Assembly: GCA_006969385.1 (NCBI GenBank)
Contig: CP030884.1
Span: forward strand, 1,116,001-1,180,000
Length of the DNA stretch: 64,000 bases
Source: Planctomycetaceae bacterium
Lineage (GTDB): Bacteria; Planctomycetota; Phycisphaerae; UBA1845; UTPLA1
Reading direction: 5' to 3'
Shown: positions 1-64,000 of the stretch, piece by piece
How the letters are laid out: each line of letters opens with the position of its first letter
Numbering within the stretch: position 1 is the stretch's first letter
Notes under the pieces: model-generated
Told to the model about the DNA's origin: nothing
The model's input: only the letters and a program-made list of their open reading frames with translations
Database searches by the model: none
Made by a program: the position numbers and the translations under genes

Positions 1-1
1 C

Positions 2-715
2 GATGAAATCGACAAGATCGGTCGTAGCAGCGGCAACGTCAGCATCACGCGCGATGTTTCCGGTGAAGGCGTGCAGCAAGCGCTATTGAAGTTGCTCGAA
101 GGCACGGTCGCCAACATACCGCCGCAAGGTGGCCGCAAGCACCCCGAGCAACAATACATCCAGATGGATACGTCGCAGATTCTCTTTATCTGCGCCGGTA
201 CGTTCTCTGGTTTGGAAGAAATCATCAAACGCCGCATCGGTCAGAAGTCGATCGGTTTTGCCACCGAAAGTTCACGCGAGGAAACGGCCAACGAACGCGC
301 CGAAATCCTGCGACAAGTCACGGCGGAAGATCTGGTTGAGTTCGGCATGATTCCCGAATTTGTCGGTCGCTTGCCGACTTGTGCGACGCTCGGCCCGCTC
401 GATGTGGACGGCTTGGTCGAAGTGTTGACCGAACCGAAGAACGCGCTCTGCCGCCAGTACGAAAAGTTGTTCGAGCTAAATGGCAGCGAACTGGAGTTCA
501 CCGAGGGCGCGCTGCGCGAGATTTCCAAGATCGCGCTCAAGCGCGACACGGGTGCCCGGGCGCTGCGCGGCGTGGTCGAAGAATTCATGCTCGATGTGAT
601 GTTCGACCTGCCGGAAGAGAGCCACAAGGGGCGTTACGTGATCACGGAAGAAAACGTCCGCGGCGAAGCGCCGGTCGAACGGGCCCCGGAAAAGCGGCGG
701 AAGGAATCGGCGTAG
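2..715 (+). CDS. clpX: ATP-dependent Clp protease ATP-binding subunit ClpX, C-terminal part (5' end outside window)
   Basis: The frame is open from base 2 and ends at TAG 713-715, so this is the C-terminal half of ClpX, the AAA+ unfoldase that feeds substrates to ClpP. The first visible residues, [11 protein letters not shown], are the Walker B segment. The pore-loop region [17 protein letters not shown] follows, then the [14 protein letters not shown] strand, RIGQKSIGF, and [13 protein letters not shown]. The sensor-2 segment [18 protein letters not shown] lies near the end. All match ClpX in order and spacing. The tail is a short charged stretch ([11 protein letters not shown]). The N-terminal zinc domain and Walker A are outside the window. 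A GTG at 71 is internal and not the start. A rho-independent terminator follows directly. Confidence 0.96.
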
Positions 716-749
716 TCCGAGACCAAATGTCAAAACAGCAACATCAGCA

Positions 750-775
750 GCCCCAAATCTGGGGCCGCTTTTTTT
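750..775 (+). terminator. Rho-independent terminator of clpX
   Basis: A 6-bp perfect stem GCCCCA / TGGGGC (750-755 with 760-765) with a 4-base loop is followed after CGC by seven T residues (769-775). It lies 35 bases after the clpX stop codon. Confidence 0.8.
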
Positions 776-937
776 ATGACAATCGCGAGACATTATCGGG
801 CAGTCACGCAATACGCGCCGCTAGCTAAGCCACGTCCGCCCAACCGCCGATTTATACATCGTATGGTTCTGGTGTGCCGTGCGGCCCCATGAACCGAGCC
901 CCATTGCCGCGGCCCAAACGCCGGAGGACGATCGATC

Positions 938-1120
938 GTGAGCCAGCCCAGCACCACCTCCGAAAGCGTAATGATGCTTTGCCCGAACCTGAAGTGCCGC
1001 AAGCTCTTACGGGTGCCGGTCGCTTGCCGCGGCAAACAGGTGAAGTGCCAGTTTTGCGAACTGACGTTCCGCGTACCGGAGCCGAAGCCGACGGACAACC
1101 AAGCGAATCCGCAATCTTAA
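938..1120 (+). CDS. Small zinc-ribbon (MJ0042/GYF-like) protein
   Basis: This is a 60-residue protein starting at GTG 938, with the ribosome-binding site GGAGG at 923-927. The core is a single zinc ribbon: CPNLKCRKLLRVP, then CRGKQVKCQFCELTFRVP. This gives the CPxxxC...VxCxxCxxxFxVP pattern often seen in planctomycete proteins, alone or at the N-terminus of larger regulators and membrane proteins. Here nothing follows but a polar tail (EPKPTDNQANPQS). By family it probably binds zinc and may bind a protein or nucleic acid partner. No partner gene is evident, since clpX upstream has its own terminator and the next gene is 300 bases away. Function unknown. Confidence 0.75.
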   Translation: MSQPSTTSESVMMLCPNLKCRKLLRVPVACRGKQVKCQFCELTFRVPEPKPTDNQANPQS

Positions 1121-1417
1121 CGAACACTGACGCCTCGCTGCTCACCCCCTCTTTAAACATACCCATCTTTTCCTGAAACACCGCAATGGTTTCGCGCCGC
1201 CGCGCACCGGGGCACACCCTTTTTCCGTAAAAATCTGCATTATTCATCAAAAAATCTTTTGCGGTCGCCCATGCCCGTCATTAGCCTTTGACCATCGGCT
1301 GGTTCGGATTTCCTAACAACCCACACATCGCACCGGGGATTTTGGTTCCGCCATTTTCATTTCTGGTGAATCAGCCGGGCGGGCCATGATGATTTTATCA
1401 TTGAAGGAGGACATGGG

Positions 1418-2314
1418 ATGAAACGAAGAAGTTTAGTTTGGTCGCTGACGACGTTGACATTGGCATTGGCCAGTGCCAGTGCGTTCGCAGGAATGCCACT
1501 GCGCTACTTACCGCCCACGCCGGTCAATTTCAATGGTTCACAAATTACTAATTATGGAAATGTCGTGCACTTTGATCGGCCCGTTATGGATGACGCCAAG
1601 AACATCAACGTCGGCATGATTCGCTTCGATTACACCGAAACATTCGAAGTCGAAACAAACCCGCCTCCGCCGAACGATCCGACCTGGGGCGGTGCGGCGT
1701 TGGCCGGCGGCCTGGTGCTGAATAACAACGTTGCCGTTAAGAATGGGTTTTCACTCGCGTGGGTGCAGACGATTAACGCTGGTACGTCTACCGCCGCCGC
1801 TCAGATGAACTGGGGCGTCGCTGCGATGAATCCGGCAACCTATCCCGATGCCGGGCTGGCCTCACCAGCCTATGGCGCTGCGTCGCTGCCCGGCGGAGCT
1901 AACAATCCGAATCCGATGCCCAATTTTGCCTTCCAAGATTTTCCGCGCCGCACTTTTGCTTCCGGCAACCAATCTTGGAGCGCCCAATTGGGACTGACCT
2001 GCATCTCCAACGGTGTAGACGCGATGGGGTTTCGTGAAGTACGCGTCGTCGATACGTTCCTGTGGGGTTTCAATATCGCCATCAATGGCGACGGGATGCT
2101 GACACCTGCGGACGTTACACCACAAACGCCTGGCTTGTGGAGCGATCCGACGCCCGGTTACCTCGCCGCGCTCAACGCCGCTTACGACGGAATGCCCGGC
2201 ACTCGACACCGATTCTCTTCCAACTCCAACTGCTTCCAAGTCATTCCCGAACCGGGCACGCTGCTTTTGATTTGCCCCGGCATCGCGGCTTTGCTGATTC
2301 GTCGCCGCAGCTAA
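1418..2314 (+). CDS. PEP-CTERM sorting domain protein
   Basis: A 298-residue secreted protein of unknown specific function. It starts at ATG 1418 behind a strong GAAGGAGG site. Residues 1-25 are a Sec signal peptide ending ASAFA|G. The body is rich in Asn, Pro, Gly and Thr, with no enzyme motif I recognise. The last 24 residues form a PEP-CTERM tripartite signal: VIPEPGT, a hydrophobic stretch (LLLICPGIAALLI), and RRRS. This family of tails is recognised by exosortases and is tied to extracellular polysaccharide or surface assembly. No exosortase gene is in the window. The 297 bases upstream contain no gene, and I see no clear promoter. A terminator follows the stop. Confidence 0.85.
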   Translation: MKRRSLVWSLTTLTLALASASAFAGMPLRYLPPTPVNFNGSQITNYGNVVHFDRPVMDDAKNINVGMIRFDYTETFEVETNPPPPNDPTWGGAALAGGLVLNNNVAVKNGFSLAWVQTINAGTSTAAAQMNWGVAAMNPATYPDAGLASPAYGAASLPGGANNPNPMPNFAFQDFPRRTFASGNQSWSAQLGLTCISNGVDAMGFREVRVVDTFLWGFNIAINGDGMLTPADVTPQTPGLWSDPTPGYLAALNAAYDGMPGTRHRFSSNSNCFQVIPEPGTLLLICPGIAALLIRRRS

Positions 2315-2346
2315 GCGACCTTCAACACCAACTCTTTTGAATACCG

Positions 2347-2376
2347 AGCCGCCTGCCATCCGCTGGCGGCTTTTTT
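2347..2376 (+). terminator. Rho-independent terminator of the PEP-CTERM gene
   Basis: A 7-bp stem AGCCGCC / GGCGGCT (2347-2353 with 2365-2371) with an 11-base loop runs into a T-run (2371-2376), 33 bases after the stop codon. Confidence 0.85.
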
Positions 2377-2485
2377 ATTTACTTTCGCCCGCTTGCGACA
2401 GCGCCGATGCTTGCCAATAATCCGAGGCGCGCTAAAAGCAGACGCATTTGGTTGCGAACCGCAACTTTTTGGAAAGCATAACGTT

Positions 2486-5400
2486 ATGGCCAAATCCTAC
2501 GACCCGGCAGCGGTCGAGAAGCACATATTCGATTTTTGGCGGCAAGGCGGCTGGTTTGCGGCCCGGCCCGATGCCGAAGGCGACCCGTTTTGTATGGTGA
2601 TTCCGCCGCCGAACGTGACTGGAGCGCTGCACCTCGGCCACGCCCTCAACAACACGCTGCAAGACATCCTCGTGCGGCGGGCGCGCATGCAGGGGCGCAA
2701 CGCTTTCTGGATGCTGGGCACCGACCACGCAGGTATCGCCACGCAGGCCAAAGTCGAAACCACCATCAAAAAAGAAGAGGGTAAGGACCGGCACGATCTC
2801 GGCCGCGACGAGATGGTGCGACGAATTTGGGAATGGAAAGAGCAATACGGCGGTCGCATCGTCGAACAACTCAAACTGATGGGTTGCTCCTGCGATTATG
2901 AGCGCGAGCGCTTCACGCTCGACGAGATGTGCGCCAAAGCCGTGCGGCATACATTCTTTAAGTTGTTTCGCGACGGGTTGATCTATCGCGGCAAGCGGCT
3001 GGTGAATTGGGATACGCATCTGCGCACGGCCGTCGCCGATGATGAGGTCGTACACGAAACCATTAAGGGCAAGTTCTACTACTTCAAATATCCGATCATC
3101 GACCCGAAGCCGGGCGAGCCCGAATTTGTGCACATTGCGACCACGCGCCCCGAGACCATGCTTGGTGATACGGCCGTGGCCGTGCATCCCGATCCCGAGA
3201 AGCAATTCGACAAGCTGGAAGCGCAATGGCGCGAGGACTTATCGAAAGCCAAAGACAAAGAGAAGCCGGCCATCGAAGCGCAGCTGGAGAATTTAGCCGA
3301 ACGTCGAAATACACATCTGCCGCTCTTGAAAACGCTACGCGACATGGCTAACGACGGTCGCAAGATTCGATTGCCGCTGACCGAGCGCGAAATCCCGTTG
3401 ATCTGCGACGAATGGGCCAAACCCGAGTTGGGTACGGGTTGCGTGAAAGTCACGCCGGCGCACGACCCCAACGACTGGGATGTGCACAGCCGCCACCCCG
3501 AGATTGGCATGATCAGCGTGCTGACCGAGGACGGGAAGATTGCCGAGATCGTCGAACCCGACGGCAGCGTGAACCCGCGTTCGAGCGAATATGCCGGGTT
3601 GGCGTTTTCCAAGGAAGGCCGCAAGAAGGTCGTCGACGATTTGGACGCAGCGGGCTTGGTTGAGGAGATCGAAGATCGCAAGATCGAGTTGGGGCATTCC
3701 GACCGTAGCAAAACGCCGATCGAGCCGTTCCTGAGCGATCAGTGGTTCGTGAAGATGAGCGATCTGACGGAAGAAGAAGCCGCGCGGGTGCAAACGCCGT
3801 TTTTGAAGCAGCGGATTGAAGCGGCGCGCAACGGCAAGCCGAGTTCGGCGGCGCAAGCCGCATCAGAGCCGCGCCCGTCAGGAAGCGGTACGGGTGGGGA
3901 TGGCGCGCCCTTGCCGGGCCTCGCACAGATTGCGATGGAAGCCGTGCAAGATCAGCGCGTGACGTTTCATCCGCAGCGGTATGCGAAGACGTATCTCGAT
4001 TGGCTGGGCGAAAAGCGCGACTGGTGTATCAGTCGGCAGTTGTGGTGGGGACATCGGATACCGGTGTGGACACGCGAGGTAAACTGTGCCAACTGGAAGG
4101 AAATCTCGCTGCAAGACGTTGTCGCCATTATCAGCGCACTCGTCGGCCCGAGCGGCCATGAATCAACTTCGGTTTTGATCGTCGACTTTGAAAATGATTC
4201 AATTCTCGATCCTGCAGCATTGCTCGAACAATTTGAGAGGGCATCAGAATCTGCAACGTTCGGTCGTTATCGAATCCATGTATGTTTAGGCGAGTCAAAT
4301 AGCGAATTTGAATCGCTACTCACAAACGAATTAAAGTTCGTTCAAGACCCCGACGTTCTCGACACCTGGTTCAGCTCCGCCTTGTGGCCGCATAGCACGA
4401 TGGGCTGGCCGGATGCGGCGGCGACAGACGGCGGCAACTTGCTCGCGACGTATTACCCCACCAGCGTCTTATCGACGGCGCGCGAAATCATCACGCTCTG
4501 GGTCGCGCGGATGGTGATGACCGGCCTGTATAACGTCGGCGATATCCCGTTTGACGACGTCGTGATCCACCCCGTCATTCAGGATGGCCAGGGCCGCAAG
4601 ATGAGCAAATCGCTCGATAACGGCGTGGACCCGGTCGATATCATCGACTTCTACGGTGCCGACGCCCTGCGTTTCACGCTTGCCGATTTGGCGACGGAGA
4701 CGCAGGACATTCGCATGCCCGTTAAAAAAGAAACACTGCCCGACGGCCGCAAGGTCAACATCAGCCCCAAGTTCGAGCAGGGCCGCAACTTTGTTACCAA
4801 GCTCTGGCAGGCCGCCAATGGTTATGTGTTGCCCAACTTGGAAGGCTACGCACCGCAGGCGCTCGATGTGACTAAATTGCGGCTGGAAGACCGTTGGATC
4901 TTGTCGCGCACGCAAACGTGTTTGCGTGAAATCAATGCCGCGCTCGATGCGTATCGCTTTAGCGAAGCGATGGAGAAGCTGTATCACTTCACGTGGGATC
5001 AATTTTGCAGCGAATACATCGAGATGACCAAGGCGCGGCGCGACGGTGCCGATTGGGGCACGGCGCAACAGGTGTTAGCGTATGTGCTCGATCAAATCCT
5101 GCGCATGCTGCATCCGTTTATTCCGTTTGTGACGGAAGAACTCTGGAAAGAAATCAACGCCGCAGCGCCGCAGCGCGGAATTGGGACACTTGCCAAGCCA
5201 GAAGATGCCCTGATCGGCGCGGCTTGGCCGTCGGAAGACGCGGCGCTACACGATGAAGCCGTGGAAGCTGAAATGGCGCTTTTGCAAGGAACGATCGTTA
5301 GCGTGCGCAAAATGCGCGATACGGTGAACGACTATCGCGCGGAAGCCAAAGAGCCGACGCTGCGCACGCTGCCCAAGATTGCGGTGGTATGCGACGCCAA

Positions 5401-5758
5401 AGCCGAAGCGCTGATCACGCGTTATACCGACTTCGTCACGCGCTTGGCCGGGTGCGACGCCTTGGAAGCGCGCAGCGACGGCAACAAGCCGGGCGATGCG
5501 CTGGTGGATATCGTGCACGGCATGCAGGTGTGTGCGCCCGTGACCGACCTAATCGACTTGGCCAAGGTGCGCGACACGATGCACAAGCAAATCGCCGACT
5601 TGGAAGGCCAAAAGAAACGCGTCGAAGGTCGATTGAGTAACCCGGGTTACGTCGATCGCGCGCCGCCGGAAATCGTGGAAGAAACGCGGCAACAGGCGCG
5701 CGATTTGGGGGCGCAGATCGATGTGTTGCGCATGCAGGTCGAGCAGCTTAGCGCGTAA
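2486..5758 (+). CDS. valS: Valyl-tRNA synthetase
   Basis: A 1,090-residue class I aminoacyl-tRNA synthetase that charges tRNA-Val. I chose ATG 2486 (MAKSYDPAAVEKHIFDFW), a typical ValRS N-terminus; the frame is open upstream to 2393 but that part has no family features. The HIGH-type motif is HLGH near residue 49 in PPNVTGALHLGHAL. The editing domain follows (TTRPETMLGDTAV, VKVTPAHDPNDWD). The catalytic marker CISRQLWWGHRIPVW and VLDTWFSSALWP are present, as is KMSKS near residue 705. The C-terminal coiled-coil arm covers about 1015-1090. Two oddities: a short Ser/Pro/Gly-rich insertion at about 460-480, and an insertion of about 85 residues at 530-618 where bacterial ValRS often has a CxxC...CxxC zinc site. 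The protein is longer than the usual 880-950 residues because of these. Confidence 0.97.
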   Translation: MAKSYDPAAVEKHIFDFWRQGGWFAARPDAEGDPFCMVIPPPNVTGALHLGHALNNTLQDILVRRARMQGRNAFWMLGTDHAGIATQAKVETTIKKEEGKDRHDLGRDEMVRRIWEWKEQYGGRIVEQLKLMGCSCDYERERFTLDEMCAKAVRHTFFKLFRDGLIYRGKRLVNWDTHLRTAVADDEVVHETIKGKFYYFKYPIIDPKPGEPEFVHIATTRPETMLGDTAVAVHPDPEKQFDKLEAQWREDLSKAKDKEKPAIEAQLENLAERRNTHLPLLKTLRDMANDGRKIRLPLTEREIPLICDEWAKPELGTGCVKVTPAHDPNDWDVHSRHPEIGMISVLTEDGKIAEIVEPDGSVNPRSSEYAGLAFSKEGRKKVVDDLDAAGLVEEIEDRKIELGHSDRSKTPIEPFLSDQWFVKMSDLTEEEAARVQTPFLKQRIEAARNGKPSSAAQAASEPRPSGSGTGGDGAPLPGLAQIAMEAVQDQRVTFHPQRYAKTYLDWLGEKRDWCISRQLWWGHRIPVWTREVNCANWKEISLQDVVAIISALVGPSGHESTSVLIVDFENDSILDPAALLEQFERASESATFGRYRIHVCLGESNSEFESLLTNELKFVQDPDVLDTWFSSALWPHSTMGWPDAAATDGGNLLATYYPTSVLSTAREIITLWVARMVMTGLYNVGDIPFDDVVIHPVIQDGQGRKMSKSLDNGVDPVDIIDFYGADALRFTLADLATETQDIRMPVKKETLPDGRKVNISPKFEQGRNFVTKLWQAANGYVLPNLEGYAPQALDVTKLRLEDRWILSRTQTCLREINAALDAYRFSEAMEKLYHFTWDQFCSEYIEMTKARRDGADWGTAQQVLAYVLDQILRMLHPFIPFVTEELWKEINAAAPQRGIGTLAKPEDALIGAAWPSEDAALHDEAVEAEMALLQGTIVSVRKMRDTVNDYRAEAKEPTLRTLPKIAVVCDAKAEALITRYTDFVTRLAGCDALEARSDGNKPGDALVDIVHGMQVCAPVTDLIDLAKVRDTMHKQIADLEGQKKRVEGRLSNPGYVDRAPPEIVEETRQQARDLGAQIDVLRMQVEQLSA
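3863..3890 (+). repeat. Dispersed-repeat-like insertion inside valS
   Basis: The DNA encoding SEPRPSGSGT within ValRS resembles a short GC-rich repeat that I recall as recurring in planctomycete genomes (TCAGAGCCGCG-CCGTCAGG-AGCGG pattern). It is in frame and sits in a surface-type linker (SSAAQAASEPRPSGSGTGGDGAP) that other ValRS proteins lack. No second copy is visible in this window, so the repeat assignment rests on memory of other genomes. Confidence 0.35.
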
Positions 5759-6001
5759 CGCGGCGCGGGCGAACGGCGCTGCGGTTGTCAAGCAATTTTT
5801 CTGGAATGGGTTAAACGCGACAACGTCTATAAACCCCTTGTTTTCAGGGCTTTTTGTGTTTGCTAGGCATCGTGCGAATCGTCAAGCAAAAAAATTTTTT
5901 CCGCACGATTTTGGCACGGTTTCGACTAACATTCACAATCTTGCAAAAGCAACGAAGCTACGATAGGCTTGTTAAATCGCGTTTGTGGAGGGCGACTGCC
6001 G

Positions 6002-6406
6002 ATGGATGTGCGAATGGACTTGGCTCGCATCATTATCAAAGAGCTGAGCGATCAACAGTACATCTATCTGCGGGAGCACGGTGGAACGCGCGAGTTCCCG
6101 ATTGTCATTGGTGACAATGAAGCGCTGGCAATTGACCGACGATTGAAGGGTCAGAAGCGAGCGCGTCCGATGACGCACGACCTACTCGCCGACGTGATCG
6201 AGCAGTTGGGTGCGGATTTGGAAAAAATCGTTATTAATGACTTGAAAGAACATACTTTTTACGCAAAGCTAGTTATCCGTCAGGGGGGCGCTTTGATGGA
6301 AATCGATAGCCGACCTTCAGACGCGATTGCTTTGGGCGTGGCAAGCGACACGCCGATTTTTGTTAGCGAGCACGTATTACGCGAAGCCTGCGGGGAAGTT
6401 ATTTAG
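6002..6406 (+). CDS. Bifunctional nuclease family protein (DUF151)
   Basis: A 134-residue protein of the DUF151/BFN family. ATG 6002 follows GGAGGG (5987-5992) at good spacing; an upstream in-frame start at 5969 is less likely. Family hallmarks are REHGGTREFPIVIGDNEALAIDRRL near the N-terminus and, at the C-terminus, EIDSRPSDAIALGVASDTPIFVSEHVL. In plants and some bacteria this family has been linked to nuclease activity, but many bacterial members have no proven role. The galactokinase-like gene starts 53 bases downstream on the same strand and may be co-transcribed. Confidence 0.88.
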   Translation: MDVRMDLARIIIKELSDQQYIYLREHGGTREFPIVIGDNEALAIDRRLKGQKRARPMTHDLLADVIEQLGADLEKIVINDLKEHTFYAKLVIRQGGALMEIDSRPSDAIALGVASDTPIFVSEHVLREACGEVI

Positions 6407-6459
6407 TTAACGCCCCGCGGTTGGCTTTTGCGTTGGCCATACCGGAAAAGAGATACGCC

Positions 6460-7938
6460 ATGGCGGGATTTGACCATTCGCGCGAAGCGATGTCGACATT
6501 CGACGCGCGCTTTCAGGATTGTCTATCCAAGCGAAACACGAAGAAGGCGCCGGTCTTTCAATTCGAAGCGCCCGGCGTGCTCGATGTCATGGGCGGCATC
6601 GGCGAATACTCTGGTTCGTTGGTCGTCACGGCCGCCGCTGAAGAAACGCAGCGCGTCGCCGTTTGGGCCACGGATTCGACCGACGTCACGATTTCATCCA
6701 TCGACATGGCCGGGCAGGAACAAAACTGCGGCCTGCCGAGCAAACTGCTTACCGAAAAATCTTCCGGCGATTTGCGCGAGTTGCAGAGGGCTTCCGATGC
6801 GGCTTGCGGTGACTGGGTCTATCCGGTGCTGGCCACGATTCGGCAAGCGATCATCATGGGCCGCTGCCCCGCCCCCAAAGCGGGCATGCATATTCTCATC
6901 GGTGATGGCTTTGCGGCCAATGCCGATTTAGGGCGCGACTACGTGCGCGCCGTCGCAGCGTTGCGGGCCGTGATGGGTTTAACCGGCGGTGCTGCCGAGA
7001 ATTTGGCACTGGCCGAAATCGTCGCGCAGGCATTGCAACCGATCTATGGTGCCGCCGTCATGCGCACCGCCATCACGGCGTTGTTGGCACCACCCAAAGA
7101 TGTGCTGTTGCAACTGCGCATGTATCCGCAAACGTATTGCGACGAATTGGCTCTGCCGCAGGGCGTGGTCGTGCGCGGCATTTCAACGCGCTTGGGCCGA
7201 CCGACAACGCGACAGCGCATGTTGGAAACGCGCCTGTGCGCCACGATGGGCCACCGCATTATTCTCGATTTACTGCGACGCGACGGCGTACCCGTCGATA
7301 CCGACCGCCATTGCCTATCGTCGATTACGCCGCAGGAATTTGTCGAGAAGTTCCGTGACCGCATTCCAGCTAAGATCACGCGCGATAAGTTTGTGCGCGA
7401 CTTCGGCGAACTCAAAGGGCTCGACGGCGAAGGTGCCAATTCTAAGGGCGTGTACAAAGCGCGTTCGCGTGCCGAGCACCACGTTTATGAGAACAAGCGC
7501 GTGCACGATTTTGCCACGGCGTTGGCGCGGGCCGGTCGCACCGACCGCGAGGCGGCGTTGAAGGACGCGGGCGAGTTTATGTACGCCTCGCATTGGAGTT
7601 ATTCGCAGCGTTGCGGCATCGGCGGTGTGGAGGCCGATCGTTTGGTGAAGATGATTCGCGAATGCAAAGCGCCGGGTGCCGTTTTCTACGGTGCAAAGGT
7701 AACGTCGGGCGGTGCCGGCGGCGAATTGGTTTTGCTCATGCGCGACGACGACGCAACCAACCAAGCGCTCGACCAACTTATCGAACAAGCCGCCGCCGCT
7801 TTGAAACGCGACGTTCTGGTTCACCACCCCTTGCCCGCCCCGCGCGAAGCAGCCGTTACGCAAGACCGTTCGGCCTCGGAAGCGCTGAAGGGTACGAACG
7901 CAGGCAACGTGGCGTCGTCAATTGCCGCCAGTGCATGA
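6460..7938 (+). CDS. Galactokinase/arabinokinase-like GHMP family protein, probably degenerate
   Basis: A 492-residue protein. I chose ATG 6460 because GGAAAAGAG lies just upstream; a TTG at 6421 in the same frame is an alternative. The N-terminal APGVLDVMGGIGEYSGSLVV resembles the substrate-binding motif of galactokinase and L-arabinokinase (APGRxDVMGGIADYSGS). The C-terminal GAKVTSGGAGGELVLL resembles the third GHMP motif. A middle segment (VVVRGISTRLGRPTTRQRMLETRLCATMGHRII) resembles the IDSxxxH-S-GG region. The second GHMP motif, the Gly/Ser-rich phosphate loop PxGxGLSSSAA, is not recognisable; the equivalent place reads GDGFAANADLGRDYVRA. It may therefore be a non-catalytic or altered-substrate family member. 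It follows the DUF151 gene on the same strand. Confidence 0.72.
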   Translation: MAGFDHSREAMSTFDARFQDCLSKRNTKKAPVFQFEAPGVLDVMGGIGEYSGSLVVTAAAEETQRVAVWATDSTDVTISSIDMAGQEQNCGLPSKLLTEKSSGDLRELQRASDAACGDWVYPVLATIRQAIIMGRCPAPKAGMHILIGDGFAANADLGRDYVRAVAALRAVMGLTGGAAENLALAEIVAQALQPIYGAAVMRTAITALLAPPKDVLLQLRMYPQTYCDELALPQGVVVRGISTRLGRPTTRQRMLETRLCATMGHRIILDLLRRDGVPVDTDRHCLSSITPQEFVEKFRDRIPAKITRDKFVRDFGELKGLDGEGANSKGVYKARSRAEHHVYENKRVHDFATALARAGRTDREAALKDAGEFMYASHWSYSQRCGIGGVEADRLVKMIRECKAPGAVFYGAKVTSGGAGGELVLLMRDDDATNQALDQLIEQAAAALKRDVLVHHPLPAPREAAVTQDRSASEALKGTNAGNVASSIAASA

Positions 7939-7968
7939 CGCGGTTGGGAAAGCGACCTACCTAAACAA

Positions 7969-9297
7969 CTACCCCGCCGTTTTGCTCGTCATTGCGCGAC
8001 CGAGCAGCGTTTCCCAGAGCTTGTTGGTGGCTTGATAGTCCGGTCCGATCTGCGGGCCTGTCGTGGTGATCATCCAGCGGCTGAGGCGTTTTCCGTTCAA
8101 GAAGAAAGCGGGCGTACCGTCGACGCCCAAATCGTGGGCCAACTCGATATCGGCTTGCAGTTGCGCATCGATCGACTCGTCCGATTGCATTTTTTTTTCG
8201 ATGGCGGGCCATTCGAGTCCTACGGCGTTTACGAGATACTCGTGCGTATAGAGATGCGTACGGTTTTGATAAAGTAAGTTAGCCATATCCTTAACTTGCT
8301 GCTCGGTGGCGATGCGTTGGGCGGCAATAAACACGCGTGCCGATGCACATGCCTGCGGATGAAACGCCCGCTCCACATAAGGATTGCACGCTTGCGAGAC
8401 CGGGTAGTGTTTGAACACCACGCGAATATCCGGCGCGAACCCGTCAACCAGCTTTTCCGCGACGCCGTGGAAGCCCGCGCACTTGTCGCAGTCAAAGTCG
8501 CTGAACACGACCAATGTATGCGGCGCGTCGGTCGGGCCGATCTGATGGTCATGCTCGCTAACGGCGTTTTCGTGTAGATCCTGCCGCGACCAATCCCAAA
8601 CAATGTATTCGGCGTCGTTCACCACATCCATGTATAACGCTTGCAATCGAAACGCCGCCTGCTGATTCTGATAGCCGACGGCCGCGACGACGGCGAAGAT
8701 GGCGAAGCCAAGACCTGCGCCCAACGTTCCCAGCGCCAAACCGCGCGTCGGTCGCGGGGCTGCCGCGGTGGTATCGATGCGCGGCTTAAACCACGCGACC
8801 GTACCCAGCACGACCATCAACAGATTGACGACGTGCACGGACAAGCAGAATTGGCAAATCGTCGGTAGCCGCCAGATCATGATCGCGGTGTACGTCAGCG
8901 AGCCGAACAACCCGGCCACACCGATCAGCACCATCAGCAATTGCCAGTTGCGACCTTGGCGATTTGGAATACCGACGATCAGATACCAAAGCAGATGGAT
9001 GCCGAAGTACGCCAGCCCAAGGTGCGTCGCCTTAAACGGACCGATGACGGTCGCAGCCGAGCTGGATAGTGCGTGACCGCAGCCGAATCCATCGCCGGCG
9101 GAGCAAAGCCCCGAGGCCCAGCCCGCACCGGGATCGGCACTCATCAATGCGAGCAGCGCGCTGAGACCGAGGCCCGCCAGAGCGCAGACGATCAGCATCG
9201 CGCGTAGTACGGCGCGCGGTTGCGGAGCAACGGCAATTTCGGGGCTAGTGGGTTTAGCAACCGGCGGATTGCCGGCGTTGGCGTTTGATGGGCTCAT
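7969..9297 (-). CDS. VKOR-DsbA fusion, thiol-disulfide oxidation protein
   Basis: A 442-residue membrane protein joining a vitamin K epoxide reductase-type quinone reductase to a DsbA-like thioredoxin fold. It starts at ATG 9297 (MSPSNANAG); an ATG at 9336 is also in frame. Residues 30-172 hold four or five membrane helices. The VKOR cysteines are present: a loop pair at C65 and C73, and the CQFC redox pair at 148-151. A further hydrophobic segment at about 186-208 precedes the DsbA part, which has the active site CDKC at 270-273 in FSDFDCDKCAGFH. The cis-Pro region GVDGTPAFFLNGKRL lies near the end. By family it makes disulfides in exported proteins and passes electrons to quinone. It is convergent with the galactokinase-like gene. 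Confidence 0.9.
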   Translation of the reverse strand: MSPSNANAGNPPVAKPTSPEIAVAPQPRAVLRAMLIVCALAGLGLSALLALMSADPGAGWASGLCSAGDGFGCGHALSSSAATVIGPFKATHLGLAYFGIHLLWYLIVGIPNRQGRNWQLLMVLIGVAGLFGSLTYTAIMIWRLPTICQFCLSVHVVNLLMVVLGTVAWFKPRIDTTAAAPRPTRGLALGTLGAGLGFAIFAVVAAVGYQNQQAAFRLQALYMDVVNDAEYIVWDWSRQDLHENAVSEHDHQIGPTDAPHTLVVFSDFDCDKCAGFHGVAEKLVDGFAPDIRVVFKHYPVSQACNPYVERAFHPQACASARVFIAAQRIATEQQVKDMANLLYQNRTHLYTHEYLVNAVGLEWPAIEKKMQSDESIDAQLQADIELAHDLGVDGTPAFFLNGKRLSRWMITTTGPQIGPDYQATNKLWETLLGRAMTSKTAG

Positions 9298-9347
9298 ACG
9301 GTAACCAATGGATGAGGGCCGGCAGTTGAATATCAATCGATGTCATA

Positions 9348-9372
9348 CACCGGCTATGAGCCGGTGCCACAG
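9348..9372. repeat. Palindromic dispersed repeat, copy 1
   Basis: The palindrome CACCGGCT-ATG-AGCCGGTG is followed by CCACAG. It lies between the VKOR-DsbA gene and the lipoprotein gene. It matches the element at 30729-30753 on the opposite strand, with changes in both arms that keep the pairing. Confidence 0.75.
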
Positions 9373-9439
9373 TTCAGGCGTCGTACTCGCTCTTATTGCC
9401 ACGGGCATCGACCGTTGAGGCCAGGAAGATGCGTTGGGC

Positions 9440-10105
9440 TTACACACCGCTGACCGGAACGCGGCGAATCGTGGGCCGCGACGACGGAATCACGCTGCCG
9501 TCTTGCCGTCGATAGCTCATATGAAACGCAACCTTTTGCCCGGCAACGTCGAGACCGTCAGGCCAACGCAAGCGCAAGCCGTATCCCCAACCGAGCGCCT
9601 CGGCTTTTTTCGCGCGATACTTATAGGCTTCATCGCGGTCGAGGTCCCACTTGTGCAACTCGCGCAGCACCTCGCGTTTGGTGGTCTTGTCAAATTCGAC
9701 GGCGAACATCTGCACGATGATGGTGCCCGCGCCGAAGACGCCCTTTTCACCCTGTCGGCCCGATTCACCGACGACCGGCGCCGAGAGATACAACGTGCAG
9801 CGAAAGCCGTCGACCTTGCTGCCCAGCGGATCGAACTTTAGCCAGGGGTTGGTGTTGATGATCTTCACGACGCGAATGATGTCGTCGCGCTCGTTTTCGG
9901 AAGGGATGGTGATGCCGTTTTTGGTGGTGGAGCCGCTGCTGTCGTCGGCCTTGTTCATTCCGAAGAATTCATCCCAATCGGCCTTGGTCATTTGGCAGCC
10001 GGATGAGGCGGTGATGAAAAGGACGCCGACGAGAAACAACGCGAGCGAATTTTGTATTGATGACGAGCCGGACCGGTGAGTGTTGCTTGGGATCGAACGG
10101 TCCAT
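9440..10105 (-). CDS. Putative lipoprotein of unknown function, last gene of the secretion cluster
   Basis: A 221-residue protein with a lipoprotein signal: a hydrophobic core NSLALFLVGVLFITA followed by the lipobox-like SSGC with Cys37. I chose ATG 10105 because it places this signal at the N-terminus and a GGGGGA site lies nine bases upstream. The frame is open to an ATG at 10246, only nine bases after the giant secretin stop, but that version has a 47-residue leader made largely of dispersed-repeat sequence. The mature part contains FRCTLYLSAPVVGESGRQGEKGVFGAGTIIVQMFAVEFD and a basic C-terminus. I do not recognise the family. Its position directly after the secretin suggests a pilotin-like or accessory role, which is inference only. 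Confidence 0.7.
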   Translation of the reverse strand: MDRSIPSNTHRSGSSSIQNSLALFLVGVLFITASSGCQMTKADWDEFFGMNKADDSSGSTTKNGITIPSENERDDIIRVVKIINTNPWLKFDPLGSKVDGFRCTLYLSAPVVGESGRQGEKGVFGAGTIIVQMFAVEFDKTTKREVLRELHKWDLDRDEAYKYRAKKAEALGWGYGLRLRWPDGLDVAGQKVAFHMSYRRQDGSVIPSSRPTIRRVPVSGV

Positions 10106-10112
10106 ACGTGAG

Positions 10113-10146
10113 AAGTCCCCCAGCCCCTGAGGGGCAGGGGCACCCG
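10113..10146. repeat. 34-bp dispersed repeat, copy A
   Basis: The element starts AAGTCCCCCAGCCCC and ends GGCACCCG, and carries a self-complementary GCCCC...GGGGC core. It matches 53141-53174 in the same orientation with a single mismatch. Here it lies between the giant secretin stop and the chosen start of the lipoprotein gene, and supplies its ribosome-binding-like G run. Confidence 0.8.
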
Positions 10147-10255
10147 TGAGAGGGACACCCGTGGCTGGGGCACCCGATTGGGCCTGCGCACCTTTGGCAC
10201 CATTTCGTTTGCTCGCATTGTTCGATCTTGGCTTCGGGTTCGTCATGTTGTCATC

Positions 10256-13200
10256 TTAGCGATGCGTGGCGCGCGGCTTGCGTTTTTTCTTGGCTTCTTC
10301 TTCTTCTGACTGACGCTCATCGTCTTCGCGCGTTGACGGCGTGGTGCGGACGCTGACCTTGCGGACCGGCGTCTTCGACACGCGCACGACCGGCGACGGA
10401 CCGTAGAGCGGCCGCTTCGGCGGCGTGTTGTGCTGCGGTGTCGACGGTTGCGGATCGGGTGCCGTGCGAACCTTTTGCACGCGACGATCCGTGGTCTGCG
10501 TTGCGACCGGTTGCATACTATTGGTCGTTGACGTACCGGCCACGCGGCTGGGGATCGAACTCGACGAACTCGAGCGTCGGTTGGCCGTATGAACAGGCAC
10601 GCTGCCCGGCTGAGCCGGCGCGTTGACCGGCACCATGCGCTCCATCGTTGCCGGTCGGCTCACCGGGTTGGTGCGGATCGTCGGGCGATACGTTGGCGGC
10701 GGCGTGGTGCTGCGCGGACGAGGCGCCGGCCGCACGACGGGGCCGTAGCGCGGCGTGCCATCGGGTTGATAGCTCGGAATCGTCCGCGGTCGCACGGGCG
10801 TCGCGCTCGGCGGGTCGAGCGGCGTGCCTTCGTTGGGCTGCACCTCGATGCTGTCGATCTCGCTGCCGGTTTCAGGCGTGACCTGCAACTGACGGAAGAC
10901 CGGGCTCGCTTTCATGTCGGGCGTGATGATACCGGCGAGATCGCGCTGATCGACGCTCATGCGCCGTGCGTCTTCGACCGAACGGACGATGGTCGGCGTT
11001 AAGGCGATCAACAATTCCGACCGCGTATTCATGCGGCTGGTCGTGCGGAACAGATTACCCAACCCGGGAATATCGCCCAAACCCGGCACCTTACTCTCAG
11101 CTTCGGTGCTGCTCGACGTGATCAAGCCACCGATGACGACGGTTTCACCGTCCTTAACTGCAACGGTTGTTTCAGCGCTTTGCTGCGTAATGATGGGGGC
11201 GAAGATGCCGTTGCCGAGCGGGATGTTGGATGCCGAGACCGACGAGATTTCGGGAGCCACGCGCAGATAGACGAAGCCATCGGGATTGATGACGGGCTCG
11301 ACATTGAGAATGACGCCGACTTCTTCGTATTCGACCTGCGCCGTGGTTTGACCGGCATCGGAGATCGTCGTACCGCGCACGAAGGGCACGTTTTCACCAA
11401 TGGTGATGTTCGCTTCCTGATTGGTCTGGCACATGATGCTCGGTCGTTGAATCACTTCGAGGCGGCTATCGGTTTGCAATGCCCGCACGAGGAAGTTGAA
11501 GTCTTCGCCGGTGATCGTGAACGAGAAACCGCCCAAGCCGGCACCGGCCGCACCCAGATCGGTACCACCCACAAAGTCGAACGAGTTGCTTTGAATGATG
11601 CCGTTGGGGCCGGGCACCGCCGACTCGCTGAACTTAAGTTGCTGCAGTGCGAATTCAAGACCCATTTCGAAGCTGTCGTCGAGCGAGACTTCGGCGATCA
11701 TCACTTCGATCATTACCTGAGGCGGCGGCGCATCGAGTTGCTGAATGATGCGCAGCACTTCGGCCTGATAGCGCGGGCTGGTCGAGACCATTAGCTGGTT
11801 CGATTCTTCGTGTGCCACGACCGTGACGTCGCGTTCGTTGATGGCCAATTGAGAAACATCGTTTTGACTGCTGATGAGTTCGCGTTGGGCCGCGAAGTAT
11901 GTGTCGAGCGAACCCTGCAATTCTTCGGCGCGGGTGTTCACCAACGGATAGACGACGTTGACGCGTTCCTGAATATCGCGCGAATCGAGCTGCGCGATAA
12001 TATCACCCGCGACGTCGATATCTTCGGGCCAACCGGCCACGATGATGGCGTTGGTACGTTCGTCGGGAACAAACGTCGTGCGCGGTCGCCCGAACGTGCC
12101 GCGGCGGCTATTGCCAGCGTTAAGGAATCCGGGGCCGCCCGCACCATCGCTAAGGCCGCCTTCGACGTTGATCTGTCGGCCCTGTTGGAAGGCCGCTTGA
12201 TCGTCGGAGCCTTCGTCTTGGGCAAACATCTCGTCCAGCAATTCGACCATGGCGGTGGCATCGGCGTTGTTCAACAAGAATACGCGCACCATGACCTCGC
12301 GTTTTTCGATCGAGTCGAGTTCGCGGACCAACTTCTTGATTAACGACATCGACGTCGGCGGGGCCACCACGATGACGCTGTTGCTGCGTTCGTTGTAGGT
12401 GATTTGCACGTTTTCGCGCACCGTCTGCAGGATGTCGCGATTGCCGTATTCGTCCTTCGCCGTGTATTGAATCAGCAGCGACGACAGGGCGCGGGCGCTT
12501 TCGGAATCGGCATTGGCACCGCCGCCGCCTTCGGCAGCCTGGCCCGTCATGATTTCGTTAAGCAACTCGGCCATCTTGCTGGCGTCTTCGTTGTCGCAGC
12601 GGATGACTTCGACCAGTGCCGTTTCTTTGATCTGCACCGAGTCGAGCTTGTTCACCAGCGATTCGATGTTCTCCAATTCACCCGGCGGCACGGCGACGAC
12701 GATCGAGTTGGTGCGTTCTTCGGCGACGGTCGTGATGGTATTGCCAGCACCACCGCTCGCGCCTTCGCTGACCGAACCCTGATAGATTTCGTCGAGGATT
12801 TCCTTGACGGTTTCGGCCTTGGCCTTGGAGAGCGGAAAAACCTTGAACATCGTGTCGATGACCGACGAGCGATCGAGTTGGGCGATGAGCCCAGAGATCA
12901 GCGCGTGATCCTGCGAGTTGGCGTTGACCAAGAGCGAGTTACCGGGCTCGTTGATTTCGATGGTGACGGGCGTGGGGGTCGCACCGGTGTCGCCACCTTC
13001 AGAATCCGCCTCGCGTCGCGCTTGGAAGATGTTCGTCAACATCTCGCCAACATTCCCGGCGCGGGCTTGGTTGAGCTTGTAATCTTCCACCCAATAGCTC
13101 GGTCGATCTTTCATATTGACCGGTCGATCCAAGTCGCGGATCAATTTCATGGCGAGTCGAATGCCGTCGCGCGTGCCGCCGATGATGACGGAGTTACGCA

Positions 13201-16200
13201 CCGGATCGCTGAGCACCTTCACTTGGAATTGATTGGCGCTGCTGCCCGAACCACCGGAACCGCCGCCGGATTGTTGCCCGACGTCTTCGAGCGCGGTTTC
13301 GAGTTGCGACGCGATCACTTTGCTTTCGGTATGTTCGAGGCGCACGATTTCGAAATCGACCGGCGTCCACGGTTCGGCCACGCTGTTCATGCGGTCGTAC
13401 ACGCGCCGCACAATTTCCATGTTCTCGGGGCTGGCCGAGACGATCAGCATGTTGGCGCGTTCGTCGACGACGACCGACAGCGTTTCGCGGTTTTCGTTGA
13501 CCGCACCTTCGCCGACGCGATCTTTGAACACATCGGGGAATAGATTATCGAGCGCGTCTTTTACGCTGCTGGCGAAGACATTTTCGCAGGGGAAGAACTC
13601 GATGACGGCCTCGACGCCGATGGGGCGATCGAGTTTCGCGAGCTGATCCATCAGGATGTCGTGATTTTCTTTCGACGCCACGAAGATGAGCGAGTTGGTC
13701 GCCGGATCGGCTTCGATGGTGACCTTATCTTCCGGGCGCGGTTCCTGCAGGCCGCGATTCTCGGCACGGGCCTGAAACAGGTTCGTCAACGGGCCGGCCA
13801 ATTCGCTTGCCGAGTTGTGCTTGAGCTGCACGATGTAAATGCCGGCGGCGGGGTTGAGTTCGAGGTTATCGATCTTTTCGACGACGGCGCGAATCGATTC
13901 GTAGTCGCTTTCGCTAGCGACCACGATCAGCGAGTTGCTGCGTTCGTCGGCGACGATGGCGGGCTTATCGAACGTCAGGCCGCTATCACCGCCGCCTTCG
14001 TTTTGCTGACGTTGGTCCCAGAGTTCCTGTAGCTTATCCGCTAAATCGGTGGCGATGCCGTTAACGACTTTGATCGTGCGGATGTTGTCGATCAGCGCTG
14101 TGGCGGGCACGTCGAGTTTTTGGATCAGTTCCTTAAGCTCCGTCAGGCGCTCGCGTTTGGCGGCGAGGATGAGCGACTCGGATCGCGCATCGGCGACGAT
14201 GACGACCGTCTCGCTTTTTTCGGCGTTGGCACCTTCGCCCATCGGAATCGCTTCCTTGCGGCGATCCATCAGGTCGGTCAGCGCTTCGGCCAAACCGGTG
14301 GCCTGGGCATGGTTGAGCTTGACGATTTCAAACGGCATCACGCCACGCCCTTCGACATCGAGCTTGGCGATCAGGCCCGTCAAAATTTCGACGGTATCGG
14401 GACGACCGACCACCACGACCTGATTGGTGCGCGCATCGGCCTTGACGATCGCCTTGTAAACAATCGCACCCGCCTTACCTTCGGGCACACCACCCGGATC
14501 ACCGCCGGCGGCGGGCTTTTCGGTAAGGCCCGCTGCGGCGTCGAGCATTTCGTTGAGTTTGGTTGCCACTTCGCTGGCATCGGCAAAGGTGAGCGGCACC
14601 GTCTGCATCTCGACGGGGTCTTTCGTCGCTTCTTTATCGAGCGCCATCGCGACCTGCCGCATCACCATGCAGTTTTCGAGCGAGCTGGCGATGATGAGTG
14701 AATTACTTTCAGAATCCCCGTAAACCATAGTCGGGCGGTCGAGATTGACCGTCGCCAAAGGCTGGCCGTTTTCATCGAGCAGCCGGAAGCGGCGGATGAA
14801 ATCTTTGAGCGGCGTATCGCCGGTCGCTGCGCGTTCGAGCAGTAAGTTGATCAGTGTGCCAATTTCGACAGCGTCCGTGTGGCGCAAGGGGACCACCATG
14901 ATGTCGGCCGAACCGATGTCGCCGAATTTTTCCGCGGCCGCTTCGTCGCCCATGTCGACATCGAGATTATTGACGATGCTTTCGATGAACTTCATGTCGG
15001 CTTCGAGGGCGGCGACGACGATCTGATTGGTGGGCGGATCGATTTCGATCTGAATCTGATTGGTCTCGAGCCCCTTCTGTCGCAAATAATTTTGTGCAAT
15101 GGTCTTCATCGTTTCGCCGACTTCCGATACACGGCGATTGGCAAATGCGAACGTCTTGGTTTCCTTCTCGATCTGCGGCGGCGTATCGACTTTCTCCACA
15201 AGTGTCTTGGCGAAGTCCAAATTCTCCGGTGATGCCGCAATGAAGATCGCATTGGCGCGCCTGTCGGCGATAAACTCGACCTTATCAACCGGTCGGGCAT
15301 TCTCCGGTTCGATTGCGGCAAAGACTTCATTTAGTCGATCGGCTACATCTTGGGCGAGTGCATTCTTCAGCAAAATAAAATCGACGTCTTTCTCCGGCGT
15401 GCCTGCGTCGATCATCTGAATGATGTTGGTCAGAATTTGCACGTCGTCTTCGAGACCTTCGATGATGAGCGAGCCGTCGGGGGCTTCGATCACGCTGATC
15501 GGCGTACCCGACAGACGGGCGCTGATCGCGTCGAGGCTGTCTTCGTCGACATTGGTCTGGTTCTGTCGCGCCCGCGCTTCGATCATGCGCTTTAGCTCGG
15601 GCGACATCTCGCGCGGTTGCTCGTTACGACCCGCGTTCGGTGCGCGGCGATCGTTGCCTTGCGGCTGCTCGTTATCCCGACCGCGCGGCGGCGCGATGCG
15701 GCGGCGACCGGCCTGGTTATCACCGTCGCGCCCGCGTGCGTTGTTGCCCGCATCCTTCTTATCCGGCTCGGCCTTCTTCCCCCCGTCGGATTTTTTTGCG
15801 TCGTCGTCCTTTTTGTCATCGCGCTGGGGCGGCTGACGCAGGCGAATCGACCGCGGCTTATCTTTATTGGCATCGTTGGGCTTGTCGGTCTGGGCCACTG
15901 CCGATTGCAGCGCCACATTCATCATGAAGACCGGCAACGTCGCCGCGATGGTCGTGGTGCGAATCATCTTTTGCTTCTTTTCCCCGGTTACGTTGGTGGC
16001 GGGCTGCATGTCTTGCCGCGCCGCGCTCTCGACCGCTTCGTAACGACGGTTGTGCGTCCAATTGGCATCACCGCGCCGGCCGCGCCCGCCGCGACGATTG
16101 CCGCGCCCGCGATTACCACGACCACGATTGCTGCTACCGCGCGAGGAGTTGCCTTGGCTTTCCTGATTTTGAATCAACTCTTCAATCAGTTGCTTCATAT

Positions 16201-19200
16201 CCTCTCGATTACCCGGCTTCACGCGAATGACGCCGCGCGTGTAATCACCGCGCGACTTCGACGGATCGGACAGTCCTTCGATCAGGATGTTGATCTCATC
16301 CATCTTGTTCGCGGAGGCGCTGGCCAAGATCATGTTGGTACGCACGTTGGGCCGCAGCGTCACAAGGTCGGGCACATAGCTGCTATTGGCTTGGTTGCGC
16401 TTTTGTTCGGCTTCGTTGACCGTCTCTTCGATCAGACTCGCCAGTTCGTCGGCGCTGTAGCCCGACGGAATCGGTATGAGCTTGATGCCCTTGTCGCCCT
16501 GCTCGCAATAGTCGGCGTCCATCTGTTCGGCGAAAGCCACGACTTCGTTTACGTCGGACGTGCGGCCGCGAATGATGAGCGTGTTGGTCGCCTGGCTGGC
16601 GATGATGCTGAGTTCGGGAGCACTGCCGCCGCTCGACGCGTTGTTACGTCCGCGACCGCGACCGCGCCGACCGCGGTTACGATTGCTACTGCGGCTCGAC
16701 GTCGTATTGCTATCGGCAACCAACTCTTCGGCCTGCTCGGCGATAATGGTGGCATCGGCACACGTTAGCTTCAGGTAGCGCAGCGAGTTGGCGCCCGGTA
16801 CGTCGATCTTCTCGATTTCCTTCAGCGCGTTTTCAACGGCTTCGGGCTTGCCCGCAACGATGATCGAATTGGTCTCATTGATAGCCTTCAGGCGCGTGTC
16901 ACCGGCCAAGACCGTGTCGTCCTCTTCATCGTCATCGCCACGGGCCCACCACGGTAGGTCACTCTGATCGTCGGCGGCGCTGCCACGATTGACGCGCAAG
17001 ACCTCCGTTAGAATGTCAATCATGACGTCGGGGCTAACGTGCTGCAGCGCGACCATCTCGACCATGCGTTCTTCAGCCGTTTCGCTGTCGATAACCTCCA
17101 GCAGCTGATCGATTTCTTCGCGCACCTTGTCGGTACAAAAAACGATCAGCGTGTTGCTTTGGGCGTCGGCATTGATCACGATGCGATCTTCATCGCTGTT
17201 CGTCTGACCGCCGCCGCGACGACCGAAGCGTCCGCGCCCGCCGGTGTTGATGCCCGCCTTCTTATCGAAGAAATCCTGCAGCGTCGTTGCGACGTCTTCA
17301 GCAACGGCGGTCTTCACTTTGATAAAGTGCATCTTGGCCTCGACCGTCGAAGCCATGCTGACGGGCTTGATGATGTCGTTTTCGATTTTCTGATATTCGT
17401 CGTCGGTGGCGTACACGAATAGCGTGTTGGTCGGTTCGTGATATTCCGCGCGCGGGCCTTCGTTGTTGCCGCGTCCGCGACCACCACCACCATAGAGATT
17501 GTTGATCGACTCGGCGACGCTGCGCACCGGGATGCGCGGCTCCATCACCATCGCGGTGATCGCGCGGCTGCCTTCTTCATCAATCGCCTTCACGAGGGCT
17601 TCGATCTGTGCGAATTCCTTATCGTTGGCGAATGCGATGACCTTAGTCGAACCGCGTACAGCACGGATAACAGGAGATTGATCTCGACGCCGTTGCGAAT
17701 TACTCACCTGTTGGAATATCTGCTGAATCGTCTGCGCCACGTCGTTCGGGTCAGCATTCTTTACCGTAATGACGCGCTCGGTGCGCGGTCCGTCGCCGAC
17801 CTGATCGAGTTCGTTGATCAGGGCTTCGATCTCTTTCATCTTCTCGGGATTGGCCGAGACGATCACGCTATTCGTCGTCCAGTCGTCGGTGCTTTCGACG
17901 CTTTCGTTGGGGGAATAGCGCCGGCCCGTCGGTCGAAACAACTGCTGAATCATTCGCGAGACTGCACCGGGATCGACATACTTCAACTTGAAGACGCGGC
18001 GTTCTTTATCCTTCGCACCCGGCACGTCGAACATCTCGATCATCTCGAGAATCTCGGGCATGATGTTTTCGCGTGCGTTGATGACAAGCTGATTGGACAG
18101 ACTTTCCGACGCGATATTGAACGGCGGCTGGCCGCGACGATCGGTCGGATAGCGACCACGAAGCGCTTGGTCGATCGTGTTGCGCATTTCATCCGACTGA
18201 CCGTGTTCGAGCTTAACGAACTTGGTCACCTTCTCTTCGGTCGGCATGTCGGATGCTTCAATCAGGCTTTCCACTTCGGCCATGTTTTCATCATTGGCCG
18301 TTACGATGATGCTGTACGTACCGTCTTCAAATGCGGCCGTTACCTGATCGTTCGGATTGCGCGAGCGCGAGCGGAACTGCGTATTGATGATGTTTGCCAA
18401 GCTCCACGGCGACACATACTTCACGCGGAACACCTTCGTCTTGCGCTCGGCACCGGGTTGATCGAGGCTCTCGATCAAATCCTTAAAACCTTCGGTCGCA
18501 GGCTTGTCACCTTCGGCGGCCTTGCCTGTGTAATCATCTTCGCTGGAATTGACGATCAGGCTGTTGGTGCCCTCTTCGGCCAAAACCGTAATCGGGTACT
18601 TGCGATTGACCTGATCGAAGTTATTGCGAATGTAATCGTTCAACACGCGTGCCAGGTCCGGCGCCTTCGCGTGTTCGAGGGCATAGAGGTGTCGCTTGCG
18701 TTCGCCTTCCTGACCGCCCTTCGATACTTCATCCACCAGCGCCTTGATGCGTTCGTGCTGATCCTTGTTGGCATCGACGATGACCAAATTGGCGCCCGGG
18801 TTAGCCGTAACGACCGGCTTTTCGCGGCCCGTCGTGCGCACGTCTTCGTTGCGGAACATTTCGTTGATGTTGCGCACGACCTGGTTCACATCGACGTTGG
18901 TCGGCAGTTTGTAGGTCTGTTGGCTCTTTTGCAGCGGCGTGCTTTCTTCGACGTCTAACTGGGCCAACGCGTTGTTCAAAATCAATTGCGACTTCGGACC
19001 GCCGACCAGTACCAGCGAGTTGGTGCGCGGGTCGGCTTCGAGGCTAACGTAGTCGATGCTCGCCGTCATATTGCTGTTGCGCATGGCCTCGGCCATCATC
19101 CCGCGGACCTGACCCAACACCTGTTGCGCGGCGGCGTGCTTGAGTTCGAATCGCGTGACCGTGCCCATGGAAGCGTCGACTTTGTCGAGCTCCTGAGCGA

Positions 19201-22200
19201 TGGTCTGCATTTCTTTAAAGGTCTCTTCAGGCGCTTGCACATAAATGATACTGCTGGCGCTGAAGCCTTTGATCTTGATTTGGCTCGCCGTACCAGAACG
19301 AGCGCGTCCTACGCGACCGCCGAAGAGTTCATTAAGCGAATTTGCCACCGTCTCGGCATCGGCAACCGTGAGCTCAATCGTGCGCCATTCCTTCGTCTCA
19401 CCGATGCTGGCGTTGATCGTTTCGATTTCTTTTTCGATCTCTGCCATCTGCGGTGCGGGTGCTTTCACCACCACGGTCGATGTCGCTTCGAGTGGTGTAA
19501 TAACGATGTCGGCTTCGCCGCCATTTCGACCACCACCAGTCACGCCGAATAATTCTTGTAGCGTATTCGCGATCTCGCGCGGCTCGCCATTCACGGGAAT
19601 CTGCTTTACCAGCATGCCGTTTTCGTTGTCCTGATCGAACTCCTCAACGATAAGCTTGGCGCGTTCCACACCATTTTGAGGGCCGACCAACACGATGCTG
19701 TTGGTTCGCGCGTCGGCGTGAAGCGAAACGTTGTCTTTATTTGCAGGTGACGAGGCTTGGGCGCGCCCGCGATTGCCGCCGCGTCCACGACCCCGGGGTG
19801 CCGGCGCCGCCGGCGCGTTGGCTTCGTTGATGGTCTCGTCGATCAGGTCTTGAACGATTTCCGCGATCTCGGTAGCGCGCGCGTTCTTCAACAAAACGCG
19901 TTCCATCACCACATCTTTAACAGACTTCAACTCGAGTTCGGTGATGAGATCCTCGATCATGTCGAGCGTGGGCTTGGGCCCCTGCGCGATAATCGTGTTC
20001 GTTTGACGTTCGGCGGTGAGCGTTACCTTGTCGCCGGCGACGACGGTGCCACCATCACTGCCGCCCTGCTGAAGTTGCACCTGATTGCGACCGCCCTGGG
20101 CCTGATTGTTGCCGCGGTTATTGCCACGACGTGCGGTGCGCTGCTGCGGCGCCTGATCGATGCGGAAGATTTCCTTCAGATTGGCAACGACCTCGGTGGC
20201 GTCGAGCTTCTCGAGCTGAATCATGCGGAAATCGAGCGCGAGGATGTTCTTCGAGTCGATGCGCTTGAGCACTTCCACGATCAGCGGGATATCCGGCAAC
20301 GGCGCGACGATGTAGAGCGAGCTGGTGCGCTCGTCAGGCACCACCTTGATGCGTGCCGACGCCAGCGCCTGCTGTTGGGCTTGTTGCTCGGCTTGAGCTT
20401 GCGCCTGCGCTTGTGCGAGTGCTTTTGCTCGGGCATCGTCGCCGCCCTTGTCGCCGCCGCCCTTATTGTTCGGTTGCGGTTGGCGACGCTGGGGTGCGCG
20501 ACGCTGGGTGGGCTGATTGAAGACGTCGTTTAACAGTTGCGCTGCACTGCGGACATCGGCGTACTTAATGGGAATAACGCGAATAACCGTCGTCGCCTTG
20601 TCGGGAATCAAGTCCGACGCCAATTCCTCCAGTTTGATCAGCTCGTTTTTGGGACCCGTGATGATGATCTTGCCGGTTTCCGGGTCGGGGAAGATGCGAA
20701 TGCGATCGACCGGCGCGTTAATGACGGCCTGCAGGCGCGGATCGGCCAGCGACGACGGTGGGTTTTCATCTTCAGGCGTTTGGCCCAAAACCGTTACCGC
20801 TGCCACCTGCTGTAGCCACAGGGGCAGCGCCGTCGGCGTTAGCGATGAAACCGGCGTTTCGTCTTTCTTGTCGTCGGTCTTGGCGGATGATTTTTTCTTT
20901 TCGCCGGCGCGGGTTTTCTTGATTTCGACCTTGCCATCGTCCTCATCTTCCTCTTCGCCTGCGTGAATATCGATAATCTCCACGCGCGAAATGCCGCCCA
21001 AGTCGCCGACCTCGATCGGCACCGACGATTGATGTCGAAGCTGAAGCAGCCGTGCCATCGCTTCGGGCGAAATCTTGCCTTCCAAGTCGAGCTGAATCCA
21101 ACCGTCCCCGGCACTGCCGCTGCCATCCTTCGGCACGTCCCACATCTTGATGGCGGCTTTGATATCATCCACCTCGTCCGGTCGGAAGTTGCGCACGATC
21201 ATCACCTTGGGGCTCGGGCCTTCGAGGAATTCGACCGGGCGGCGGCCTTCGATGTTGTAGAACAGATCGAGATCGTAAGAGAGATCCCACGCTTCGCGGT
21301 TATCCAAATCGACGGTAAAGAAATCACCCTTCTTGCCGGGGCCATCGCCCGGGCCCGGAGGCGGCTCCGGTGGATCGTAGATTTTTGCCAAGCAATTTTC
21401 GATCAGCGGCCAATCCTTCAGCAGCGCGCGAATGATCAACGTGTTTTCAAACGTATCGGCGACGATTTCCACATCATCAATGGCGGACTTGTTCGACAAT
21501 TTCGCTTTTTGCGGCTGACGACCGCGCGTGCGGCGACCGCGGGCCGCGGCTGCCTTTTGGTCGTTGCTATTCGCCGTGACCACCTGCACTTCGGTCGATT
21601 CGACGCCGCTGAGCAACTGCTCCAACTTCTTCTTATCTTCTTCCGCGTCGTAGGCTTGCACCTTGCGGATGATCGGCTCGGGGTCGGCCACGTCGAGTTC
21701 GAACGTAAGCTTGATCGCTTCGTCCACTTCCTTACGCGGCCCGGCGATGATCAGGCGCTCGCCGATGGCGGTTATCGCCAACTCCACATCGGCGGCGTTG
21801 ATGCCTTCGACCTTGCCGCCGCCTTCACCGCCGGGGGCCGTCGTGGGCGTGGCCAAAATGCTCTTGAGCACCGTGGCCAAATCTTCGGCCTTACGGTTCT
21901 GCACCGTGATCGTTTCGGTGTACGGCGCATTTTCTTTGGCTTCGGCTTCGATATCCGCCACGAGGCGCTGAATCTGTTCGAGTTTCTCCGGCGGCGCCGT
22001 CACGAGCAGCGAATTGGTAAACGGTTCGGCCGTTACCGTCACCGTGGTTTCGCCTTCGGTCTTTACCGTGGCGGCGGGCGTTTTCACATTTTTGGTTTTG
22101 TTGTTCGCAGCGCGGCGCGGCGCGCGACGACGACTGACGTTGGGCGCTTGGTACACCGTGCCGGGAATGGCTTGCTTGATCGTCGGCGCGATGAGTTCGG

Positions 22201-25042
22201 CCTTGGAGTATTCCAGGCGAATGACCGTCATCTCGGCACCGACGTTGATGTCGAGCTTCTCGATCAGCGGCGTGACCTTCTCGATAAAGGTGGGCTTGGC
22301 CCAAATGCGCAGCCGCTTGTTAAACGCGTCGGCCGTGATCATCAGGTCCTGGCCGCCGTCGCCCGGGAACATTTGGTTAAGCGTGCTGGCTAAATCGGCG
22401 GGGTCGGCCCGCTCCAGCGGAATTTCGACGAAGATCGGCTCGATCTCGCAGGCGTTCTGTTCGAGTTCGTCGATCAGCGGCTTCATCTCGGCCCAGTCCT
22501 GATCGCTGCACAACACCAGCAGTCGGTTCTCCGCGTCTTTCGCGATCATCACCGGTCCGTCGCCGCCACTGCTCGTTGAGCGACCGCGCGATCGGGCGCG
22601 CGCCTTCGCGCGGGCCTGAGCGCGACGTTGCGCCGCCGTCTTGGCCTTGCTGTCTTTTGATTCAACCACTTGCGGTCCGTTGTCGTCATCGCGTAGCAGT
22701 TGAGCGAGCGTTTCGGCAACTTCCGAAGGAACGGCGCACGTAAACTCGACGAAGCGCTTCGTCGGCGCATCGGGATCGGGGCGATCGAACTCGGCCACGC
22801 GCTCGGCGATGCGATCCATATCGAAGCGCGTCGCGCTGACGTATAGCTCGCGGCTGGAACGAATGACGAAGACCGGATCGGGACCGGCGGACCCACCGGC
22901 AGCCGGCGATGCCGCGCCCTTCTTGCCGCGCGCAGCGCGCACGACGGGCGTACCCAATGACGGTGGTAATGCGTTTTGCACTTCTTCGACAATGTCGGCC
23001 GCGTCGCGATGTTGCAGGATGAACGTGCGATTGATCCAGTCGGGCTGCACGTCGTACTGCGCGATCAAGCGCCGCGCTTCTTTGTTGCCTTCCGCACCGC
23101 CGACCATGATGATCGAGTTGCCGCTGGCAGCACGAAGCGTGACGTCGAAGACTTCGAGAATTTTCGGATCGACGTAACCCGTGCGTTTGTCGCCGGCGAG
23201 TTCCTGCTTCATCTCAGCAAGCAAAGGCGCGATCAAATTGACGACATCTTCGGCGGGCGCATTGTTGACTTGCACCGTCTCAATGCGCGGTCGCGACGAA
23301 ACCGGTTCATCGATACTGCGAATCGTTTCCAGAATCGCGGCAAGGTAATCATCCGGCGCGGAAATATAGAGCACGTTGTTGATGGCATCGGCGATGATGC
23401 TGATGGCGTCTGTATCTTCGAGTTCGGGCGCTATGTTGTTGGCTGCCTGATTACGCCCGCGCCGCCCACCGCGTCGCCGCGATTTAGCAGCGGTCGGCGC
23501 AGCAGTGGTCGCGGCATCAACCGGGTACAGTTGCCGTAGCAGCGTCTGCATATCAGCCACTTTGACGTGATTGAGTTTTACCTTCGTCGGTTTGTCTTCA
23601 ATTCCGGGCCGTTGATTGGGCGTCACCGCAACCAATTTCTCGATACGATCGCGAAATTCGTAGTGTTCCTTCACCAAGCCCGTTAACTGAATCGTGAATT
23701 GATCGAGAGGCTCGACTCCGTAGGTATCCGAAAACTCCGGGCGAAACTCTTCGATGATGCTCCCCGCCGTCCACGTGGGCGGCGCTTTGAACTGCGTCAC
23801 GCAAATGTCGTATAGCGGCAAATCCGCAGCTTCGAATTCCGCATAGCTGCCGTAGATCTTGTCGACAGGAATCTTGCGCATCGCATCGGGAATGCGCTCG
23901 ACCGTGATGCGGTCGCCGAGATCGCGAATGATCATGTTGTTAAGCGGCTGATCGAGCAGCAGCTCGTTGAGTTTGTTGAACAATTCGCGATAGGTGAATG
24001 TCTTCGTTGTGAAGTACGTGAGATTGCCTTCCAGCATCGCATCCGGGTTATCGATGTAGGGTACACCGCGAATGCGGGCCAGATCGCGCACGATATCCAC
24101 CCACGGCATATCTTCGGGATTGAAGGTGATGCTCGCCGCATTGCTGCCGTCGCGCGTTTCGATATCGATGATCATTACCTCGGCCAGCTCACCCACCGGC
24201 GAGCCGACGGTGGCGGCTGAGGCACTGTCATCGTCAGCGGTAATGCCGCCGGTCGGGCGCATGCCGCGTGGCTTGTTGGTATTCACCACCGGGCGGCGCG
24301 TGCTGGTATTCGTGCGCGACGGGTTTTCGTCTTTGCCGCCGGTACGGGATTTGTCGACATTCTTCGATTTGCTGTCGCGAATGCGCTCGAGGCGGCGCTG
24401 CCGCTGTTCCTCCAAACGCTTGCGGCGCCGTTCGGCAGGTGAGAGCGATGCATCTTCGGCCTCGTCGCCCTCGGCCTCTTCGGCCGACGGATCGTCCTTT
24501 TCAACGGGGCTGGGCTTCGCCTGCCGGCGCGTGGGCTTGCCACCCTTCGCCTGATCCAATTCCTTCGGATCGGCCTTACCGGGTGCCGGTTGCTTGCTCA
24601 TGTTGGGTTGCGGCTTGGTGGGAACAGCGGGCGTCTTATCACCCGGCTTCTTCGATTTGATGGCGGCTTGTTGGAGGCGCTTCAGTTCGTCGTCGATGCG
24701 CTTGCGTTCGGCATCGGTAACGCCGCCGTCGGCATCCTGCCGCGCTTTGATAATCGCTTCCTTCAACTCGTCGAGGTCGGCCTCTTTGGCCTCTTCCTTG
24801 GGAGCAGGCTCTTTCTTTTCCTCTTCCTTGCTATCTTCTTTTTTCTCGTCGGTCTCTTCTTCGGCCTCGGCTTCTTCGTCTTCGGCGTCGTCCGATTCCT
24901 CATCTTCTTTTGGATCGGGTGCGCGCAGACCGGCATCGGCGGCAAACGCAGTTGCGACCGGCAAACCCCAATTGGTGAAGGATGCCAATAGCAAACACAA
25001 CAATAGAACCAACGAAATGCGTATGCGCAAGATGGACAACAT
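10256..25042 (-). CDS. gspD: Giant multi-N-domain secretin (GspD-like), 4,928 residues
   Basis: A single open frame of 4,928 codons. Residues 1-35 are a Sec signal peptide (RISLVLLLCLLLASFTNWG...ATAFA). A Lys/Glu-rich linker runs to about 290, and an N0-like segment (ITFNPEDMPWVDIVRDLARIRGVPYI) lies near 300-400. After that comes a long series of secretin N-type (NolW-like) domains, each ending in a strand such as ADARTNSIVLVGP or PDERTNAIIVAG. I count about 42, roughly 27 before and 15 after an internal signal-like segment at 3026-3052. The channel domain starts near 4436 (VMIEVMIAEVSLDDS) and has the signature VPGLGDIPGLGNLFR at about 4651-4665. A Pro/Arg-rich tail ends the protein. Ordinary GspD has N0-N3 and 600-750 residues. 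Many N domains contain Arg/Gly/Asn-rich loops. The gene follows gspF-K, pilM-N and gspM-like genes on the same strand, so it should be the outer-membrane channel of that machine. Confidence 0.93.
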   Translation of the reverse strand: MLSILRIRISLVLLLCLLLASFTNWGLPVATAFAADAGLRAPDPKEDEESDDAEDEEAEAEEETDEKKEDSKEEEKKEPAPKEEAKEADLDELKEAIIKARQDADGGVTDAERKRIDDELKRLQQAAIKSKKPGDKTPAVPTKPQPNMSKQPAPGKADPKELDQAKGGKPTRRQAKPSPVEKDDPSAEEAEGDEAEDASLSPAERRRKRLEEQRQRRLERIRDSKSKNVDKSRTGGKDENPSRTNTSTRRPVVNTNKPRGMRPTGGITADDDSASAATVGSPVGELAEVMIIDIETRDGSNAASITFNPEDMPWVDIVRDLARIRGVPYIDNPDAMLEGNLTYFTTKTFTYRELFNKLNELLLDQPLNNMIIRDLGDRITVERIPDAMRKIPVDKIYGSYAEFEAADLPLYDICVTQFKAPPTWTAGSIIEEFRPEFSDTYGVEPLDQFTIQLTGLVKEHYEFRDRIEKLVAVTPNQRPGIEDKPTKVKLNHVKVADMQTLLRQLYPVDAATTAAPTAAKSRRRGGRRGRNQAANNIAPELEDTDAISIIADAINNVLYISAPDDYLAAILETIRSIDEPVSSRPRIETVQVNNAPAEDVVNLIAPLLAEMKQELAGDKRTGYVDPKILEVFDVTLRAASGNSIIMVGGAEGNKEARRLIAQYDVQPDWINRTFILQHRDAADIVEEVQNALPPSLGTPVVRAARGKKGAASPAAGGSAGPDPVFVIRSSRELYVSATRFDMDRIAERVAEFDRPDPDAPTKRFVEFTCAVPSEVAETLAQLLRDDDNGPQVVESKDSKAKTAAQRRAQARAKARARSRGRSTSSGGDGPVMIAKDAENRLLVLCSDQDWAEMKPLIDELEQNACEIEPIFVEIPLERADPADLASTLNQMFPGDGGQDLMITADAFNKRLRIWAKPTFIEKVTPLIEKLDINVGAEMTVIRLEYSKAELIAPTIKQAIPGTVYQAPNVSRRRAPRRAANNKTKNVKTPAATVKTEGETTVTVTAEPFTNSLLVTAPPEKLEQIQRLVADIEAEAKENAPYTETITVQNRKAEDLATVLKSILATPTTAPGGEGGGKVEGINAADVELAITAIGERLIIAGPRKEVDEAIKLTFELDVADPEPIIRKVQAYDAEEDKKKLEQLLSGVESTEVQVVTANSNDQKAAAARGRRTRGRQPQKAKLSNKSAIDDVEIVADTFENTLIIRALLKDWPLIENCLAKIYDPPEPPPGPGDGPGKKGDFFTVDLDNREAWDLSYDLDLFYNIEGRRPVEFLEGPSPKVMIVRNFRPDEVDDIKAAIKMWDVPKDGSGSAGDGWIQLDLEGKISPEAMARLLQLRHQSSVPIEVGDLGGISRVEIIDIHAGEEEDEDDGKVEIKKTRAGEKKKSSAKTDDKKDETPVSSLTPTALPLWLQQVAAVTVLGQTPEDENPPSSLADPRLQAVINAPVDRIRIFPDPETGKIIITGPKNELIKLEELASDLIPDKATTVIRVIPIKYADVRSAAQLLNDVFNQPTQRRAPQRRQPQPNNKGGGDKGGDDARAKALAQAQAQAQAEQQAQQQALASARIKVVPDERTSSLYIVAPLPDIPLIVEVLKRIDSKNILALDFRMIQLEKLDATEVVANLKEIFRIDQAPQQRTARRGNNRGNNQAQGGRNQVQLQQGGSDGGTVVAGDKVTLTAERQTNTIIAQGPKPTLDMIEDLITELELKSVKDVVMERVLLKNARATEIAEIVQDLIDETINEANAPAAPAPRGRGRGGNRGRAQASSPANKDNVSLHADARTNSIVLVGPQNGVERAKLIVEEFDQDNENGMLVKQIPVNGEPREIANTLQELFGVTGGGRNGGEADIVITPLEATSTVVVKAPAPQMAEIEKEIETINASIGETKEWRTIELTVADAETVANSLNELFGGRVGRARSGTASQIKIKGFSASSIIYVQAPEETFKEMQTIAQELDKVDASMGTVTRFELKHAAAQQVLGQVRGMMAEAMRNSNMTASIDYVSLEADPRTNSLVLVGGPKSQLILNNALAQLDVEESTPLQKSQQTYKLPTNVDVNQVVRNINEMFRNEDVRTTGREKPVVTANPGANLVIVDANKDQHERIKALVDEVSKGGQEGERKRHLYALEHAKAPDLARVLNDYIRNNFDQVNRKYPITVLAEEGTNSLIVNSSEDDYTGKAAEGDKPATEGFKDLIESLDQPGAERKTKVFRVKYVSPWSLANIINTQFRSRSRNPNDQVTAAFEDGTYSIIVTANDENMAEVESLIEASDMPTEEKVTKFVKLEHGQSDEMRNTIDQALRGRYPTDRRGQPPFNIASESLSNQLVINARENIMPEILEMIEMFDVPGAKDKERRVFKLKYVDPGAVSRMIQQLFRPTGRRYSPNESVESTDDWTTNSVIVSANPEKMKEIEALINELDQVGDGPRTERVITVKNADPNDVAQTIQQIFQQVSNSQRRRDQSPVIRAVRGSTKVIAFANDKEFAQIEALVKAIDEEGSRAITAMVMEPRIPVRSVAESINNLYGGGGRGRGNNEGPRAEYHEPTNTLFVYATDDEYQKIENDIIKPVSMASTVEAKMHFIKVKTAVAEDVATTLQDFFDKKAGINTGGRGRFGRRGGGQTNSDEDRIVINADAQSNTLIVFCTDKVREEIDQLLEVIDSETAEERMVEMVALQHVSPDVMIDILTEVLRVNRGSAADDQSDLPWWARGDDDEEDDTVLAGDTRLKAINETNSIIVAGKPEAVENALKEIEKIDVPGANSLRYLKLTCADATIIAEQAEELVADSNTTSSRSSNRNRGRRGRGRGRNNASSGGSAPELSIIASQATNTLIIRGRTSDVNEVVAFAEQMDADYCEQGDKGIKLIPIPSGYSADELASLIEETVNEAEQKRNQANSSYVPDLVTLRPNVRTNMILASASANKMDEINILIEGLSDPSKSRGDYTRGVIRVKPGNREDMKQLIEELIQNQESQGNSSRGSSNRGRGNRGRGNRRGGRGRRGDANWTHNRRYEAVESAARQDMQPATNVTGEKKQKMIRTTTIAATLPVFMMNVALQSAVAQTDKPNDANKDKPRSIRLRQPPQRDDKKDDDAKKSDGGKKAEPDKKDAGNNARGRDGDNQAGRRRIAPPRGRDNEQPQGNDRRAPNAGRNEQPREMSPELKRMIEARARQNQTNVDEDSLDAISARLSGTPISVIEAPDGSLIIEGLEDDVQILTNIIQMIDAGTPEKDVDFILLKNALAQDVADRLNEVFAAIEPENARPVDKVEFIADRRANAIFIAASPENLDFAKTLVEKVDTPPQIEKETKTFAFANRRVSEVGETMKTIAQNYLRQKGLETNQIQIEIDPPTNQIVVAALEADMKFIESIVNNLDVDMGDEAAAEKFGDIGSADIMVVPLRHTDAVEIGTLINLLLERAATGDTPLKDFIRRFRLLDENGQPLATVNLDRPTMVYGDSESNSLIIASSLENCMVMRQVAMALDKEATKDPVEMQTVPLTFADASEVATKLNEMLDAAAGLTEKPAAGGDPGGVPEGKAGAIVYKAIVKADARTNQVVVVGRPDTVEILTGLIAKLDVEGRGVMPFEIVKLNHAQATGLAEALTDLMDRRKEAIPMGEGANAEKSETVVIVADARSESLILAAKRERLTELKELIQKLDVPATALIDNIRTIKVVNGIATDLADKLQELWDQRQQNEGGGDSGLTFDKPAIVADERSNSLIVVASESDYESIRAVVEKIDNLELNPAAGIYIVQLKHNSASELAGPLTNLFQARAENRGLQEPRPEDKVTIEADPATNSLIFVASKENHDILMDQLAKLDRPIGVEAVIEFFPCENVFASSVKDALDNLFPDVFKDRVGEGAVNENRETLSVVVDERANMLIVSASPENMEIVRRVYDRMNSVAEPWTPVDFEIVRLEHTESKVIASQLETALEDVGQQSGGGSGGSGSSANQFQVKVLSDPVRNSVIIGGTRDGIRLAMKLIRDLDRPVNMKDRPSYWVEDYKLNQARAGNVGEMLTNIFQARREADSEGGDTGATPTPVTIEINEPGNSLLVNANSQDHALISGLIAQLDRSSVIDTMFKVFPLSKAKAETVKEILDEIYQGSVSEGASGGAGNTITTVAEERTNSIVVAVPPGELENIESLVNKLDSVQIKETALVEVIRCDNEDASKMAELLNEIMTGQAAEGGGGANADSESARALSSLLIQYTAKDEYGNRDILQTVRENVQITYNERSNSVIVVAPPTSMSLIKKLVRELDSIEKREVMVRVFLLNNADATAMVELLDEMFAQDEGSDDQAAFQQGRQINVEGGLSDGAGGPGFLNAGNSRRGTFGRPRTTFVPDERTNAIIVAGWPEDIDVAGDIIAQLDSRDIQERVNVVYPLVNTRAEELQGSLDTYFAAQRELISSQNDVSQLAINERDVTVVAHEESNQLMVSTSPRYQAEVLRIIQQLDAPPPQVMIEVMIAEVSLDDSFEMGLEFALQQLKFSESAVPGPNGIIQSNSFDFVGGTDLGAAGAGLGGFSFTITGEDFNFLVRALQTDSRLEVIQRPSIMCQTNQEANITIGENVPFVRGTTISDAGQTTAQVEYEEVGVILNVEPVINPDGFVYLRVAPEISSVSASNIPLGNGIFAPIITQQSAETTVAVKDGETVVIGGLITSSSTEAESKVPGLGDIPGLGNLFRTTSRMNTRSELLIALTPTIVRSVEDARRMSVDQRDLAGIITPDMKASPVFRQLQVTPETGSEIDSIEVQPNEGTPLDPPSATPVRPRTIPSYQPDGTPRYGPVVRPAPRPRSTTPPPTYRPTIRTNPVSRPATMERMVPVNAPAQPGSVPVHTANRRSSSSSSIPSRVAGTSTTNSMQPVATQTTDRRVQKVRTAPDPQPSTPQHNTPPKRPLYGPSPVVRVSKTPVRKVSVRTTPSTREDDERQSEEEEAKKKRKPRATHR
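15885..15990 (-). other. Internal signal-peptide-like segment and possible internal start in the giant secretin gene
   Basis: At residue 3026 (ATG 15967, minus strand) the frame encodes MIRTTTIAATLPVFMMNVAL followed by QSAVAQTDK. This has a positive n-region, a hydrophobic core and an AVA|Q-type cleavage site. Just upstream in the transcript is GGGGAAAAGAAG, a plausible ribosome-binding site. It is followed by a Lys/Asp-rich linker (KPNDANKDKP..., DKKDDDAKKSDGGKK), the same order as at the true N-terminus. Translation from here would give a 1,903-residue secretin with about 15 N domains. No stop codon separates the halves. Confidence 0.6.
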
Positions 25043-25154
25043 TGCTGTCGTGTCCTTTCAATCGTCGCAGTCAGTCGCCTCGGAAACGCACCGAACGACT
25101 GCCGGATATGTCAACTCATCCGCCCTGTACAAGACGAATGTTGATACCAGATTC

Positions 25155-26756
25155 TCATCCGCCGATTGCGTATGACCCCTTGGACCATTCCATAATCGCG
25201 GACGCTAACTGCTCGTCGTTTTCCGCTTGCAGCCGCTCGCGTTCCGCAAAACTCTTGCCGCGCGGATAGATGTAATAATTGCCGCTAGCCTGCATCTGCA
25301 CGATGCCGCCGAGGGCGCACACGCTGCGCAGCGCGCCGTCGCCATCGACCGTGCCCCAGATGCCGGCGCGAATGACCTCGCGGCCGTCGGGGCCTTCGAC
25401 GATCATTTCCTGCACGTAGTCGCCTTCGGGCGTTTCGTATGCCAAAAGCGCTTTGACGATGTGATCGGGGCTGCCGACTTCGTCTTCGATCACAACCTTA
25501 ACAGGCTGCTCGACTTCGACCGGCCGGTTGTCCTCGACAACAATGTCCTTCGCGATCGTGTACGTCTGCGGTGTCGGACGCGGCATAAACGTCTGCATCC
25601 GCACGTCCTTGCCCGATGCATACTTACCGGCGATTTTCACCTGCTTGGCATCTTTGAACGCACCCAAATCGGCCTGCGAACTTGCGGCCACCACCATCTC
25701 GGGCAATACGCGCGTCTGATTGTCGTTATCCACAATCGTGACCGTGAAGCGCGCTTCGTCTTCGTCCTGATTGTTCACGACCAGCGTAATCGGCGGCGGC
25801 GGCTTTTCTTCCGGCGTGTGCCGCGCGACCTTATACGACCACGGCTTGCCGCTCGCGAAGCTGTGTTTCATCGTAAACACGTTGCCGTCGGCATAGGCGC
25901 CCTTCAGCTCGACCAAGTCGCCCTCACCGAAAAACGTCTGCTGCTTGTTCGGTTGAATCGCCGACTGCCGCACGACGGTTTCCTTACCTTCCCACATGAA
26001 AGCCAATTCAACGCCGACGGTTTTCAAATCCAGATTCTCAACAATCACCTGCTGCCGCGGTGCCGGTTCAAACGCTTTAAAGATGTTTTGATTGTTCAGC
26101 GCGACGGTATATGCCGACGCGGGTAAGACATCCTTACGCCACGGATCGGACGGCGCCTTGTCTTCCAGCTTCTGCATCGTGGCAAAGCGATCGAAATACT
26201 CCGTCTCTTTCGGCGGCAGCTTTGGCAAAACGACCGTGGCCACGCGGCAATCCAACTTGACCACGTTGCGACCGGCGTCGGGGTCGGGCGTTAACACGAG
26301 GTCGGTAATCTGCGAGATATAGGGCGCGTCGTAGAGACCGCGCAGTAGCTCGATCACGCGCGCGTATTCATCTTTGACGGTAATGTCGTACTTAATCGTC
26401 GTGGTGCGGAGCTTGTTCTCTTCGGAGATGGTCGTCGGCTTGCTGATCTTGGTAATCAACGCCGAATCGAAACCGTGCAGCGTGGCCGTTTCTTTCAGGC
26501 GACGACTGAATTTATCGAACGCCACGGCATCGTCATCGCTAAACGTACGGTTGGCGAAGCCGCGCCATGTCTGCGCGAGATCGCCTTCGGATTCGACGAG
26601 TTCCGTTAGCTCAGCTTTGTCATCACCATATCGCTTAATTTCACCCTCATACGACGCGATCGGCGACAGATAGATCACGTCGATCAGGAAGTAGACCGCG
26701 TAGCAACCCACCGCCACGCCGAAGATCAGGGCCAATCGTTTTTCGCGAGGATTCAT
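25155..26756 (-). CDS. PilO/GspM-like inner-membrane platform protein
   Basis: A 533-residue protein whose start (MNPREKRLALIFGVAVG) overlaps the stop of the upstream pilM-pilN gene by four bases (ATGA). A single membrane helix lies at about 8-30. It is followed by a coiled-coil stretch (SPIASYEGEIKRYGDDKAELTELVE) and a periplasmic alpha/beta region (TLHGFDSALITKISKP..., TTTIKYDITVKDEYARVIELLRGLYDAPYISQI) typical of PilO or GspM. The region from about residue 190 to the end is extra compared with PilO (about 200 residues) and includes several beta-rich blocks of unknown role (LKTVGVELAFMWEGKETVV...). By family, PilO and GspM pair with PilN/GspL to link the cytoplasmic motor to the secretin. 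It precedes the giant secretin by 112 bases. Confidence 0.8.
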   Translation of the reverse strand: MNPREKRLALIFGVAVGCYAVYFLIDVIYLSPIASYEGEIKRYGDDKAELTELVESEGDLAQTWRGFANRTFSDDDAVAFDKFSRRLKETATLHGFDSALITKISKPTTISEENKLRTTTIKYDITVKDEYARVIELLRGLYDAPYISQITDLVLTPDPDAGRNVVKLDCRVATVVLPKLPPKETEYFDRFATMQKLEDKAPSDPWRKDVLPASAYTVALNNQNIFKAFEPAPRQQVIVENLDLKTVGVELAFMWEGKETVVRQSAIQPNKQQTFFGEGDLVELKGAYADGNVFTMKHSFASGKPWSYKVARHTPEEKPPPPITLVVNNQDEDEARFTVTIVDNDNQTRVLPEMVVAASSQADLGAFKDAKQVKIAGKYASGKDVRMQTFMPRPTPQTYTIAKDIVVEDNRPVEVEQPVKVVIEDEVGSPDHIVKALLAYETPEGDYVQEMIVEGPDGREVIRAGIWGTVDGDGALRSVCALGGIVQMQASGNYYIYPRGKSFAERERLQAENDEQLASAIMEWSKGSYAIGG

Positions 26757-29008
26757 CGATCGTCCTCCTCGGTCGTCGTCGGCTCGGCGGAGGCCTCGTC
26801 GTCGCTGTCGGTCACGTCGTTGGTTGCCTTCTCATCGGGCTTGGTATTAAGCTTAACCGGCGGAATGCGAACGCGCGTTCGACCGGCCGATTCGTCTTCG
26901 TCAGTCGAATCCGTACCTTCGTTCATGACCGCGTCGTTGGATTCAGCCTGTTCATCTTTCGTGGGTGCTACCGTCGGCTTCTTCACTGGGCCATCCTGAC
27001 GCACCGGCTCGATGCTGACGCGCTTGCGGCTGTTCGCGGGTTCCTTTGAAGGTGAAGTAGCGGGCGCTCCCGAAGTCGCTGGTACTTTGGTCGCTGCTAA
27101 CGACTCGACCTTCGGCTGCGGTGCCTGCGGCCTTGGTGCCTTCGTTTGTTGTGCCGATGGCATTGCGGCTTGCAGCTTATTCGCCGGTTGATTGTTTTGC
27201 CGGTTTGCGTTGTTCGGCGTCACCGGCGTGGGTGTTTCCCCCGCGTCATCATTCGTGGTCGTTACGACTTCTGCTTCAATCGATTCGCCCTTGGCGTCGT
27301 CATCTTCCGGTTCGACTGCTACCGGCGCCTTATCCGCTGGCGTATCGTTCGAAGTGTCAATTTCATCGTTCGCGTCAACTTCAAACTCATCAATATCCGC
27401 ATCGGTATCGGGCGCGATATCAACCGACGGCGGCGCGGGCTTCTTCGCCGCGCGCTTGGGGATCACCGCATCGATGCGGCTCTCGAATTGATAAACCGAA
27501 TCGTTGCGGCCGCGAATCGGCGTTTCGCTGCCGGGCACCACATCCTGATAGCCCATCTCGCGTAACGTCGCGCTAATCTCATTCACCACGCCCAACTCGG
27601 CCGTGCGTAATCGCATCTCGACCGACGATACGTAACTCCGATTCCGACGTCGCCCAACGGCGCGCGTTTGAAACGCAATCCGTGTGACCTGCGCCTTTTC
27701 GTTCGGCGGGAACGCATCCGTCAGCCGCACCAATTCGTCCGGCCAAATCTGTTCAGCTTCAACCCATTCTTCCAGCGCATTCACGCGCGACTTAAACGCC
27801 TTCAGTGGCTTTTCGCGCGTTTGCAATTGTTGCACGTCGGTCTCCAGCCCGCTGGCCAGCGCCATCTTGGGCTCGACCCACTTCATCCAAGCGGCCACTG
27901 CGATCGCGACCAAAAAGACGCCCGTCAATATCGCCGTCGGGGCTTTCTTCATCCGCCGATCGCGCTTCGTCACCGGCCGCTTGGGCGCTAAGAAGTCAAA
28001 CGACGACAGCGGATGCCGACCGTGACTCATCGCCAGGCCCAGCACCACGCTAAAGCCGCGCAGCTCACGCGCACGATCGTGATCGATCGCCAGCGCCTTG
28101 GCCGGGTTAAACAACTCGGCCAGCGCCGCAAAGCGCGCCGCCAGCGATTGCGATAACTCGGCTTCCAAGCCGGTCGCACCACATACCACGATTCGGTCGA
28201 TGCTCGCGCCGCTGGCCGTCGCGCGATACGCTTCGAACGAGCGAATCACCTCGACCATCAGGCCGCTGACGGCCTCGCGCGTCCGTTCGCTGCTGCGCGC
28301 ATCGTGTATCGCGAGCGACTCGATCCGGCTATCGTGCAGATTATCGATTGCTTCATCGCGAAAGTCCGGCAGGCTCGTCAATGCCGAACGGCTGAATTTC
28401 AACGTGCCATCGTAAACAACGCTGATTTCCGAATGCTCCGGGCCCAACTCGACCATCAAAATCGTTTTGTCGTTGGGATCGTCAACGGTCGCCAGCACCG
28501 CCTGCCGATTCGCAAATGGTCGCAAACCGATGCGTTCGAGATGCAGGCCTGCCGCCGAAGCAACCTTCTTATAAAACTCGATATCATCGATGCGAACCGC
28601 CGCCACCAACGCAGTGGCTGGTGACTTCGGATCGTGATCGTTTGAAAGGGCAAAATCGATAACGGCCTGATCGGCGGCAAAGGGCAACTCGCGCGCGACC
28701 TGATTGATCACCATCGCCGGCAATTCATCCGCCGGTGCCGGCGGCAGGTTGATCGTGTTGAGCACGACCTTTTCGCGCGGCACGCTGATGATCGCGTGCT
28801 TACCCGAGAGCTTTGAGCGCTTCAGCGATTCTCTGATAAAGCCGCCGAACATCTCGGCGTCGTTCAACTCGATTTCGGGCAAGACCGGCACCGTGACCGC
28901 TTTATGCAGGTCGACGTTGGCTCCGCGCGACGTCACGACCGTCATGCGCAGCGATTGCGCGTCCCAGTCGAGTGCGAGCAGTCGTTTGCTACCAATTTTC
29001 ATTGCCAT
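26753..29008 (-). CDS. pilM: PilM-PilN fusion (GspL-like) platform protein
   Basis: A 751-residue protein. Residues 1-340 form an actin-like PilM domain: RLLALDWDAQSLRMTVV, AIISVPREKVVLNTINLP, LMVELGPEHSEISVVYDG, and IDRIVVCGATGLEAELSQSL for the nucleotide fold. A membrane helix follows at about 357-377 (PTAILTGVFLVAIAVAAWM). A PilN-like coiled coil and ferredoxin-like domain extend to about 520 (LETDVQQLQTREKPLKAFKSRVNAL, VEMRLRTAELGVVNEISATLREMGY). The last 220 residues are acidic and Pro/Thr-rich and probably disordered. PilM and PilN are separate genes in most type IV pilus systems; the fused order matches GspL of type II secretion. It overlaps the gspM-like gene downstream and starts six bases after the gspK fragment. 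Confidence 0.86.
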   Translation of the reverse strand: MAMKIGSKRLLALDWDAQSLRMTVVTSRGANVDLHKAVTVPVLPEIELNDAEMFGGFIRESLKRSKLSGKHAIISVPREKVVLNTINLPPAPADELPAMVINQVARELPFAADQAVIDFALSNDHDPKSPATALVAAVRIDDIEFYKKVASAAGLHLERIGLRPFANRQAVLATVDDPNDKTILMVELGPEHSEISVVYDGTLKFSRSALTSLPDFRDEAIDNLHDSRIESLAIHDARSSERTREAVSGLMVEVIRSFEAYRATASGASIDRIVVCGATGLEAELSQSLAARFAALAELFNPAKALAIDHDRARELRGFSVVLGLAMSHGRHPLSSFDFLAPKRPVTKRDRRMKKAPTAILTGVFLVAIAVAAWMKWVEPKMALASGLETDVQQLQTREKPLKAFKSRVNALEEWVEAEQIWPDELVRLTDAFPPNEKAQVTRIAFQTRAVGRRRNRSYVSSVEMRLRTAELGVVNEISATLREMGYQDVVPGSETPIRGRNDSVYQFESRIDAVIPKRAAKKPAPPSVDIAPDTDADIDEFEVDANDEIDTSNDTPADKAPVAVEPEDDDAKGESIEAEVVTTTNDDAGETPTPVTPNNANRQNNQPANKLQAAMPSAQQTKAPRPQAPQPKVESLAATKVPATSGAPATSPSKEPANSRKRVSIEPVRQDGPVKKPTVAPTKDEQAESNDAVMNEGTDSTDEDESAGRTRVRIPPVKLNTKPDEKATNDVTDSDDEASAEPTTTEEDDR

Positions 29009-29014
29009 CGATCA

Positions 29015-29488
29015 TCAATCCGATCGACCCGCCAAATCCCGCCGCTCATCGCCGTGCGGGGTATAGGCCGGGCCGAGTTCGTTCAAGTTACGGTAGTAGA
29101 TCACTTGCGGAATCGGGCCGCGCATCTGAATCACGACCATCAACCGCTCGACTACGCCCAAGTTGTCCGCATACCCCAACGATTCGATGCGATACATCGA
29201 ACCCTTGGTGGTAATGGAATCCAAAATCTGCCGAAAGCGATTCTCATCGATCGCATTGCTCGTTAGCAGCCACGCCGCGGACGAACGCTCGGCCAAGGGC
29301 ACTTGCTGGCGCGCTTCGACAATCGAATTCACTTCGGCATCAGTCAGATTCGGAATCGTCGCCAGCACCGCCGGCGCGGCCGTACTCACATTGATACGCC
29401 CTTGGGTGAAGGGCAGTTGCTGCACCGTCAAACGATCCAGAATCTGAGGCAGGTCTTCGTACGTTCCCGGCGGCTCCTCTTCCGTCAA
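29015..29488 (-). CDS. gspK: GspK C-terminal part, separated by a frameshift
   Basis: The 157-residue frame starts at TTG 29488, which overlaps the TGA of the upstream gspK frame (TTGA). The sequence TEEEPPGTYEDLPQILDRLTV, then RINVSTAAPAVLATIPNLTDAEVNSIVEAR, is the second helix-hairpin-helix-like half of GspK/PulK, the pseudopilin that caps the tip. Reading this frame backwards past the TTG gives APTYVN, so the true protein continues upstream. One extra G in the run of five G at 29501-29505 (+ strand) would join it to the preceding frame as SNVPPTYVNLTEEEP. As it stands it could be made separately only by translational coupling. Confidence 0.72.
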   Translation of the reverse strand: MTEEEPPGTYEDLPQILDRLTVQQLPFTQGRINVSTAAPAVLATIPNLTDAEVNSIVEARQQVPLAERSSAAWLLTSNAIDENRFRQILDSITTKGSMYRIESLGYADNLGVVERLMVVIQMRGPIPQVIYYRNLNELGPAYTPHGDERRDLAGRSD

Positions 29489-30780
29489 GTTGACGTATGT
29501 GGGGGCACATTCGAGGCCGTATTCTCGGACCCATCACCATTTTGACCTTGATCGGAAGAATCTTGGTCCGAATCTTCGGAATTTTGATTTTCACCGTCGC
29601 CGCCGTCGCCATCCCCCGATGGCTGTGTTGCCGGGGGGGTTTCGTCGTTGCCGGGAATGTCGTCTTGCTGCTGATCGTCTTCATCAACTTCCGGAGGAGG
29701 CGGCGCGGGCAACAGATTCATAACGCTATTAAATTGGGTGCCCGCACCGCGCACATTCATGATGTAACTGACGATGTCGCCGTCGAACTCTTCGATAAGT
29801 TGCTCTTCGAGGCGTTCGAGATCTTGGTTGTTAAGAAAAATGCGCGGTCGGTTGTCGGCAGACGTGTTTGAATCTTGCGCCCAAATGGTCAAATAGCGCT
29901 CGATACCCTGATAAAGTATGCCATCCGCGTTATCCGGCGGGAACGATTCATCACCGTCGTCTTCATTGGGCTCTAACAATCCGTTACGGTTGTAATCTTC
30001 GCCGTATAGCACCCAACCGTTGAAGCCTTTAACGAGCAACAATTCTTCAACGGTGCTGAAGGGCGCCTTTTTTGCGCGATAGGGCGGGCGCAGCGTTTGA
30101 TAGTATTCGTCCTTCGCGCCGCCGGTGCGCGGGCTGTTGCCGGCTTCGCGCCAATCGAGCAACGACGCCACCAATTCATTGATATCAACATCGAAATCGG
30201 TGCTGGTCGGAATCACTTCGTTAAACAACGTGCGCAACTGCGCTTCGGTGGCAGTGTTGATATCCAGCCGCGCGCATTCGTCTGTGAATCCGTAACGAAC
30301 CGTATCGGGGTTCTCGGTATCCGGCGCAATCAGGTGATAGCGAAAAACTTCGTCGGCCGTCGGGTCATACGTACGGACGTCGTCCGTGTTCTCCAATGCT
30401 TCCACACCCGCATCTTCGCCGACGGCAACCATCGGAACGGCACGCAGATTTTGCGGGTCGTTAAACCATGCATCGAGTTCGCCTTGCTGATAGCGCAACA
30501 ACACCACGGCGTGTTGCATACCCGCCTCGGCGGCCATGCGCGCCTTAAAGCGCCGCACGCGCGCGTGAATCGTGTCCACGTGCGAACGAACCATAAACGT
30601 GTAACCCGCCGCTAACAGCGAGAGCAGAACAATCATGACCAGAACGACGAGGAGTAAGAAGCCCTCGCGTTGATGGCGGCGCAGCTTCTGCGCTCTGGCA
30701 CCGGTTTGTACGACATTACGCCTCTGCGCTGTGGCACCGGTTTGCAACCGGTGTTTTTTCGCTCGCTCATGCCGCATCAT
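29485..30780 (-). CDS. gspK: GspK pseudopilin, N-terminal part (frameshifted)
   Basis: A 431-residue frame. After a long basic leader (about 40 residues) comes the type III signal and helix REGFLLLVVLVMIVLLSLLAAGYTF, with the likely peptidase cut after Gly. GspK features follow: MAAEAGMQHAVVLLR, the Lys-type interaction segment DECARLDINTATEAQLRTLF, LVASLLDWREAGNSPRTGGAKDEYY and FSTVEELLLVKGFNGWVLYGED. From about residue 360 it is an acidic Asp/Gln/Gly-rich linker that ends abruptly at the frameshift. The leader residues HRLQTGATAQRRNVVQTGARAQK are encoded by a dispersed repeat. No ATG, GTG or TTG lies between the repeat and the signal. Its start overlaps the stop of gspJ by one base (TGATG). 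Confidence 0.8.
   Translation of the reverse strand: MMRHERAKKHRLQTGATAQRRNVVQTGARAQKLRRHQREGFLLLVVLVMIVLLSLLAAGYTFMVRSHVDTIHARVRRFKARMAAEAGMQHAVVLLRYQQGELDAWFNDPQNLRAVPMVAVGEDAGVEALENTDDVRTYDPTADEVFRYHLIAPDTENPDTVRYGFTDECARLDINTATEAQLRTLFNEVIPTSTDFDVDINELVASLLDWREAGNSPRTGGAKDEYYQTLRPPYRAKKAPFSTVEELLLVKGFNGWVLYGEDYNRNGLLEPNEDDGDESFPPDNADGILYQGIERYLTIWAQDSNTSADNRPRIFLNNQDLERLEEQLIEEFDGDIVSYIMNVRGAGTQFNSVMNLLPAPPPPEVDEDDQQQDDIPGNDETPPATQPSGDGDGGDGENQNSEDSDQDSSDQGQNGDGSENTASNVPPHTST
30692..30753. repeat. Palindromic dispersed repeat, tandem copies 2 and 3, inside the gspK leader
   Basis: Two tandem copies of a CTCTGGCACCGGTTTG-type element lie here. The second is complete (30729-30753: CACCGGTT-GCA-AACCGGTG on the minus strand) and the first is truncated. 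The complete copy matches 9348-9372 in inverted orientation. The element is translated as part of the gspK N-terminus. Confidence 0.75.
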
Positions 30781-31664
30781 CAGAAACCACCTCCACTGCC
30801 AGAGGTGCTGCGCTGCGCACGAATCAACCGCGAACCAAAAAAGCTATCCGCCTGTTGCAAACGCACCGTGACGGTGTACTTATCCGGAGAATACGGCTCG
30901 GGCGGTGCCGGTGTCAGATCGGTGTCGGTGAAGTCGCCACTGCCCGCTTCGGAATCAGCTTCTTCCTCTTCATCATCCGTCTCTTCCGGCGGCGGTAGCG
31001 AACCGTAGCCGACGGTTATCTCAACGGCTTGCGGCAGGGAGTTGGCATTGCGCGCGTCTTCACCCAAATCCCAATCGCGTAACCAATCGACGCCGTCGAA
31101 ATAGCGGAAGCGAATGTATTGGATGTCGCGCGAAATCAGATCGAGCGCGACCGAGCGATCGTCGCTATCGAGAAAGGCCGTTTGCAGCGGCGTCTTTACT
31201 TCTCGCCGCACCAGGCCCAAATTGCACGGAGCCTGTTGAACGCCGTAGTCCTCGTAATCGCAAAGCTCTTCGCCATCTTGTTCGTAGGCAAGGTAATACT
31301 GCACCTGTCGAATATCGCACTCGGCCGGCGGCAGGTCTTCGGTAACCGAGAGGTTGCGATACACCTTCTTATCCGGAATGCGCACAAACTGAATGCTGAT
31401 GAAGCGATCGGTACCCGAAATGCCGGGGCCCATTTGCGTGAGGAATCCGTTACAAGCCCGCACTTCTTCGGCGATCTGATGGGCAATCGTTTGCGCGAGA
31501 TAGCCGCTTTCAACACGACCTTTGCCGCGATCGCGCAAATCCAGAATCATCGCGTAGAACTGAAACATCATGGCGGCGATCAGCACGATCAGACCGAGCG
31601 CCAGCACGATCTCGACCAACGTGAAACCACGGCGACGCAATTTGACATTCGGCTTAGCGCCCAT
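30780..31664 (-). CDS. gspJ: GspJ-like minor pseudopilin
   Basis: A 294-residue prepilin. I chose ATG 31664 (MGAKPNVKLRRRG), which gives a short basic leader; an in-frame start at 31694 adds ten residues. The type III signal is RRRG|FTLVEIVLALGLIVLIAAM with the conserved Glu at +5. The mature domain contains YLAQTIAHQIAEEVRACNGF and a large beta region (IQYIRFRYFDGVDWLRDWD, PQAVEITVGYG) typical of GspJ/PulJ. Near the C-terminus is an acidic low-complexity insert (PPPEETDDEEEEADSEAGSG). In the known pseudopilus GspJ sits with GspI and GspK at the tip. It overlaps gspI upstream and gspK downstream, so the three should be translated together. Confidence 0.85.
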   Translation of the reverse strand: MGAKPNVKLRRRGFTLVEIVLALGLIVLIAAMMFQFYAMILDLRDRGKGRVESGYLAQTIAHQIAEEVRACNGFLTQMGPGISGTDRFISIQFVRIPDKKVYRNLSVTEDLPPAECDIRQVQYYLAYEQDGEELCDYEDYGVQQAPCNLGLVRREVKTPLQTAFLDSDDRSVALDLISRDIQYIRFRYFDGVDWLRDWDLGEDARNANSLPQAVEITVGYGSLPPPEETDDEEEEADSEAGSGDFTDTDLTPAPPEPYSPDKYTVTVRLQQADSFFGSRLIRAQRSTSGSGGGF

Positions 31665-32451
31665 CGCCACCGCCCCCGCCGTTGTTTCCACCACCGTTGT
31701 TGTTACCGCCGCTGTTGCTACCGCCGCCCCCGTTCAAGCCGGGGATGTTGCCACCGTTTTGCAAACCGCTGAGATCGCCCGATTCGACGGCGTTTAGCAA
31801 CTGGTCGATTTGCCCTTGTCCGAATTGGCCGCCGAAGGCTTGCAGGATCGTCGGTAAGAGTTCCACCAATTGATCGATCGGTAGCGACGCCAACGAACGC
31901 GGATCGAAGTTGTTCGGATCGAACAGCGCCGCCCCACCGGGGATGGCCTCGGTCAGTTGCTCGATCTGTTCCTGATCGAGACCGAAGTCGCGCTCAAAGT
32001 CGAGCCCCTGCGGCAGCGGTCGCACGACGTGCGTTTGCAACACGAGCTGCCGCGCGTCCACGTCCTCCGGGCTGCCCAGAAAAATATTGATGTCGATATT
32101 GAGCAGGCCGACGATGCTGGGTGACGGCTCGGAGAGAATCTCAAAACTCAGGCCCGGCATCGTTTCGCTAATGTTGTCTGTTACGAAGGTTCCGGTCACC
32201 TCACGCTCATCCATCGCGAGCAGGCCGCTATCCATTTCGACGATCAGCTTCTCGGTCATCAGCATCGCGCGCGTCAGCCGCTCGCTGCGCTCGATGAAGT
32301 ACTGCCCGTTGCGGAACGTGAACCCGATCACACCCATCGCGATCATCAACAGCGCGAGCGCCAACACGACCTCAAGCAAGACCGCCGCAGGTCGCGCGTG
32401 ACCCCTGACGGGTCGGGTGGGGCGTCGGTTGAGTCTCGATTTGATCGTCAT
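31654..32451 (-). CDS. gspI: GspI-like minor pseudopilin
   Basis: A 265-residue prepilin-like protein. I chose ATG 32451 (MTIKSRLNRRP); the frame is open further to 32589 but that stretch has no family features. A basic leader precedes the hydrophobic helix AVLLEVVLALALLMIAMGVIGF with Glu at the usual place, although the residue before the helix is Ala-Ala rather than Gly-Phe. The following domain resembles GspI (RLTRAMLMTEKLIVEMDSG...). The C-terminal third is unusual: a Leu/Gln-rich region (LVELLPTILQAFGGQFGQGQIDQL) ending in a Gly/Asn-rich tail. The gene overlaps gspJ by 11 bases. A 474-base gap with a dispersed repeat separates it from gspH. Confidence 0.75.
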   Translation of the reverse strand: MTIKSRLNRRPTRPVRGHARPAAVLLEVVLALALLMIAMGVIGFTFRNGQYFIERSERLTRAMLMTEKLIVEMDSGLLAMDEREVTGTFVTDNISETMPGLSFEILSEPSPSIVGLLNIDINIFLGSPEDVDARQLVLQTHVVRPLPQGLDFERDFGLDQEQIEQLTEAIPGGAALFDPNNFDPRSLASLPIDQLVELLPTILQAFGGQFGQGQIDQLLNAVESGDLSGLQNGGNIPGLNGGGGSNSGGNNNGGGNNGGGGGDGR

Positions 32452-32925
32452 CGCTTCCGCTTCGCGAGGGGTTATGCTTCGCAATTGAAGATTGCCAATG
32501 GCACAAAGCGGCCAACGCTCCGAAGAGCGGACCGTACTGAAATCTGATACGCGTATCGACGGTTTCTGTCGCAGCAGGCAATGCCGCACATGGGCAGTTG
32601 GGCGACGGCAATCAGCGGTAAGTCACGCTGCCCGAACGGCTTAAGCGCGAACGCCGCTGAAAAAATCTTTTGATGCCGAAAATGGGCGCGCAGGTCACGC
32701 TTTTCGCAGCACAGTTACCAGTATTGAGGGGCCACTGCGCATTAACTGCGCGTGGAAAGGATGTTACGAGCGGTATTGAAAGCTCATGCGGAGAATCGCG
32801 CGCCAAGCCGGCGTCCCCTGGGAACTGAAGTCGTTTGAACTCTGCCACGGGAAGCATCGGCGTCTCGCCGGTGGGAAAAGCAAATATGCACCGCCAGGAC
32901 GGCGATGCACCCCCAGACGATTCCA
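32452..32925. other. Intergenic stretch inside the secretion operon
   Basis: These 474 bases between gspH and gspI hold no credible gene. Short frames here (for example one ending at 32612 on the minus strand) are translations of the dispersed repeat at 32845-32914. No terminator or promoter is obvious. Confidence 0.6.
32845..32914. repeat. 70-bp dispersed repeat, copy 1 (inverted relative to 46245-46314)
   Basis: It begins CCACGGGAAGCATCGGCG and ends CGGCGATGCACCCCC. It contains two short hairpins (GGCG-TCT-CGCC, and an imperfect GCACCGCC...GGCGATGC). It matches the reverse complement of 46245-46314 at about 62 of 70 positions by eye. Confidence 0.85.
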
Positions 32926-34041
32926 CTACCCGTCTTTGCGACCACTCCGACCGCGCCCGCCGCCGCCCTTACCGATGTTGCTGCCGTCGCTGCGACCGTT
33001 GAGGGCGTTGCGGATGTTTTGGCGCTCTTCGTCGGAAAGGTCGGAATTGTTGAGCGAGTCTTCCAACTCGGGCGGCAGCGGATCGTCGCCGGTGTTGTTT
33101 CCACCGCCTTGTCCACCATCGCCGCCGCCGTTCATGCCCTCATCGAGAGCGTCGCCGAGGGCGTCGTCGCCGACATCATCGGGGATGCCGTCGCCATCTT
33201 CATCGAGACCGGGCTGACCCCCGAAGCCGGTGGATTGAAAGGAGAGGCGCCCCAAGTCGCTCAGGTCGGGCAGGTACAAGTCTTCGCGGATGACGTAAAT
33301 CTCCGCTTCCGGGTCGAGCAATTCGTCATCCGTCAGCGCCTCGCGCACGCTCGGGATGCCGGTGCGACCATCGACGAGCACCCACAGCCGGTTGTCTTCG
33401 TCTTCGAGTTGGTCTTCCAGCTTGGCCCGTGTCACGACGAGCAACGCCCACGGCGTGGAGCCATCGCTTTCAAAGACGATCAGCGGGCGGTTCTCATCGA
33501 TGTCTTCTTCGGAATCATCGAGGCCGCTTTGTAGCGACGTGGCGTCGAAGTTCTCGGTACCTTCGCTCTCATCGAGCGCGTCTTCCTCGTCGTTGGTCGA
33601 AAAGCTCTCGGCGTCGGCGTCTTCATCGAGTTCGGGCGTTTCGTTCAGCGAGATGGGCTTGGTGAACTCGGGCCGACCGATGCGCACTTCGTGCACGTTT
33701 ACATCTTCGAGCAACGACTCGGCCATCGCGTCGCGCGCCCATTCGTCTTCGACAATCGTCCAGACGCCGGGTTGCAGAATCGGGTCCTGCTCGATTTCGA
33801 CGTAGGGCTGTTGCTCGTTGGGGGCAAAGCGGATGCGCACGCGGCGTGTTTCTTGCAACGCGACGTTACGAGCCGCGCCCATCAAGTCGCGAATGCGCGC
33901 CGCCGACTCGGGCATGGCCGCGGCCGTGATTCGGCCTTCGAGCGCGGGCCATGCAAAAGCCGCCAATACCACCAGCAAAGAGAGTGCAATCGCAATCTCC
34001 AGCAGGGTAAAAGCGGCTTGGGTCGTACGTCGGCGTTGCAT
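32926..34041 (-). CDS. gspH: GspH-like pseudopilin
   Basis: A 371-residue prepilin starting at ATG 34041. The type III signal reads RRRTTQAA|FTLLEIAIALSLLVVLAAFAWPAL, with Phe and Glu at +1 and +5 but Ala rather than Gly at -1. The N-terminal 120 residues match GspH (SAARIRDLMGAARNVALQETRRVRIRFAP). A long acidic insert follows (LDEDADAESFSTNDEEDALDESEG). A second folded block (ALLVVTRAKLEDQLEDEDNRLWVLVDGRTGIPSVREALTDDELL) precedes a Gly/Asn/Asp-rich tail ending GGGGRGRSGRKDG. Ordinary GspH has about 170 residues, so this one is about twice as long. It lies 34 bases after gspG. Confidence 0.8.
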   Translation of the reverse strand: MQRRRTTQAAFTLLEIAIALSLLVVLAAFAWPALEGRITAAAMPESAARIRDLMGAARNVALQETRRVRIRFAPNEQQPYVEIEQDPILQPGVWTIVEDEWARDAMAESLLEDVNVHEVRIGRPEFTKPISLNETPELDEDADAESFSTNDEEDALDESEGTENFDATSLQSGLDDSEEDIDENRPLIVFESDGSTPWALLVVTRAKLEDQLEDEDNRLWVLVDGRTGIPSVREALTDDELLDPEAEIYVIREDLYLPDLSDLGRLSFQSTGFGGQPGLDEDGDGIPDDVGDDALGDALDEGMNGGGDGGQGGGNNTGDDPLPPELEDSLNNSDLSDEERQNIRNALNGRSDGSNIGKGGGGRGRSGRKDG

Positions 34042-34075
34042 GAGAAGCTATCAGGCTAACTTAGCCAACAGCGGC

Positions 34076-34534
34076 TTAGCTATCGGCCCAATTGGTGATG
34101 TCGTCTTCGTCGCCATCGATGCCGTTGGGGCCGAGGCTGTAAAGATCGAACGTATCTTCGTTGTGATCGCCCGGCGCTTGATAGACGTAGTCCTTACCCC
34201 ACGGATCCTGGAAACCCGTCTTCGGATCGACGTCGAGATAGGCCGCCGTCCACTTGTCGGCGATTTCATCATCGTTCGGCTTTTCGACGAGGTCTTGCAA
34301 CGTGTCCGGATAGCGACCGATGTCGAACTTATAGTTTTTGATCGCGCTCGAAATCGTGCCGTTGGATTTCACGGCGGCTTCGGCCAGTTTGATCTTCGCC
34401 TTTTCGCCCTGACCGATCAGCGCCGGCAAGGCAAACGCGGCCAGCAAGGCCAAGAGGCCGACCACCAGCAGAATTTCGAGTAGGGTAAAACCCTTGGCTT
34501 TTCGGGTACGTCGAGCTTTGGTATTGCGAGTCAT
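34076..34534 (-). CDS. gspG: Major pseudopilin GspG
   Basis: A 152-residue pseudopilin. ATG 34534 is chosen because GAAGGAG lies just upstream and the leader MTRNTKARRTRKAKG|FTLLE then has the usual length. The helix is FTLLEILLVVGLLALLAAFALPALIG. The C-terminal half is a textbook GspG fold: IGRYPDTLQDLVEKP, then DPWGKDYVYQAPGDH and DLYSLGPNGIDGDEDDI, the calcium-binding loop region. GspG makes the shaft of the pseudopilus that pushes substrates through the secretin. It sits between gspF upstream (stop 34660) and gspH downstream. Confidence 0.95.
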   Translation of the reverse strand: MTRNTKARRTRKAKGFTLLEILLVVGLLALLAAFALPALIGQGEKAKIKLAEAAVKSNGTISSAIKNYKFDIGRYPDTLQDLVEKPNDDEIADKWTAAYLDVDPKTGFQDPWGKDYVYQAPGDHNEDTFDLYSLGPNGIDGDEDDITNWADS

Positions 34535-34659
34535 CACAGTGCAATCTCCTTCGTTTTCGGCACTCCCATAGCCGCACCCCAACGGGCCGACCGGGCACAC
34601 AACCTTCTTATTCAAGCACGACTGGTGAAAGTCGCAAATCGATTCTAGTTTTCGGGTCC

Positions 34660-35850
34660 TTACCCCGCACTCATCGTCAAAATCGGCAATAACAGCGCGA
34701 TGGCGATGACGGCCACCACCCCCGCCATACAGACCAGCAGCAACGGCTCCAGCATGCGAATGGCGAGGTCGATTTTGCGGGCTGTGCGGGCCTCGTACGA
34801 ATCGGCAATCGTGACCAACACGTTATCGAGGTTATTGCTCTCCTCGCCGATCGCAATCATGTCGACGATATCGAACGGAAAGAGGCCACTGTTGCCCAAT
34901 GGTTTGGATAACGAGGCCCCCTTGCGTACGCTTTCGGTCGAGGTTTCGATCACCTCTTCGAGGATGACGTTGCCCGCTGAATCCTGCGCGATTTTCAGCG
35001 ATTGCAGTATCGGTACGCCGTTTTTCAGCAGCGTTCCCAAAATGCGGCAGAAGCGGCAAATCGCCACGAGCGTGAAGATATTGCCCACGACCGGGGCCTT
35101 CAAAATCGCGCGGTCGCGCATCAACCGCCCCGTGGGGCTTTGCAAGAATGCGATGGTCAGGCCCAGCAACGCAAACACGCCTATTCCGACGTACAAGCCG
35201 TTTTCCTGCAGAAAATCGCACATCGCGAACACGATCTGCGTCAGAACGGGCAAATCACCCTTCAAAAATCCACGCACCTGCGGCACCACGACGGTCAACA
35301 GAAAGACGATGATGCCGATGCCGACAAACGCCAGCACGGCGGGGTAGAGCATGCTGCCCAGCACCTTGTTTTTCAGCTCATTTTGCCGCTCGGTGAAGAC
35401 CGCGATGCGGGCGAGCACCTCTTCAAGGAAGCCCCCTTTTTCACCGGCCTTGATCATGGCCACGTGCAGCGGCGGGAAGGCGTTGGGGTGCTTTTCCATG
35501 GCGTCGCCGAGGGTTTGACCGCTGGCGAGGTCTTCGCGGACTTCCTTAAGCACTTCCTTCAAAACAGCGTTGTGCGTCTGCTTAAAAAGCACGTCGAGGG
35601 AGCGCAGAGCGGGCACACCGGCCCGCAACAGATCGGCAAACTGGGCGTAAAAGACGGCCGCCGCGCCGCCGCCGACCTTGCGTTTCTTGCCGCCGACGCC
35701 GACCGATGCCTTACCGCCCTCGCGCACTTCGACCGGGAACAACGCCTGATCGTCGAGCGTGCGGAGGGCCTGCTGCTGCGAATCGGCCGCCAACACGCCG
35801 GTGACGGTCTGCCCCTGGATGTTTCGCGCTACGTAAGTAAAGCTAGGCAC
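34660..35850 (-). CDS. gspF: Type II secretion/type IV pilus platform protein GspF
   Basis: A 396-residue polytopic inner-membrane protein. The N-terminus MPSFTYVARNIQGQTVTGVL is typical. Two copies of the cytoplasmic GspF domain are visible: FYAQFADLLRAGVPALRSLDVL...AMIKAGEKGGFLEEVLARIA, and ICRFCRILGTLLKNGVPILQSL...MIAIGEESNNLDNVLVTIA. Membrane helices lie near 170-190, 220-240 and 370-392 (LLLVCMAGVVAVIAIALLLPI). By family GspF couples the GspE ATPase to the pseudopilus. No GspE gene is visible in this window. It is the first gene of the visible cluster on the minus strand, about 290 bases from nrfA. Confidence 0.95.
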   Translation of the reverse strand: MPSFTYVARNIQGQTVTGVLAADSQQQALRTLDDQALFPVEVREGGKASVGVGGKKRKVGGGAAAVFYAQFADLLRAGVPALRSLDVLFKQTHNAVLKEVLKEVREDLASGQTLGDAMEKHPNAFPPLHVAMIKAGEKGGFLEEVLARIAVFTERQNELKNKVLGSMLYPAVLAFVGIGIIVFLLTVVVPQVRGFLKGDLPVLTQIVFAMCDFLQENGLYVGIGVFALLGLTIAFLQSPTGRLMRDRAILKAPVVGNIFTLVAICRFCRILGTLLKNGVPILQSLKIAQDSAGNVILEEVIETSTESVRKGASLSKPLGNSGLFPFDIVDMIAIGEESNNLDNVLVTIADSYEARTARKIDLAIRMLEPLLLVCMAGVVAVIAIALLLPILTMSAG

Positions 35851-35884
35851 GAAAGTTACGCCTCAATCGCTAATTTCACGAGTG

Positions 35885-35903
35885 TCGAGGCGTCCCGCCT
35901 CGA
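35885..35903. repeat. Perfect hairpin between nrfA and gspF
   Basis: TCGAGGCG-TCC-CGCCTCGA is a perfect 8-bp stem with a 3-base loop, 36 bases upstream of the gspF start. There is no T-run on either strand, so it may be a REP-type repeat rather than a terminator. The rest of the gap 35851-36138 holds nothing I recognise. Confidence 0.55.
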
Positions 35904-36138
35904 ATACAACCACAACCTCATTTACTCCAGAGGGTTACGGCCGCATGCGCAAACCATCCCCCCAACCTATCGACTGCGTCAAAGCTTTATAACGACTTTG
36001 CCGCGCGTGGATGCAGCGGGATCCGCTTTCGGGAGCCCGGCGAATTCCACGACATCTTTCATGTTATCGGGAATTCTGCCGGGAATCATCGCCGCAGAAT
36101 GCGTTGCCGGCGGCAGGTTCGACGAAACTCGTTGAGCG

Positions 36139-37743
36139 CTACCCGTCCTGTTTGCCCGAGCCAACCGGCGCTTCATCGGATGGTGTGACGCCTTGAATCG
36201 GCTCGAATACACGGTCGACTTCCGGAGCGGTCGGGGTTCGGATTGCTTGGGCGGCGTTTTGGGCTTGCCGGGCGTAATCGATCGCCTCGGCCAAAATCCG
36301 CGCAGACTCCTGATCGGCATGGAAGCCCTCGGAGTTTTCGCTGCTGATAAAATCGAGTCGCCACTGACTCTTACGTTGCAACGCATAAATCGGTGCGAGT
36401 TGTTCTTCGGAGGCTCCAGCCGCTTTTGCGTCATTGATGGCGTCGAGCATGTCGACCAGCGCGGCCGCGCTGCGATCGATTAAACCGCGCGTGCGGTTCT
36501 GAATACGTTCGACCTTGTCGCGCAGCTCATCCTCGCTCACGCGATGGCACGTTTGGCAGGATGTATTCAAACTCAAGAGCGGACTTTTGACCCAATGGCT
36601 GCTGACTTTCATGGCACCTTCGCGCTGGTAGGGCATGTGGCAATCGGCGCAACCCACACCGCTAGCCGCGTGAATGCCCTGGCTCCATAACTCGAACTCG
36701 GGATGTTGCGCCTTGTAAATCGGCGCGCCGGTCTCACCGTGTCGATAGTCGTAGAAGGCGCTGCCATCGGGAAAGGTATGCTCGTCGTAAACGGCCTCGA
36801 TATCTTCTACCTTCAGCCCCTTTTCCCACGGGAAGAAGAGCGTTTCTTTAGGACCGCAGTAATACTCCACATGGCATTGGGCGCAGACAAAGGTGCGCAT
36901 CTCTTGCCGCGATGCGTCGCGATTGGGGTCGTAAGGTTGCGATCGCGAGCCTTCGCGCCAGCGCTCGATGCTTGGCAAATGCGGTACAGGCGCATCGCCG
37001 GCGGCTAGCGCCGCAATGCCGCGTACGAAGCCGGGGCGCGTCACGCGGGTCTGCATGGATTGCGGATCGTGGCAATCGACACAGCTGACCGGATGCGGTT
37101 GGTCGGTGCCGGTGCCATCCGGCGTTTGGGCCAACTCGTTATATGCATCGGCGTAAGTCATGGCGCAGAGCTTTTCGAAGCCTTCCTGAACGGCGGGCCA
37201 ATTGAAATCCGCCGTCAAAGCCTCAGCATCGCTGGGCTTGCCTTGCGCCGCGAGGCCGACGCGGCGATACGTTGGTATGACGCTGGCATGACAATGCAAA
37301 CACGCGCCGGGTTGGGAGCGTTCAGTAACGCGTTCGGTCTGCAATTGGTCGGAGAGCATATAGGCATGGCCGCGCGCTTCGCGGTAGTCGAGCGAAAATG
37401 CGTACCCCGCGTACAGGCGACGCAACCATGGGTCTTCGTCCAACTTTTGCGCCGCCATCGCGCTGGAGCCGCCGTATTGCGTGTATTCGGTGTCGACGGT
37501 GCGCAAATAGCCATCGTACTGATGGGGCCAATTGGCACCCCAAGGTTTGGGATTGGTCGTGAGTTCGTCTACCTCGACGACGCGAACGAAGGGCGTTCGC
37601 GCCTCTTGTTTATGACCGAAGATATCGATCAACAGCGCCGTTACGCCGATCGTCGCGATGATCGTTACGACCAACAACATCGAAAGCCCGAGAAGCGAGC
37701 GCTGTTTTTCTGGGGCTGCGGTTTGTTCGCCAGCTTGCGTCAT
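36139..37743 (-). CDS. nrfA: Cytochrome c nitrite reductase NrfA (CXXCH active-site variant)
   Basis: A 534-residue pentaheme nitrite reductase that reduces nitrite to ammonium. I chose ATG 37743 (MTQAGEQTAAPEK); the frame runs on to 38178, but that part lies over nrfH. A membrane or signal helix lies at 18-42. Five heme motifs occur in NrfA order: CLHCH 148-152, CVDCH 221-225, CAQCH 287-291, CADCH 365-369, CQTCH 396-400. The first, active-site motif is CXXCH, where most NrfA have CXXCK. Catalytic residues fit: Arg in DYREARGH (about 124), Tyr in CHVEYY (294-295) and His in KAQHPEFE (347). nrfH lies 34 bases upstream. Confidence 0.95.
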   Translation of the reverse strand: MTQAGEQTAAPEKQRSLLGLSMLLVVTIIATIGVTALLIDIFGHKQEARTPFVRVVEVDELTTNPKPWGANWPHQYDGYLRTVDTEYTQYGGSSAMAAQKLDEDPWLRRLYAGYAFSLDYREARGHAYMLSDQLQTERVTERSQPGACLHCHASVIPTYRRVGLAAQGKPSDAEALTADFNWPAVQEGFEKLCAMTYADAYNELAQTPDGTGTDQPHPVSCVDCHDPQSMQTRVTRPGFVRGIAALAAGDAPVPHLPSIERWREGSRSQPYDPNRDASRQEMRTFVCAQCHVEYYCGPKETLFFPWEKGLKVEDIEAVYDEHTFPDGSAFYDYRHGETGAPIYKAQHPEFELWSQGIHAASGVGCADCHMPYQREGAMKVSSHWVKSPLLSLNTSCQTCHRVSEDELRDKVERIQNRTRGLIDRSAAALVDMLDAINDAKAAGASEEQLAPIYALQRKSQWRLDFISSENSEGFHADQESARILAEAIDYARQAQNAAQAIRTPTAPEVDRVFEPIQGVTPSDEAPVGSGKQDG

Positions 37744-37777
37744 AAAACTCCTCAATTCCGTTACTTTAATTCGCGTA

Positions 37778-38281
37778 TCAGCGCAACCCGTGGCCAACAC
37801 TCGCATGACATTTGATACACAACTGTACCTCGCCGCCGGTGGTGGACGGCAGCATCGCATGCACGGTTTGTGAATGACAATCAATGCAACTTTCCTGCGT
37901 GACGCGACGGTTGCGCTCTTTAATCTGAATCGGCTCGTGAAAATTATCCAGCGTGAATGCCAACGAGTGAAAGAAACCATTGTCGGCCTTGGTAATGTAT
38001 TTTCGTACTCCATCGCTGGGCAAGTGACAGTCATTACAAACGGCAACGTGATGGTGGCTGCTCTTTTGCCACGAATCGAAATGCCCCTGCATGACGTGAC
38101 AGTTGGCGCAGGCCGTCGGATCGTTACTGAAATAGCTATGGCCCTCGGCATACCCGAATGTGAAACCGCCGATTCCAATCAACACGCCGCAGATGATGAC
38201 GATGGCGCCGTTAATGGAAAAGAGAATGCCGAGGGTGCGATGGCGGCGGCGCGTTCGTGTTGACGATTCGGATGAGGGCAT
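37778..38281 (-). CDS. nrfH: NrfH tetraheme quinol dehydrogenase
   Basis: A 167-residue membrane-anchored tetraheme cytochrome that passes electrons from menaquinol to NrfA. ATG 38281 (MPSSESSTRTRRR) is chosen; the frame extends 20 residues upstream. The anchor helix is LGILFSINGAIVIICGVLIGIGGF (17-40). Four heme motifs: CANCH 58-62 followed by VM (the Met after the motif is typical of the NrfH quinol-site heme), CNDCH 82-86, CIDCH 132-136, CIKCH 155-159. It is the first gene of a two-gene operon with nrfA. Confidence 0.95.
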   Translation of the reverse strand: MPSSESSTRTRRRHRTLGILFSINGAIVIICGVLIGIGGFTFGYAEGHSYFSNDPTACANCHVMQGHFDSWQKSSHHHVAVCNDCHLPSDGVRKYITKADNGFFHSLAFTLDNFHEPIQIKERNRRVTQESCIDCHSQTVHAMLPSTTGGEVQLCIKCHASVGHGLR

Positions 38282-38605
38282 TTTCAACTTATCGATCAAT
38301 TTGATGAATAGGGATGACACAAACACCACAATCCATAGCAACTTGCGTATTCAACCGCAACGCTAACACTCACGTTGTCGGGGATCAAATGAACGGGCTC
38401 AACCGAAGTGTTTTCGAGTTACGACGACTCGATTACGAAAAGAATCGTCGAATGTTGCGTCAGGTAAAACGAATAAACGGATCCACCCAATCCATGCGAT
38501 TGAGCGAATCCGTTCGATTACACAAGCCGGACCTTTCCGACTCGGCTCAATACAGGCAAAGTTACGCTAATTCCCAAGGAATGAGAGGCAACGCCCAGTC
38601 GTTTA
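38282..38605. other. Intergenic region upstream of nrfH
   Basis: These 324 bases separate nrfH from the 3' end of the dockerin-tailed protein, both on the minus strand. It should contain the nrfHA promoter, but I could not see a convincing FNR-type or sigma-70 site. No RNA gene is seen. Confidence 0.5.
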
Positions 38606-39451
38606 TTAGCAACCGCCGCCTATCACGCAGTTGCCGAACTCAAAGATATCGCGCCCGTCGGTCGCGCCGTCGTCGTTGATGTCCGATTCGCAAGCCCCCG
38701 AGCCTGTGAGTAGGTCGTTGACGAAGTCGGGGATATCGAGTGTGTTGATCGAGCCGTCGAGATTCGCATCACCCTTTAGGCAGTCGACCGCTGTCGATGC
38801 CGTCAGTCGGAAAAAGCCTTCGAGATCGTCGGTCGTAGTGCTGGTGCCATTAAAATCGATGTCGGCGGTGAAGTAGATGTCGACATCGCCGTTGACGTTA
38901 CGGGCGCCGACCGTCAGCGCACTAATACCCGTGAAATTCGCGACGACGCCATTGTTGTCGAGGCCGTCGATCGCGCCGTCGTTGTTCCAATCCACGGCTT
39001 CGCCTTCGAGCAAGAGCACCTCGCCATTGAAGATCAACGCTTCGACATTGCCGCCGGGCGTATCGATATCCCAAATGACGGCCCAGTCTCCGCTCGAGTT
39101 GAGATAGCCGCCCTCGATCGAGCCGTCGACGGTGCCTTCGGGCAACACGTCGCCCTCGCGCAGCACGATGACACCATTGACGAGTACAAACTCGTCCAAC
39201 GCGCTGGCCGCATCAGTGTCGCCGGTCACCAGATAGTCGCCCGATTCATTGATGCCGAAGAAGTCAAAGTTATCCCATAGTTCGCCCGGCAAACCACCGG
39301 CCACCGCAGCCACTGGTGAATTCTCATTCAGGGGCAAGCCACCGACCGACACCGCGTTGTCGCTGAGTACAACCAAACCGTCATTGAGCGTGCGGCGGTA
39401 GTGAGATTGGCCAAACCGATGTAGCGCGAGCCGCCTTCGGAGAGACGCCAA
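38606..39451 (-). CDS. Secreted dockerin-tailed protein, C-terminal part (after frameshift)
   Basis: This frame carries the C-terminal part of the protein begun at 40125. Family-like sequence starts at about TLNDGLVVLSDNAVSVGGLP (near 39395); the residues before it are out-of-frame translation. The body repeats the pattern seen in the N-terminal part (INESGDYLVTGDTD, LNSSGDWAVIWDID). The tail is dockerin-like with EF-hand loops: GDANLDGSINTLDIPDFVNDL and DINDDGATDGRDIFEFGNCV. Dockerins bind calcium and, in cellulosomes, cohesins; in planctomycetes such tails are common and of unknown partner. A single added base near 39393-39401 would join the two frames. Confidence 0.7.
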   Translation of the reverse strand: MASLRRRLALHRFGQSHYRRTLNDGLVVLSDNAVSVGGLPLNENSPVAAVAGGLPGELWDNFDFFGINESGDYLVTGDTDAASALDEFVLVNGVIVLREGDVLPEGTVDGSIEGGYLNSSGDWAVIWDIDTPGGNVEALIFNGEVLLLEGEAVDWNNDGAIDGLDNNGVVANFTGISALTVGARNVNGDVDIYFTADIDFNGTSTTTDDLEGFFRLTASTAVDCLKGDANLDGSINTLDIPDFVNDLLTGSGACESDINDDGATDGRDIFEFGNCVIGGGC

Positions 39452-40125
39452 TCGAAATCGAAGCTGGTCATGCTGACCGGATCGACGAAGCCGGGAATGA
39501 GATCGCCGCCCGTCAGCAATGGCATTGGAGGATCACCTGAGACTAACGACCGATTGGCGGTGCCGCCCATAAAGCCCGAGGTGAAGCCGGCAACCCAATA
39601 GGGCACGCCGTTGGCACTGATTCCGGGGCGGCTGTTGAACGTCGACAGTTCGCCGCCAAAGGCAGCAATCGGATCACCCTCTTGCAAGATCGGCATGTCA
39701 TCGAGCCAAACCGAATCGAGGCCGCTCGCCATCGTAACGTTGTTGGTGTCCGAAGTGCCGTAACACAACTCGCCGTTATTGGCGATGCCGAAAAAGCTCT
39801 CGAATGAGCCTTGGGTGAAGTCACCGATGGTGCTTTCGGTACGCAAAATCCCCCCGGGACTAAGCGACGACGATCCCCAGATATGACTGAGCGTTGTGCC
39901 CGATCCACTGGTGTTGATCGTCACGGCAAAGCCGCCCTCGTTGTTCACTGCCGTATTACTGATCGCATCGATGTTTTCAGTGGGCATACCGGGTAGCGGG
40001 CTGTCTTCCTGCAACAGAGCCGAGGCCACCTGCGCGTGGGCAATGCCTGCAACCGTTAGCGAACACAAAACTGCCAAGACAGTACGGATACCCAACTGGT
40101 TTTGATTAGAGAACTTCATCTGCAT
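39328..40125 (-). CDS. Secreted dockerin-tailed protein, N-terminal part (frameshifted)
   Basis: The gene starts at ATG 40125 behind AGGAGG. A signal peptide (VLAVLCSLTVAGIAHA|Q) is followed by repeated blocks of a type common in planctomycete exported proteins: SALLQEDSPLPGMPTENIDAIS, AVNNEGGFAVTINTSG, GIANNGELCYGTSDTN, LQEGDPIAAFGGELS. The frame continues to 39328, but after about ANLTTAARSM the sequence no longer resembles the repeats, while the alternative frame does. The intact product would be about 500 residues ending in a dockerin-like tail. Enzymatic function is not apparent. Confidence 0.72.
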   Translation of the reverse strand: MQMKFSNQNQLGIRTVLAVLCSLTVAGIAHAQVASALLQEDSPLPGMPTENIDAISNTAVNNEGGFAVTINTSGSGTTLSHIWGSSSLSPGGILRTESTIGDFTQGSFESFFGIANNGELCYGTSDTNNVTMASGLDSVWLDDMPILQEGDPIAAFGGELSTFNSRPGISANGVPYWVAGFTSGFMGGTANRSLVSGDPPMPLLTGGDLIPGFVDPVSMTSFDFDWRLSEGGSRYIGLANLTTAARSMTVWLYSATTRCRSVACP

Positions 40126-40618
40126 CCTTCAACCTCCTCGTCGTTTGGGTGCGGACTTGAATAATACAACAGCATCAAGATTTGTTTTCGGCTCCAGCGC
40201 CAAGTCATCCAGATCACACTTTATTCATTGCAGCAAGACACGCTGCCGAAGGATTCGGGATAGACTGCGCGCATCAATACGAACCGGGATTCAAGAAGTC
40301 GATTGGCAACGATCCGTGATTGAGGGGGTTATCCTACCCAAGCGATCTGTCAATCTCAATCATTTATGGCTCGTCATGACTCAGCACTCGTGCGGCTGCC
40401 GCGAAAATCACCTATCCCGATGACCAACCTCCGTCGGTCGCAACAGCCGAGTCAGGTAAAAGGTCGAACTTGCGTTTAACACACGAACTAGATTTAATCA
40501 CGTCCATTCGGCACGCCCTATCTGAAAAAGCTTAACGTGCCGTGGAGGGAACAAGCGGCTACCCGTCGCCCCGCGTCTCAATGACCCTTTTTTTGAATTC
40601 GTGCGGAGGAGCATCGAA
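40126..40618. other. Divergent intergenic region between the secreted protein gene and mscL
   Basis: These 493 bases separate two divergent genes. I see no tRNA, no CDS and no clear repeat. It should hold both promoters; no strong consensus stands out. Confidence 0.5.
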
Positions 40619-41038
40619 ATGGGAATGATTAAAGAGTTTCGCGAGTTTGCTTTTAAAGGAAACATGGTCGACATGGCCGTCGGTATCATCATCGGTGCCG
40701 CATTCGGCGGCTTGGTGAAATCCATCGTCGACAAGATCATCATGCCGCCGCTGGGCTTGTTGATGGGGAATATGGACTTTAGCGATTACGCGTACACGCT
40801 CAAAGAAAAAGTCGTCGACGAGGCCGGTAAGGAAACGCCCGCTGTCGTGTTGCAGTACGGTGCGTTCGCGACGGAACTACTGAACTTTGTCATCATCGCC
40901 TTTGCCGTATTCATCGTCGTGAAGTCGATCAACACGGCGCGCAAACGCTTTGAAGAAGAGAAGCCGGAAGAACCGAAGGGGCCTTCTCAGGAAGATCTGC
41001 TGACAGACATTCGGGATATTTTGAAGGCGAAGGCTTGA
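40619..41038 (+). CDS. mscL: Large-conductance mechanosensitive channel MscL
   Basis: A 139-residue channel that opens under membrane tension to release solutes. ATG 40619 follows CGGAGGA at eight bases. The N-terminal amphipathic helix [44 protein letters not shown] is canonical for MscL, including the pore-lining Gly/Ala-rich TM1. The periplasmic loop is short ([30 protein letters not shown]). TM2 is [19 protein letters not shown], followed by a charged cytoplasmic bundle ([28 protein letters not shown]). Length and order match the family. A terminator-like hairpin follows. Confidence 0.97.
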
Positions 41039-41072
41039 TGATCTAAGAGCGCGAGTTGACCTTCGTGAATGA

Positions 41073-41114
41073 GGGCGGCCCGACGACCTTGAGGGTGTTG
41101 AGCTGCCCTTTTTT
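41073..41114 (+). terminator. Probable mscL terminator
   Basis: GGGCGG (41073-41078) can pair with CTGCCC (41103-41108), with one G-T pair, just before six T residues (41109-41114). The loop is long, so confidence is moderate. Confidence 0.5.
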
Positions 41115-41137
41115 CTTGCCTTTACCTCAAGTGGCGC

Positions 41138-41880
41138 GCCATGCCGACCCACACAGATTAACGTGCTCGGTGTATAGCGCGGGTGCCATGCCGACCCAAC
41201 CGAAGTAATGTTGTATGCGTAGAAGGGTGATCATGCTCGGGATCATTCAAACGCTCGTCAAGGGGATAGGTCGGCATGCCCGAGCGGCGCGAAGACCCTC
41301 CCATCAACTCCGTCGTCGATGTCGGCAGAGTCGAACGCATCCACTGAAACCCAAGTCTAAGTAAGTATGGTTTCCAGGTGGGAAGCATGCCGACCTTCGT
41401 GTTGGTCTCGTGGTTAGGCGACCCCGCGCGAGAACGACGGTTCATACACGCATGCAATCACTGCGTGAGGTCGGAACGGCACCCGCGCGCCCCATCCAGA
41501 GAGTCTTCAATACGAGGAGCCAAGCACGCATCCACCGATATCCAAATCTGAGTATTCGCGTTTCCGGGTGGGAAGCATGCCGACCTTCGCGTTGGTCTCG
41601 TCGTTGTACAATCCCGCGCCGGGATACGAACTCTTCGACAAACTAACGTACTGCGGTTGGGTCGGCATGGCACCCGCGCAATTAATTCCGAGACCTTCGC
41701 ACTTACCCTGGAAATTGAACACCGAAAGATAAACGGTTCGCGCGCGAAGCATGCCGACCTTCGCCTCTGATTCGCATTCGAGTGATGTCGCGCGCGGTAA
41801 TCATTGCTTTGGTCTATCAAACGATGCGCGGTTGGGTCGGCATGGCACCCGCGCGGAATCGCACCCGCGCCAAAGCGCTT
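41138..41880. repeat. Divergent tandem/inverted repeat block between mscL and speA
   Basis: No gene is present. Two marker sequences recur. GCATGCCGACCTTCG occurs near 41388, 41577 and 41750, and GGTCGG-(N3/4)-GGCACCCGCGC occurs near 41469, 41661 and 41835. The spacings are about 173-192 bases, giving roughly three diverged tandem units. Inverted copies (GCGGGTGCCATGCCGACCC) lie on the left near 41138-41205. On the minus strand each unit reads as an NxETNxKVGMLPT-like peptide, which explains the short frames found here. Confidence 0.8.
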
Positions 41881-41896
41881 ATCTCGCCGGTCGTGC

Positions 41897-43843
41897 TTAA
41901 CCGTCCGCTTCCAAATACGTGTACCCCTTCAACCCCTCTTCGTATTTGCGCAATAGCTCCGCCGATTCCTTGAACGTGATGCGGCCTTCGCGGAGGCCGC
42001 GTTCGACCGTGCGGCGCAGGCGGTTGAGGAGTTCTTCCGGGTTGTATTGCACGTATTGCAGCACTTCTTCGACCGTGTCGCCGTCGACGATGTGATCGAC
42101 GAAGTACTGGCCGTTTTCGCGGACCGTGACGTGCACGGCGTTGGTATCGCCGAAGAGGTTGTGCATGTCGCCGAGGATTTCCTGATAGGCGCCGGTCATG
42201 AACACGCCCATCACGTAATCGTCGCCGGTAAACGGGTGGACTTCGAGCGTGTTCTTAAAGTCGCGCCGGTCGATAAAGCTATCGAGCTTACCGTCGCTAT
42301 CGCAGGTGATATCGGCGAGCACGGCGCGCTCCGTCGGTTCTTCGTCGAGCCGGTGAATCGGCATCACGGGCAACAGTTGATCGACGGCCCAGCAGTCGGG
42401 CACGGATTGAAAGATCGAGAAGTTGCACGCGTAGATCGACGCGAGTTGACCATCGAGGCCTTGCAATTCTTCCGGCACGTAATCGGCGGCAGCCATCAGC
42501 TTATGAATCTTGCGGCAGGCGGCCCAGAAGATGGCTTCCATGCGGCCGCAATCTTCGATGGTGAGATAGCCCAGCTTAAACAGGCTCATCGCTTCGTCGC
42601 GATGGTGCAGGATATCGTGATACGCTTCCTGATAGTTCTTGGCACTGAGCGTTTCGTATGATTCGAGCAGCGAATGCATCACGTTGTGTGCGTCGTCGGG
42701 CAGTTCCTTGGGCACCGTCTGTTCGACCGGCCGCGTGACACCGAGCACTTCAAAGATTAACGCCGATTGGTGCGCGACCAACGCGCGGCCGTTCTCCGTC
42801 ACGATGGTCGGGTGAGGTGTGTCGGTTTCTTCGCATACGGTGGCGAGCGCATCGACGATGTCGCCGACGTATTCGGCGATCGTGTAGTTGGCGCTGGAGG
42901 CGTAGGTGCTGCTGCTGCCGTCGTAGTCGACCGCCATGCCGCCGCCGACGTCGAAATACTTTACGCCCGCGCCGAGACGACGCAGTTCGCTATACAACCG
43001 TACGGCTTCGGAGAGCGCGTCTTTGATCGAGCGGATGTTGGTGATCTGGCTGCCGAGGTGGAAGTGCGTGAGTTGCAAACAATCGAGCATCTTCTGATCG
43101 CGCAGTTGTTCGACGCCGCTGAGCATCTCGGTAATCGTGAGACCGAACTTGCTTTTCACGCCGCCCGATTCCTGCCAGCGACCCGAGCCGCGCGTCGAAA
43201 GCTTCATGCGGAAGCCGATCTGCGGTCGAACGCCCAGTTGCTTCGAACGCTCGATGATGCGCCCGAGTTCGTGATAGTCTTCGACGACGATAACGATCGT
43301 CTTGCCGAGCTTGGTGCCCATCAGCGCGAGGTCGATGTATTCGACGTCTTTGTAACCGTTGCAGATGATGAGCGGTTCGTTGGATTCGAGCATGGCCAGC
43401 ACGGCGAGCAGTTCGGGCTTGCTACCGGCTTCGAGGCCGAACTTGTGGGGATCGCCGAACTGCACGATCTCTTCGACGATGTGGCGCTGCTGGTTCACCT
43501 TGATCGGAAACACGCCCATGTATTGGCCGGTGTAGTCGTGCGATTCGAAGGCGGCTTGAAACGCGGCGTTCAGTTCGTCGAGCCGCGACTTGATGATGTC
43601 GCTGAAGCGCACCAACAGCGGCAAGCCCAAGCCGCGCTCGCGTAACTCGTCGATCAGTTCCTTTAGATCGAAGCTGGGACCGGCGGGGCCTTGCGGGCTG
43701 ACCTGTACCGTGCCGCGGTCGTTGATGCCGAAGTAACCGGCACCCCAGGCGCGAATGCCGTAGAGATCGCTGGAATCTTCGACAGACCAGGCGCGGCCGG
43801 TTTTGGAAACGGGACGGTTGGGTGTGGTGGTGGGTTCGGACAT
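41897..43843 (-). CDS. speA: Biosynthetic arginine decarboxylase SpeA
   Basis: A 648-residue PLP-dependent enzyme that converts arginine to agmatine for polyamine synthesis. The N-terminus (WSVEDSSDLYGIRAWGAGYFGINDRG) is typical of SpeA. The PLP lysine is Lys115 in MGVFPIKVNQQRHIVEEI. Other family marks are KFGLEAGSKPELLAVLAM, LICNGYKDVEYIDLAL, HFHLGSQITNI and KYFDVGGGMAVDYDGSSS. The Cys region VSEDCG-like appears as LTIEDCGRMEAIFWA, and the C-terminus has VLADITCDSDGKLDSFI and VFMTGAYQEILGDMHNLFGD. Length matches E. coli SpeA (658). It is divergent from the zinc-ribbon membrane protein gene. Confidence 0.97.
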   Translation of the reverse strand: MSEPTTTPNRPVSKTGRAWSVEDSSDLYGIRAWGAGYFGINDRGTVQVSPQGPAGPSFDLKELIDELRERGLGLPLLVRFSDIIKSRLDELNAAFQAAFESHDYTGQYMGVFPIKVNQQRHIVEEIVQFGDPHKFGLEAGSKPELLAVLAMLESNEPLIICNGYKDVEYIDLALMGTKLGKTIVIVVEDYHELGRIIERSKQLGVRPQIGFRMKLSTRGSGRWQESGGVKSKFGLTITEMLSGVEQLRDQKMLDCLQLTHFHLGSQITNIRSIKDALSEAVRLYSELRRLGAGVKYFDVGGGMAVDYDGSSSTYASSANYTIAEYVGDIVDALATVCEETDTPHPTIVTENGRALVAHQSALIFEVLGVTRPVEQTVPKELPDDAHNVMHSLLESYETLSAKNYQEAYHDILHHRDEAMSLFKLGYLTIEDCGRMEAIFWAACRKIHKLMAAADYVPEELQGLDGQLASIYACNFSIFQSVPDCWAVDQLLPVMPIHRLDEEPTERAVLADITCDSDGKLDSFIDRRDFKNTLEVHPFTGDDYVMGVFMTGAYQEILGDMHNLFGDTNAVHVTVRENGQYFVDHIVDGDTVEEVLQYVQYNPEELLNRLRRTVERGLREGRITFKESAELLRKYEEGLKGYTYLEADG

Positions 43844-44135
43844 TTGCGTTTCTCGTAACGGGCGTACCGTTGAATGGGGCGCGACCCTTCGCGCACTGGC
43901 ACGGGTGAATGCAGTATTATTGAGGCTGCTCGCGTGGAATGCGAATTGGGTATTTTAGTTGAAGATTCGCAGTTTGCGACGGGTATTTGTTATTGGGCCA
44001 TACCGGCGGATGGGTGGTCGGTAGGGTCATGCTGGGTTGGCGAAACGCATGGTCCTCAGGCCCGCGCATGAAACAGTTTTCATGCGAATCGCACGCGTGC
44101 ATATGCAGGCTGGTTTTCAAAGGGACGGGGTCATC

Positions 44136-44693
44136 ATGCAACCGATCAAGCGACGACCGCCGCATCATCTGCGAAGGTTGCACTATTGGTCGCTGGGGCT
44201 GGTATTCGGTGGGCAGTTTTTCTTGATCGCCGTTTCGTTCGCGAGTATCTGCAGCGGTAGGTGTCCGGAGTGCGGCACGCTCGATGTGTTTCACCTGCGT
44301 GTGGCAGCGTCGCAGCGGCGACATGAGCTTGCGGGCGGCAATATCTTTCGAATCGACCTGCCGCGATCGTTAAGGCGTCGGGTGAAACTCGTGATAATCC
44401 TCATGGTCGTATCGACCCTCTTCCTCGTGGTGTGCGCCGCGATGGTTATCGCGAACCCCGAGCGACAGTCGTGGGCCGCGGTGTCGTTTGGCGTGGCCAG
44501 CTTGATTTGTCTGGCCGCAGGCGTGCTCGCCCTTCTCGGCTGGCGATCCTACCTCGCGCTTCGGGTACGACCCTTCTGCGAATCATGCGGCCACTCACTC
44601 GTTGAGACGGACGACGCAACCTGCGCGGAGTGTGGTACGCCGACGGATAACAGTCGATCTGAAATTGCGATAAAACACGATCTCGATCCTTAA
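44136..44693 (+). CDS. Zinc-ribbon membrane protein of unknown function
   Basis: A 185-residue protein. I chose ATG 44136 (MQPIKRRPPHHLRRLHYW); the frame extends to 44037, but the added residues have no features. Three membrane helices are visible (YWSLGLVFGGQFFLIAVSF, VKLVIILMVVSTLFLVVCAAMVI, VSFGVASLICLAAGVLALLGW). Zinc-ribbon half sites lie at CPECG after helix 1, and at CESCGHSL plus CAECGTP at the C-terminus, so two cytoplasmic knuckles may share metal. I do not recognise a specific family. An insertion sequence has landed exactly at its stop codon: the TAA is part of the 6-bp duplicated target. Confidence 0.7.
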   Translation: MQPIKRRPPHHLRRLHYWSLGLVFGGQFFLIAVSFASICSGRCPECGTLDVFHLRVAASQRRHELAGGNIFRIDLPRSLRRRVKLVIILMVVSTLFLVVCAAMVIANPERQSWAAVSFGVASLICLAAGVLALLGWRSYLALRVRPFCESCGHSLVETDDATCAECGTPTDNSRSEIAIKHDLDP

Positions 44694-44696
44694 TTG

Positions 44697-46171
44697 GTCG
44701 ACCCTGAAAAAGCCATTGTTTATGCAGCACAGCAAGTGGTTCGTTGACCGATTCGGTTGAAGACGTTCTGCCTGAGCCATTGGATCAGCGCAGCGGCGAA
44801 GCGCCGCAGGAGTTTGCGGAGGTTCGATCCGGCGGCGGCGAGAATCGCGTTGATGGCATCGCCGTCGAGGCCCGCCAGGAAGCAGCGATCCATTCGGTTG
44901 TCACTTTTGAGATGACCGATCTTTGGTTCGACTGCACTGCGGCGTTTGCGACGGCGTCGTTCGCAACGTGGCGTGTTTTTCTTTCTTTGACCGGCGATGT
45001 GCACGGTGACCTCGTCACCACAACCGTGACCGCGATAGCCTTTGTCGACATACGCGTCCGTCACGGCGACCCCCGTGACCTGTTCCACCGTCGCCAGTGT
45101 CTCGCCGAGTGTATGACCGTCGTACGGATTGCCTTCGAACAACCGCGCCGCGACGATCCAATTGTCGCGATTGGTCGTTGCGATCGCGATCTTTTGACCG
45201 AACTCGTAACGCTGGTGCGCTTTGCCTTTGCTGATGCATTGCACCTCGGGTTCGTGCAGGCTGTAAAGTTTGTTTTTGTCTTGTGGTTGTTGCGTGTGAA
45301 TGCGTTCGGCGCGTTGCAATAACGTCTCCAAGTCCGCATCGGGTTTGTTCGACTTGCGTTTGATGTCGCGGATCAGGCGACCCACATAGGTGCGCAGCTT
45401 GCGCAAACAACGCTTCATGCGTTTGAACTGACGCGCGTGGGCGTAGCGACTCGCTTTGACCGACAGCTTTTTGCCAACCCGTATGTACGACTGACGCAAG
45501 TCGATACCGCGCGCTCGTGCCGCCGCGCCGAGCTTCTCGATCGCGCGATAGAGTAGCTTCGCGTCGGTCGGGTACGTGATATTTTTTTCTTGCACGGTCG
45601 TGTCGGCGTTCACGCGCCTGAGATCGCTCGGTCGCACCAAGCCGGCGCGTTGCGCCAAGTCGATCGTTTCCTTCAACAATGCTTCCAGCCGTTCGGCGCC
45701 GACGCGGTTGCGCCATTTGGTCATGCTGGTGGGATGGATCGGGCAGTCGTGCTGCATGTGGGTGAAGCCGCAAAAGTATTGCCAGTAAGGGTTTTCGACC
45801 CAACGTTCGACCAGCGCTTCGTCCGATTCATCGAACGCGTATTTGAGATAGTGCAGTCCGACCATCAGCCGCGTGGCCTTGGCCGGCGCGCCCATGTCGG
45901 GGCTGAAGCACTCGGCCAGCGCGACATCGAAGCGGTCCCAATCGATGGCGCGGGCCAGCTTGATGAGTTCGTGATTCGGATTGAGGAGTTGATCGAAATG
46001 CGATCGAAACAACTCGAACGTGCCACGTTCCTGCTTCTTCGGCTGCATAATACTCGTCCCTGAATTGCAAGGTTTTGACCCGAATCCGCCGGGTTACTTG
46101 CAAAGTGTACCCGCACCGCGCAGCCGATTCACGAGATAAACAAAGGCCAAAATGATTAATTCAGGGACGAC
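44697..46171 (-). mobile_element. IS5-like insertion sequence with target-site duplication
   Basis: The element is about 1,475 bp with 12-bp terminal inverted repeats, GTCGACCCTGAA at 44697-44708 and the complement of GTCGTCCCTGAA at 46160-46171 (one mismatch). It is flanked by the direct repeat TAATTG at 44691-44696 and 46172-46177. It contains one full-length transposase gene on the minus strand. IS5-group elements usually make a 4-bp YTAR duplication, so the exact border may shift by a few bases. Confidence 0.85.
44720..46048 (-). CDS. IS5-like (DDE) transposase
   Basis: A 442-residue transposase that appears intact. The N-terminal region FRSHFDQLLNPNHELIKLARAIDWDRF and LMVGLHYLKYAFDESDEALVERWVENPYWQYFCG is typical of the IS5 family (DUF772-type). 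The DDE catalytic residues are likely Asp149 (RRVNADTTVQEKNITYPTD), Asp in VAVTDAYVDKGYRGHG, and Glu in RRRKRRSAVEPKIGHLKSDNRMDR. The C-terminus LDGDAINAILAAAGSNLRKLL is also characteristic. A basic insertion (RKLRTYVGRLIRDIKRKSNK) lies between the first and second Asp. Since the frame, the ends and the target duplication are preserved, the insertion is probably recent. Confidence 0.93.
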   Translation of the reverse strand: MQPKKQERGTFELFRSHFDQLLNPNHELIKLARAIDWDRFDVALAECFSPDMGAPAKATRLMVGLHYLKYAFDESDEALVERWVENPYWQYFCGFTHMQHDCPIHPTSMTKWRNRVGAERLEALLKETIDLAQRAGLVRPSDLRRVNADTTVQEKNITYPTDAKLLYRAIEKLGAAARARGIDLRQSYIRVGKKLSVKASRYAHARQFKRMKRCLRKLRTYVGRLIRDIKRKSNKPDADLETLLQRAERIHTQQPQDKNKLYSLHEPEVQCISKGKAHQRYEFGQKIAIATTNRDNWIVAARLFEGNPYDGHTLGETLATVEQVTGVAVTDAYVDKGYRGHGCGDEVTVHIAGQRKKNTPRCERRRRKRRSAVEPKIGHLKSDNRMDRCFLAGLDGDAINAILAAAGSNLRKLLRRFAAALIQWLRQNVFNRIGQRTTCCAA

Positions 46172-46177
46172 TAATTG

Positions 46178-46563
46178 ACTGTCAACGCTGTTCTTTTGGG
46201 CGAATCGACATCAACAGTTCATGTCTTTTAATCTGGCATCTTTTGGGGGAGCATCGCCGTGTCGGCGGTGCGTGTTCGCTTTTCCCACCGGCGAGACGCC
46301 GATGCTACCCGTGGCAAAAACCAATCGATACCGGTACCGACTTTTTCGTGCCTTAGCTCTTATTCAATCGATACTTATCGCCTTTGGCATATCTGGTGCG
46401 ATGCCATGCCCCCGGTTGACGCCTCGGCTTGCACATCTAAACTGACGTCTATTAGGAGGTTACGCGCGCCGATGGGCGGCGGGGCCTTGCGACGGCGCGG
46501 TCGCGAGAGCCGCAGCCATCGGAACCAGTCGTAAATCGCGCGTCTGCTCGCCGTTGCACCATT
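46178..46563. other. Intergenic region between the insertion sequence and lptF
   Basis: These 386 bases hold the second copy of the 70-bp dispersed repeat (46245-46314) and otherwise nothing I recognise. It would have been the region downstream of the zinc-ribbon membrane gene before the insertion. Confidence 0.5.
46245..46314. repeat. 70-bp dispersed repeat, copy 2
   Basis: The reverse complement of this stretch matches 32845-32914 at about 62 of 70 positions. On the plus strand it begins GGGGGAGCATCGCCGTG and ends GCTACCCGTGG. Confidence 0.85.
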
Positions 46564-48249
46564 ATGCGAACGCTGAACCGCTATTTCGGGCGCGAACTCT
46601 TGCGCGGCTTTGTGCTGACCGCCATCGCGCTGACCATGCTGGTCGTGATGGGCGGCGGCGTGTCGAGCCTGTTCAAATCGCAGGGCATCGGTGCCGGCGA
46701 AATCCTCAACATCTTTCTTTATCTCATTCCGATCGCGCTGATCTTTATGCTGCCGCTGGCGGCGCTCTTTGCGGCGACGATCACCTACGGTCGGGCGGCG
46801 GCGGATAACGAAATTCTCGCGTGCCAGGCGGCGGGCGTGAACATCCATCGCTTGCTGGTACCACCGGCGGCGATCGGCTTGCTCATCACCGGCGTGTGGC
46901 TGTGGGGGCTGAACTTCTTCATCCCCAAGATGCTGTGGAGCGTGGAAGACATCACGCGGCGCGACGTGCCTGCCGTGGTGGCCGGTCGCTTCCTGCGCGG
47001 TAAGCCGTTGAACTACGGCAAGTACACCATCTCGGCGCGCAAGTGCGACAAGATCGAAGCCGCCGACGTGATCGATGCCGACGGCGAACGCGACGCCGAG
47101 GATTACGTCTTTCTGCATCTGACCGGCGTGTCGTTTATGGAGTCGAACAACGGTCGGTTGGTACGCATGGGCACGGCCGACGAGACGATCATCCAATTCG
47201 ATAACAGCAAGTCGATGCCGGAAATCAAGGTGAAGATGGAATCCGGCCGCAGCTTCGACGCCGAACGCAATCAGTATTTCGAGTTCGAAGAACAGGTCTT
47301 GGGGCCGATTGAAATCCCGCTGAAGATTCGCCGGAAGATTCGCTTCGAGAATCTGTGGACGCTGTTCGACTTTCGGAACGACCCGCTGCAGATCCCTGAG
47401 ATCGAAGACCTGATGAATGGGATGCGCAAGGAACTGAAAATTTATTTCCTCGCGCGCAAAACAGACGAAATCGTCAAAGCCAATCAAGGCGACATCGAGT
47501 TTTACGACAAGACCAATGACCGCCGCGTGAAACTATCGGCCTACGGCATCTTCGTTAACGAAGACGATGGTCGCATCACGCTGAACGATGTGGAAGCGAC
47601 GGTCTGGGAATCGGGGGCGGTCGAGGGCACGCGCTATCAGGCCGAGAGCGCTCGCATCCGGCTCGAAAGCGGGGCGGTCGAGCACGAGCCGGATATCGTC
47701 ATCACGTTGGAAAACGACGTGCGCATCACACCGACCGGCGAGGGCAGCAGCGCCCGCATCATTCGCAAGCCGAGCGAAACGTTGCCGCGCGTGCCGTTCA
47801 AAGATCAGGATAGAATCAACGCAGCCTATCAGGATTTCATGGATGCGCAGGTCGGGTCGATCTTCGACCGCGATTACGATGCGCGGCCCGATGCGCTCAA
47901 GCTCTTCGCCAAGCAAAAACGCGTACAGCAACGGCTGGCGCGCAAAGAAGCCGAGTATCGCTCGGAAGTACGCGGTGAAATTCACTTTCGATTATCGATC
48001 TCGCTGGCGTGGCTGGCCGTGATCGTCATCGGCGCGTTGTTGGGCACGATCATTCGCAGCGGGCAGGCGCTGGTCGCCTTTTTTATTAGCTGCATCCCCT
48101 GCTTGTTTATTACCGTAACGGCGCTGACGGCGCGAAACCTGGCGGACCGACCGGACTACAGCATCGCGGGCATCGCTTTGTTGTGGGGTTCGACCGCACT
48201 GTTGTACGCGGCCGTCGCCGTCATCGGCACGCGTTTCTTGCGGCGTTAA
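46564..48249 (+). CDS. lptF: LptF/LptG family permease (LPS export)
   Basis: A 561-residue member of the YjgP/YjgQ family, which with the LptB ATPase extracts lipopolysaccharide from the inner membrane. The start MRTLNRYFGRELLRGFVLTAIALTMLVVMG is typical. Helices 2-3 (ILNIFLYLIPIALIFMLPLAALFAATITYGRAAADNEILACQAAG) carry the family's ExxAxxAxG loop. The periplasmic beta-jellyroll region is much longer than in E. coli (whole protein about 366 residues there) and spans roughly 140-460. C-terminal helices begin at IHFRLSISLAWLAVIVIGALLG. The second permease follows after 10 bases, so the pair is an operon. Whether it is orthologous to LptF or LptG is not decided by sequence reading. Confidence 0.88.
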   Translation: MRTLNRYFGRELLRGFVLTAIALTMLVVMGGGVSSLFKSQGIGAGEILNIFLYLIPIALIFMLPLAALFAATITYGRAAADNEILACQAAGVNIHRLLVPPAAIGLLITGVWLWGLNFFIPKMLWSVEDITRRDVPAVVAGRFLRGKPLNYGKYTISARKCDKIEAADVIDADGERDAEDYVFLHLTGVSFMESNNGRLVRMGTADETIIQFDNSKSMPEIKVKMESGRSFDAERNQYFEFEEQVLGPIEIPLKIRRKIRFENLWTLFDFRNDPLQIPEIEDLMNGMRKELKIYFLARKTDEIVKANQGDIEFYDKTNDRRVKLSAYGIFVNEDDGRITLNDVEATVWESGAVEGTRYQAESARIRLESGAVEHEPDIVITLENDVRITPTGEGSSARIIRKPSETLPRVPFKDQDRINAAYQDFMDAQVGSIFDRDYDARPDALKLFAKQKRVQQRLARKEAEYRSEVRGEIHFRLSISLAWLAVIVIGALLGTIIRSGQALVAFFISCIPCLFITVTALTARNLADRPDYSIAGIALLWGSTALLYAAVAVIGTRFLRR

Positions 48250-48259
48250 GGAAAGCGAT

Positions 48260-49360
48260 ATGAAGATCATCGATCGCTACATTCTCAAATCGTTTCTCGT
48301 GAACTATGCCATTGCCCTGACGGTGATGATCGGCATTTACGTGGTACTCGATTTGTTCGTGAATCTCGACGAATTCACCGAAGTGCCCAATCAAACGCTC
48401 GGCCAGATTTTGGGTCGCATTGCCGACTATTACGGTCATAACCTGTTTTTGTATTTCGCGCAATTGGCGGGCGTGATCACATTGATGGCAGGCTGCTTTA
48501 CGTTGGTGCGCTTGCATCGGTCGAATGAGATGACGGCGATCCTCGCGGCGGGCACGTCGCTGTATCGCGTGGCGGCGCCGTTGCTGATTGCCGGTTTGGC
48601 GATGAATGCGCTGTGGTTCGTCGATCAGGAGTTCATTATCCCCAGCATCGCACCAAAGTTGGCCCGTGCGCACGGCGACGTTGAAGGCCGACAAACGTTT
48701 GCAGTTCACTTCTTGCCCGACCCGAAGAATGGCAACGCGTTGCTGTCGGCCAGTCGCTTTAGCCCGGCCGTGAGCGTAATGCGCGGCGTGGTGATCCTGC
48801 TGCGCGACGATGACTTGCGGTTAACGGAAATCATCGAAGCCGACGAAGCAAACTGGGATGCGGAGAAAGGCTGCTGGGTTTTCCGCAACGGTGTGGCCAC
48901 GGTGTTGGCCGCCGATCCGGACGACCCGACGGCGAGCGTGGGCCGTTATGCGGTGCGGGAGTATCCGTCGCTGCTAACGCCGAAAGAAATCACGCTGCAG
49001 CAATCGGCGCAATGGACGCAGTTCCTTTCGCTGCGCGAATTGGAAAGTTTGCAGGAATTTTTCGCAGCCACCGGCTCGGGTGAGTTCATTCGCATGAAGC
49101 ACTCGCGGCTGACGACGGTCTTTATGAACATGACGCTGCTGTGCATCGGCCTGCCGTTCTTTTTAAATCGCGAGCGGCCGCCGATCGTGGTATTGGGCGG
49201 AAAGTGTTTGCTGGCCGCCGGTCTTTGTTACGCGTCGATGTTTATGATGAACACGGTCGATTTCTCGTCGATCGATATCAGCCCCGCCCTGCCGCCGTGG
49301 TTGCCGTTTATCGTGTTCGCGCCGATCTCGGTCGTGATGCTCGAAGGCATACGCACGTAG
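48260..49360 (+). CDS. lptG: LptF/LptG family permease, second subunit
   Basis: A 366-residue YjgP/YjgQ family protein of normal length, starting at ATG 48260 behind GGAAAG. The N-terminus MKIIDRYILKSFLVNYAIALTVMIGIYVVLDLFVNLDEF is typical. The loop RLHRSNEMTAILAAGTSLYRVAAPLLIAGL corresponds to the coupling helix that contacts LptB. The periplasmic domain covers about 130-270. Three C-terminal helices end IVFAPISVVMLEGIRT. With the preceding gene it should form the LptFG heterodimer in the LPS exporter. Its end nearly meets the convergent PLP-enzyme gene (stop at 49367). Confidence 0.9.
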   Translation: MKIIDRYILKSFLVNYAIALTVMIGIYVVLDLFVNLDEFTEVPNQTLGQILGRIADYYGHNLFLYFAQLAGVITLMAGCFTLVRLHRSNEMTAILAAGTSLYRVAAPLLIAGLAMNALWFVDQEFIIPSIAPKLARAHGDVEGRQTFAVHFLPDPKNGNALLSASRFSPAVSVMRGVVILLRDDDLRLTEIIEADEANWDAEKGCWVFRNGVATVLAADPDDPTASVGRYAVREYPSLLTPKEITLQQSAQWTQFLSLRELESLQEFFAATGSGEFIRMKHSRLTTVFMNMTLLCIGLPFFLNRERPPIVVLGGKCLLAAGLCYASMFMMNTVDFSSIDISPALPPWLPFIVFAPISVVMLEGIRT

Positions 49361-49366
49361 CGGCGA

Positions 49367-50470
49367 CTACCCATCCAACGGTTGCACCGGTTCATCGAAG
49401 TAGCGCCGCAGCGCCGACGGCAATGCCTTCACGTCGATTTCCGTTGGCGGTGCCGGGCAATAGGTGTACCAGAGTAGGTGAGTCTTTTCTTGTAAGCCCC
49501 GACGCTCGATGAAGTTCAACATGCCGTCGAGCGTTTTGGCCATATAGGTACCGTCGAACGGTAAGCCTTCGGTCGCTTCAAATTGCTTGGCGCGGCGCAC
49601 GGCCGAGTCGGTGAACTGCGCGTAACCGCCACCTAACGCGTCTTCGATCAGGGGCGGTTGTGCCGAGTCGAGATCATCCGAAATGCGCGGCTTTGCGGTT
49701 CCCATCTTTGTTGTAAACGCCCACGACGCCTTACGCGTCATCTTCCGCACTCGTCGCGCGGTGCAATACCAACGATGCGATACGATGACACCGACGACCT
49801 TGGTATCGAGCCGCGCGTGATGCAGGCCGGCCGCCAACCCGCAGGCGGTGCCGAGGCTACCCAGTGCCACGTAGATATAATCGGGCATGGGAACGAGACC
49901 GGCGTCAATTTGATCTTTGAGTTCAAACGCGGCGCGGACGTGGCCGTACATGGAACGCGAGGACGTCCCACCGGGCGGAATGAACATCACTGGGCCAGTG
50001 CCGCTAAGACGTTCGCGCAGATAACACGCGATGGTCTTGGGTAAGACGGTCGCGTAGTTGGCGGGAACATAGCGAGCGCCGGCGGCGAGAGCCGATGCGA
50101 TGTTAGCGCTTACGTAATGCGCGTTGGGCTGCGGTACGAACACGGCGACCGTATCTATGCCCAGTTGCCGTGCGTGCCAAGCCGTTTTGCTGAGATGGTG
50201 GCTGCCGGCACTGCTGAAAGACACGAGGGTCTTTACATTCTTTTGAGTGGCGCGACCGAGCAGGTATTCGAGCCCGCGCACTTTGTTTCCGCCGCAGATG
50301 GGATGCGATTGGTCTTCGCGCTTGACCCACAGCGAGCGCAATTGATGCTCGGCGGCGAAGCGCGGGGCTTCTTGCACCGGCGTGGGCCACGTGCCGATCG
50401 AGACGCGCGGGATGTCGCGCGTGCTGAGGTCGGCGGTCGTAGATGGTTCTTGCGACGATTTGTTCATCAA
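49367..50470 (-). CDS. D-cysteine desulfhydrase/ACC deaminase-like PLP enzyme
   Basis: A 367-residue fold-type II PLP enzyme. The N-terminal segment RVSIGTWPTPVQEAPRFAAEHQLRSLWVKREDQSH, then ICGGNKVRGLEYLLG with the PLP lysine at Lys63, is the pattern of D-cysteine desulfhydrase and 1-aminocyclopropane-1-carboxylate deaminase. SFSSAGSHHLSKTAWHARQLG corresponds to the usual GGxQSNH loop, but it reads SAGSHH, which may indicate a different substrate. YIYVALGSLGTACGLAAGL is the phosphate-binding loop. The C-terminus has FEATEGLPFDGTYMAKTLDGML and LLWYTYCP. It lies four bases after the GMC oxidoreductase stop on the same strand, suggesting an operon. Confidence 0.82.
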   Translation of the reverse strand: MMNKSSQEPSTTADLSTRDIPRVSIGTWPTPVQEAPRFAAEHQLRSLWVKREDQSHPICGGNKVRGLEYLLGRATQKNVKTLVSFSSAGSHHLSKTAWHARQLGIDTVAVFVPQPNAHYVSANIASALAAGARYVPANYATVLPKTIACYLRERLSGTGPVMFIPPGGTSSRSMYGHVRAAFELKDQIDAGLVPMPDYIYVALGSLGTACGLAAGLHHARLDTKVVGVIVSHRWYCTARRVRKMTRKASWAFTTKMGTAKPRISDDLDSAQPPLIEDALGGGYAQFTDSAVRRAKQFEATEGLPFDGTYMAKTLDGMLNFIERRGLQEKTHLLWYTYCPAPPTEIDVKALPSALRRYFDEPVQPLDG

Positions 50471-50474
50471 ATGC

Positions 50475-51857
50475 TTAATGGCCTTGTTCTAACATCTTCG
50501 CCATAGCACGTTCGGCGCAGGCCGCGATTGTCATCGACGGCGGCGAACCCAGTTGCCGCGGGATGGCGGCGCCGTCGAGCACATACAACCCCGAATAACC
50601 GAAGACCTGTTGATGGCTGTCGATAACGCCCTCGTGCGGCCCGTTTGCCATTCGCGCACCGCCCAGGGGATGCACGGTAACCGGTCGACGATTGAACACG
50701 CTAGCGGGGAGAACGAGCGCGCGCGATTCAATTGCCTGCGCGGCGATTTTCATCAGCGTTGCGACGCGCCGATGAAACGTGCAAATGGGTTCGCGCTTGA
50801 AACGATGTCGCAGTCGCCCTTTTTCAAACGCGATCGCACCATCGATCGGCGGATCGCCCATGATGCCGAAGAGCCACGGCGCGCGGTCGCTTGCGTTCAC
50901 CATCGGAAACCGCCCCGTCTCCATAACGAACATTCGCTCGTGTTGCCAAAGATCGACCCACGCCGTCACCAACGGACCGGTATCCGTTTTCGGCAAACCG
51001 GCGCCGCGCCACAGCGCCGCCCCCATGTCGCCGTTCGTGAAAAAGTGCCGCCCCAAGGCGGGTGAGAGATGGGGCAACCCGTCGGCGGCGTCGCGACAAC
51101 GGAACAATAAACGCAACGTGTTGAGCGTACCCGCGGTGATAACAACCTTTTCCGCGCGAACCGAATCTGCGATGATTGCGCCGTCGCTTCGAGATTGATA
51201 GTGCACGCGATATCCGGAAGGTATCGCTTCGATAAACGTAACCTCGGCTTCGCAACGAAACTCCGCCCCTTCTTCTTCGGCGCGCTTCAAATACGTCTGC
51301 GTTAAAGGTCGCTTGCCGCCGCCTGCCTGCCAGGCTTGCCATTGACCGTGTAGGTCGACCGCGGCGATGTTCGGCTGTTGCGGTTTCGGCGGCGGCGACC
51401 ATGCCAGCGGTAAAGGCTCGACACGCCCTGCCAACGCCGTTGCTATCGACTCCAATTTGGCTTGCCGGTCGAACGGTTGATCTACCGTCTTCGGTTGGAT
51501 CACCTCGCGCACGCGCTCATACCAAGGCTGTATGGTTTGCCAGTTGATATCGCCAGGCCAGTGGTGATCGAATATCTCCGGCTTGGGCGGCATTTTGACG
51601 GCGGTGTAAATTTGCGAGCCACCGCCGAGTGCGTTGCCCGTCAGCGCCAAGAGCCCCGACATCGAATGCAATTGCGCAGGACCGTTCGTATATCGTGTTA
51701 GCAACACGTCGCGCCGTTCGCGCTCGGACTGCAAGTCGAGACGGCGACCGCGCTCGAAGACGACGGTACGCAACCCTGCTTCCGCCGCGCGCAGCGCCGC
51801 CACCGAGCCGCCGAAGCCCGAACCGACGATCGCGATATCCGCATCCGCGTGAATCAT
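50475..51857 (-). CDS. GMC-type FAD-dependent oxidoreductase (cholesterol-oxidase-like)
   Basis: A 460-residue flavoprotein. The N-terminal Rossmann motif is DIAIVGSGFGGSVAALRAAEAGLRTVVFERG, and GNALGGGSQIYTAVKMPP is the FAD-stabilising loop of the GMC family. KVVITAGTLNTLRLLFRCRD is the second conserved block. The C-terminal part has VTVHPLGGARMANG (active-site His region) and GLYVLDGAAIPRQLGSPPSMTIAACAERAM, the classical GMC signature. The closest known types are cholesterol oxidase and similar alcohol oxidases acting on hydrophobic substrates; the substrate here is unknown. The downstream neighbour on the same strand is the PLP enzyme, and an amidohydrolase gene is divergent. Confidence 0.88.
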   Translation of the reverse strand: MIHADADIAIVGSGFGGSVAALRAAEAGLRTVVFERGRRLDLQSERERRDVLLTRYTNGPAQLHSMSGLLALTGNALGGGSQIYTAVKMPPKPEIFDHHWPGDINWQTIQPWYERVREVIQPKTVDQPFDRQAKLESIATALAGRVEPLPLAWSPPPKPQQPNIAAVDLHGQWQAWQAGGGKRPLTQTYLKRAEEEGAEFRCEAEVTFIEAIPSGYRVHYQSRSDGAIIADSVRAEKVVITAGTLNTLRLLFRCRDAADGLPHLSPALGRHFFTNGDMGAALWRGAGLPKTDTGPLVTAWVDLWQHERMFVMETGRFPMVNASDRAPWLFGIMGDPPIDGAIAFEKGRLRHRFKREPICTFHRRVATLMKIAAQAIESRALVLPASVFNRRPVTVHPLGGARMANGPHEGVIDSHQQVFGYSGLYVLDGAAIPRQLGSPPSMTIAACAERAMAKMLEQGH

Positions 51858-51936
51858 GCGCTATCAGGTTATACTCGCCCCGCGCGACGGTTGCACAAGA
51901 CCGACCGGTAACGCGCTTTTGATTTGGCGAAGCATC

Positions 51937-53013
51937 TTGATCATCGACGTCCATTGTCATCTCGGCTATAGCGATCTGCCCCGGCAGCCGGAGATCGAGC
52001 GCTTTGCATTTGAAGATGATTATCGCGGTGCCGATGGGCGCGACAGTTATTTTTCGACACGCATGCTGCGCCGCCCCGGGTGGTTTTTTATCAAGCGGCA
52101 ATTGGGCGTCGATCCGCGACTGCCGCCCGGCCCGGCCTTGGACGAGCAAATCCGCACGATCAACGCGCAACACTTCGCGGCGGCCAGGAGCGTGGACCGC
52201 CTATGTTTGTTGGCCTTCGATGCCTGTCACGATGACCAAGGCAACGCCATCGGGCCGGTCGAACGCAAAAGCCAGCGCGGTAGCGATCTTTATACGTCGA
52301 ATTCGTTGGTGCGTTCGGTGTGTAAAGCCAATCCGGAAAAGCTCTTATTCGGTGCGTCGATTCATCCGTACCGGGCGGATGCGGTCGATGCGTTGCGCGC
52401 CGTTGCCGATGCCGGCGCCGCGCTGATCAAGTGGTTGCCGGTGCATCAGAATATCGACGCCCGCGATGCGCGAACCGTTGCGTTCCTGGAAGTCGCCGCC
52501 GATTTGGAGATACCGATTCTCGTGCATTACGGCGGTGAGATGTCGCTTACGACGCAACATGCCGAACAGGAACATCCGGGGGCGATGTTGGAAACGTTGC
52601 GCGAACTCAATGCGCGGCGACGCATGCCAAAGATGATCGTCGCCCACGCGGCGACGCCATCGATGCCGTGGCAAAATGCCGATGGACACCGGGAATTGGT
52701 CGAGGCGTTGACGGGCGCGTTTGCCGAGGCGCCGCTCTATGCGGATATCTCGGCGCTGGCGGCGTTCGGCCGTACGACGTGGCTTAAGCGTTTGCGGAAG
52801 GCGCACGCGTTGCAGCGCAAGTTGGTGTTTGGAACGGACTTTCCCATTCCGGTGATGCTTCCGGCGTTTGTGCGGTTGATCGGTGTTCGACGGTATCGCG
52901 AGATTGCGCGATTGCCGTCGTGGATTGAGCGGGCGTATCAGTTGAAGCGATCACTGGGGTTTCGGGATGAGGTGTTTACCAACGCGGGGCGGGTGCTTCG
53001 GGTTGAGGGCTAG
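51937..53013 (+). CDS. Amidohydrolase-2 family metal-dependent hydrolase
   Basis: A 358-residue TIM-barrel hydrolase. I chose TTG 51937, giving MIIDVHCHLG, the usual start of the family, with GGCGAAG upstream; an ATG at 51856 would add 27 residues and overlap the divergent GMC gene. Metal ligands are visible: the HxH of DVHCH (6, 8), His in IPILVHYGGEMS, His in MIVAHAATPSMPW and Asp in LVFGTDFPIP. An early insertion (FAFEDDYRGADGRDSYFSTRMLRRPGW) differs from typical members. Family reactions are decarboxylation or hydrolysis of small molecules; the substrate is unknown. Confidence 0.85.
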   Translation: MIIDVHCHLGYSDLPRQPEIERFAFEDDYRGADGRDSYFSTRMLRRPGWFFIKRQLGVDPRLPPGPALDEQIRTINAQHFAAARSVDRLCLLAFDACHDDQGNAIGPVERKSQRGSDLYTSNSLVRSVCKANPEKLLFGASIHPYRADAVDALRAVADAGAALIKWLPVHQNIDARDARTVAFLEVAADLEIPILVHYGGEMSLTTQHAEQEHPGAMLETLRELNARRRMPKMIVAHAATPSMPWQNADGHRELVEALTGAFAEAPLYADISALAAFGRTTWLKRLRKAHALQRKLVFGTDFPIPVMLPAFVRLIGVRRYREIARLPSWIERAYQLKRSLGFRDEVFTNAGRVLRVEG

Positions 53014-53017
53014 CACT

Positions 53018-53213
53018 GGGTGCCCCATTTTTCGCGCTGGTGAAAAGTGGGGAATAGCGAATCGATAAGATGAGTGTCGTGTTTCACAGAGTTCCCCACC
53101 CTTTTCTGCGAAAAGGATGGGGAACCCGGTGTCGCGCGGTAAGTCCCCCAGCCCCGGAGGGGCAGGGGCACCCGGCCCAACCTTTTCTACGAAAAGGATA
53201 AGGCACCCGGCCC
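53018..53213. repeat. Cluster of hairpin repeats between the amidohydrolase and GT-C-like genes
   Basis: At least three related hairpin elements lie in this gap: 53018-53053 (GGGTGCCCC...TGGGGA), 53091-53129 (GTTCCCCACC-CTTTTC-TGC-GAAAAGG...) and 53173-53213 (CCTTTTC-TAC-GAAAAGG). The 34-bp repeat copy B (53141-53174) is embedded. The same hairpin family recurs at 61631-61812. On the minus strand the cluster lies at the 3' end of the membrane protein gene. Confidence 0.8.
53141..53174. repeat. 34-bp dispersed repeat, copy B
   Basis: It is identical to 10113-10146 except for one base (G for T in the centre of the hairpin), in the same orientation. Confidence 0.85.
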
Positions 53214-53223
53214 GTCGATTCAT

Positions 53224-54516
53224 TTACATTTCAGGAGTGGGTGTGGGCGTTTGATTGTTCACTTTTATTTCGATGATGCTCGGCTGCCAAGCGCGGGTTT
53301 GTTGTGATGGGCTGACCAACAAAAGGCCCCACGCGTGAATTAGTATCGAAGCGATCAATAAGCTGCGCGATATCCTGTGCCTCGTCGCGCCTGCACCGAT
53401 AAACGCGAGCAGCATGAGCAGCGGCAGATAATCCATACTGAAACGATGACCGAACTGCGCGAAGCCAGTGTTAAAGTACATCAGCAACGGTATTAAACAG
53501 AGCGCAATCCCCACCAATGACGACCACACGATGCGTTGCCGCCCCTGTCGCCAAAGCGCTACCGCAACCAACAAGAACATTGGCGACGCGATCAGCACAC
53601 TCAGCCCGTGCGGGTCGTAGCTTAGAAATGGAAACGCTCCGTCGCTCGTTGGCGCGGGTGGTGCCAAGAAAAACCAAAATAAGTTGCGCGGAGTATATAT
53701 TGGGTTGAATTGACCGTACGCGTTCATGAGAGCCAAGCCCTCGTCACGCAGCGTCATGCGGTCGTATCCAAAATCGAGCGGATTGCCGAAGCGCAGCACG
53801 TTGTAAGTTGCCAACGACCCCACGGCGAGTAACGGGCCGACGATTAACAAAACGCGCGAGCGAGGCAGTTGCTTTGAGATGGGCTTGTCAATCGCGGCGA
53901 GTAGAAAAAACGCCCCGGTAAATGCTACCGTTGGTCGCGCCAACATAGCCGGTCCGAGCAGCACGCCAATCAACCACCAACGCCGCGCGCCGAAATATTC
54001 GCGCAGCGCCGCCATGAAAAAGGCGAGTGCAACGGCATGCGCATAGTGCCAATCACCGGCCCAGGTCGCGCTATCCCAGACGGCCGTGCCAAGGCCGAGC
54101 GCAAAGACCCACAAGTACCAATCCAGCTTGCTTAATCTCGGCCCGATATCGCGCTGCCTCAATCGCGACAGCATGCCGCCGAAGATCAGCACCGCCGCAA
54201 TACAAGCGCATCGGCACGCTGCGCGCGAGCCAAACGAGGCACCGAATGCCGCGCGCAGTGGAATCAACATCACCGCAGGCAACGGCGGATACGCAACGTA
54301 GTAGCGACCGGCCTCGGCGGCGGGGATCAACTCGTCGGGGAAGCCCTGCACCGTGACGGTCCATTCACCCCGCACCCACGCATCGGCGAGCCAGGCGAAG
54401 CGATCGGGAAAGGCGATCGACGGGCCGAGCCCGAGATACACGCCGGCCAGTATCAGAGCGACGACCACATAGTCACCGCGCTGCGGCTGAAACGATTGAC
54501 CTGCTACGTCTGTCAT
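53224..54516 (-). CDS. Polytopic membrane protein, GT-C glycosyltransferase-like
   Basis: A 430-residue integral membrane protein with about ten hydrophobic helices. An Asp/Glu-containing first periplasmic loop (FPDRFAWLADAWVRGEWTVTVQGFPDELIP) and the motif YYVAYPPLPAVMLIPLRAAFG resemble lipid-linked-sugar transferases of the GT-C fold (ArnT/PMT-like), where the first loop carries the catalytic acid. The middle has FMAALREYFGARRWWLIGVLLGPAMLARPTVAF, also typical of this superfamily. The C-terminus is short and polar (KVNNQTPTPTPEM). Substrate and exact family are not identified. It is divergent from gpsA (125-base gap). Confidence 0.65.
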   Translation of the reverse strand: MTDVAGQSFQPQRGDYVVVALILAGVYLGLGPSIAFPDRFAWLADAWVRGEWTVTVQGFPDELIPAAEAGRYYVAYPPLPAVMLIPLRAAFGASFGSRAACRCACIAAVLIFGGMLSRLRQRDIGPRLSKLDWYLWVFALGLGTAVWDSATWAGDWHYAHAVALAFFMAALREYFGARRWWLIGVLLGPAMLARPTVAFTGAFFLLAAIDKPISKQLPRSRVLLIVGPLLAVGSLATYNVLRFGNPLDFGYDRMTLRDEGLALMNAYGQFNPIYTPRNLFWFFLAPPAPTSDGAFPFLSYDPHGLSVLIASPMFLLVAVALWRQGRQRIVWSSLVGIALCLIPLLMYFNTGFAQFGHRFSMDYLPLLMLLAFIGAGATRHRISRSLLIASILIHAWGLLLVSPSQQTRAWQPSIIEIKVNNQTPTPTPEM

Positions 54517-54641
54517 TGCGGGCTATCGCAAGCGCCGTTCGGGCGATTGTCAACTTGCACGGCGCGTTTACAGATGCTCGGTACCCAAGTCGATAAACCC
54601 CAACGTGCATCGACTTGAACAAGCGCAGCGACAGATGTTAA

Positions 54642-55652
54642 ATGCACGGTTCGATGATCGAGCAGGTAGCCATTTTGGGTGACGGGCAGATGGGCACCGT
54701 CTGCGCCGCGATGTTGGCCGATCGCGGTTTGCACGTGCGCCTGTGGGGCCGCAACGAGCAAAATATTCAGGGCCTGCGCGAGTTTCGCGAAAACAAGAAG
54801 CACCTGCCGGGCTTGCGCATGCCCGAGCGCGTCTCGTTTACGACCGACGCGGCGGCAGCGCTGATGCACGCCGAGATGGTCGTCGTCGCCGTGCCCTGTC
54901 AGCAAATTCGCCCCGTGCTGATTCGGATGGCGGCGCATCTCAAGCGGGATGTTCCGCTGGTGAGCGTGGCCAAGGGCATCGAGAACGGCACGCTGCTGCG
55001 CCCCACACAAATTATCACCGACGTCATGGGGCCGATACCCGTCGCCACGCTCAGCGGGCCGAGTATCGCTAAGGAACTGGCTCATTGTTTGCCGGCAACG
55101 CTGGTGACGGCGAGCGACGACGATGCCCTTGCGGTGTTGGTCCAACAGGCGTTCTCGTCTCAATGGCTGCGCGTGTACACGAATGAAGATTTGCTCGGCG
55201 TCGAGTTGGCGGGTGCGACCAAGAACGTAATCGCAATCGCGGCAGGGATCGTCGACGGCTTAAAGGCCGGCGATAACGCCAAGGCGGCGTTGCTCACGCG
55301 CGGGCTGGCTGAAATTCAACGGCTGGGCGTCGCCATGGGGGCCAAGCCGGACACCTTCGCCGGACTGGCGGGCTTGGGCGACTTGGTTACCACCTGCATC
55401 TCGCCGGTCGGTCGCAATCGCAGCGCGGGCGAGCGCATCGGATGCGGCGTGCCGGTTAAGCAGTTGCTGGAAGAAGCCACATCGGTGATCGAAGGCGTGC
55501 CGACGACGCACAGCGTGAACGAGTTAGCGTTGCACAACAACGTGTCGATGCCGATTACGCACGCGATCTACGGCGTGTTGTTTGAAGAACGCGATGTGTT
55601 GCAAACCATCAGCGATTTAATGACGCGCGAACTCAAGCCGGAGCATCCGTGA
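54642..55652 (+). CDS. gpsA: Glycerol-3-phosphate dehydrogenase [NAD(P)+]
   Basis: A 336-residue enzyme that makes sn-glycerol 3-phosphate from dihydroxyacetone phosphate for phospholipid synthesis. The Rossmann motif is VAILGDGQMGTVCAAMLADRGLHVRLWGRN, followed by VSFTTDAAAALMHAEMVVVAVPCQQIRPVL and SVAKGIENGTLLRPTQII. The catalytic lysine region is VELAGATKNVIAIAAGIVDGLKAGDNAKAALLTRGLAEI. The C-terminal marks are GLAGLGDLVTTCISPVGRNRSAGERIG and EGVPTTHSVNELA. An in-frame ATG at 54654 (MIEQVAILG) is an equally good start. It overlaps the next gene by four bases. Confidence 0.95.
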   Translation: MHGSMIEQVAILGDGQMGTVCAAMLADRGLHVRLWGRNEQNIQGLREFRENKKHLPGLRMPERVSFTTDAAAALMHAEMVVVAVPCQQIRPVLIRMAAHLKRDVPLVSVAKGIENGTLLRPTQIITDVMGPIPVATLSGPSIAKELAHCLPATLVTASDDDALAVLVQQAFSSQWLRVYTNEDLLGVELAGATKNVIAIAAGIVDGLKAGDNAKAALLTRGLAEIQRLGVAMGAKPDTFAGLAGLGDLVTTCISPVGRNRSAGERIGCGVPVKQLLEEATSVIEGVPTTHSVNELALHNNVSMPITHAIYGVLFEERDVLQTISDLMTRELKPEHP

Positions 55653-56653
55653 GCGCGAAGGCTCAATACGGTTGGGGCGTGATCGGCTGCGGGCGGATGG
55701 TGGAGAAGCGCATGGGGCCGGCCCTTGTTGCTGCCGATGACGTATCGACCATCGCCTTTTGTTCGCGCGACGCCGAGCGTGCAACGCAGTTCGCCGATCA
55801 ATTCGGCAATGGCAATGCCTATGCCGATATCGACGCGCTACTGGCCGACGACCAAATTGACATCGTTTACATCGCCCTTCCGCACACGTTGCACGCCCAA
55901 ACTGCGATTCGCTGCCTCAATGCCGAAAAGCACGTGCTGGTCGATAAACCGGCGGCGACGCACACCAGAGATGTCGTTTCGATGATTCAGACAGCGGCGG
56001 CGACCGATCGCAAGCTGCGCGTCTTGCATCAGCAGCGCTTTCATCGAGGCAATCAACAGTTGTTGGAAATCGTGGACAACGGTGAACTCGGGCGCGTGCA
56101 TTTGGTGCGGCTACAGATCGGTATGTGGATGCGCGGTTATTCGGCGTGGCGCTTCGACCCCAAGCTGGCCGGCGGCGGCGCGCTGATGGACCTGGGGCCA
56201 CATGCGCTCGACTTGATTTTGACGCTCTTGGGTACGCCAGTTGCCGTGACGGCGCACACGGCGGACTTGGCGTTACACGAGAAAGTCGAAGACTTCTGCG
56301 CCGTCACCATCGAATTTGCCGACGGTCGTATGGCCGTTGCCGATTTCTCATATAGCAGTCATGCTTACGGTGGGCAGATCGATGTGTTTGGCAGCGAAGG
56401 CAGCGTGGTGATCCGTGGCTCGATGCAGCAAACTGCCGAATGGTCGATGTTAAAGCGCATCGGCAGCGACGAAGGGCCGTGGGAAACGTCAAACGATGTT
56501 GGCGATTGCTTTGGCGACGCGATTGCGGCCATGCACAGTGAAATCGCGGGCAGCGTTGCAAGCGAGGCGTATCATTACGTGAACATCGGCCTCGTGATCG
56601 ACGCCGCTTACGAGTCGGCAGCTACCGGGCGACGCGTTCCGCTGGGCCGCTAG
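55649..56653 (+). CDS. Gfo/Idh/MocA family NAD(P)-dependent oxidoreductase
   Basis: A 334-residue protein that starts at GTG 55649 within the gpsA stop (GTGA overlap), so the two are translationally coupled. The N-terminal domain has YGWGVIGCGRMVEKRMGPALVAADDVSTIAFCSRD. The family motif EKHVLVDKPAATHTRDV contains the catalytic-region Lys-Pro. QQRFHRGNQQLLEIVDNGELGRVHLVRL and GGGALMDLGPHALDLILTLLG follow, the latter being the characteristic GG..DxxxHxxD segment of the C-terminal domain. Members oxidise or isomerise sugars and cyclitols, or reduce biliverdin; the substrate here is unknown. Confidence 0.9.
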   Translation: MSAKAQYGWGVIGCGRMVEKRMGPALVAADDVSTIAFCSRDAERATQFADQFGNGNAYADIDALLADDQIDIVYIALPHTLHAQTAIRCLNAEKHVLVDKPAATHTRDVVSMIQTAAATDRKLRVLHQQRFHRGNQQLLEIVDNGELGRVHLVRLQIGMWMRGYSAWRFDPKLAGGGALMDLGPHALDLILTLLGTPVAVTAHTADLALHEKVEDFCAVTIEFADGRMAVADFSYSSHAYGGQIDVFGSEGSVVIRGSMQQTAEWSMLKRIGSDEGPWETSNDVGDCFGDAIAAMHSEIAGSVASEAYHYVNIGLVIDAAYESAATGRRVPLGR

Positions 56654-56660
56654 CCGTCGC

Positions 56661-57575
56661 CTACTCGCCATCCAAGACGTCATCGATAAACGACATGAGT
56701 TTGGCTTCGTACGTCGGGTCGGCCGTGACACTGGCGATGTGCCCGCCGACCAGTTCTTCAAAACGTTTCTCCGCCGGGACCAAGTCAAATAGTGCGCGAG
56801 CGCCGCTGATCGGCGTCGTCAAATCTTCGCGCGAGTGCATAAACAATGTCGGCATCTGCACCTGTGGGGCGTTGAGAAGTGGGTCGAGTTCGTCGGGTAT
56901 CAAGGAAAACGAAACCGGGTCGGGTTGCAAGCCCAGTAGGATGTAGGCAATGGCCGGTAACGACTGATTGAAACTGCCTTCCACGATCAGCGCCACGACT
57001 TTGTCGGGCATGTTGGCCGCTTGGGCGAACGCCGGCATCGTGCCCATCGATGACCCGAAGATAATGATTTTTTCCGTGCCCGCACCGGTGCGCGCTTGTG
57101 CAATCGCTAACGCCGTGTCGGCATCTTCCAGAACCGTTTCGAGCCGAGCCACGAGCGAGAAGCTTTCGCCGAAGCCTTCGTAATCGTGAATCAATACATT
57201 GAGCCCGTTGGCGTTGAGCAAGCGATATGTATCAAACATCGCGCTGCGGTTGATCACGGCACCGTGATGAAACACGATGGTCGCGCGGGCGTTTTCCGCG
57301 GGAATGAACCACGCGAAATTAACGGCTCCGCGCGGTGTTTCCAACTCCAGCGTTTCGTAGTCGAGCCCGAAGAAATCGGGCGGCGGAAAGACGATGCGAA
57401 CCGTCGGCAAAGGGTAAATCCCGCTGTCGGTCGCGAATGCGCCGCAGCCGGTCAGCAATGGCAACGCGAGTAACGCGAAGGCTCGCCGAGCCGCAGTCGA
57501 ACGAATTCCTTTTATTCGGGCTAGTCGGCTTGTTGCGTAGCGATTTGGGGTTCGTGCGTGATATTGGATTGGCAT
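56661..57575 (-). CDS. Alpha/beta-hydrolase lipoprotein
   Basis: A 304-residue protein. I chose ATG 57575; the frame is open to 57698. A basic N-region and FALLALPLLTGCG give a lipobox with Cys44, so it is probably a lipoprotein. The catalytic fold is clear: ATIVFHHGAVINRS (oxyanion strand), VLIHDYEGFGES, nucleophile elbow IIIFGSSMGTMPAFAQA (GSSMG), the acid in PTLFMHSREDLTTP, and the His in VGGHIASVT. It resembles the DUF/bem46-like serine hydrolases. Substrate unknown. It is convergent with the Gfo/Idh gene and divergent from the acyl carrier protein gene. Confidence 0.85.
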   Translation of the reverse strand: MPIQYHARTPNRYATSRLARIKGIRSTAARRAFALLALPLLTGCGAFATDSGIYPLPTVRIVFPPPDFFGLDYETLELETPRGAVNFAWFIPAENARATIVFHHGAVINRSAMFDTYRLLNANGLNVLIHDYEGFGESFSLVARLETVLEDADTALAIAQARTGAGTEKIIIFGSSMGTMPAFAQAANMPDKVVALIVEGSFNQSLPAIAYILLGLQPDPVSFSLIPDELDPLLNAPQVQMPTLFMHSREDLTTPISGARALFDLVPAEKRFEELVGGHIASVTADPTYEAKLMSFIDDVLDGE

Positions 57576-57837
57576 CGTAGGCGTGAGGTGCGTTTGATGG
57601 ATTTGCGTTATGGGAGTCTGCGCAGCGAGTTCGGCATCGTGCTTCTCGTTTTTATATAGTGTCCACCGCGAGAATATCAACGGTAGATTTGCACTCATTC
57701 TTTTGCGGCGAGGGAGAGGTCGGTGCTTTGCCGCCCTGCGATTGAATTGCCCGCCCTTACCAGCTACATTATCGACCTAGCCCGCGAACGGATATGACTT
57801 CACGCGCCCCCGACGGGCCGCCCCGAGCGATGCCACC

Positions 57838-58077
57838 ATGAGCGACCGCCAACAACTGCGCGACTATGTCTTCGGCGAACTGTTGCCGCTGTCCAACGCC
57901 AATCGACCGGCGGACGACGCGAGCCTGTTCGATCACGGCCTCGACTCGCTGCGACTTATGCAGTTGCTCGTGTTTGTGGAAGAAAAGATGCGCATCACGC
58001 TGCCGGATCATGAAGTTACGCCCGAGCGCGTTGAGACGATCGATTCGATTGTGGGGTGGATTGAGAGCCATCGTTAG
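57838..58077 (+). CDS. Acyl carrier protein/peptidyl carrier protein
   Basis: A 79-residue carrier protein. The phosphopantetheine attachment Ser is Ser37 in FDHGLDSLRLMQLLVFVEEKM. Helices 1-4 are of normal length (RQQLRDYVFGELLPL, PERVETIDSIVGWIESH). The motif DSLRLM differs from the fatty-acid AcpP motif (DSLDTVE) and is closer to stand-alone carrier proteins such as DltC-like or NRPS types. The adenylation enzyme encoded 207 bases downstream on the same strand probably loads it. No phosphopantetheinyl transferase is visible nearby. Confidence 0.88.
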   Translation: MSDRQQLRDYVFGELLPLSNANRPADDASLFDHGLDSLRLMQLLVFVEEKMRITLPDHEVTPERVETIDSIVGWIESHR

Positions 58078-58145
58078 GGGTTGTGCGAGCCGGTTGGCGT
58101 AATCTTTTGCGTAACCGTTTTCATTGATTTTGAAGCTGCTCGGTA

Positions 58146-58180
58146 GCGCCCCCCTAACCCCTTTCTGCAAGGGAGGGGGA
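58146..58180. repeat. Hairpin repeat between the carrier protein and adenylation genes
   Basis: GCGCCCCCCTAACCCCTTTC is followed by TGCAAGGGAGGGGGAT, giving an imperfect C-rich/G-rich inverted repeat. There is no T-run, so a terminator is unlikely. It may belong to the dispersed hairpin repeats of this genome. Confidence 0.5.
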
Positions 58181-58284
58181 TAAAAGAAACAGCCTCTACT
58201 GCTGTTCGTTCGGCGCTTCCACATCGGTGCAACAATCGGCGTCGGCTATCGTTAATCGATCCACGCTCGCATAATTGCCACGCG

Positions 58285-59877
58285 ATGGCATCACTCGAAA
58301 AAAATCCACACGCATCGATCTTTGCGCCGCTCATCCGCGCTGCCGATGCGCATGGCCCGCGGCAAGCCGTTGAGTTTGCAGATCAAACGATCACCTATCG
58401 CGAGTTGCTCGACCGCAGCCTGCGATTGGCGGCGGCTTTAACGGAAGTAGGCGCAGCTCCGGGCGCTTTGGTAGCGTTTAGCTTCAAGAAATCGATCGAC
58501 GCTATCGTTGCGCTATTTGCCATTGCCCGCACCGGCGCGACGTACGTTCCGCTCGATCCGACCTGGCCCAATGCCCGGTTGCAAGCCATTCGCGCGGCGG
58601 CGCCGTTCGAGATTTGGACGGGCACCGTCACGCCGCCACCCGAGTTGGGCAACGTTGCTGCGATATTCACGACGACCGCGAGCGACGAAGCGACGCGGAC
58701 GTTTGAATCGATTCAGAAATCGCACGAACCATTGGCCATCGATATCGTGCCGCCAGCCAACGACATCGCCAATGTGTTGTTTACGTCCGGTTCGACCGGC
58801 ACTCCCAAGGGCGTGCAGATTACCTCGCGCAGTTTGTTGCACTTTGCGAATTGGGGCGTGCGCACGTTCGGCCTTACGCCGGATGACCGTCTGGCGAATC
58901 ATGCGCCGTATAACTTCGATTTAAGCACCTTCGATATCTTCGCCGCCGTTGCTGCCGGTGCATGCATGTGCCCGATCGCCGAGCAACTGCGCATGTTTCC
59001 GTATCGGCTGGCACAGGACATGGCGGCACGCGGCATCACGACGTGGTACTCGGTGCCATCGGCGCTCGCGCTGTTGGTGCAACGCGGCAAACTCACCGAC
59101 CACGACCTGAGCAAACTGCGCCGCGTCCTTTTTGCCGGCGAAGTCATGCCCAAGCCCTTGCTGCGCGATATTGCCGCGGCGTTACCAGAGGCCGACCTCG
59201 CGAATTTATACGGCCCGACGGAAACCAACGTTTGCACCTGGCATCGCGTATCGTCGCAAGATATCGAAGATGACGGGCCGTTGCCGATTGGCTTTCCGAT
59301 TGATAGCACGCGTGCATGGTTAATACCTGACGAATCAAGTGCGTCACCAATCGCAGATGAGACCGACACCGGCGAATTGCTCATTGCCGGTCCCACCGTA
59401 ACAACGGGCTATTTAAATGATACGTCTTTAACAAACGACAAGCTGATCGCCGCGCCGGATGGCGACGGATGCGCCTATCGCACCGGCGACCGCTGTCGGC
59501 GCGATGAAGACGGCGTGCTGCATTTTCTGGGCCGCATCGATCGCATGATCAAAGCGCGCGGTCATCGGATCGAACCGGGTGAGATCGAAGCAGCGCTGGA
59601 AGCCTGCAACGACATCAAGGAAGTCGCCGTGATTGCCGTCGCCGATGAGACGTTCGGCAATCGCATCAAGGCGTGCGTTAGTTTTGATACGAATGCAGCC
59701 ATCGATCAAAACGACCGGCAAACTTCTCTGATTCAGTTCGCCCGGCAACGCCTGCCGAGCTATATGGTGCCCGACCTGTGGGAGATTTGGGAATATCTCC
59801 CACGTACCGAGCGCGGCAAGATCGATTACCGAGCGCTGAGTTCGGGTGCGCCCCTTAGCGAACGCCGGCGGTCATGA
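58285..59877 (+). CDS. Stand-alone amino acid adenylation (AMP-ligase) enzyme
   Basis: A 530-residue ANL-superfamily ligase that activates a carboxylate with ATP and passes it to a carrier protein. Motifs in order: ALVAFSFKKSIDAIVALFAIARTGATYVPLDP (A2), LFTSGSTGTPKGVQI at 165-179 (A3), NFDLSTFDIFAAVAAGA, NLYGPTETNVCTWHRV (A5), TGELLIAGPTVTTGYL, YRTGDRCRRDEDGVLHFLGRIDRMIKARGHRIEPGEIEAAL (A7-A8), and LPRTERGKIDY with the catalytic Lys512 (A10). It lacks condensation and carrier domains, so it works with a separate carrier, most likely the one encoded just upstream. It resembles DltA-type D-alanine ligases and NRPS A domains. The amino acid cannot be read reliably by eye. Confidence 0.9.
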   Translation: MASLEKNPHASIFAPLIRAADAHGPRQAVEFADQTITYRELLDRSLRLAAALTEVGAAPGALVAFSFKKSIDAIVALFAIARTGATYVPLDPTWPNARLQAIRAAAPFEIWTGTVTPPPELGNVAAIFTTTASDEATRTFESIQKSHEPLAIDIVPPANDIANVLFTSGSTGTPKGVQITSRSLLHFANWGVRTFGLTPDDRLANHAPYNFDLSTFDIFAAVAAGACMCPIAEQLRMFPYRLAQDMAARGITTWYSVPSALALLVQRGKLTDHDLSKLRRVLFAGEVMPKPLLRDIAAALPEADLANLYGPTETNVCTWHRVSSQDIEDDGPLPIGFPIDSTRAWLIPDESSASPIADETDTGELLIAGPTVTTGYLNDTSLTNDKLIAAPDGDGCAYRTGDRCRRDEDGVLHFLGRIDRMIKARGHRIEPGEIEAALEACNDIKEVAVIAVADETFGNRIKACVSFDTNAAIDQNDRQTSLIQFARQRLPSYMVPDLWEIWEYLPRTERGKIDYRALSSGAPLSERRRS

Positions 59878-60205
59878 TTGCACCCTAGGTGGGCAAACTC
59901 GGGCAAACTTACCCATTCGGTTCGATGTTCAATCGGGCTGCTCCATTCGGTAACCAGTCAGCCATCATTCTCACGATATAAACCGCGAACGTACGCGCTT
60001 GGCACGCTCGTTGCCCAACTCCGCCAATCGAACGACGGCACCTGCGAAACCGTGGCGCCGCTCGCGAGATGGGGTGAACAGTATGGCGACAAATGTCTAT
60101 ATCGCACGCTCTTTCGAGCATCTGCCCCCTTCGCAGCGCCCGTACCGCGCAACCGCCGTCGTGGAACGGTTATTTTGCCGCTCCTCGCTGAATGGGAGGC
60201 CGATT
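59878..60205. other. Leader region of the calcium-repeat secreted protein
   Basis: The stretch of 328 bases between the adenylation gene and the secreted protein holds the sigma-54 type promoter at 60000-60014. It leaves a long untranslated leader of about 180 bases before ATG 60206. A frame from 59999 reads through this leader, but it would begin inside the promoter and has no signal-peptide features. Confidence 0.55.
60000..60014 (+). promoter_or_regulatory. Sigma-54 (-24/-12) promoter
   Basis: TGGCAC-GCTCG-TTGC matches the sigma-54 consensus TGGCAC-N5-TTGC exactly, with the invariant GG and GC separated by ten bases. It lies on the coding strand upstream of the secreted protein gene. Transcription would begin about 12 bases downstream and need an enhancer-binding activator. 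Confidence 0.7.
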
Positions 60206-61432
60206 ATGTGCACCAAACTCTCACAACGCAGTCAGACAACCGAATATCGACAATCGAATACACAACAAATTTCCGGCGCTACGCGCCGAACCGTATCGAC
60301 GGCACACGCGCTAGCAGTCGTCGCGTGCCTAACGCTGTCGGCGCGGGCCGACTTTGTCGCGGAGAACGAGCCGAACAACGCTCCCGCCACTGCCGACCCG
60401 CTGTTTAACGGCGACGTTGGATTGGGGAACATCTCGCCTGTTGGGGAAGGTGATATCTGGAAGCAAGAAGGGCCGTTCGCCGTTGGCGATCTGGTATTTG
60501 CCTATGTGGATACCCAGGATTCGACAGGCAGCACCAACTCAAGCCTGGCGCTGTTCGATTCGATTTTTGCTCCCTTTGCTGGTGACCTTGACGATGGCCC
60601 CGGGCTTTCCTCGGCCATTGGCGGTGCCGAACTGACCACACCGGGTCGCATCTTCATCGTGGTGCGCGAGGCCTTTAACGCCGCCATGATTACGCCGTAC
60701 TCGCTGTATCAGGTCGTCGCCACGCCCGACCAAGCGGCCAACGAAGTCGAACCCAACAACTCGCCCGGTGAATCGAAAGCCCCCAGCGGCATCGTCACCA
60801 ACGGCGAAAGCTCCGGTGGCCTCGATCTCGATTACTACCGTATCGATGCGCTCGCTGGTGAAGAACTCGTGGTGATCATGGATAACGATCCGGATAAGGA
60901 TGGCATGTTCGCCAACACCATCATGATCCTGCTCGACACCGATGGCAGCACGGCGTTGGTCACCGAGCCCGCATTCGGGCAAGATTCCGGGGCGCTGGGC
61001 GCGTTTGTCTTCCCGAGTAACGGCACGTATTTCCTGTTGGTGAATATCGGCGGTGCCTCGCCGGATAACGACTATCGCTTTGTCACACTCATCGATGGCT
61101 TGCCGCTTTGTGCCGATGACGATGCCGACGGCATCTGCAACGGTGCCGACCTTTGCGACGGTAGCGATGCCAGTGGCGATAGCGATGGCGACGGCGTGTG
61201 CGATGACATCGACAACTGTCCGTCTGATGCCAACCCGGCACAATCCGATAGCGATGGCGACGGCACGGGCGATGCTTGCGATATCGACGACGGCGGTATT
61301 CTCGGTGATCCGGGGGCCGGCGGCCCAGTTGGTGCACCTTGCGGTGCCGGCGTACCGATGCTGATGCCGTTGATGGCTGTCGGCGCGGCGGCCGGAATGC
61401 GACGGCGCCAGCGCGGGAAGGCCGCACGCTAA
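60206..61432 (+). CDS. Secreted protein with calcium-repeat segment and Cys-type C-terminal sorting tail
   Basis: A 408-residue exported protein. I chose ATG 60206 because GGGAGG lies six bases upstream. After a long polar N-region, a signal peptide ends LSARA|DF near residue 48. Two repeats begin with ENEPNNAPATADPL and EVEPNNSPGESKAPSG, the pattern of pre-peptidase C-terminal (PPC)-like beta domains. A thrombospondin-type-3-like calcium segment follows (CADDDADGICNGADLCDG, DSDGDGVCDDIDNCPSDANPAQSDSDGDGTGDACD). The last 30 residues form a tail of one Cys (Cys379, CGAGVP), a hydrophobic span (MLMPLMAVGAAAGM) and RRRQR, similar in layout to Cys-containing sorting signals such as MYXO-CTERM. 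It is probably regulated by sigma-54 and has its own terminator. Confidence 0.85.
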   Translation: MCTKLSQRSQTTEYRQSNTQQISGATRRTVSTAHALAVVACLTLSARADFVAENEPNNAPATADPLFNGDVGLGNISPVGEGDIWKQEGPFAVGDLVFAYVDTQDSTGSTNSSLALFDSIFAPFAGDLDDGPGLSSAIGGAELTTPGRIFIVVREAFNAAMITPYSLYQVVATPDQAANEVEPNNSPGESKAPSGIVTNGESSGGLDLDYYRIDALAGEELVVIMDNDPDKDGMFANTIMILLDTDGSTALVTEPAFGQDSGALGAFVFPSNGTYFLLVNIGGASPDNDYRFVTLIDGLPLCADDDADGICNGADLCDGSDASGDSDGDGVCDDIDNCPSDANPAQSDSDGDGTGDACDIDDGGILGDPGAGGPVGAPCGAGVPMLMPLMAVGAAAGMRRRQRGKAAR

Positions 61433-61483
61433 GACCAGTTAAAACCAATCATTCGCGACGTACGAGGCGCGCGGGTGTTCTTC

Positions 61484-61526
61484 CAGCGCGATCGCCCTTC
61501 ACCGGGCGGTCGCGCTGTTTTGTTTT
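61484..61526 (+). terminator. Strong rho-independent terminator
   Basis: A long stem is formed by CAGCGCGA-T-CGCCC (61484-61497) pairing with GGGCG-G-TCGCGCTG (61504-61517) around a 6-base loop. A TTTTGTTTTT tail follows. It lies 52 bases after the secreted protein stop. Confidence 0.9.
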
Positions 61527-61630
61527 TACGCCTGTCAATGCACGACACCAATTCGCGCGTTTTAAGGGGTACGAATGATGCAACGACAGCGATAAGAGCT
61601 AAAAGAGTAATGGAAATTATAGGAATAATG

Positions 61631-61812
61631 GGTGCCCCTTCCTTCGCGACAGCGAAGGGTGGGGAATCGACTATGTTGTCGTGAAAATAGATCGTGACTC
61701 AATGTTCGGTTCCGATTCCCCACCCTTTCCTCGCGGAAAGGATGGGGCACCCATGCGAGTGATGTGGTGTATTCATTCCCCAGCCTTTCCTGACGGAAAG
61801 GATGGGGCACCC
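61631..61812. repeat. Cluster of hairpin repeats upstream of the flavoprotein gene
   Basis: Three related hairpins lie here: 61631-61669 (GGTGCCCCTTCCTTCGC...GGTGGGGAA, inverted), 61713-61752 (CCACCCTTTCC-TCGC-GGAAAGG) and 61775-61812 (CCAGCCTTTCC-TGAC-GGAAAGG). The last two share the flank ATGGGGCACCC. They match the elements at 53018-53213. The wider gap 61433-62021 holds no gene. Confidence 0.85.
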
Positions 61813-61965
61813 GCATGCACCTGCACTCATGCACCGGATCAATCAAGAAACCGAGGGATACTCGTCAAATTCGCGGACCGATACGACCGATTTCAATTTT
61901 TCGTTGCCATAGATCGTCATCTGCGCAGACTGTATTTCCTATGTGCTTTCCTTGTCGAATCGGTA

Positions 61966-61974
61966 TGCCATAAT
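61966..61974 (+). promoter_or_regulatory. Possible extended -10 promoter
   Basis: TGCCATAAT fits an extended -10 element (TGn-CATAAT), 47 bases upstream of the GTG start of the flavoprotein gene. No good -35 box is seen. Confidence 0.35.
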
Positions 61975-62021
61975 GGGCGCGATTCTCTTCAACACCCCAT
62001 CACGGCCCGGAGGAGGCATTC

Positions 62022-64000
62022 GTGTCGATCATTGCGCGCTATACCCACTGGCTGCATACCCGCTGGCCCGCCGGCAAACCCGAAAAACTGCCCGAAGTCA
62101 ACGAAGACGGCACCACCGCCGTGCCCGGCCTGCGAGTGGTCGGTGATTTGACGGGCATACCGTTACTCAAGTTTGCCGTCGACAGCGGGGCGAAGGCCGT
62201 TCATCGCATTCTCGACGAACCCGATTTCGAGCCCGGCGGCACCGATGCGAAACTTCTCGATATCGCCATCGTCGGCGGCGGTCTATCCGGCATTGCGGCG
62301 GCGATTGAAGCCAAGAAGAAGAACTTGCGCTTTGAAGTATTCGAGGCGGCGCGCAGTTTTGCCACGATCAAGGACTTCCCCAAAGGCAAACCCATCTACA
62401 CCTATCCGACGAACATGAAAACGGCCGGCGATCTCACGATGAACGCCGACGTCAAAGAAAAGCTCGTCGAAGAATTGGAGATGCAGCGGGCCCAACACGG
62501 TATCGAACCGCGCACGCTGCGTATCGAACGCGTCGAGCGCAAGGGGGGCGAGTTTATTCTGCACCATGCCGAAGGCAAAACGCGCGCCAAGCGCGTGATC
62601 GTCGCCATCGGGCGCAGCGGCAACTTTCGCAAACTGGGCGTACCCGGTGAAGAAACGGATAAGGTTTTCAACCGGCTGCACGATCCGAAAGAATTCAAAG
62701 GCAAATGCGTGTTGGTCGTAGGCGGCGGCGATTCGGCGATGGAAGCGTCGATCGCGCTAGCGCTGGCCGGTGCCAATGTGACGCACAGCTATCGCAAGTC
62801 GTCTTTCTCACGGCCCAAGCCCGACAACGTCGAGAAGCTCAAGCAGCTGCAGGCCGATCCCGATGCCGATGTTGCCATCGATCAACCCAGCTCCGAGCGC
62901 GTGACGACGTCTTATTCGCGGGCGATGTGCGGCGACGACGCGGGGCAAGGCAGCGTCAGCATGGCGATGGAGACGAACGTCACCGCGATACGCGATGGTG
63001 AAGTCGACATCAAAACCAAGGATGGTAAGAAGGTCACGATCCCCAACGACGTGGTCTTCACCATGATCGGGCGCGAGCCGCCGTTGGATTTCTTTCGCAA
63101 GGCGGGCGTGCCGATTCGCGGCGAATGGCGCGCGAAACAATACGTAACGTTCGGCTTATTCCTGCTCTTTTGTTTGTGGATGTATCATTGGAAGAAGGGC
63201 GACTGGATCTTTGGTGGCGAAAACCCAATTCATAAGTTGTGGGCCAAGAAAGAGTGGTTTCCGCTGGGTGTAGTCGAATGGTTCGGATCGATCGCCCGCG
63301 ACCCGAGCAGTTTTCTTTACACGCTCAAGCATTCGATGCTGAGCCCGAGCTTTTATTACACGCTTGCCTACTGCACCTGCGTTACGGTCTTCGGCATCAA
63401 ACGCATTAAGCGCCGACGCACACCGTATGTAAAGCAGCAAACGATGTTGTTGATCGCCATTCAATGCGTGCCGCTGTTTGTGTTACCCGAACTGCTGCTA
63501 CCGTATCTGGGGCGCAACGGCTTCTTTGATGACGGCACGCGCACAGGCAAGGTCATGGATGTGTTCTGCGAACCGACGGGGCCGTCGGGGGCACAGCTAA
63601 AGGAGGCGGGATACGGAAAGCCCGAGTATTGGCCTTACCCCAAAGGACAAGAGCGCGCTTATTGGCGGTCGTACGGGCTCATCCTTGCGTGGCCACTGTT
63701 TATCTATAACTGGTTTACCAACGATCCCATGTGGGGTTGGCTCTTGTTGGGCGGGATTCAAACATTTGTCCTCATACCGCTCATGATACGCCGCTGGGGT
63801 AAGGGCTCTTACTGCGGCTGGATATGTTCCTGCGGGGCACTGGCCGAAACGATGGGCGATCAACATCGCCATAAAATGCCGCACGGTCCGTTCTGGAATC
63901 GCATGAACATGGCCGGGCAGGTGATTCTCGTGTTTGCCACGTTCCTGATGTTGATTCGCATTCTCGGCTGGCTCGGTCTCGGCTTTGCCAACACCGCCTT
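62022..64000 (+). CDS. Thioredoxin-reductase-like flavoprotein fused to a NosR/NapH-like membrane iron-sulfur module (3' end outside window)
   Basis: The frame starts at GTG 62022 behind GGAGGAGG and stays open to the window edge (659 complete codons). Residues 1-75 are a polar leader. FAD- and NAD(P)-binding Rossmann motifs follow: LDIAIVGGGLSGIAAAIEAK and KCVLVVGGGDSAMEASIALALAGANV, with VIVAIGRSGNFRKLG between and DVVFTMIGREPPLDFF at the end of the flavin part. From about residue 370 it is a membrane protein (TFGLFLLFCLWMYHWKKGDW, FYYTLAYCTCVTVFGIK, YGLILAWPLFIYNW). At about 597 it has SYCGWICSCGALAETMGD, like the CGWxCPFGA segment of NosR/NapH. The TrxB-type CxxC is not apparent. It may carry electrons from NAD(P)H across the membrane; the acceptor is unknown. 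Confidence 0.85.
   Translation, partial: MSIIARYTHWLHTRWPAGKPEKLPEVNEDGTTAVPGLRVVGDLTGIPLLKFAVDSGAKAVHRILDEPDFEPGGTDAKLLDIAIVGGGLSGIAAAIEAKKKNLRFEVFEAARSFATIKDFPKGKPIYTYPTNMKTAGDLTMNADVKEKLVEELEMQRAQHGIEPRTLRIERVERKGGEFILHHAEGKTRAKRVIVAIGRSGNFRKLGVPGEETDKVFNRLHDPKEFKGKCVLVVGGGDSAMEASIALALAGANVTHSYRKSSFSRPKPDNVEKLKQLQADPDADVAIDQPSSERVTTSYSRAMCGDDAGQGSVSMAMETNVTAIRDGEVDIKTKDGKKVTIPNDVVFTMIGREPPLDFFRKAGVPIRGEWRAKQYVTFGLFLLFCLWMYHWKKGDWIFGGENPIHKLWAKKEWFPLGVVEWFGSIARDPSSFLYTLKHSMLSPSFYYTLAYCTCVTVFGIKRIKRRRTPYVKQQTMLLIAIQCVPLFVLPELLLPYLGRNGFFDDGTRTGKVMDVFCEPTGPSGAQLKEAGYGKPEYWPYPKGQERAYWRSYGLILAWPLFIYNWFTNDPMWGWLLLGGIQTFVLIPLMIRRWGKGSYCGWICSCGALAETMGDQHRHKMPHGPFWNRMNMAGQVILVFATFLMLIRILGWLGLGFANTA

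What the first reader, a model, noticed from the sequence alone, without database searches (positions are those of the whole stretch)
10256..25042. A 4,928-residue secretin with about 42 N-type domains
The uninterrupted frame carries about 42 copies of the secretin N-domain strand motif (ADxRTNSLIVxGP-like) before one normal secretin channel domain ending in VPGLGDIPGLGNLFR. Ordinary GspD/PilQ proteins have three or four such domains. If each forms a ring of the usual 2-3 nm, a straight stack would be far longer than a normal periplasm, so the protein may span an unusually wide compartment, fold back, or form a filament. This appears to be a new architecture for an outer-membrane secretion channel.
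Basis: partly seen in the sequence, partly recalled or inferred. Interest (0 to 1): 0.95.

Follow-up and report, generated by a model that had tools for sequence, protein, structure and literature searches.

The report
Giant secretin built from fused genes
This planctomycete gene encodes a 4,928-residue protein of the secretion-channel (GspD) family with about 43 ring-type domains where ordinary members have three or four; sister families carry the same parts as two or three separate genes, and the product would likely form an exceptionally long tube across the cell envelope.

Summary
Confirmed: the frame is real, lies on the minus strand of a one-contig genome, and carries one N0 domain, 41-43 N-type domains and one secretin channel domain. 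It passes NCBI's GspD cut-off and sits in a type II secretion gene cluster. It is no artefact: 24 of 60 relatives have secretin frames over 4,000 residues, and dN/dS against a same-genus genome is 0.08. A public protein search gave 180 relatives; the 120 listed are 2,905-6,165 residues long. Non-planctomycete control secretins gave 2-4 units with the same profile.

Sister families encode the same set as two (rarely three) neighbouring genes: an N-domain-only protein carrying the single N0, then a secretin with 12-17 units and no N0. And the fused protein keeps a complete signal-peptide-like sequence at that border (61 of 62 close homologues), always followed by 15 units (62 of 62).

Best reading: two or three exported proteins joined head to tail, predicted to stack into one ring tube of roughly 100 nm and possibly cut at the internal signal peptide. 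Tube geometry and cutting are untested. New variant of a known kind.

The parts
10256..25042 (-). Giant GspD-type secretin, 4,928 aa (P0001)
24938..25042 (-). N-terminal signal-peptide-like stretch, about residues 1-35
   Evidence: sequence; hydrophobic maximum at residue 9
23888..24124 (-). N0 domain, residues 307-385
   Evidence: the same place in relatives is Pfam PF21305 GspD-like N0
16163..23683 (-). First N array, residues 454-2960, 26-28 N-type units; counterpart of the separate N-only gene(s) of sister families
20780..20857 (-). Second, less regular signal-like stretch, residues 1396-1421, in the wide gap where family f2 has a further gene border
   Evidence: (35 of 62 homologues)
15494..16162 (-). 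Junction, residues 2961-3183: Arg/Gly-rich tail, short linker, internal signal-peptide-like stretch, linker
15890..15967 (-). Internal signal-peptide-like stretch ending AVA|Q, residues 3026-3051
   Evidence: no amino-acid change against G001 over 31 codons
11696..15493 (-). Second N array, residues 3184-4449, 15 N-type units; counterpart of the N units of the separate secretin gene
10982..11482 (-). Secretin channel domain, residues 4521-4687
   Evidence: PF00263 166.2 bits
9440..10246 (-). 268-aa lipoprotein-like protein beside the secretin; pilotin candidate (inferred)
   Evidence: no Pfam family; relatives in 37 of the 40 order-level loci
25155..26756 (-). 533-aa protein at the GspM/PilO-like position (position only; no family match)
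26753..29008 (-). PilM-like protein at the GspL position
   Evidence: PF11104 69.1 bits; 38 of 60 loci
29015..30780 (-). GspK in two ORFs (29015-29488 and 29485-30780)
30780..34041 (-). Minor pseudopilin-like genes (30780-31694 GspJ-like, 31654-32589, 32926-34041), weak matches
34076..34615 (-). GspG, major pseudopilin
   Evidence: PF08334 81.7 bits; TIGR01710 107.9 bits over its cut-off 88.85
34660..35850 (-). GspF-like inner-membrane protein
   Evidence: PF00482 207.2 bits; TIGR02120 370.5 bits, below its cut-off 424

Best explanation
The frame encodes a GspD-type secretin with one N0 domain, about 43 N-type domains and one channel domain that matches, part for part, two or three separate neighbouring genes of sister families, and it is predicted to form a stack of rings roughly 100 nm long from the inner-membrane pseudopilus platform to the outer-membrane channel. 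Shown: domain content and order, neighbouring type II secretion genes, purifying selection, fused and split forms, N0 at the start and channel domain at the end of complete systems, and a conserved signal-peptide-like sequence at the join. Inferred: one ring per N domain as in GspD and PilQ; 15 subunits as in solved GspD, which would give about 8 MDa; a tube long enough for a wide periplasm; and descent of the window's family from a gene fusion that kept the secretin's own signal peptide. In split families the N-only protein would be a tube extension that docks end-on to the first ring of the secretin and carries the N0 that meets the inner-membrane complex.
For: 41-43 units, one N0, one channel domain. 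GspD equivalog TIGR02517 1031.6 bits against a cut-off of 351.35, raised by the repeats (19 stretches), best stretch 4252-4696 on profile 162-600. GspF-, G-, J- and K-like genes upstream. Nearest solved sequences are GspD, E 2.7e-30 and 1.4e-23. AlphaFold2 of residues 2072-2604 shows seven successive units with the secondary structure of secretin N domains; fold matches are GspD/PulD/ExeD. In 13 of 13 split systems whose first ORF is held with its N0 region, the only N0 lies in that ORF and the secretin ORF has none. Of 42 single-ORF loci with 30 or more units, 42 have the channel domain and 37 one N0; the other five are open at the 5' side (a few are the same contig fetched twice). Unit order matches: 33 of 33 pairs collinear with G003; against split G031, 8 of 10 pairs of units 1-26 fall in the first gene and 8 of 8 pairs of units 30-41 in the second. 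Exactly 15 units follow the join in 62 of 62 homologues. Precedent: Thermus PilQ, six N rings, about 35 nm, spans most of a periplasm of about 70 nm (PMC5745081, PMC4463427; passages).
Against: No experiment. The models leave domain-to-domain placement open (pTM 0.36 and 0.44). Long Arg/Gly-rich loops between units could be flexible arms. Unit order against distant fused families is hardly better than shuffled (L138: 7 in order, shuffled max 8; L136: 9, max 8). In two planctomycete loci outside the class (L147, L150) both the secretin and a non-adjacent N-only ORF carry an N0, which does not fit one conduit per N0 there. Cryo-tomograms of Planctopirus limnophila show crater structures that hold the inner membrane close to the wall (PMC5394234), not 100-nm tubes, though in another class. 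No GspE gene lies in the window; 15 T2SSE-family loci lie elsewhere in the genome. The periplasm width of Phycisphaerae was not found.
Confidence: 0.6

Rival explanations
1. A polyprotein: the fused chain is likely cut at the internal signal-peptide-like sequence, and perhaps at a second one near residue 1421, into an N-only tube protein and a secretin, as split families make them from separate genes. This is compatible with the tube and replaces only the claim that one chain runs its whole length.
For: 61 of 62 homologues (46-97% identity, the window's own included) have a hydrophobic stretch followed by a small-x-small-Q site in the junction; 114 such sites in 268,330 residues elsewhere, many of them in the second wide gap. 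Ala at -3 in 52 of 61 and at -1 in 59 of 61, Pro at -14 in 53 of 61, basic residues before it; the search pattern itself demanded Q, a small residue at -1 and one of seven at -3. dN 0 over 31 codons there. Separate N-only proteins end in similar Arg/Ser/Gly-rich tails and separate secretins begin with similar signals.
Against: A single hydrophobic stretch inside an already exported chain would have the wrong orientation for signal peptidase unless export restarts; family f4 has only weak versions; the second site is in 35 of 62 only. SignalP was not available.
Confidence: 0.4
2. The N array does not form stacked rings but flexible or folded-back arms, or a bundle, hanging from a normal channel.
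For: Long low-complexity Arg/Gly loops between units; domain placement unresolved in the models.
Against: The domains belong to the ring-forming N-domain family; N0 is kept at the far end; the 15-unit count after the join is fixed, which a loose arm would not need, although the part before the join varies from 21 to 34 units.
Confidence: 0.25
3. It is part of a planctomycete crater-like surface complex that links the two membranes and carries pilus-like fibres, rather than a protein exporter.
For: Crater structures connect to the cell membrane and bear 12-nm fibres in P. limnophila (PMC5394234, passages and one section); pilin families are expanded in Planctomycetales (PMC8567305, section 18).
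Against: No paper seen ties a secretin to these structures, and they are described in another class with shorter secretins; the gene cluster here is of type II secretion kind. Not exclusive with a long tube.
Confidence: 0.12
4. Assembly error, frameshift read-through or decaying gene.
For: None beyond the unusual size.
Against: One-contig genome; 24 of 60 relatives with frames over 4,000 aa; dN 0.048 and dS 0.575 over 4,904 codons, dN/dS under 0.18 in each section; relatives from several sources.
Confidence: 0.01

Closest known systems
GspD/PulD/XcpQ, secretin of the type II secretion system
   Same: N0, N-type domains, channel domain in the same order; NCBIfam GspD cut-off passed; type II secretion genes beside it; closest solved relatives
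   Different: About 43 N-type units instead of three; 4,928 instead of about 650 residues; counterpart of two or three genes; internal signal-peptide-like sequence
Thermus thermophilus PilQ
   Same: More N rings than usual, tied by its authors to a wide periplasm (PMC5745081; PMC4463427)
   Different: Six N rings in 757 residues; pilus and DNA-uptake machine; single ordinary gene
Enlarged secretins of other Planctomycetota (for example Limnoglobus roseus L110, Pirellula- and Gemmata-like loci)
   Same: Same phylum and same larger branch of the channel-domain tree (fork support 93/96); more N units than usual
   Different: 6-12 units in 1,072-2,318 residues; some have their own N0; N-only ORFs, where seen, are not adjacent

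Membership tests
Type II secretion secretin GspD | C-terminal secretin channel domain | tested here: met
   PF00263 166.2 bits, cut-off 27.5
Type II secretion secretin GspD | NCBIfam GspD equivalog model TIGR02517 | tested here: met
   1031.6 bits, cut-off 351.35; score raised by repeats; PilQ (312.3 against 284.35) and SctC (249.7 against 238.45) models also pass, far lower
Type II secretion secretin GspD | GspD-type N0 domain at the N terminus | tested here: met
   Profile hit at 307-385; in relatives P0081 and P0084 the same place matches PF21305 GspD-like N0, 24.5 and 27.1 bits at a cut-off of 27; PF21305 does not hit the window protein itself
Type II secretion secretin GspD | Three further N domains (N1-N3), about 600-700 residues | tested here: not met
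   41-43 units in 4,928 residues; controls 2-4
Type II secretion secretin GspD | Lies with other type II secretion genes | tested here: met
   GspF-, G-, J-, K-like and PilM-like genes upstream; GspE is not in the window
Type II secretion secretin GspD | Multimeric outer-membrane channel that exports folded proteins | not testable with these tools
   Needs biochemistry and imaging
Type IV pilus secretin PilQ | Closer to PilQ than to GspD, AMIN domains, pilus genes | tested here: not met
   GspD model scores far higher than PilQ; no AMIN family among the Pfam hits; neighbours fit GspF, G, K, with a PilM-like protein as the one pilus-type part
Signal-peptidase-cut polyprotein | Conserved internal signal peptide at a protein border | tested here: met
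   By hydrophobicity and site pattern, not by SignalP: 61 of 62
Signal-peptidase-cut polyprotein | Two mature products from one frame | not testable with these tools
   Needs N-terminal proteomics or blots

The most novel reading that the evidence does not exclude
Phycisphaerae make a modular secretion conduit of over 100 nm and about 8 MDa, a stack of some 44 rings, from a polyprotein that signal peptidase cuts at one or two internal signal peptides into tube segments, while sister families keep the segments as separate genes. Tube-extension proteins made only of N0 and N domains would be a component type not known from type II secretion.
Probability: 0.3. Interest if true: 0.92.

Novelty: new variant of a known kind. 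Interest (0 to 1): 0.82.

Why it matters
The number of secretin N rings has been linked to periplasm width in Thermus PilQ. A class of bacteria with secretins, or secretin gene sets, of about 30 to 65 N units would test that rule at an extreme, could serve as a molecular ruler for the enlarged planctomycete periplasm, and offers a natural experiment of fused against split: the same tube from one chain or from two or three docked segments. The conserved internal signal peptide would, if used, make this a rare polyprotein in a bacterial envelope machine.

Tried and rejected
Assembly artefact, frameshift or pseudogene: rejected. Internal translation start for the C-part: not supported, a Met lies at -30 to -17 before the site in only 22 of 61. 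Family f7 (G022) as a further architecture: set aside; its 1,887-residue secretin frame runs across an N gap and begins with what looks like RNA polymerase beta (recognised from memory), an assembly chimera. G048 looked like a secretin without a partner: an N0-bearing N-only frame (1,589 aa, 15 units) lies elsewhere in its gapped scaffold. A single origin of the fusion: in the tree of 126 channel domains the window's family (15 fused rows, 100/98) falls among split families under a fork of modest support (90/83) and apart from the main other fused clade (25 rows, 95/92), so an independent fusion is likely but not proven. For that tree 14 loci (duplicate contigs and short pieces) and rows with short or gapped segments were left out, and the label 'split', set by length and unit count, also took in six Gemmata- or Planctomycetaceae-like rows without an adjacent N-only ORF. 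Neighbours of 533 and 268 aa: no Pfam family up to E 10; the 268-aa protein has only chance-level solved matches. Foldseek TM-scores of the whole multi-domain models are low because domain placement is free; only per-domain agreement is used. Papers: ten full-text searches; among the papers listed (several lists were cut) no title or shown abstract describes giant secretins. in fact searched 'secretinn' because the tool drops the underscore; 'secretin' also matches 'secreting'. A paper on planctomycete envelope remodelling recalled from memory is not held. Of four papers I saw passages (PMC5394234 and PMC8567305 also one section each); all others only as search listings.

Full report
Observation. 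The frame at 10256-25042 is on the minus strand, starts at an ATG and is open for 4,928 codons. Pfam finds 32 Secretin_N stretches that pass E 0.01 on their own and one Secretin domain. A repeat profile finds 43 units when the protein is searched alone and 41 in larger search sets. With the same profile, 25 of 25 non-planctomycete loci give 2-4 units, 17 of them 3. An N0 lies at 307-385; in two relatives the same place matches Pfam's GspD-like N0 model, which does not reach the window protein itself.

Reality. The genome is one contig of 5.475 Mb; its other six secretin loci have frames of 384-1,021 aa. A same-genus genome (G002) lies on a contig of the same length as a record named Phycisphaerae bacterium that the named scan returned, so the class is taken as Phycisphaerae. 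Of 60 relatives, 24 have a best secretin frame above 4,000 aa: 14 of 16 of the window's family f1, the other two cut by contig ends, and 10 of 13 of family f4. dN/dS against G001 is 0.083 over 4,904 codons, below 0.18 in each section, 0.093 in the junction, and without amino-acid change over the 31 codons of the internal signal-like stretch. A protein search with residues 3180-4700 gave 180 proteins at E 1e-20 among the 1,226 candidates scored; the 120 listed are 2,905-6,165 aa with 29-65 units; where named they are called hypothetical protein, secretin N-terminal domain-containing protein or type II secretion system protein D and the like. In a scan of 392 genomes of the phylum, the frames over 3,000 aa in the (cut) list of matches are all in the window's class; many genomes of the class show only shorter frames.

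Split forms. Thirteen fetched genomes of families f2, f5, f6 and f8 have a secretin frame of 1,441-1,842 aa with 13-17 units, and beside it, upstream on the same strand, an ORF of N-type units without channel domain. Eight of these N-only ORFs are complete: 2,607-3,739 aa with 25-35 units. G021 has over 4,400 aa with 52 units, and G017 has two N-only ORFs in a row (9 and 14 units, the secretin 15); G024 looks the same but its first ORF is cut. Three further named contigs have secretins with 12 units (L069, L075, L077). In the 13 systems whose first ORF is held with its N0 region, the N0 is in that ORF and none is in the secretin ORF. G048 has its N-only frame elsewhere in a gapped scaffold, and G022 is a chimera. 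Outside the class, L083 and L105 have an N0-bearing N-only ORF near a secretin without N0, whereas L147 and L150 have N0 on both.

The join. In the window protein 26 of 41 units precede and 15 follow a gap of 229 residues. Within family f1 unit order is kept (33 of 33 pairs for G003 and for G013, 25 of 27 for G005). Against split G031, 14 of 18 reciprocal best pairs are in order (shuffled mean 6.1, max 9); 8 of 10 pairs from units 1-26 fall in its first gene and 8 of 8 from units 30-41 in its second. Against the distant fused L136 and L138 order is not clearly above shuffling. The number after the join is 15 in 62 of 62 close homologues; the join was defined as the widest gap leaving 13-17 units. 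In f4 it is 12 in eight of nine and 11 in one; in f3 14. In the gap lies a basic, then hydrophobic stretch with a small-x-small-Q site in 61 of 62. Separate N-only proteins end in Arg-rich tails, many also rich in Ser and Gly, like the sequence before the join, and separate secretins begin with similar signals. A second, less regular signal-like stretch lies in the gap around residues 1,260-1,447 in 35 of 62, about where f2 has its further gene border. The frame reads as two, perhaps three, whole preproteins joined head to tail. In the tree of channel domains the window's family falls among split families under a fork of modest support.

Neighbourhood. On the minus strand: GspF-like, GspG, minor pseudopilin-like genes, GspK in two ORFs, a PilM-like protein, a 533-aa protein, the giant secretin, a lipoprotein-like 268-aa protein. 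The last is found in 37 of the 40 order-level loci and in none of the 20 more distant ones searched. I take it as a pilotin candidate, which is inference; the lipobox was judged by eye.

Mechanism. In GspD and PilQ the N domains form stacked rings (established for these families). Thermus PilQ with six N rings is about 35 nm long in a periplasm of about 70 nm, and its authors write that the six rings let it span most of the wide periplasm (PMC5745081 and PMC4463427, passages). Planctomycetes have an enlarged periplasm (PMC5394234, PMC8567305; passages and one section each); a width for Phycisphaerae was not found. N0 at one end, the channel at the other and gene borders between whole units fit a continuous conduit made of one chain or of docked segments. 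Rivals are loose arms, a crater complex, and a cut polyprotein; the last is compatible with the tube.

Novelty. Databases hold such proteins, some named as GspD. Ten searches of the open library listed no paper on them by title or shown abstract; several lists were cut and most subscription journals are not held. I file it as a new variant of GspD.

Noticed in passing
window 29015-30780 (-): GspK appears as two overlapping ORFs (29485-30780 matching GspK model positions 3-193, and 29015-29488 matching 206-293); relatives of both are found in many related loci.
   Followed up: partly
window 9440-10246 (-): Lipoprotein-like 268-aa protein without Pfam family, kept beside the secretin in 37 of 40 order-level loci, fused and split alike.
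   Followed up: partly
window 7969-9336 (-): VKOR domain joined to a DsbA-like thioredoxin domain, on the same strand just past the secretion genes.
   Followed up: no
G000, whole genome: 15 T2SSE-family ATPase loci and seven secretin loci, none of the ATPases in the window: the ATPase for this system is not known.
   Followed up: no
window 36139-38178 (-): Cytochrome c552-family (nitrite reductase-like) protein beside the secretion genes.
   Followed up: no
L083 14066-21787, L105 8510-15427, L147 2-3298, L149 14880-19901, L150 15573-19295: N-domain-only ORFs near, but not adjacent to, enlarged secretins in planctomycetes outside the class: N-only proteins may be a wider component type.
   Followed up: partly
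window 44720-46048 (-): Transposase (DUF772/DDE type).
   Followed up: no
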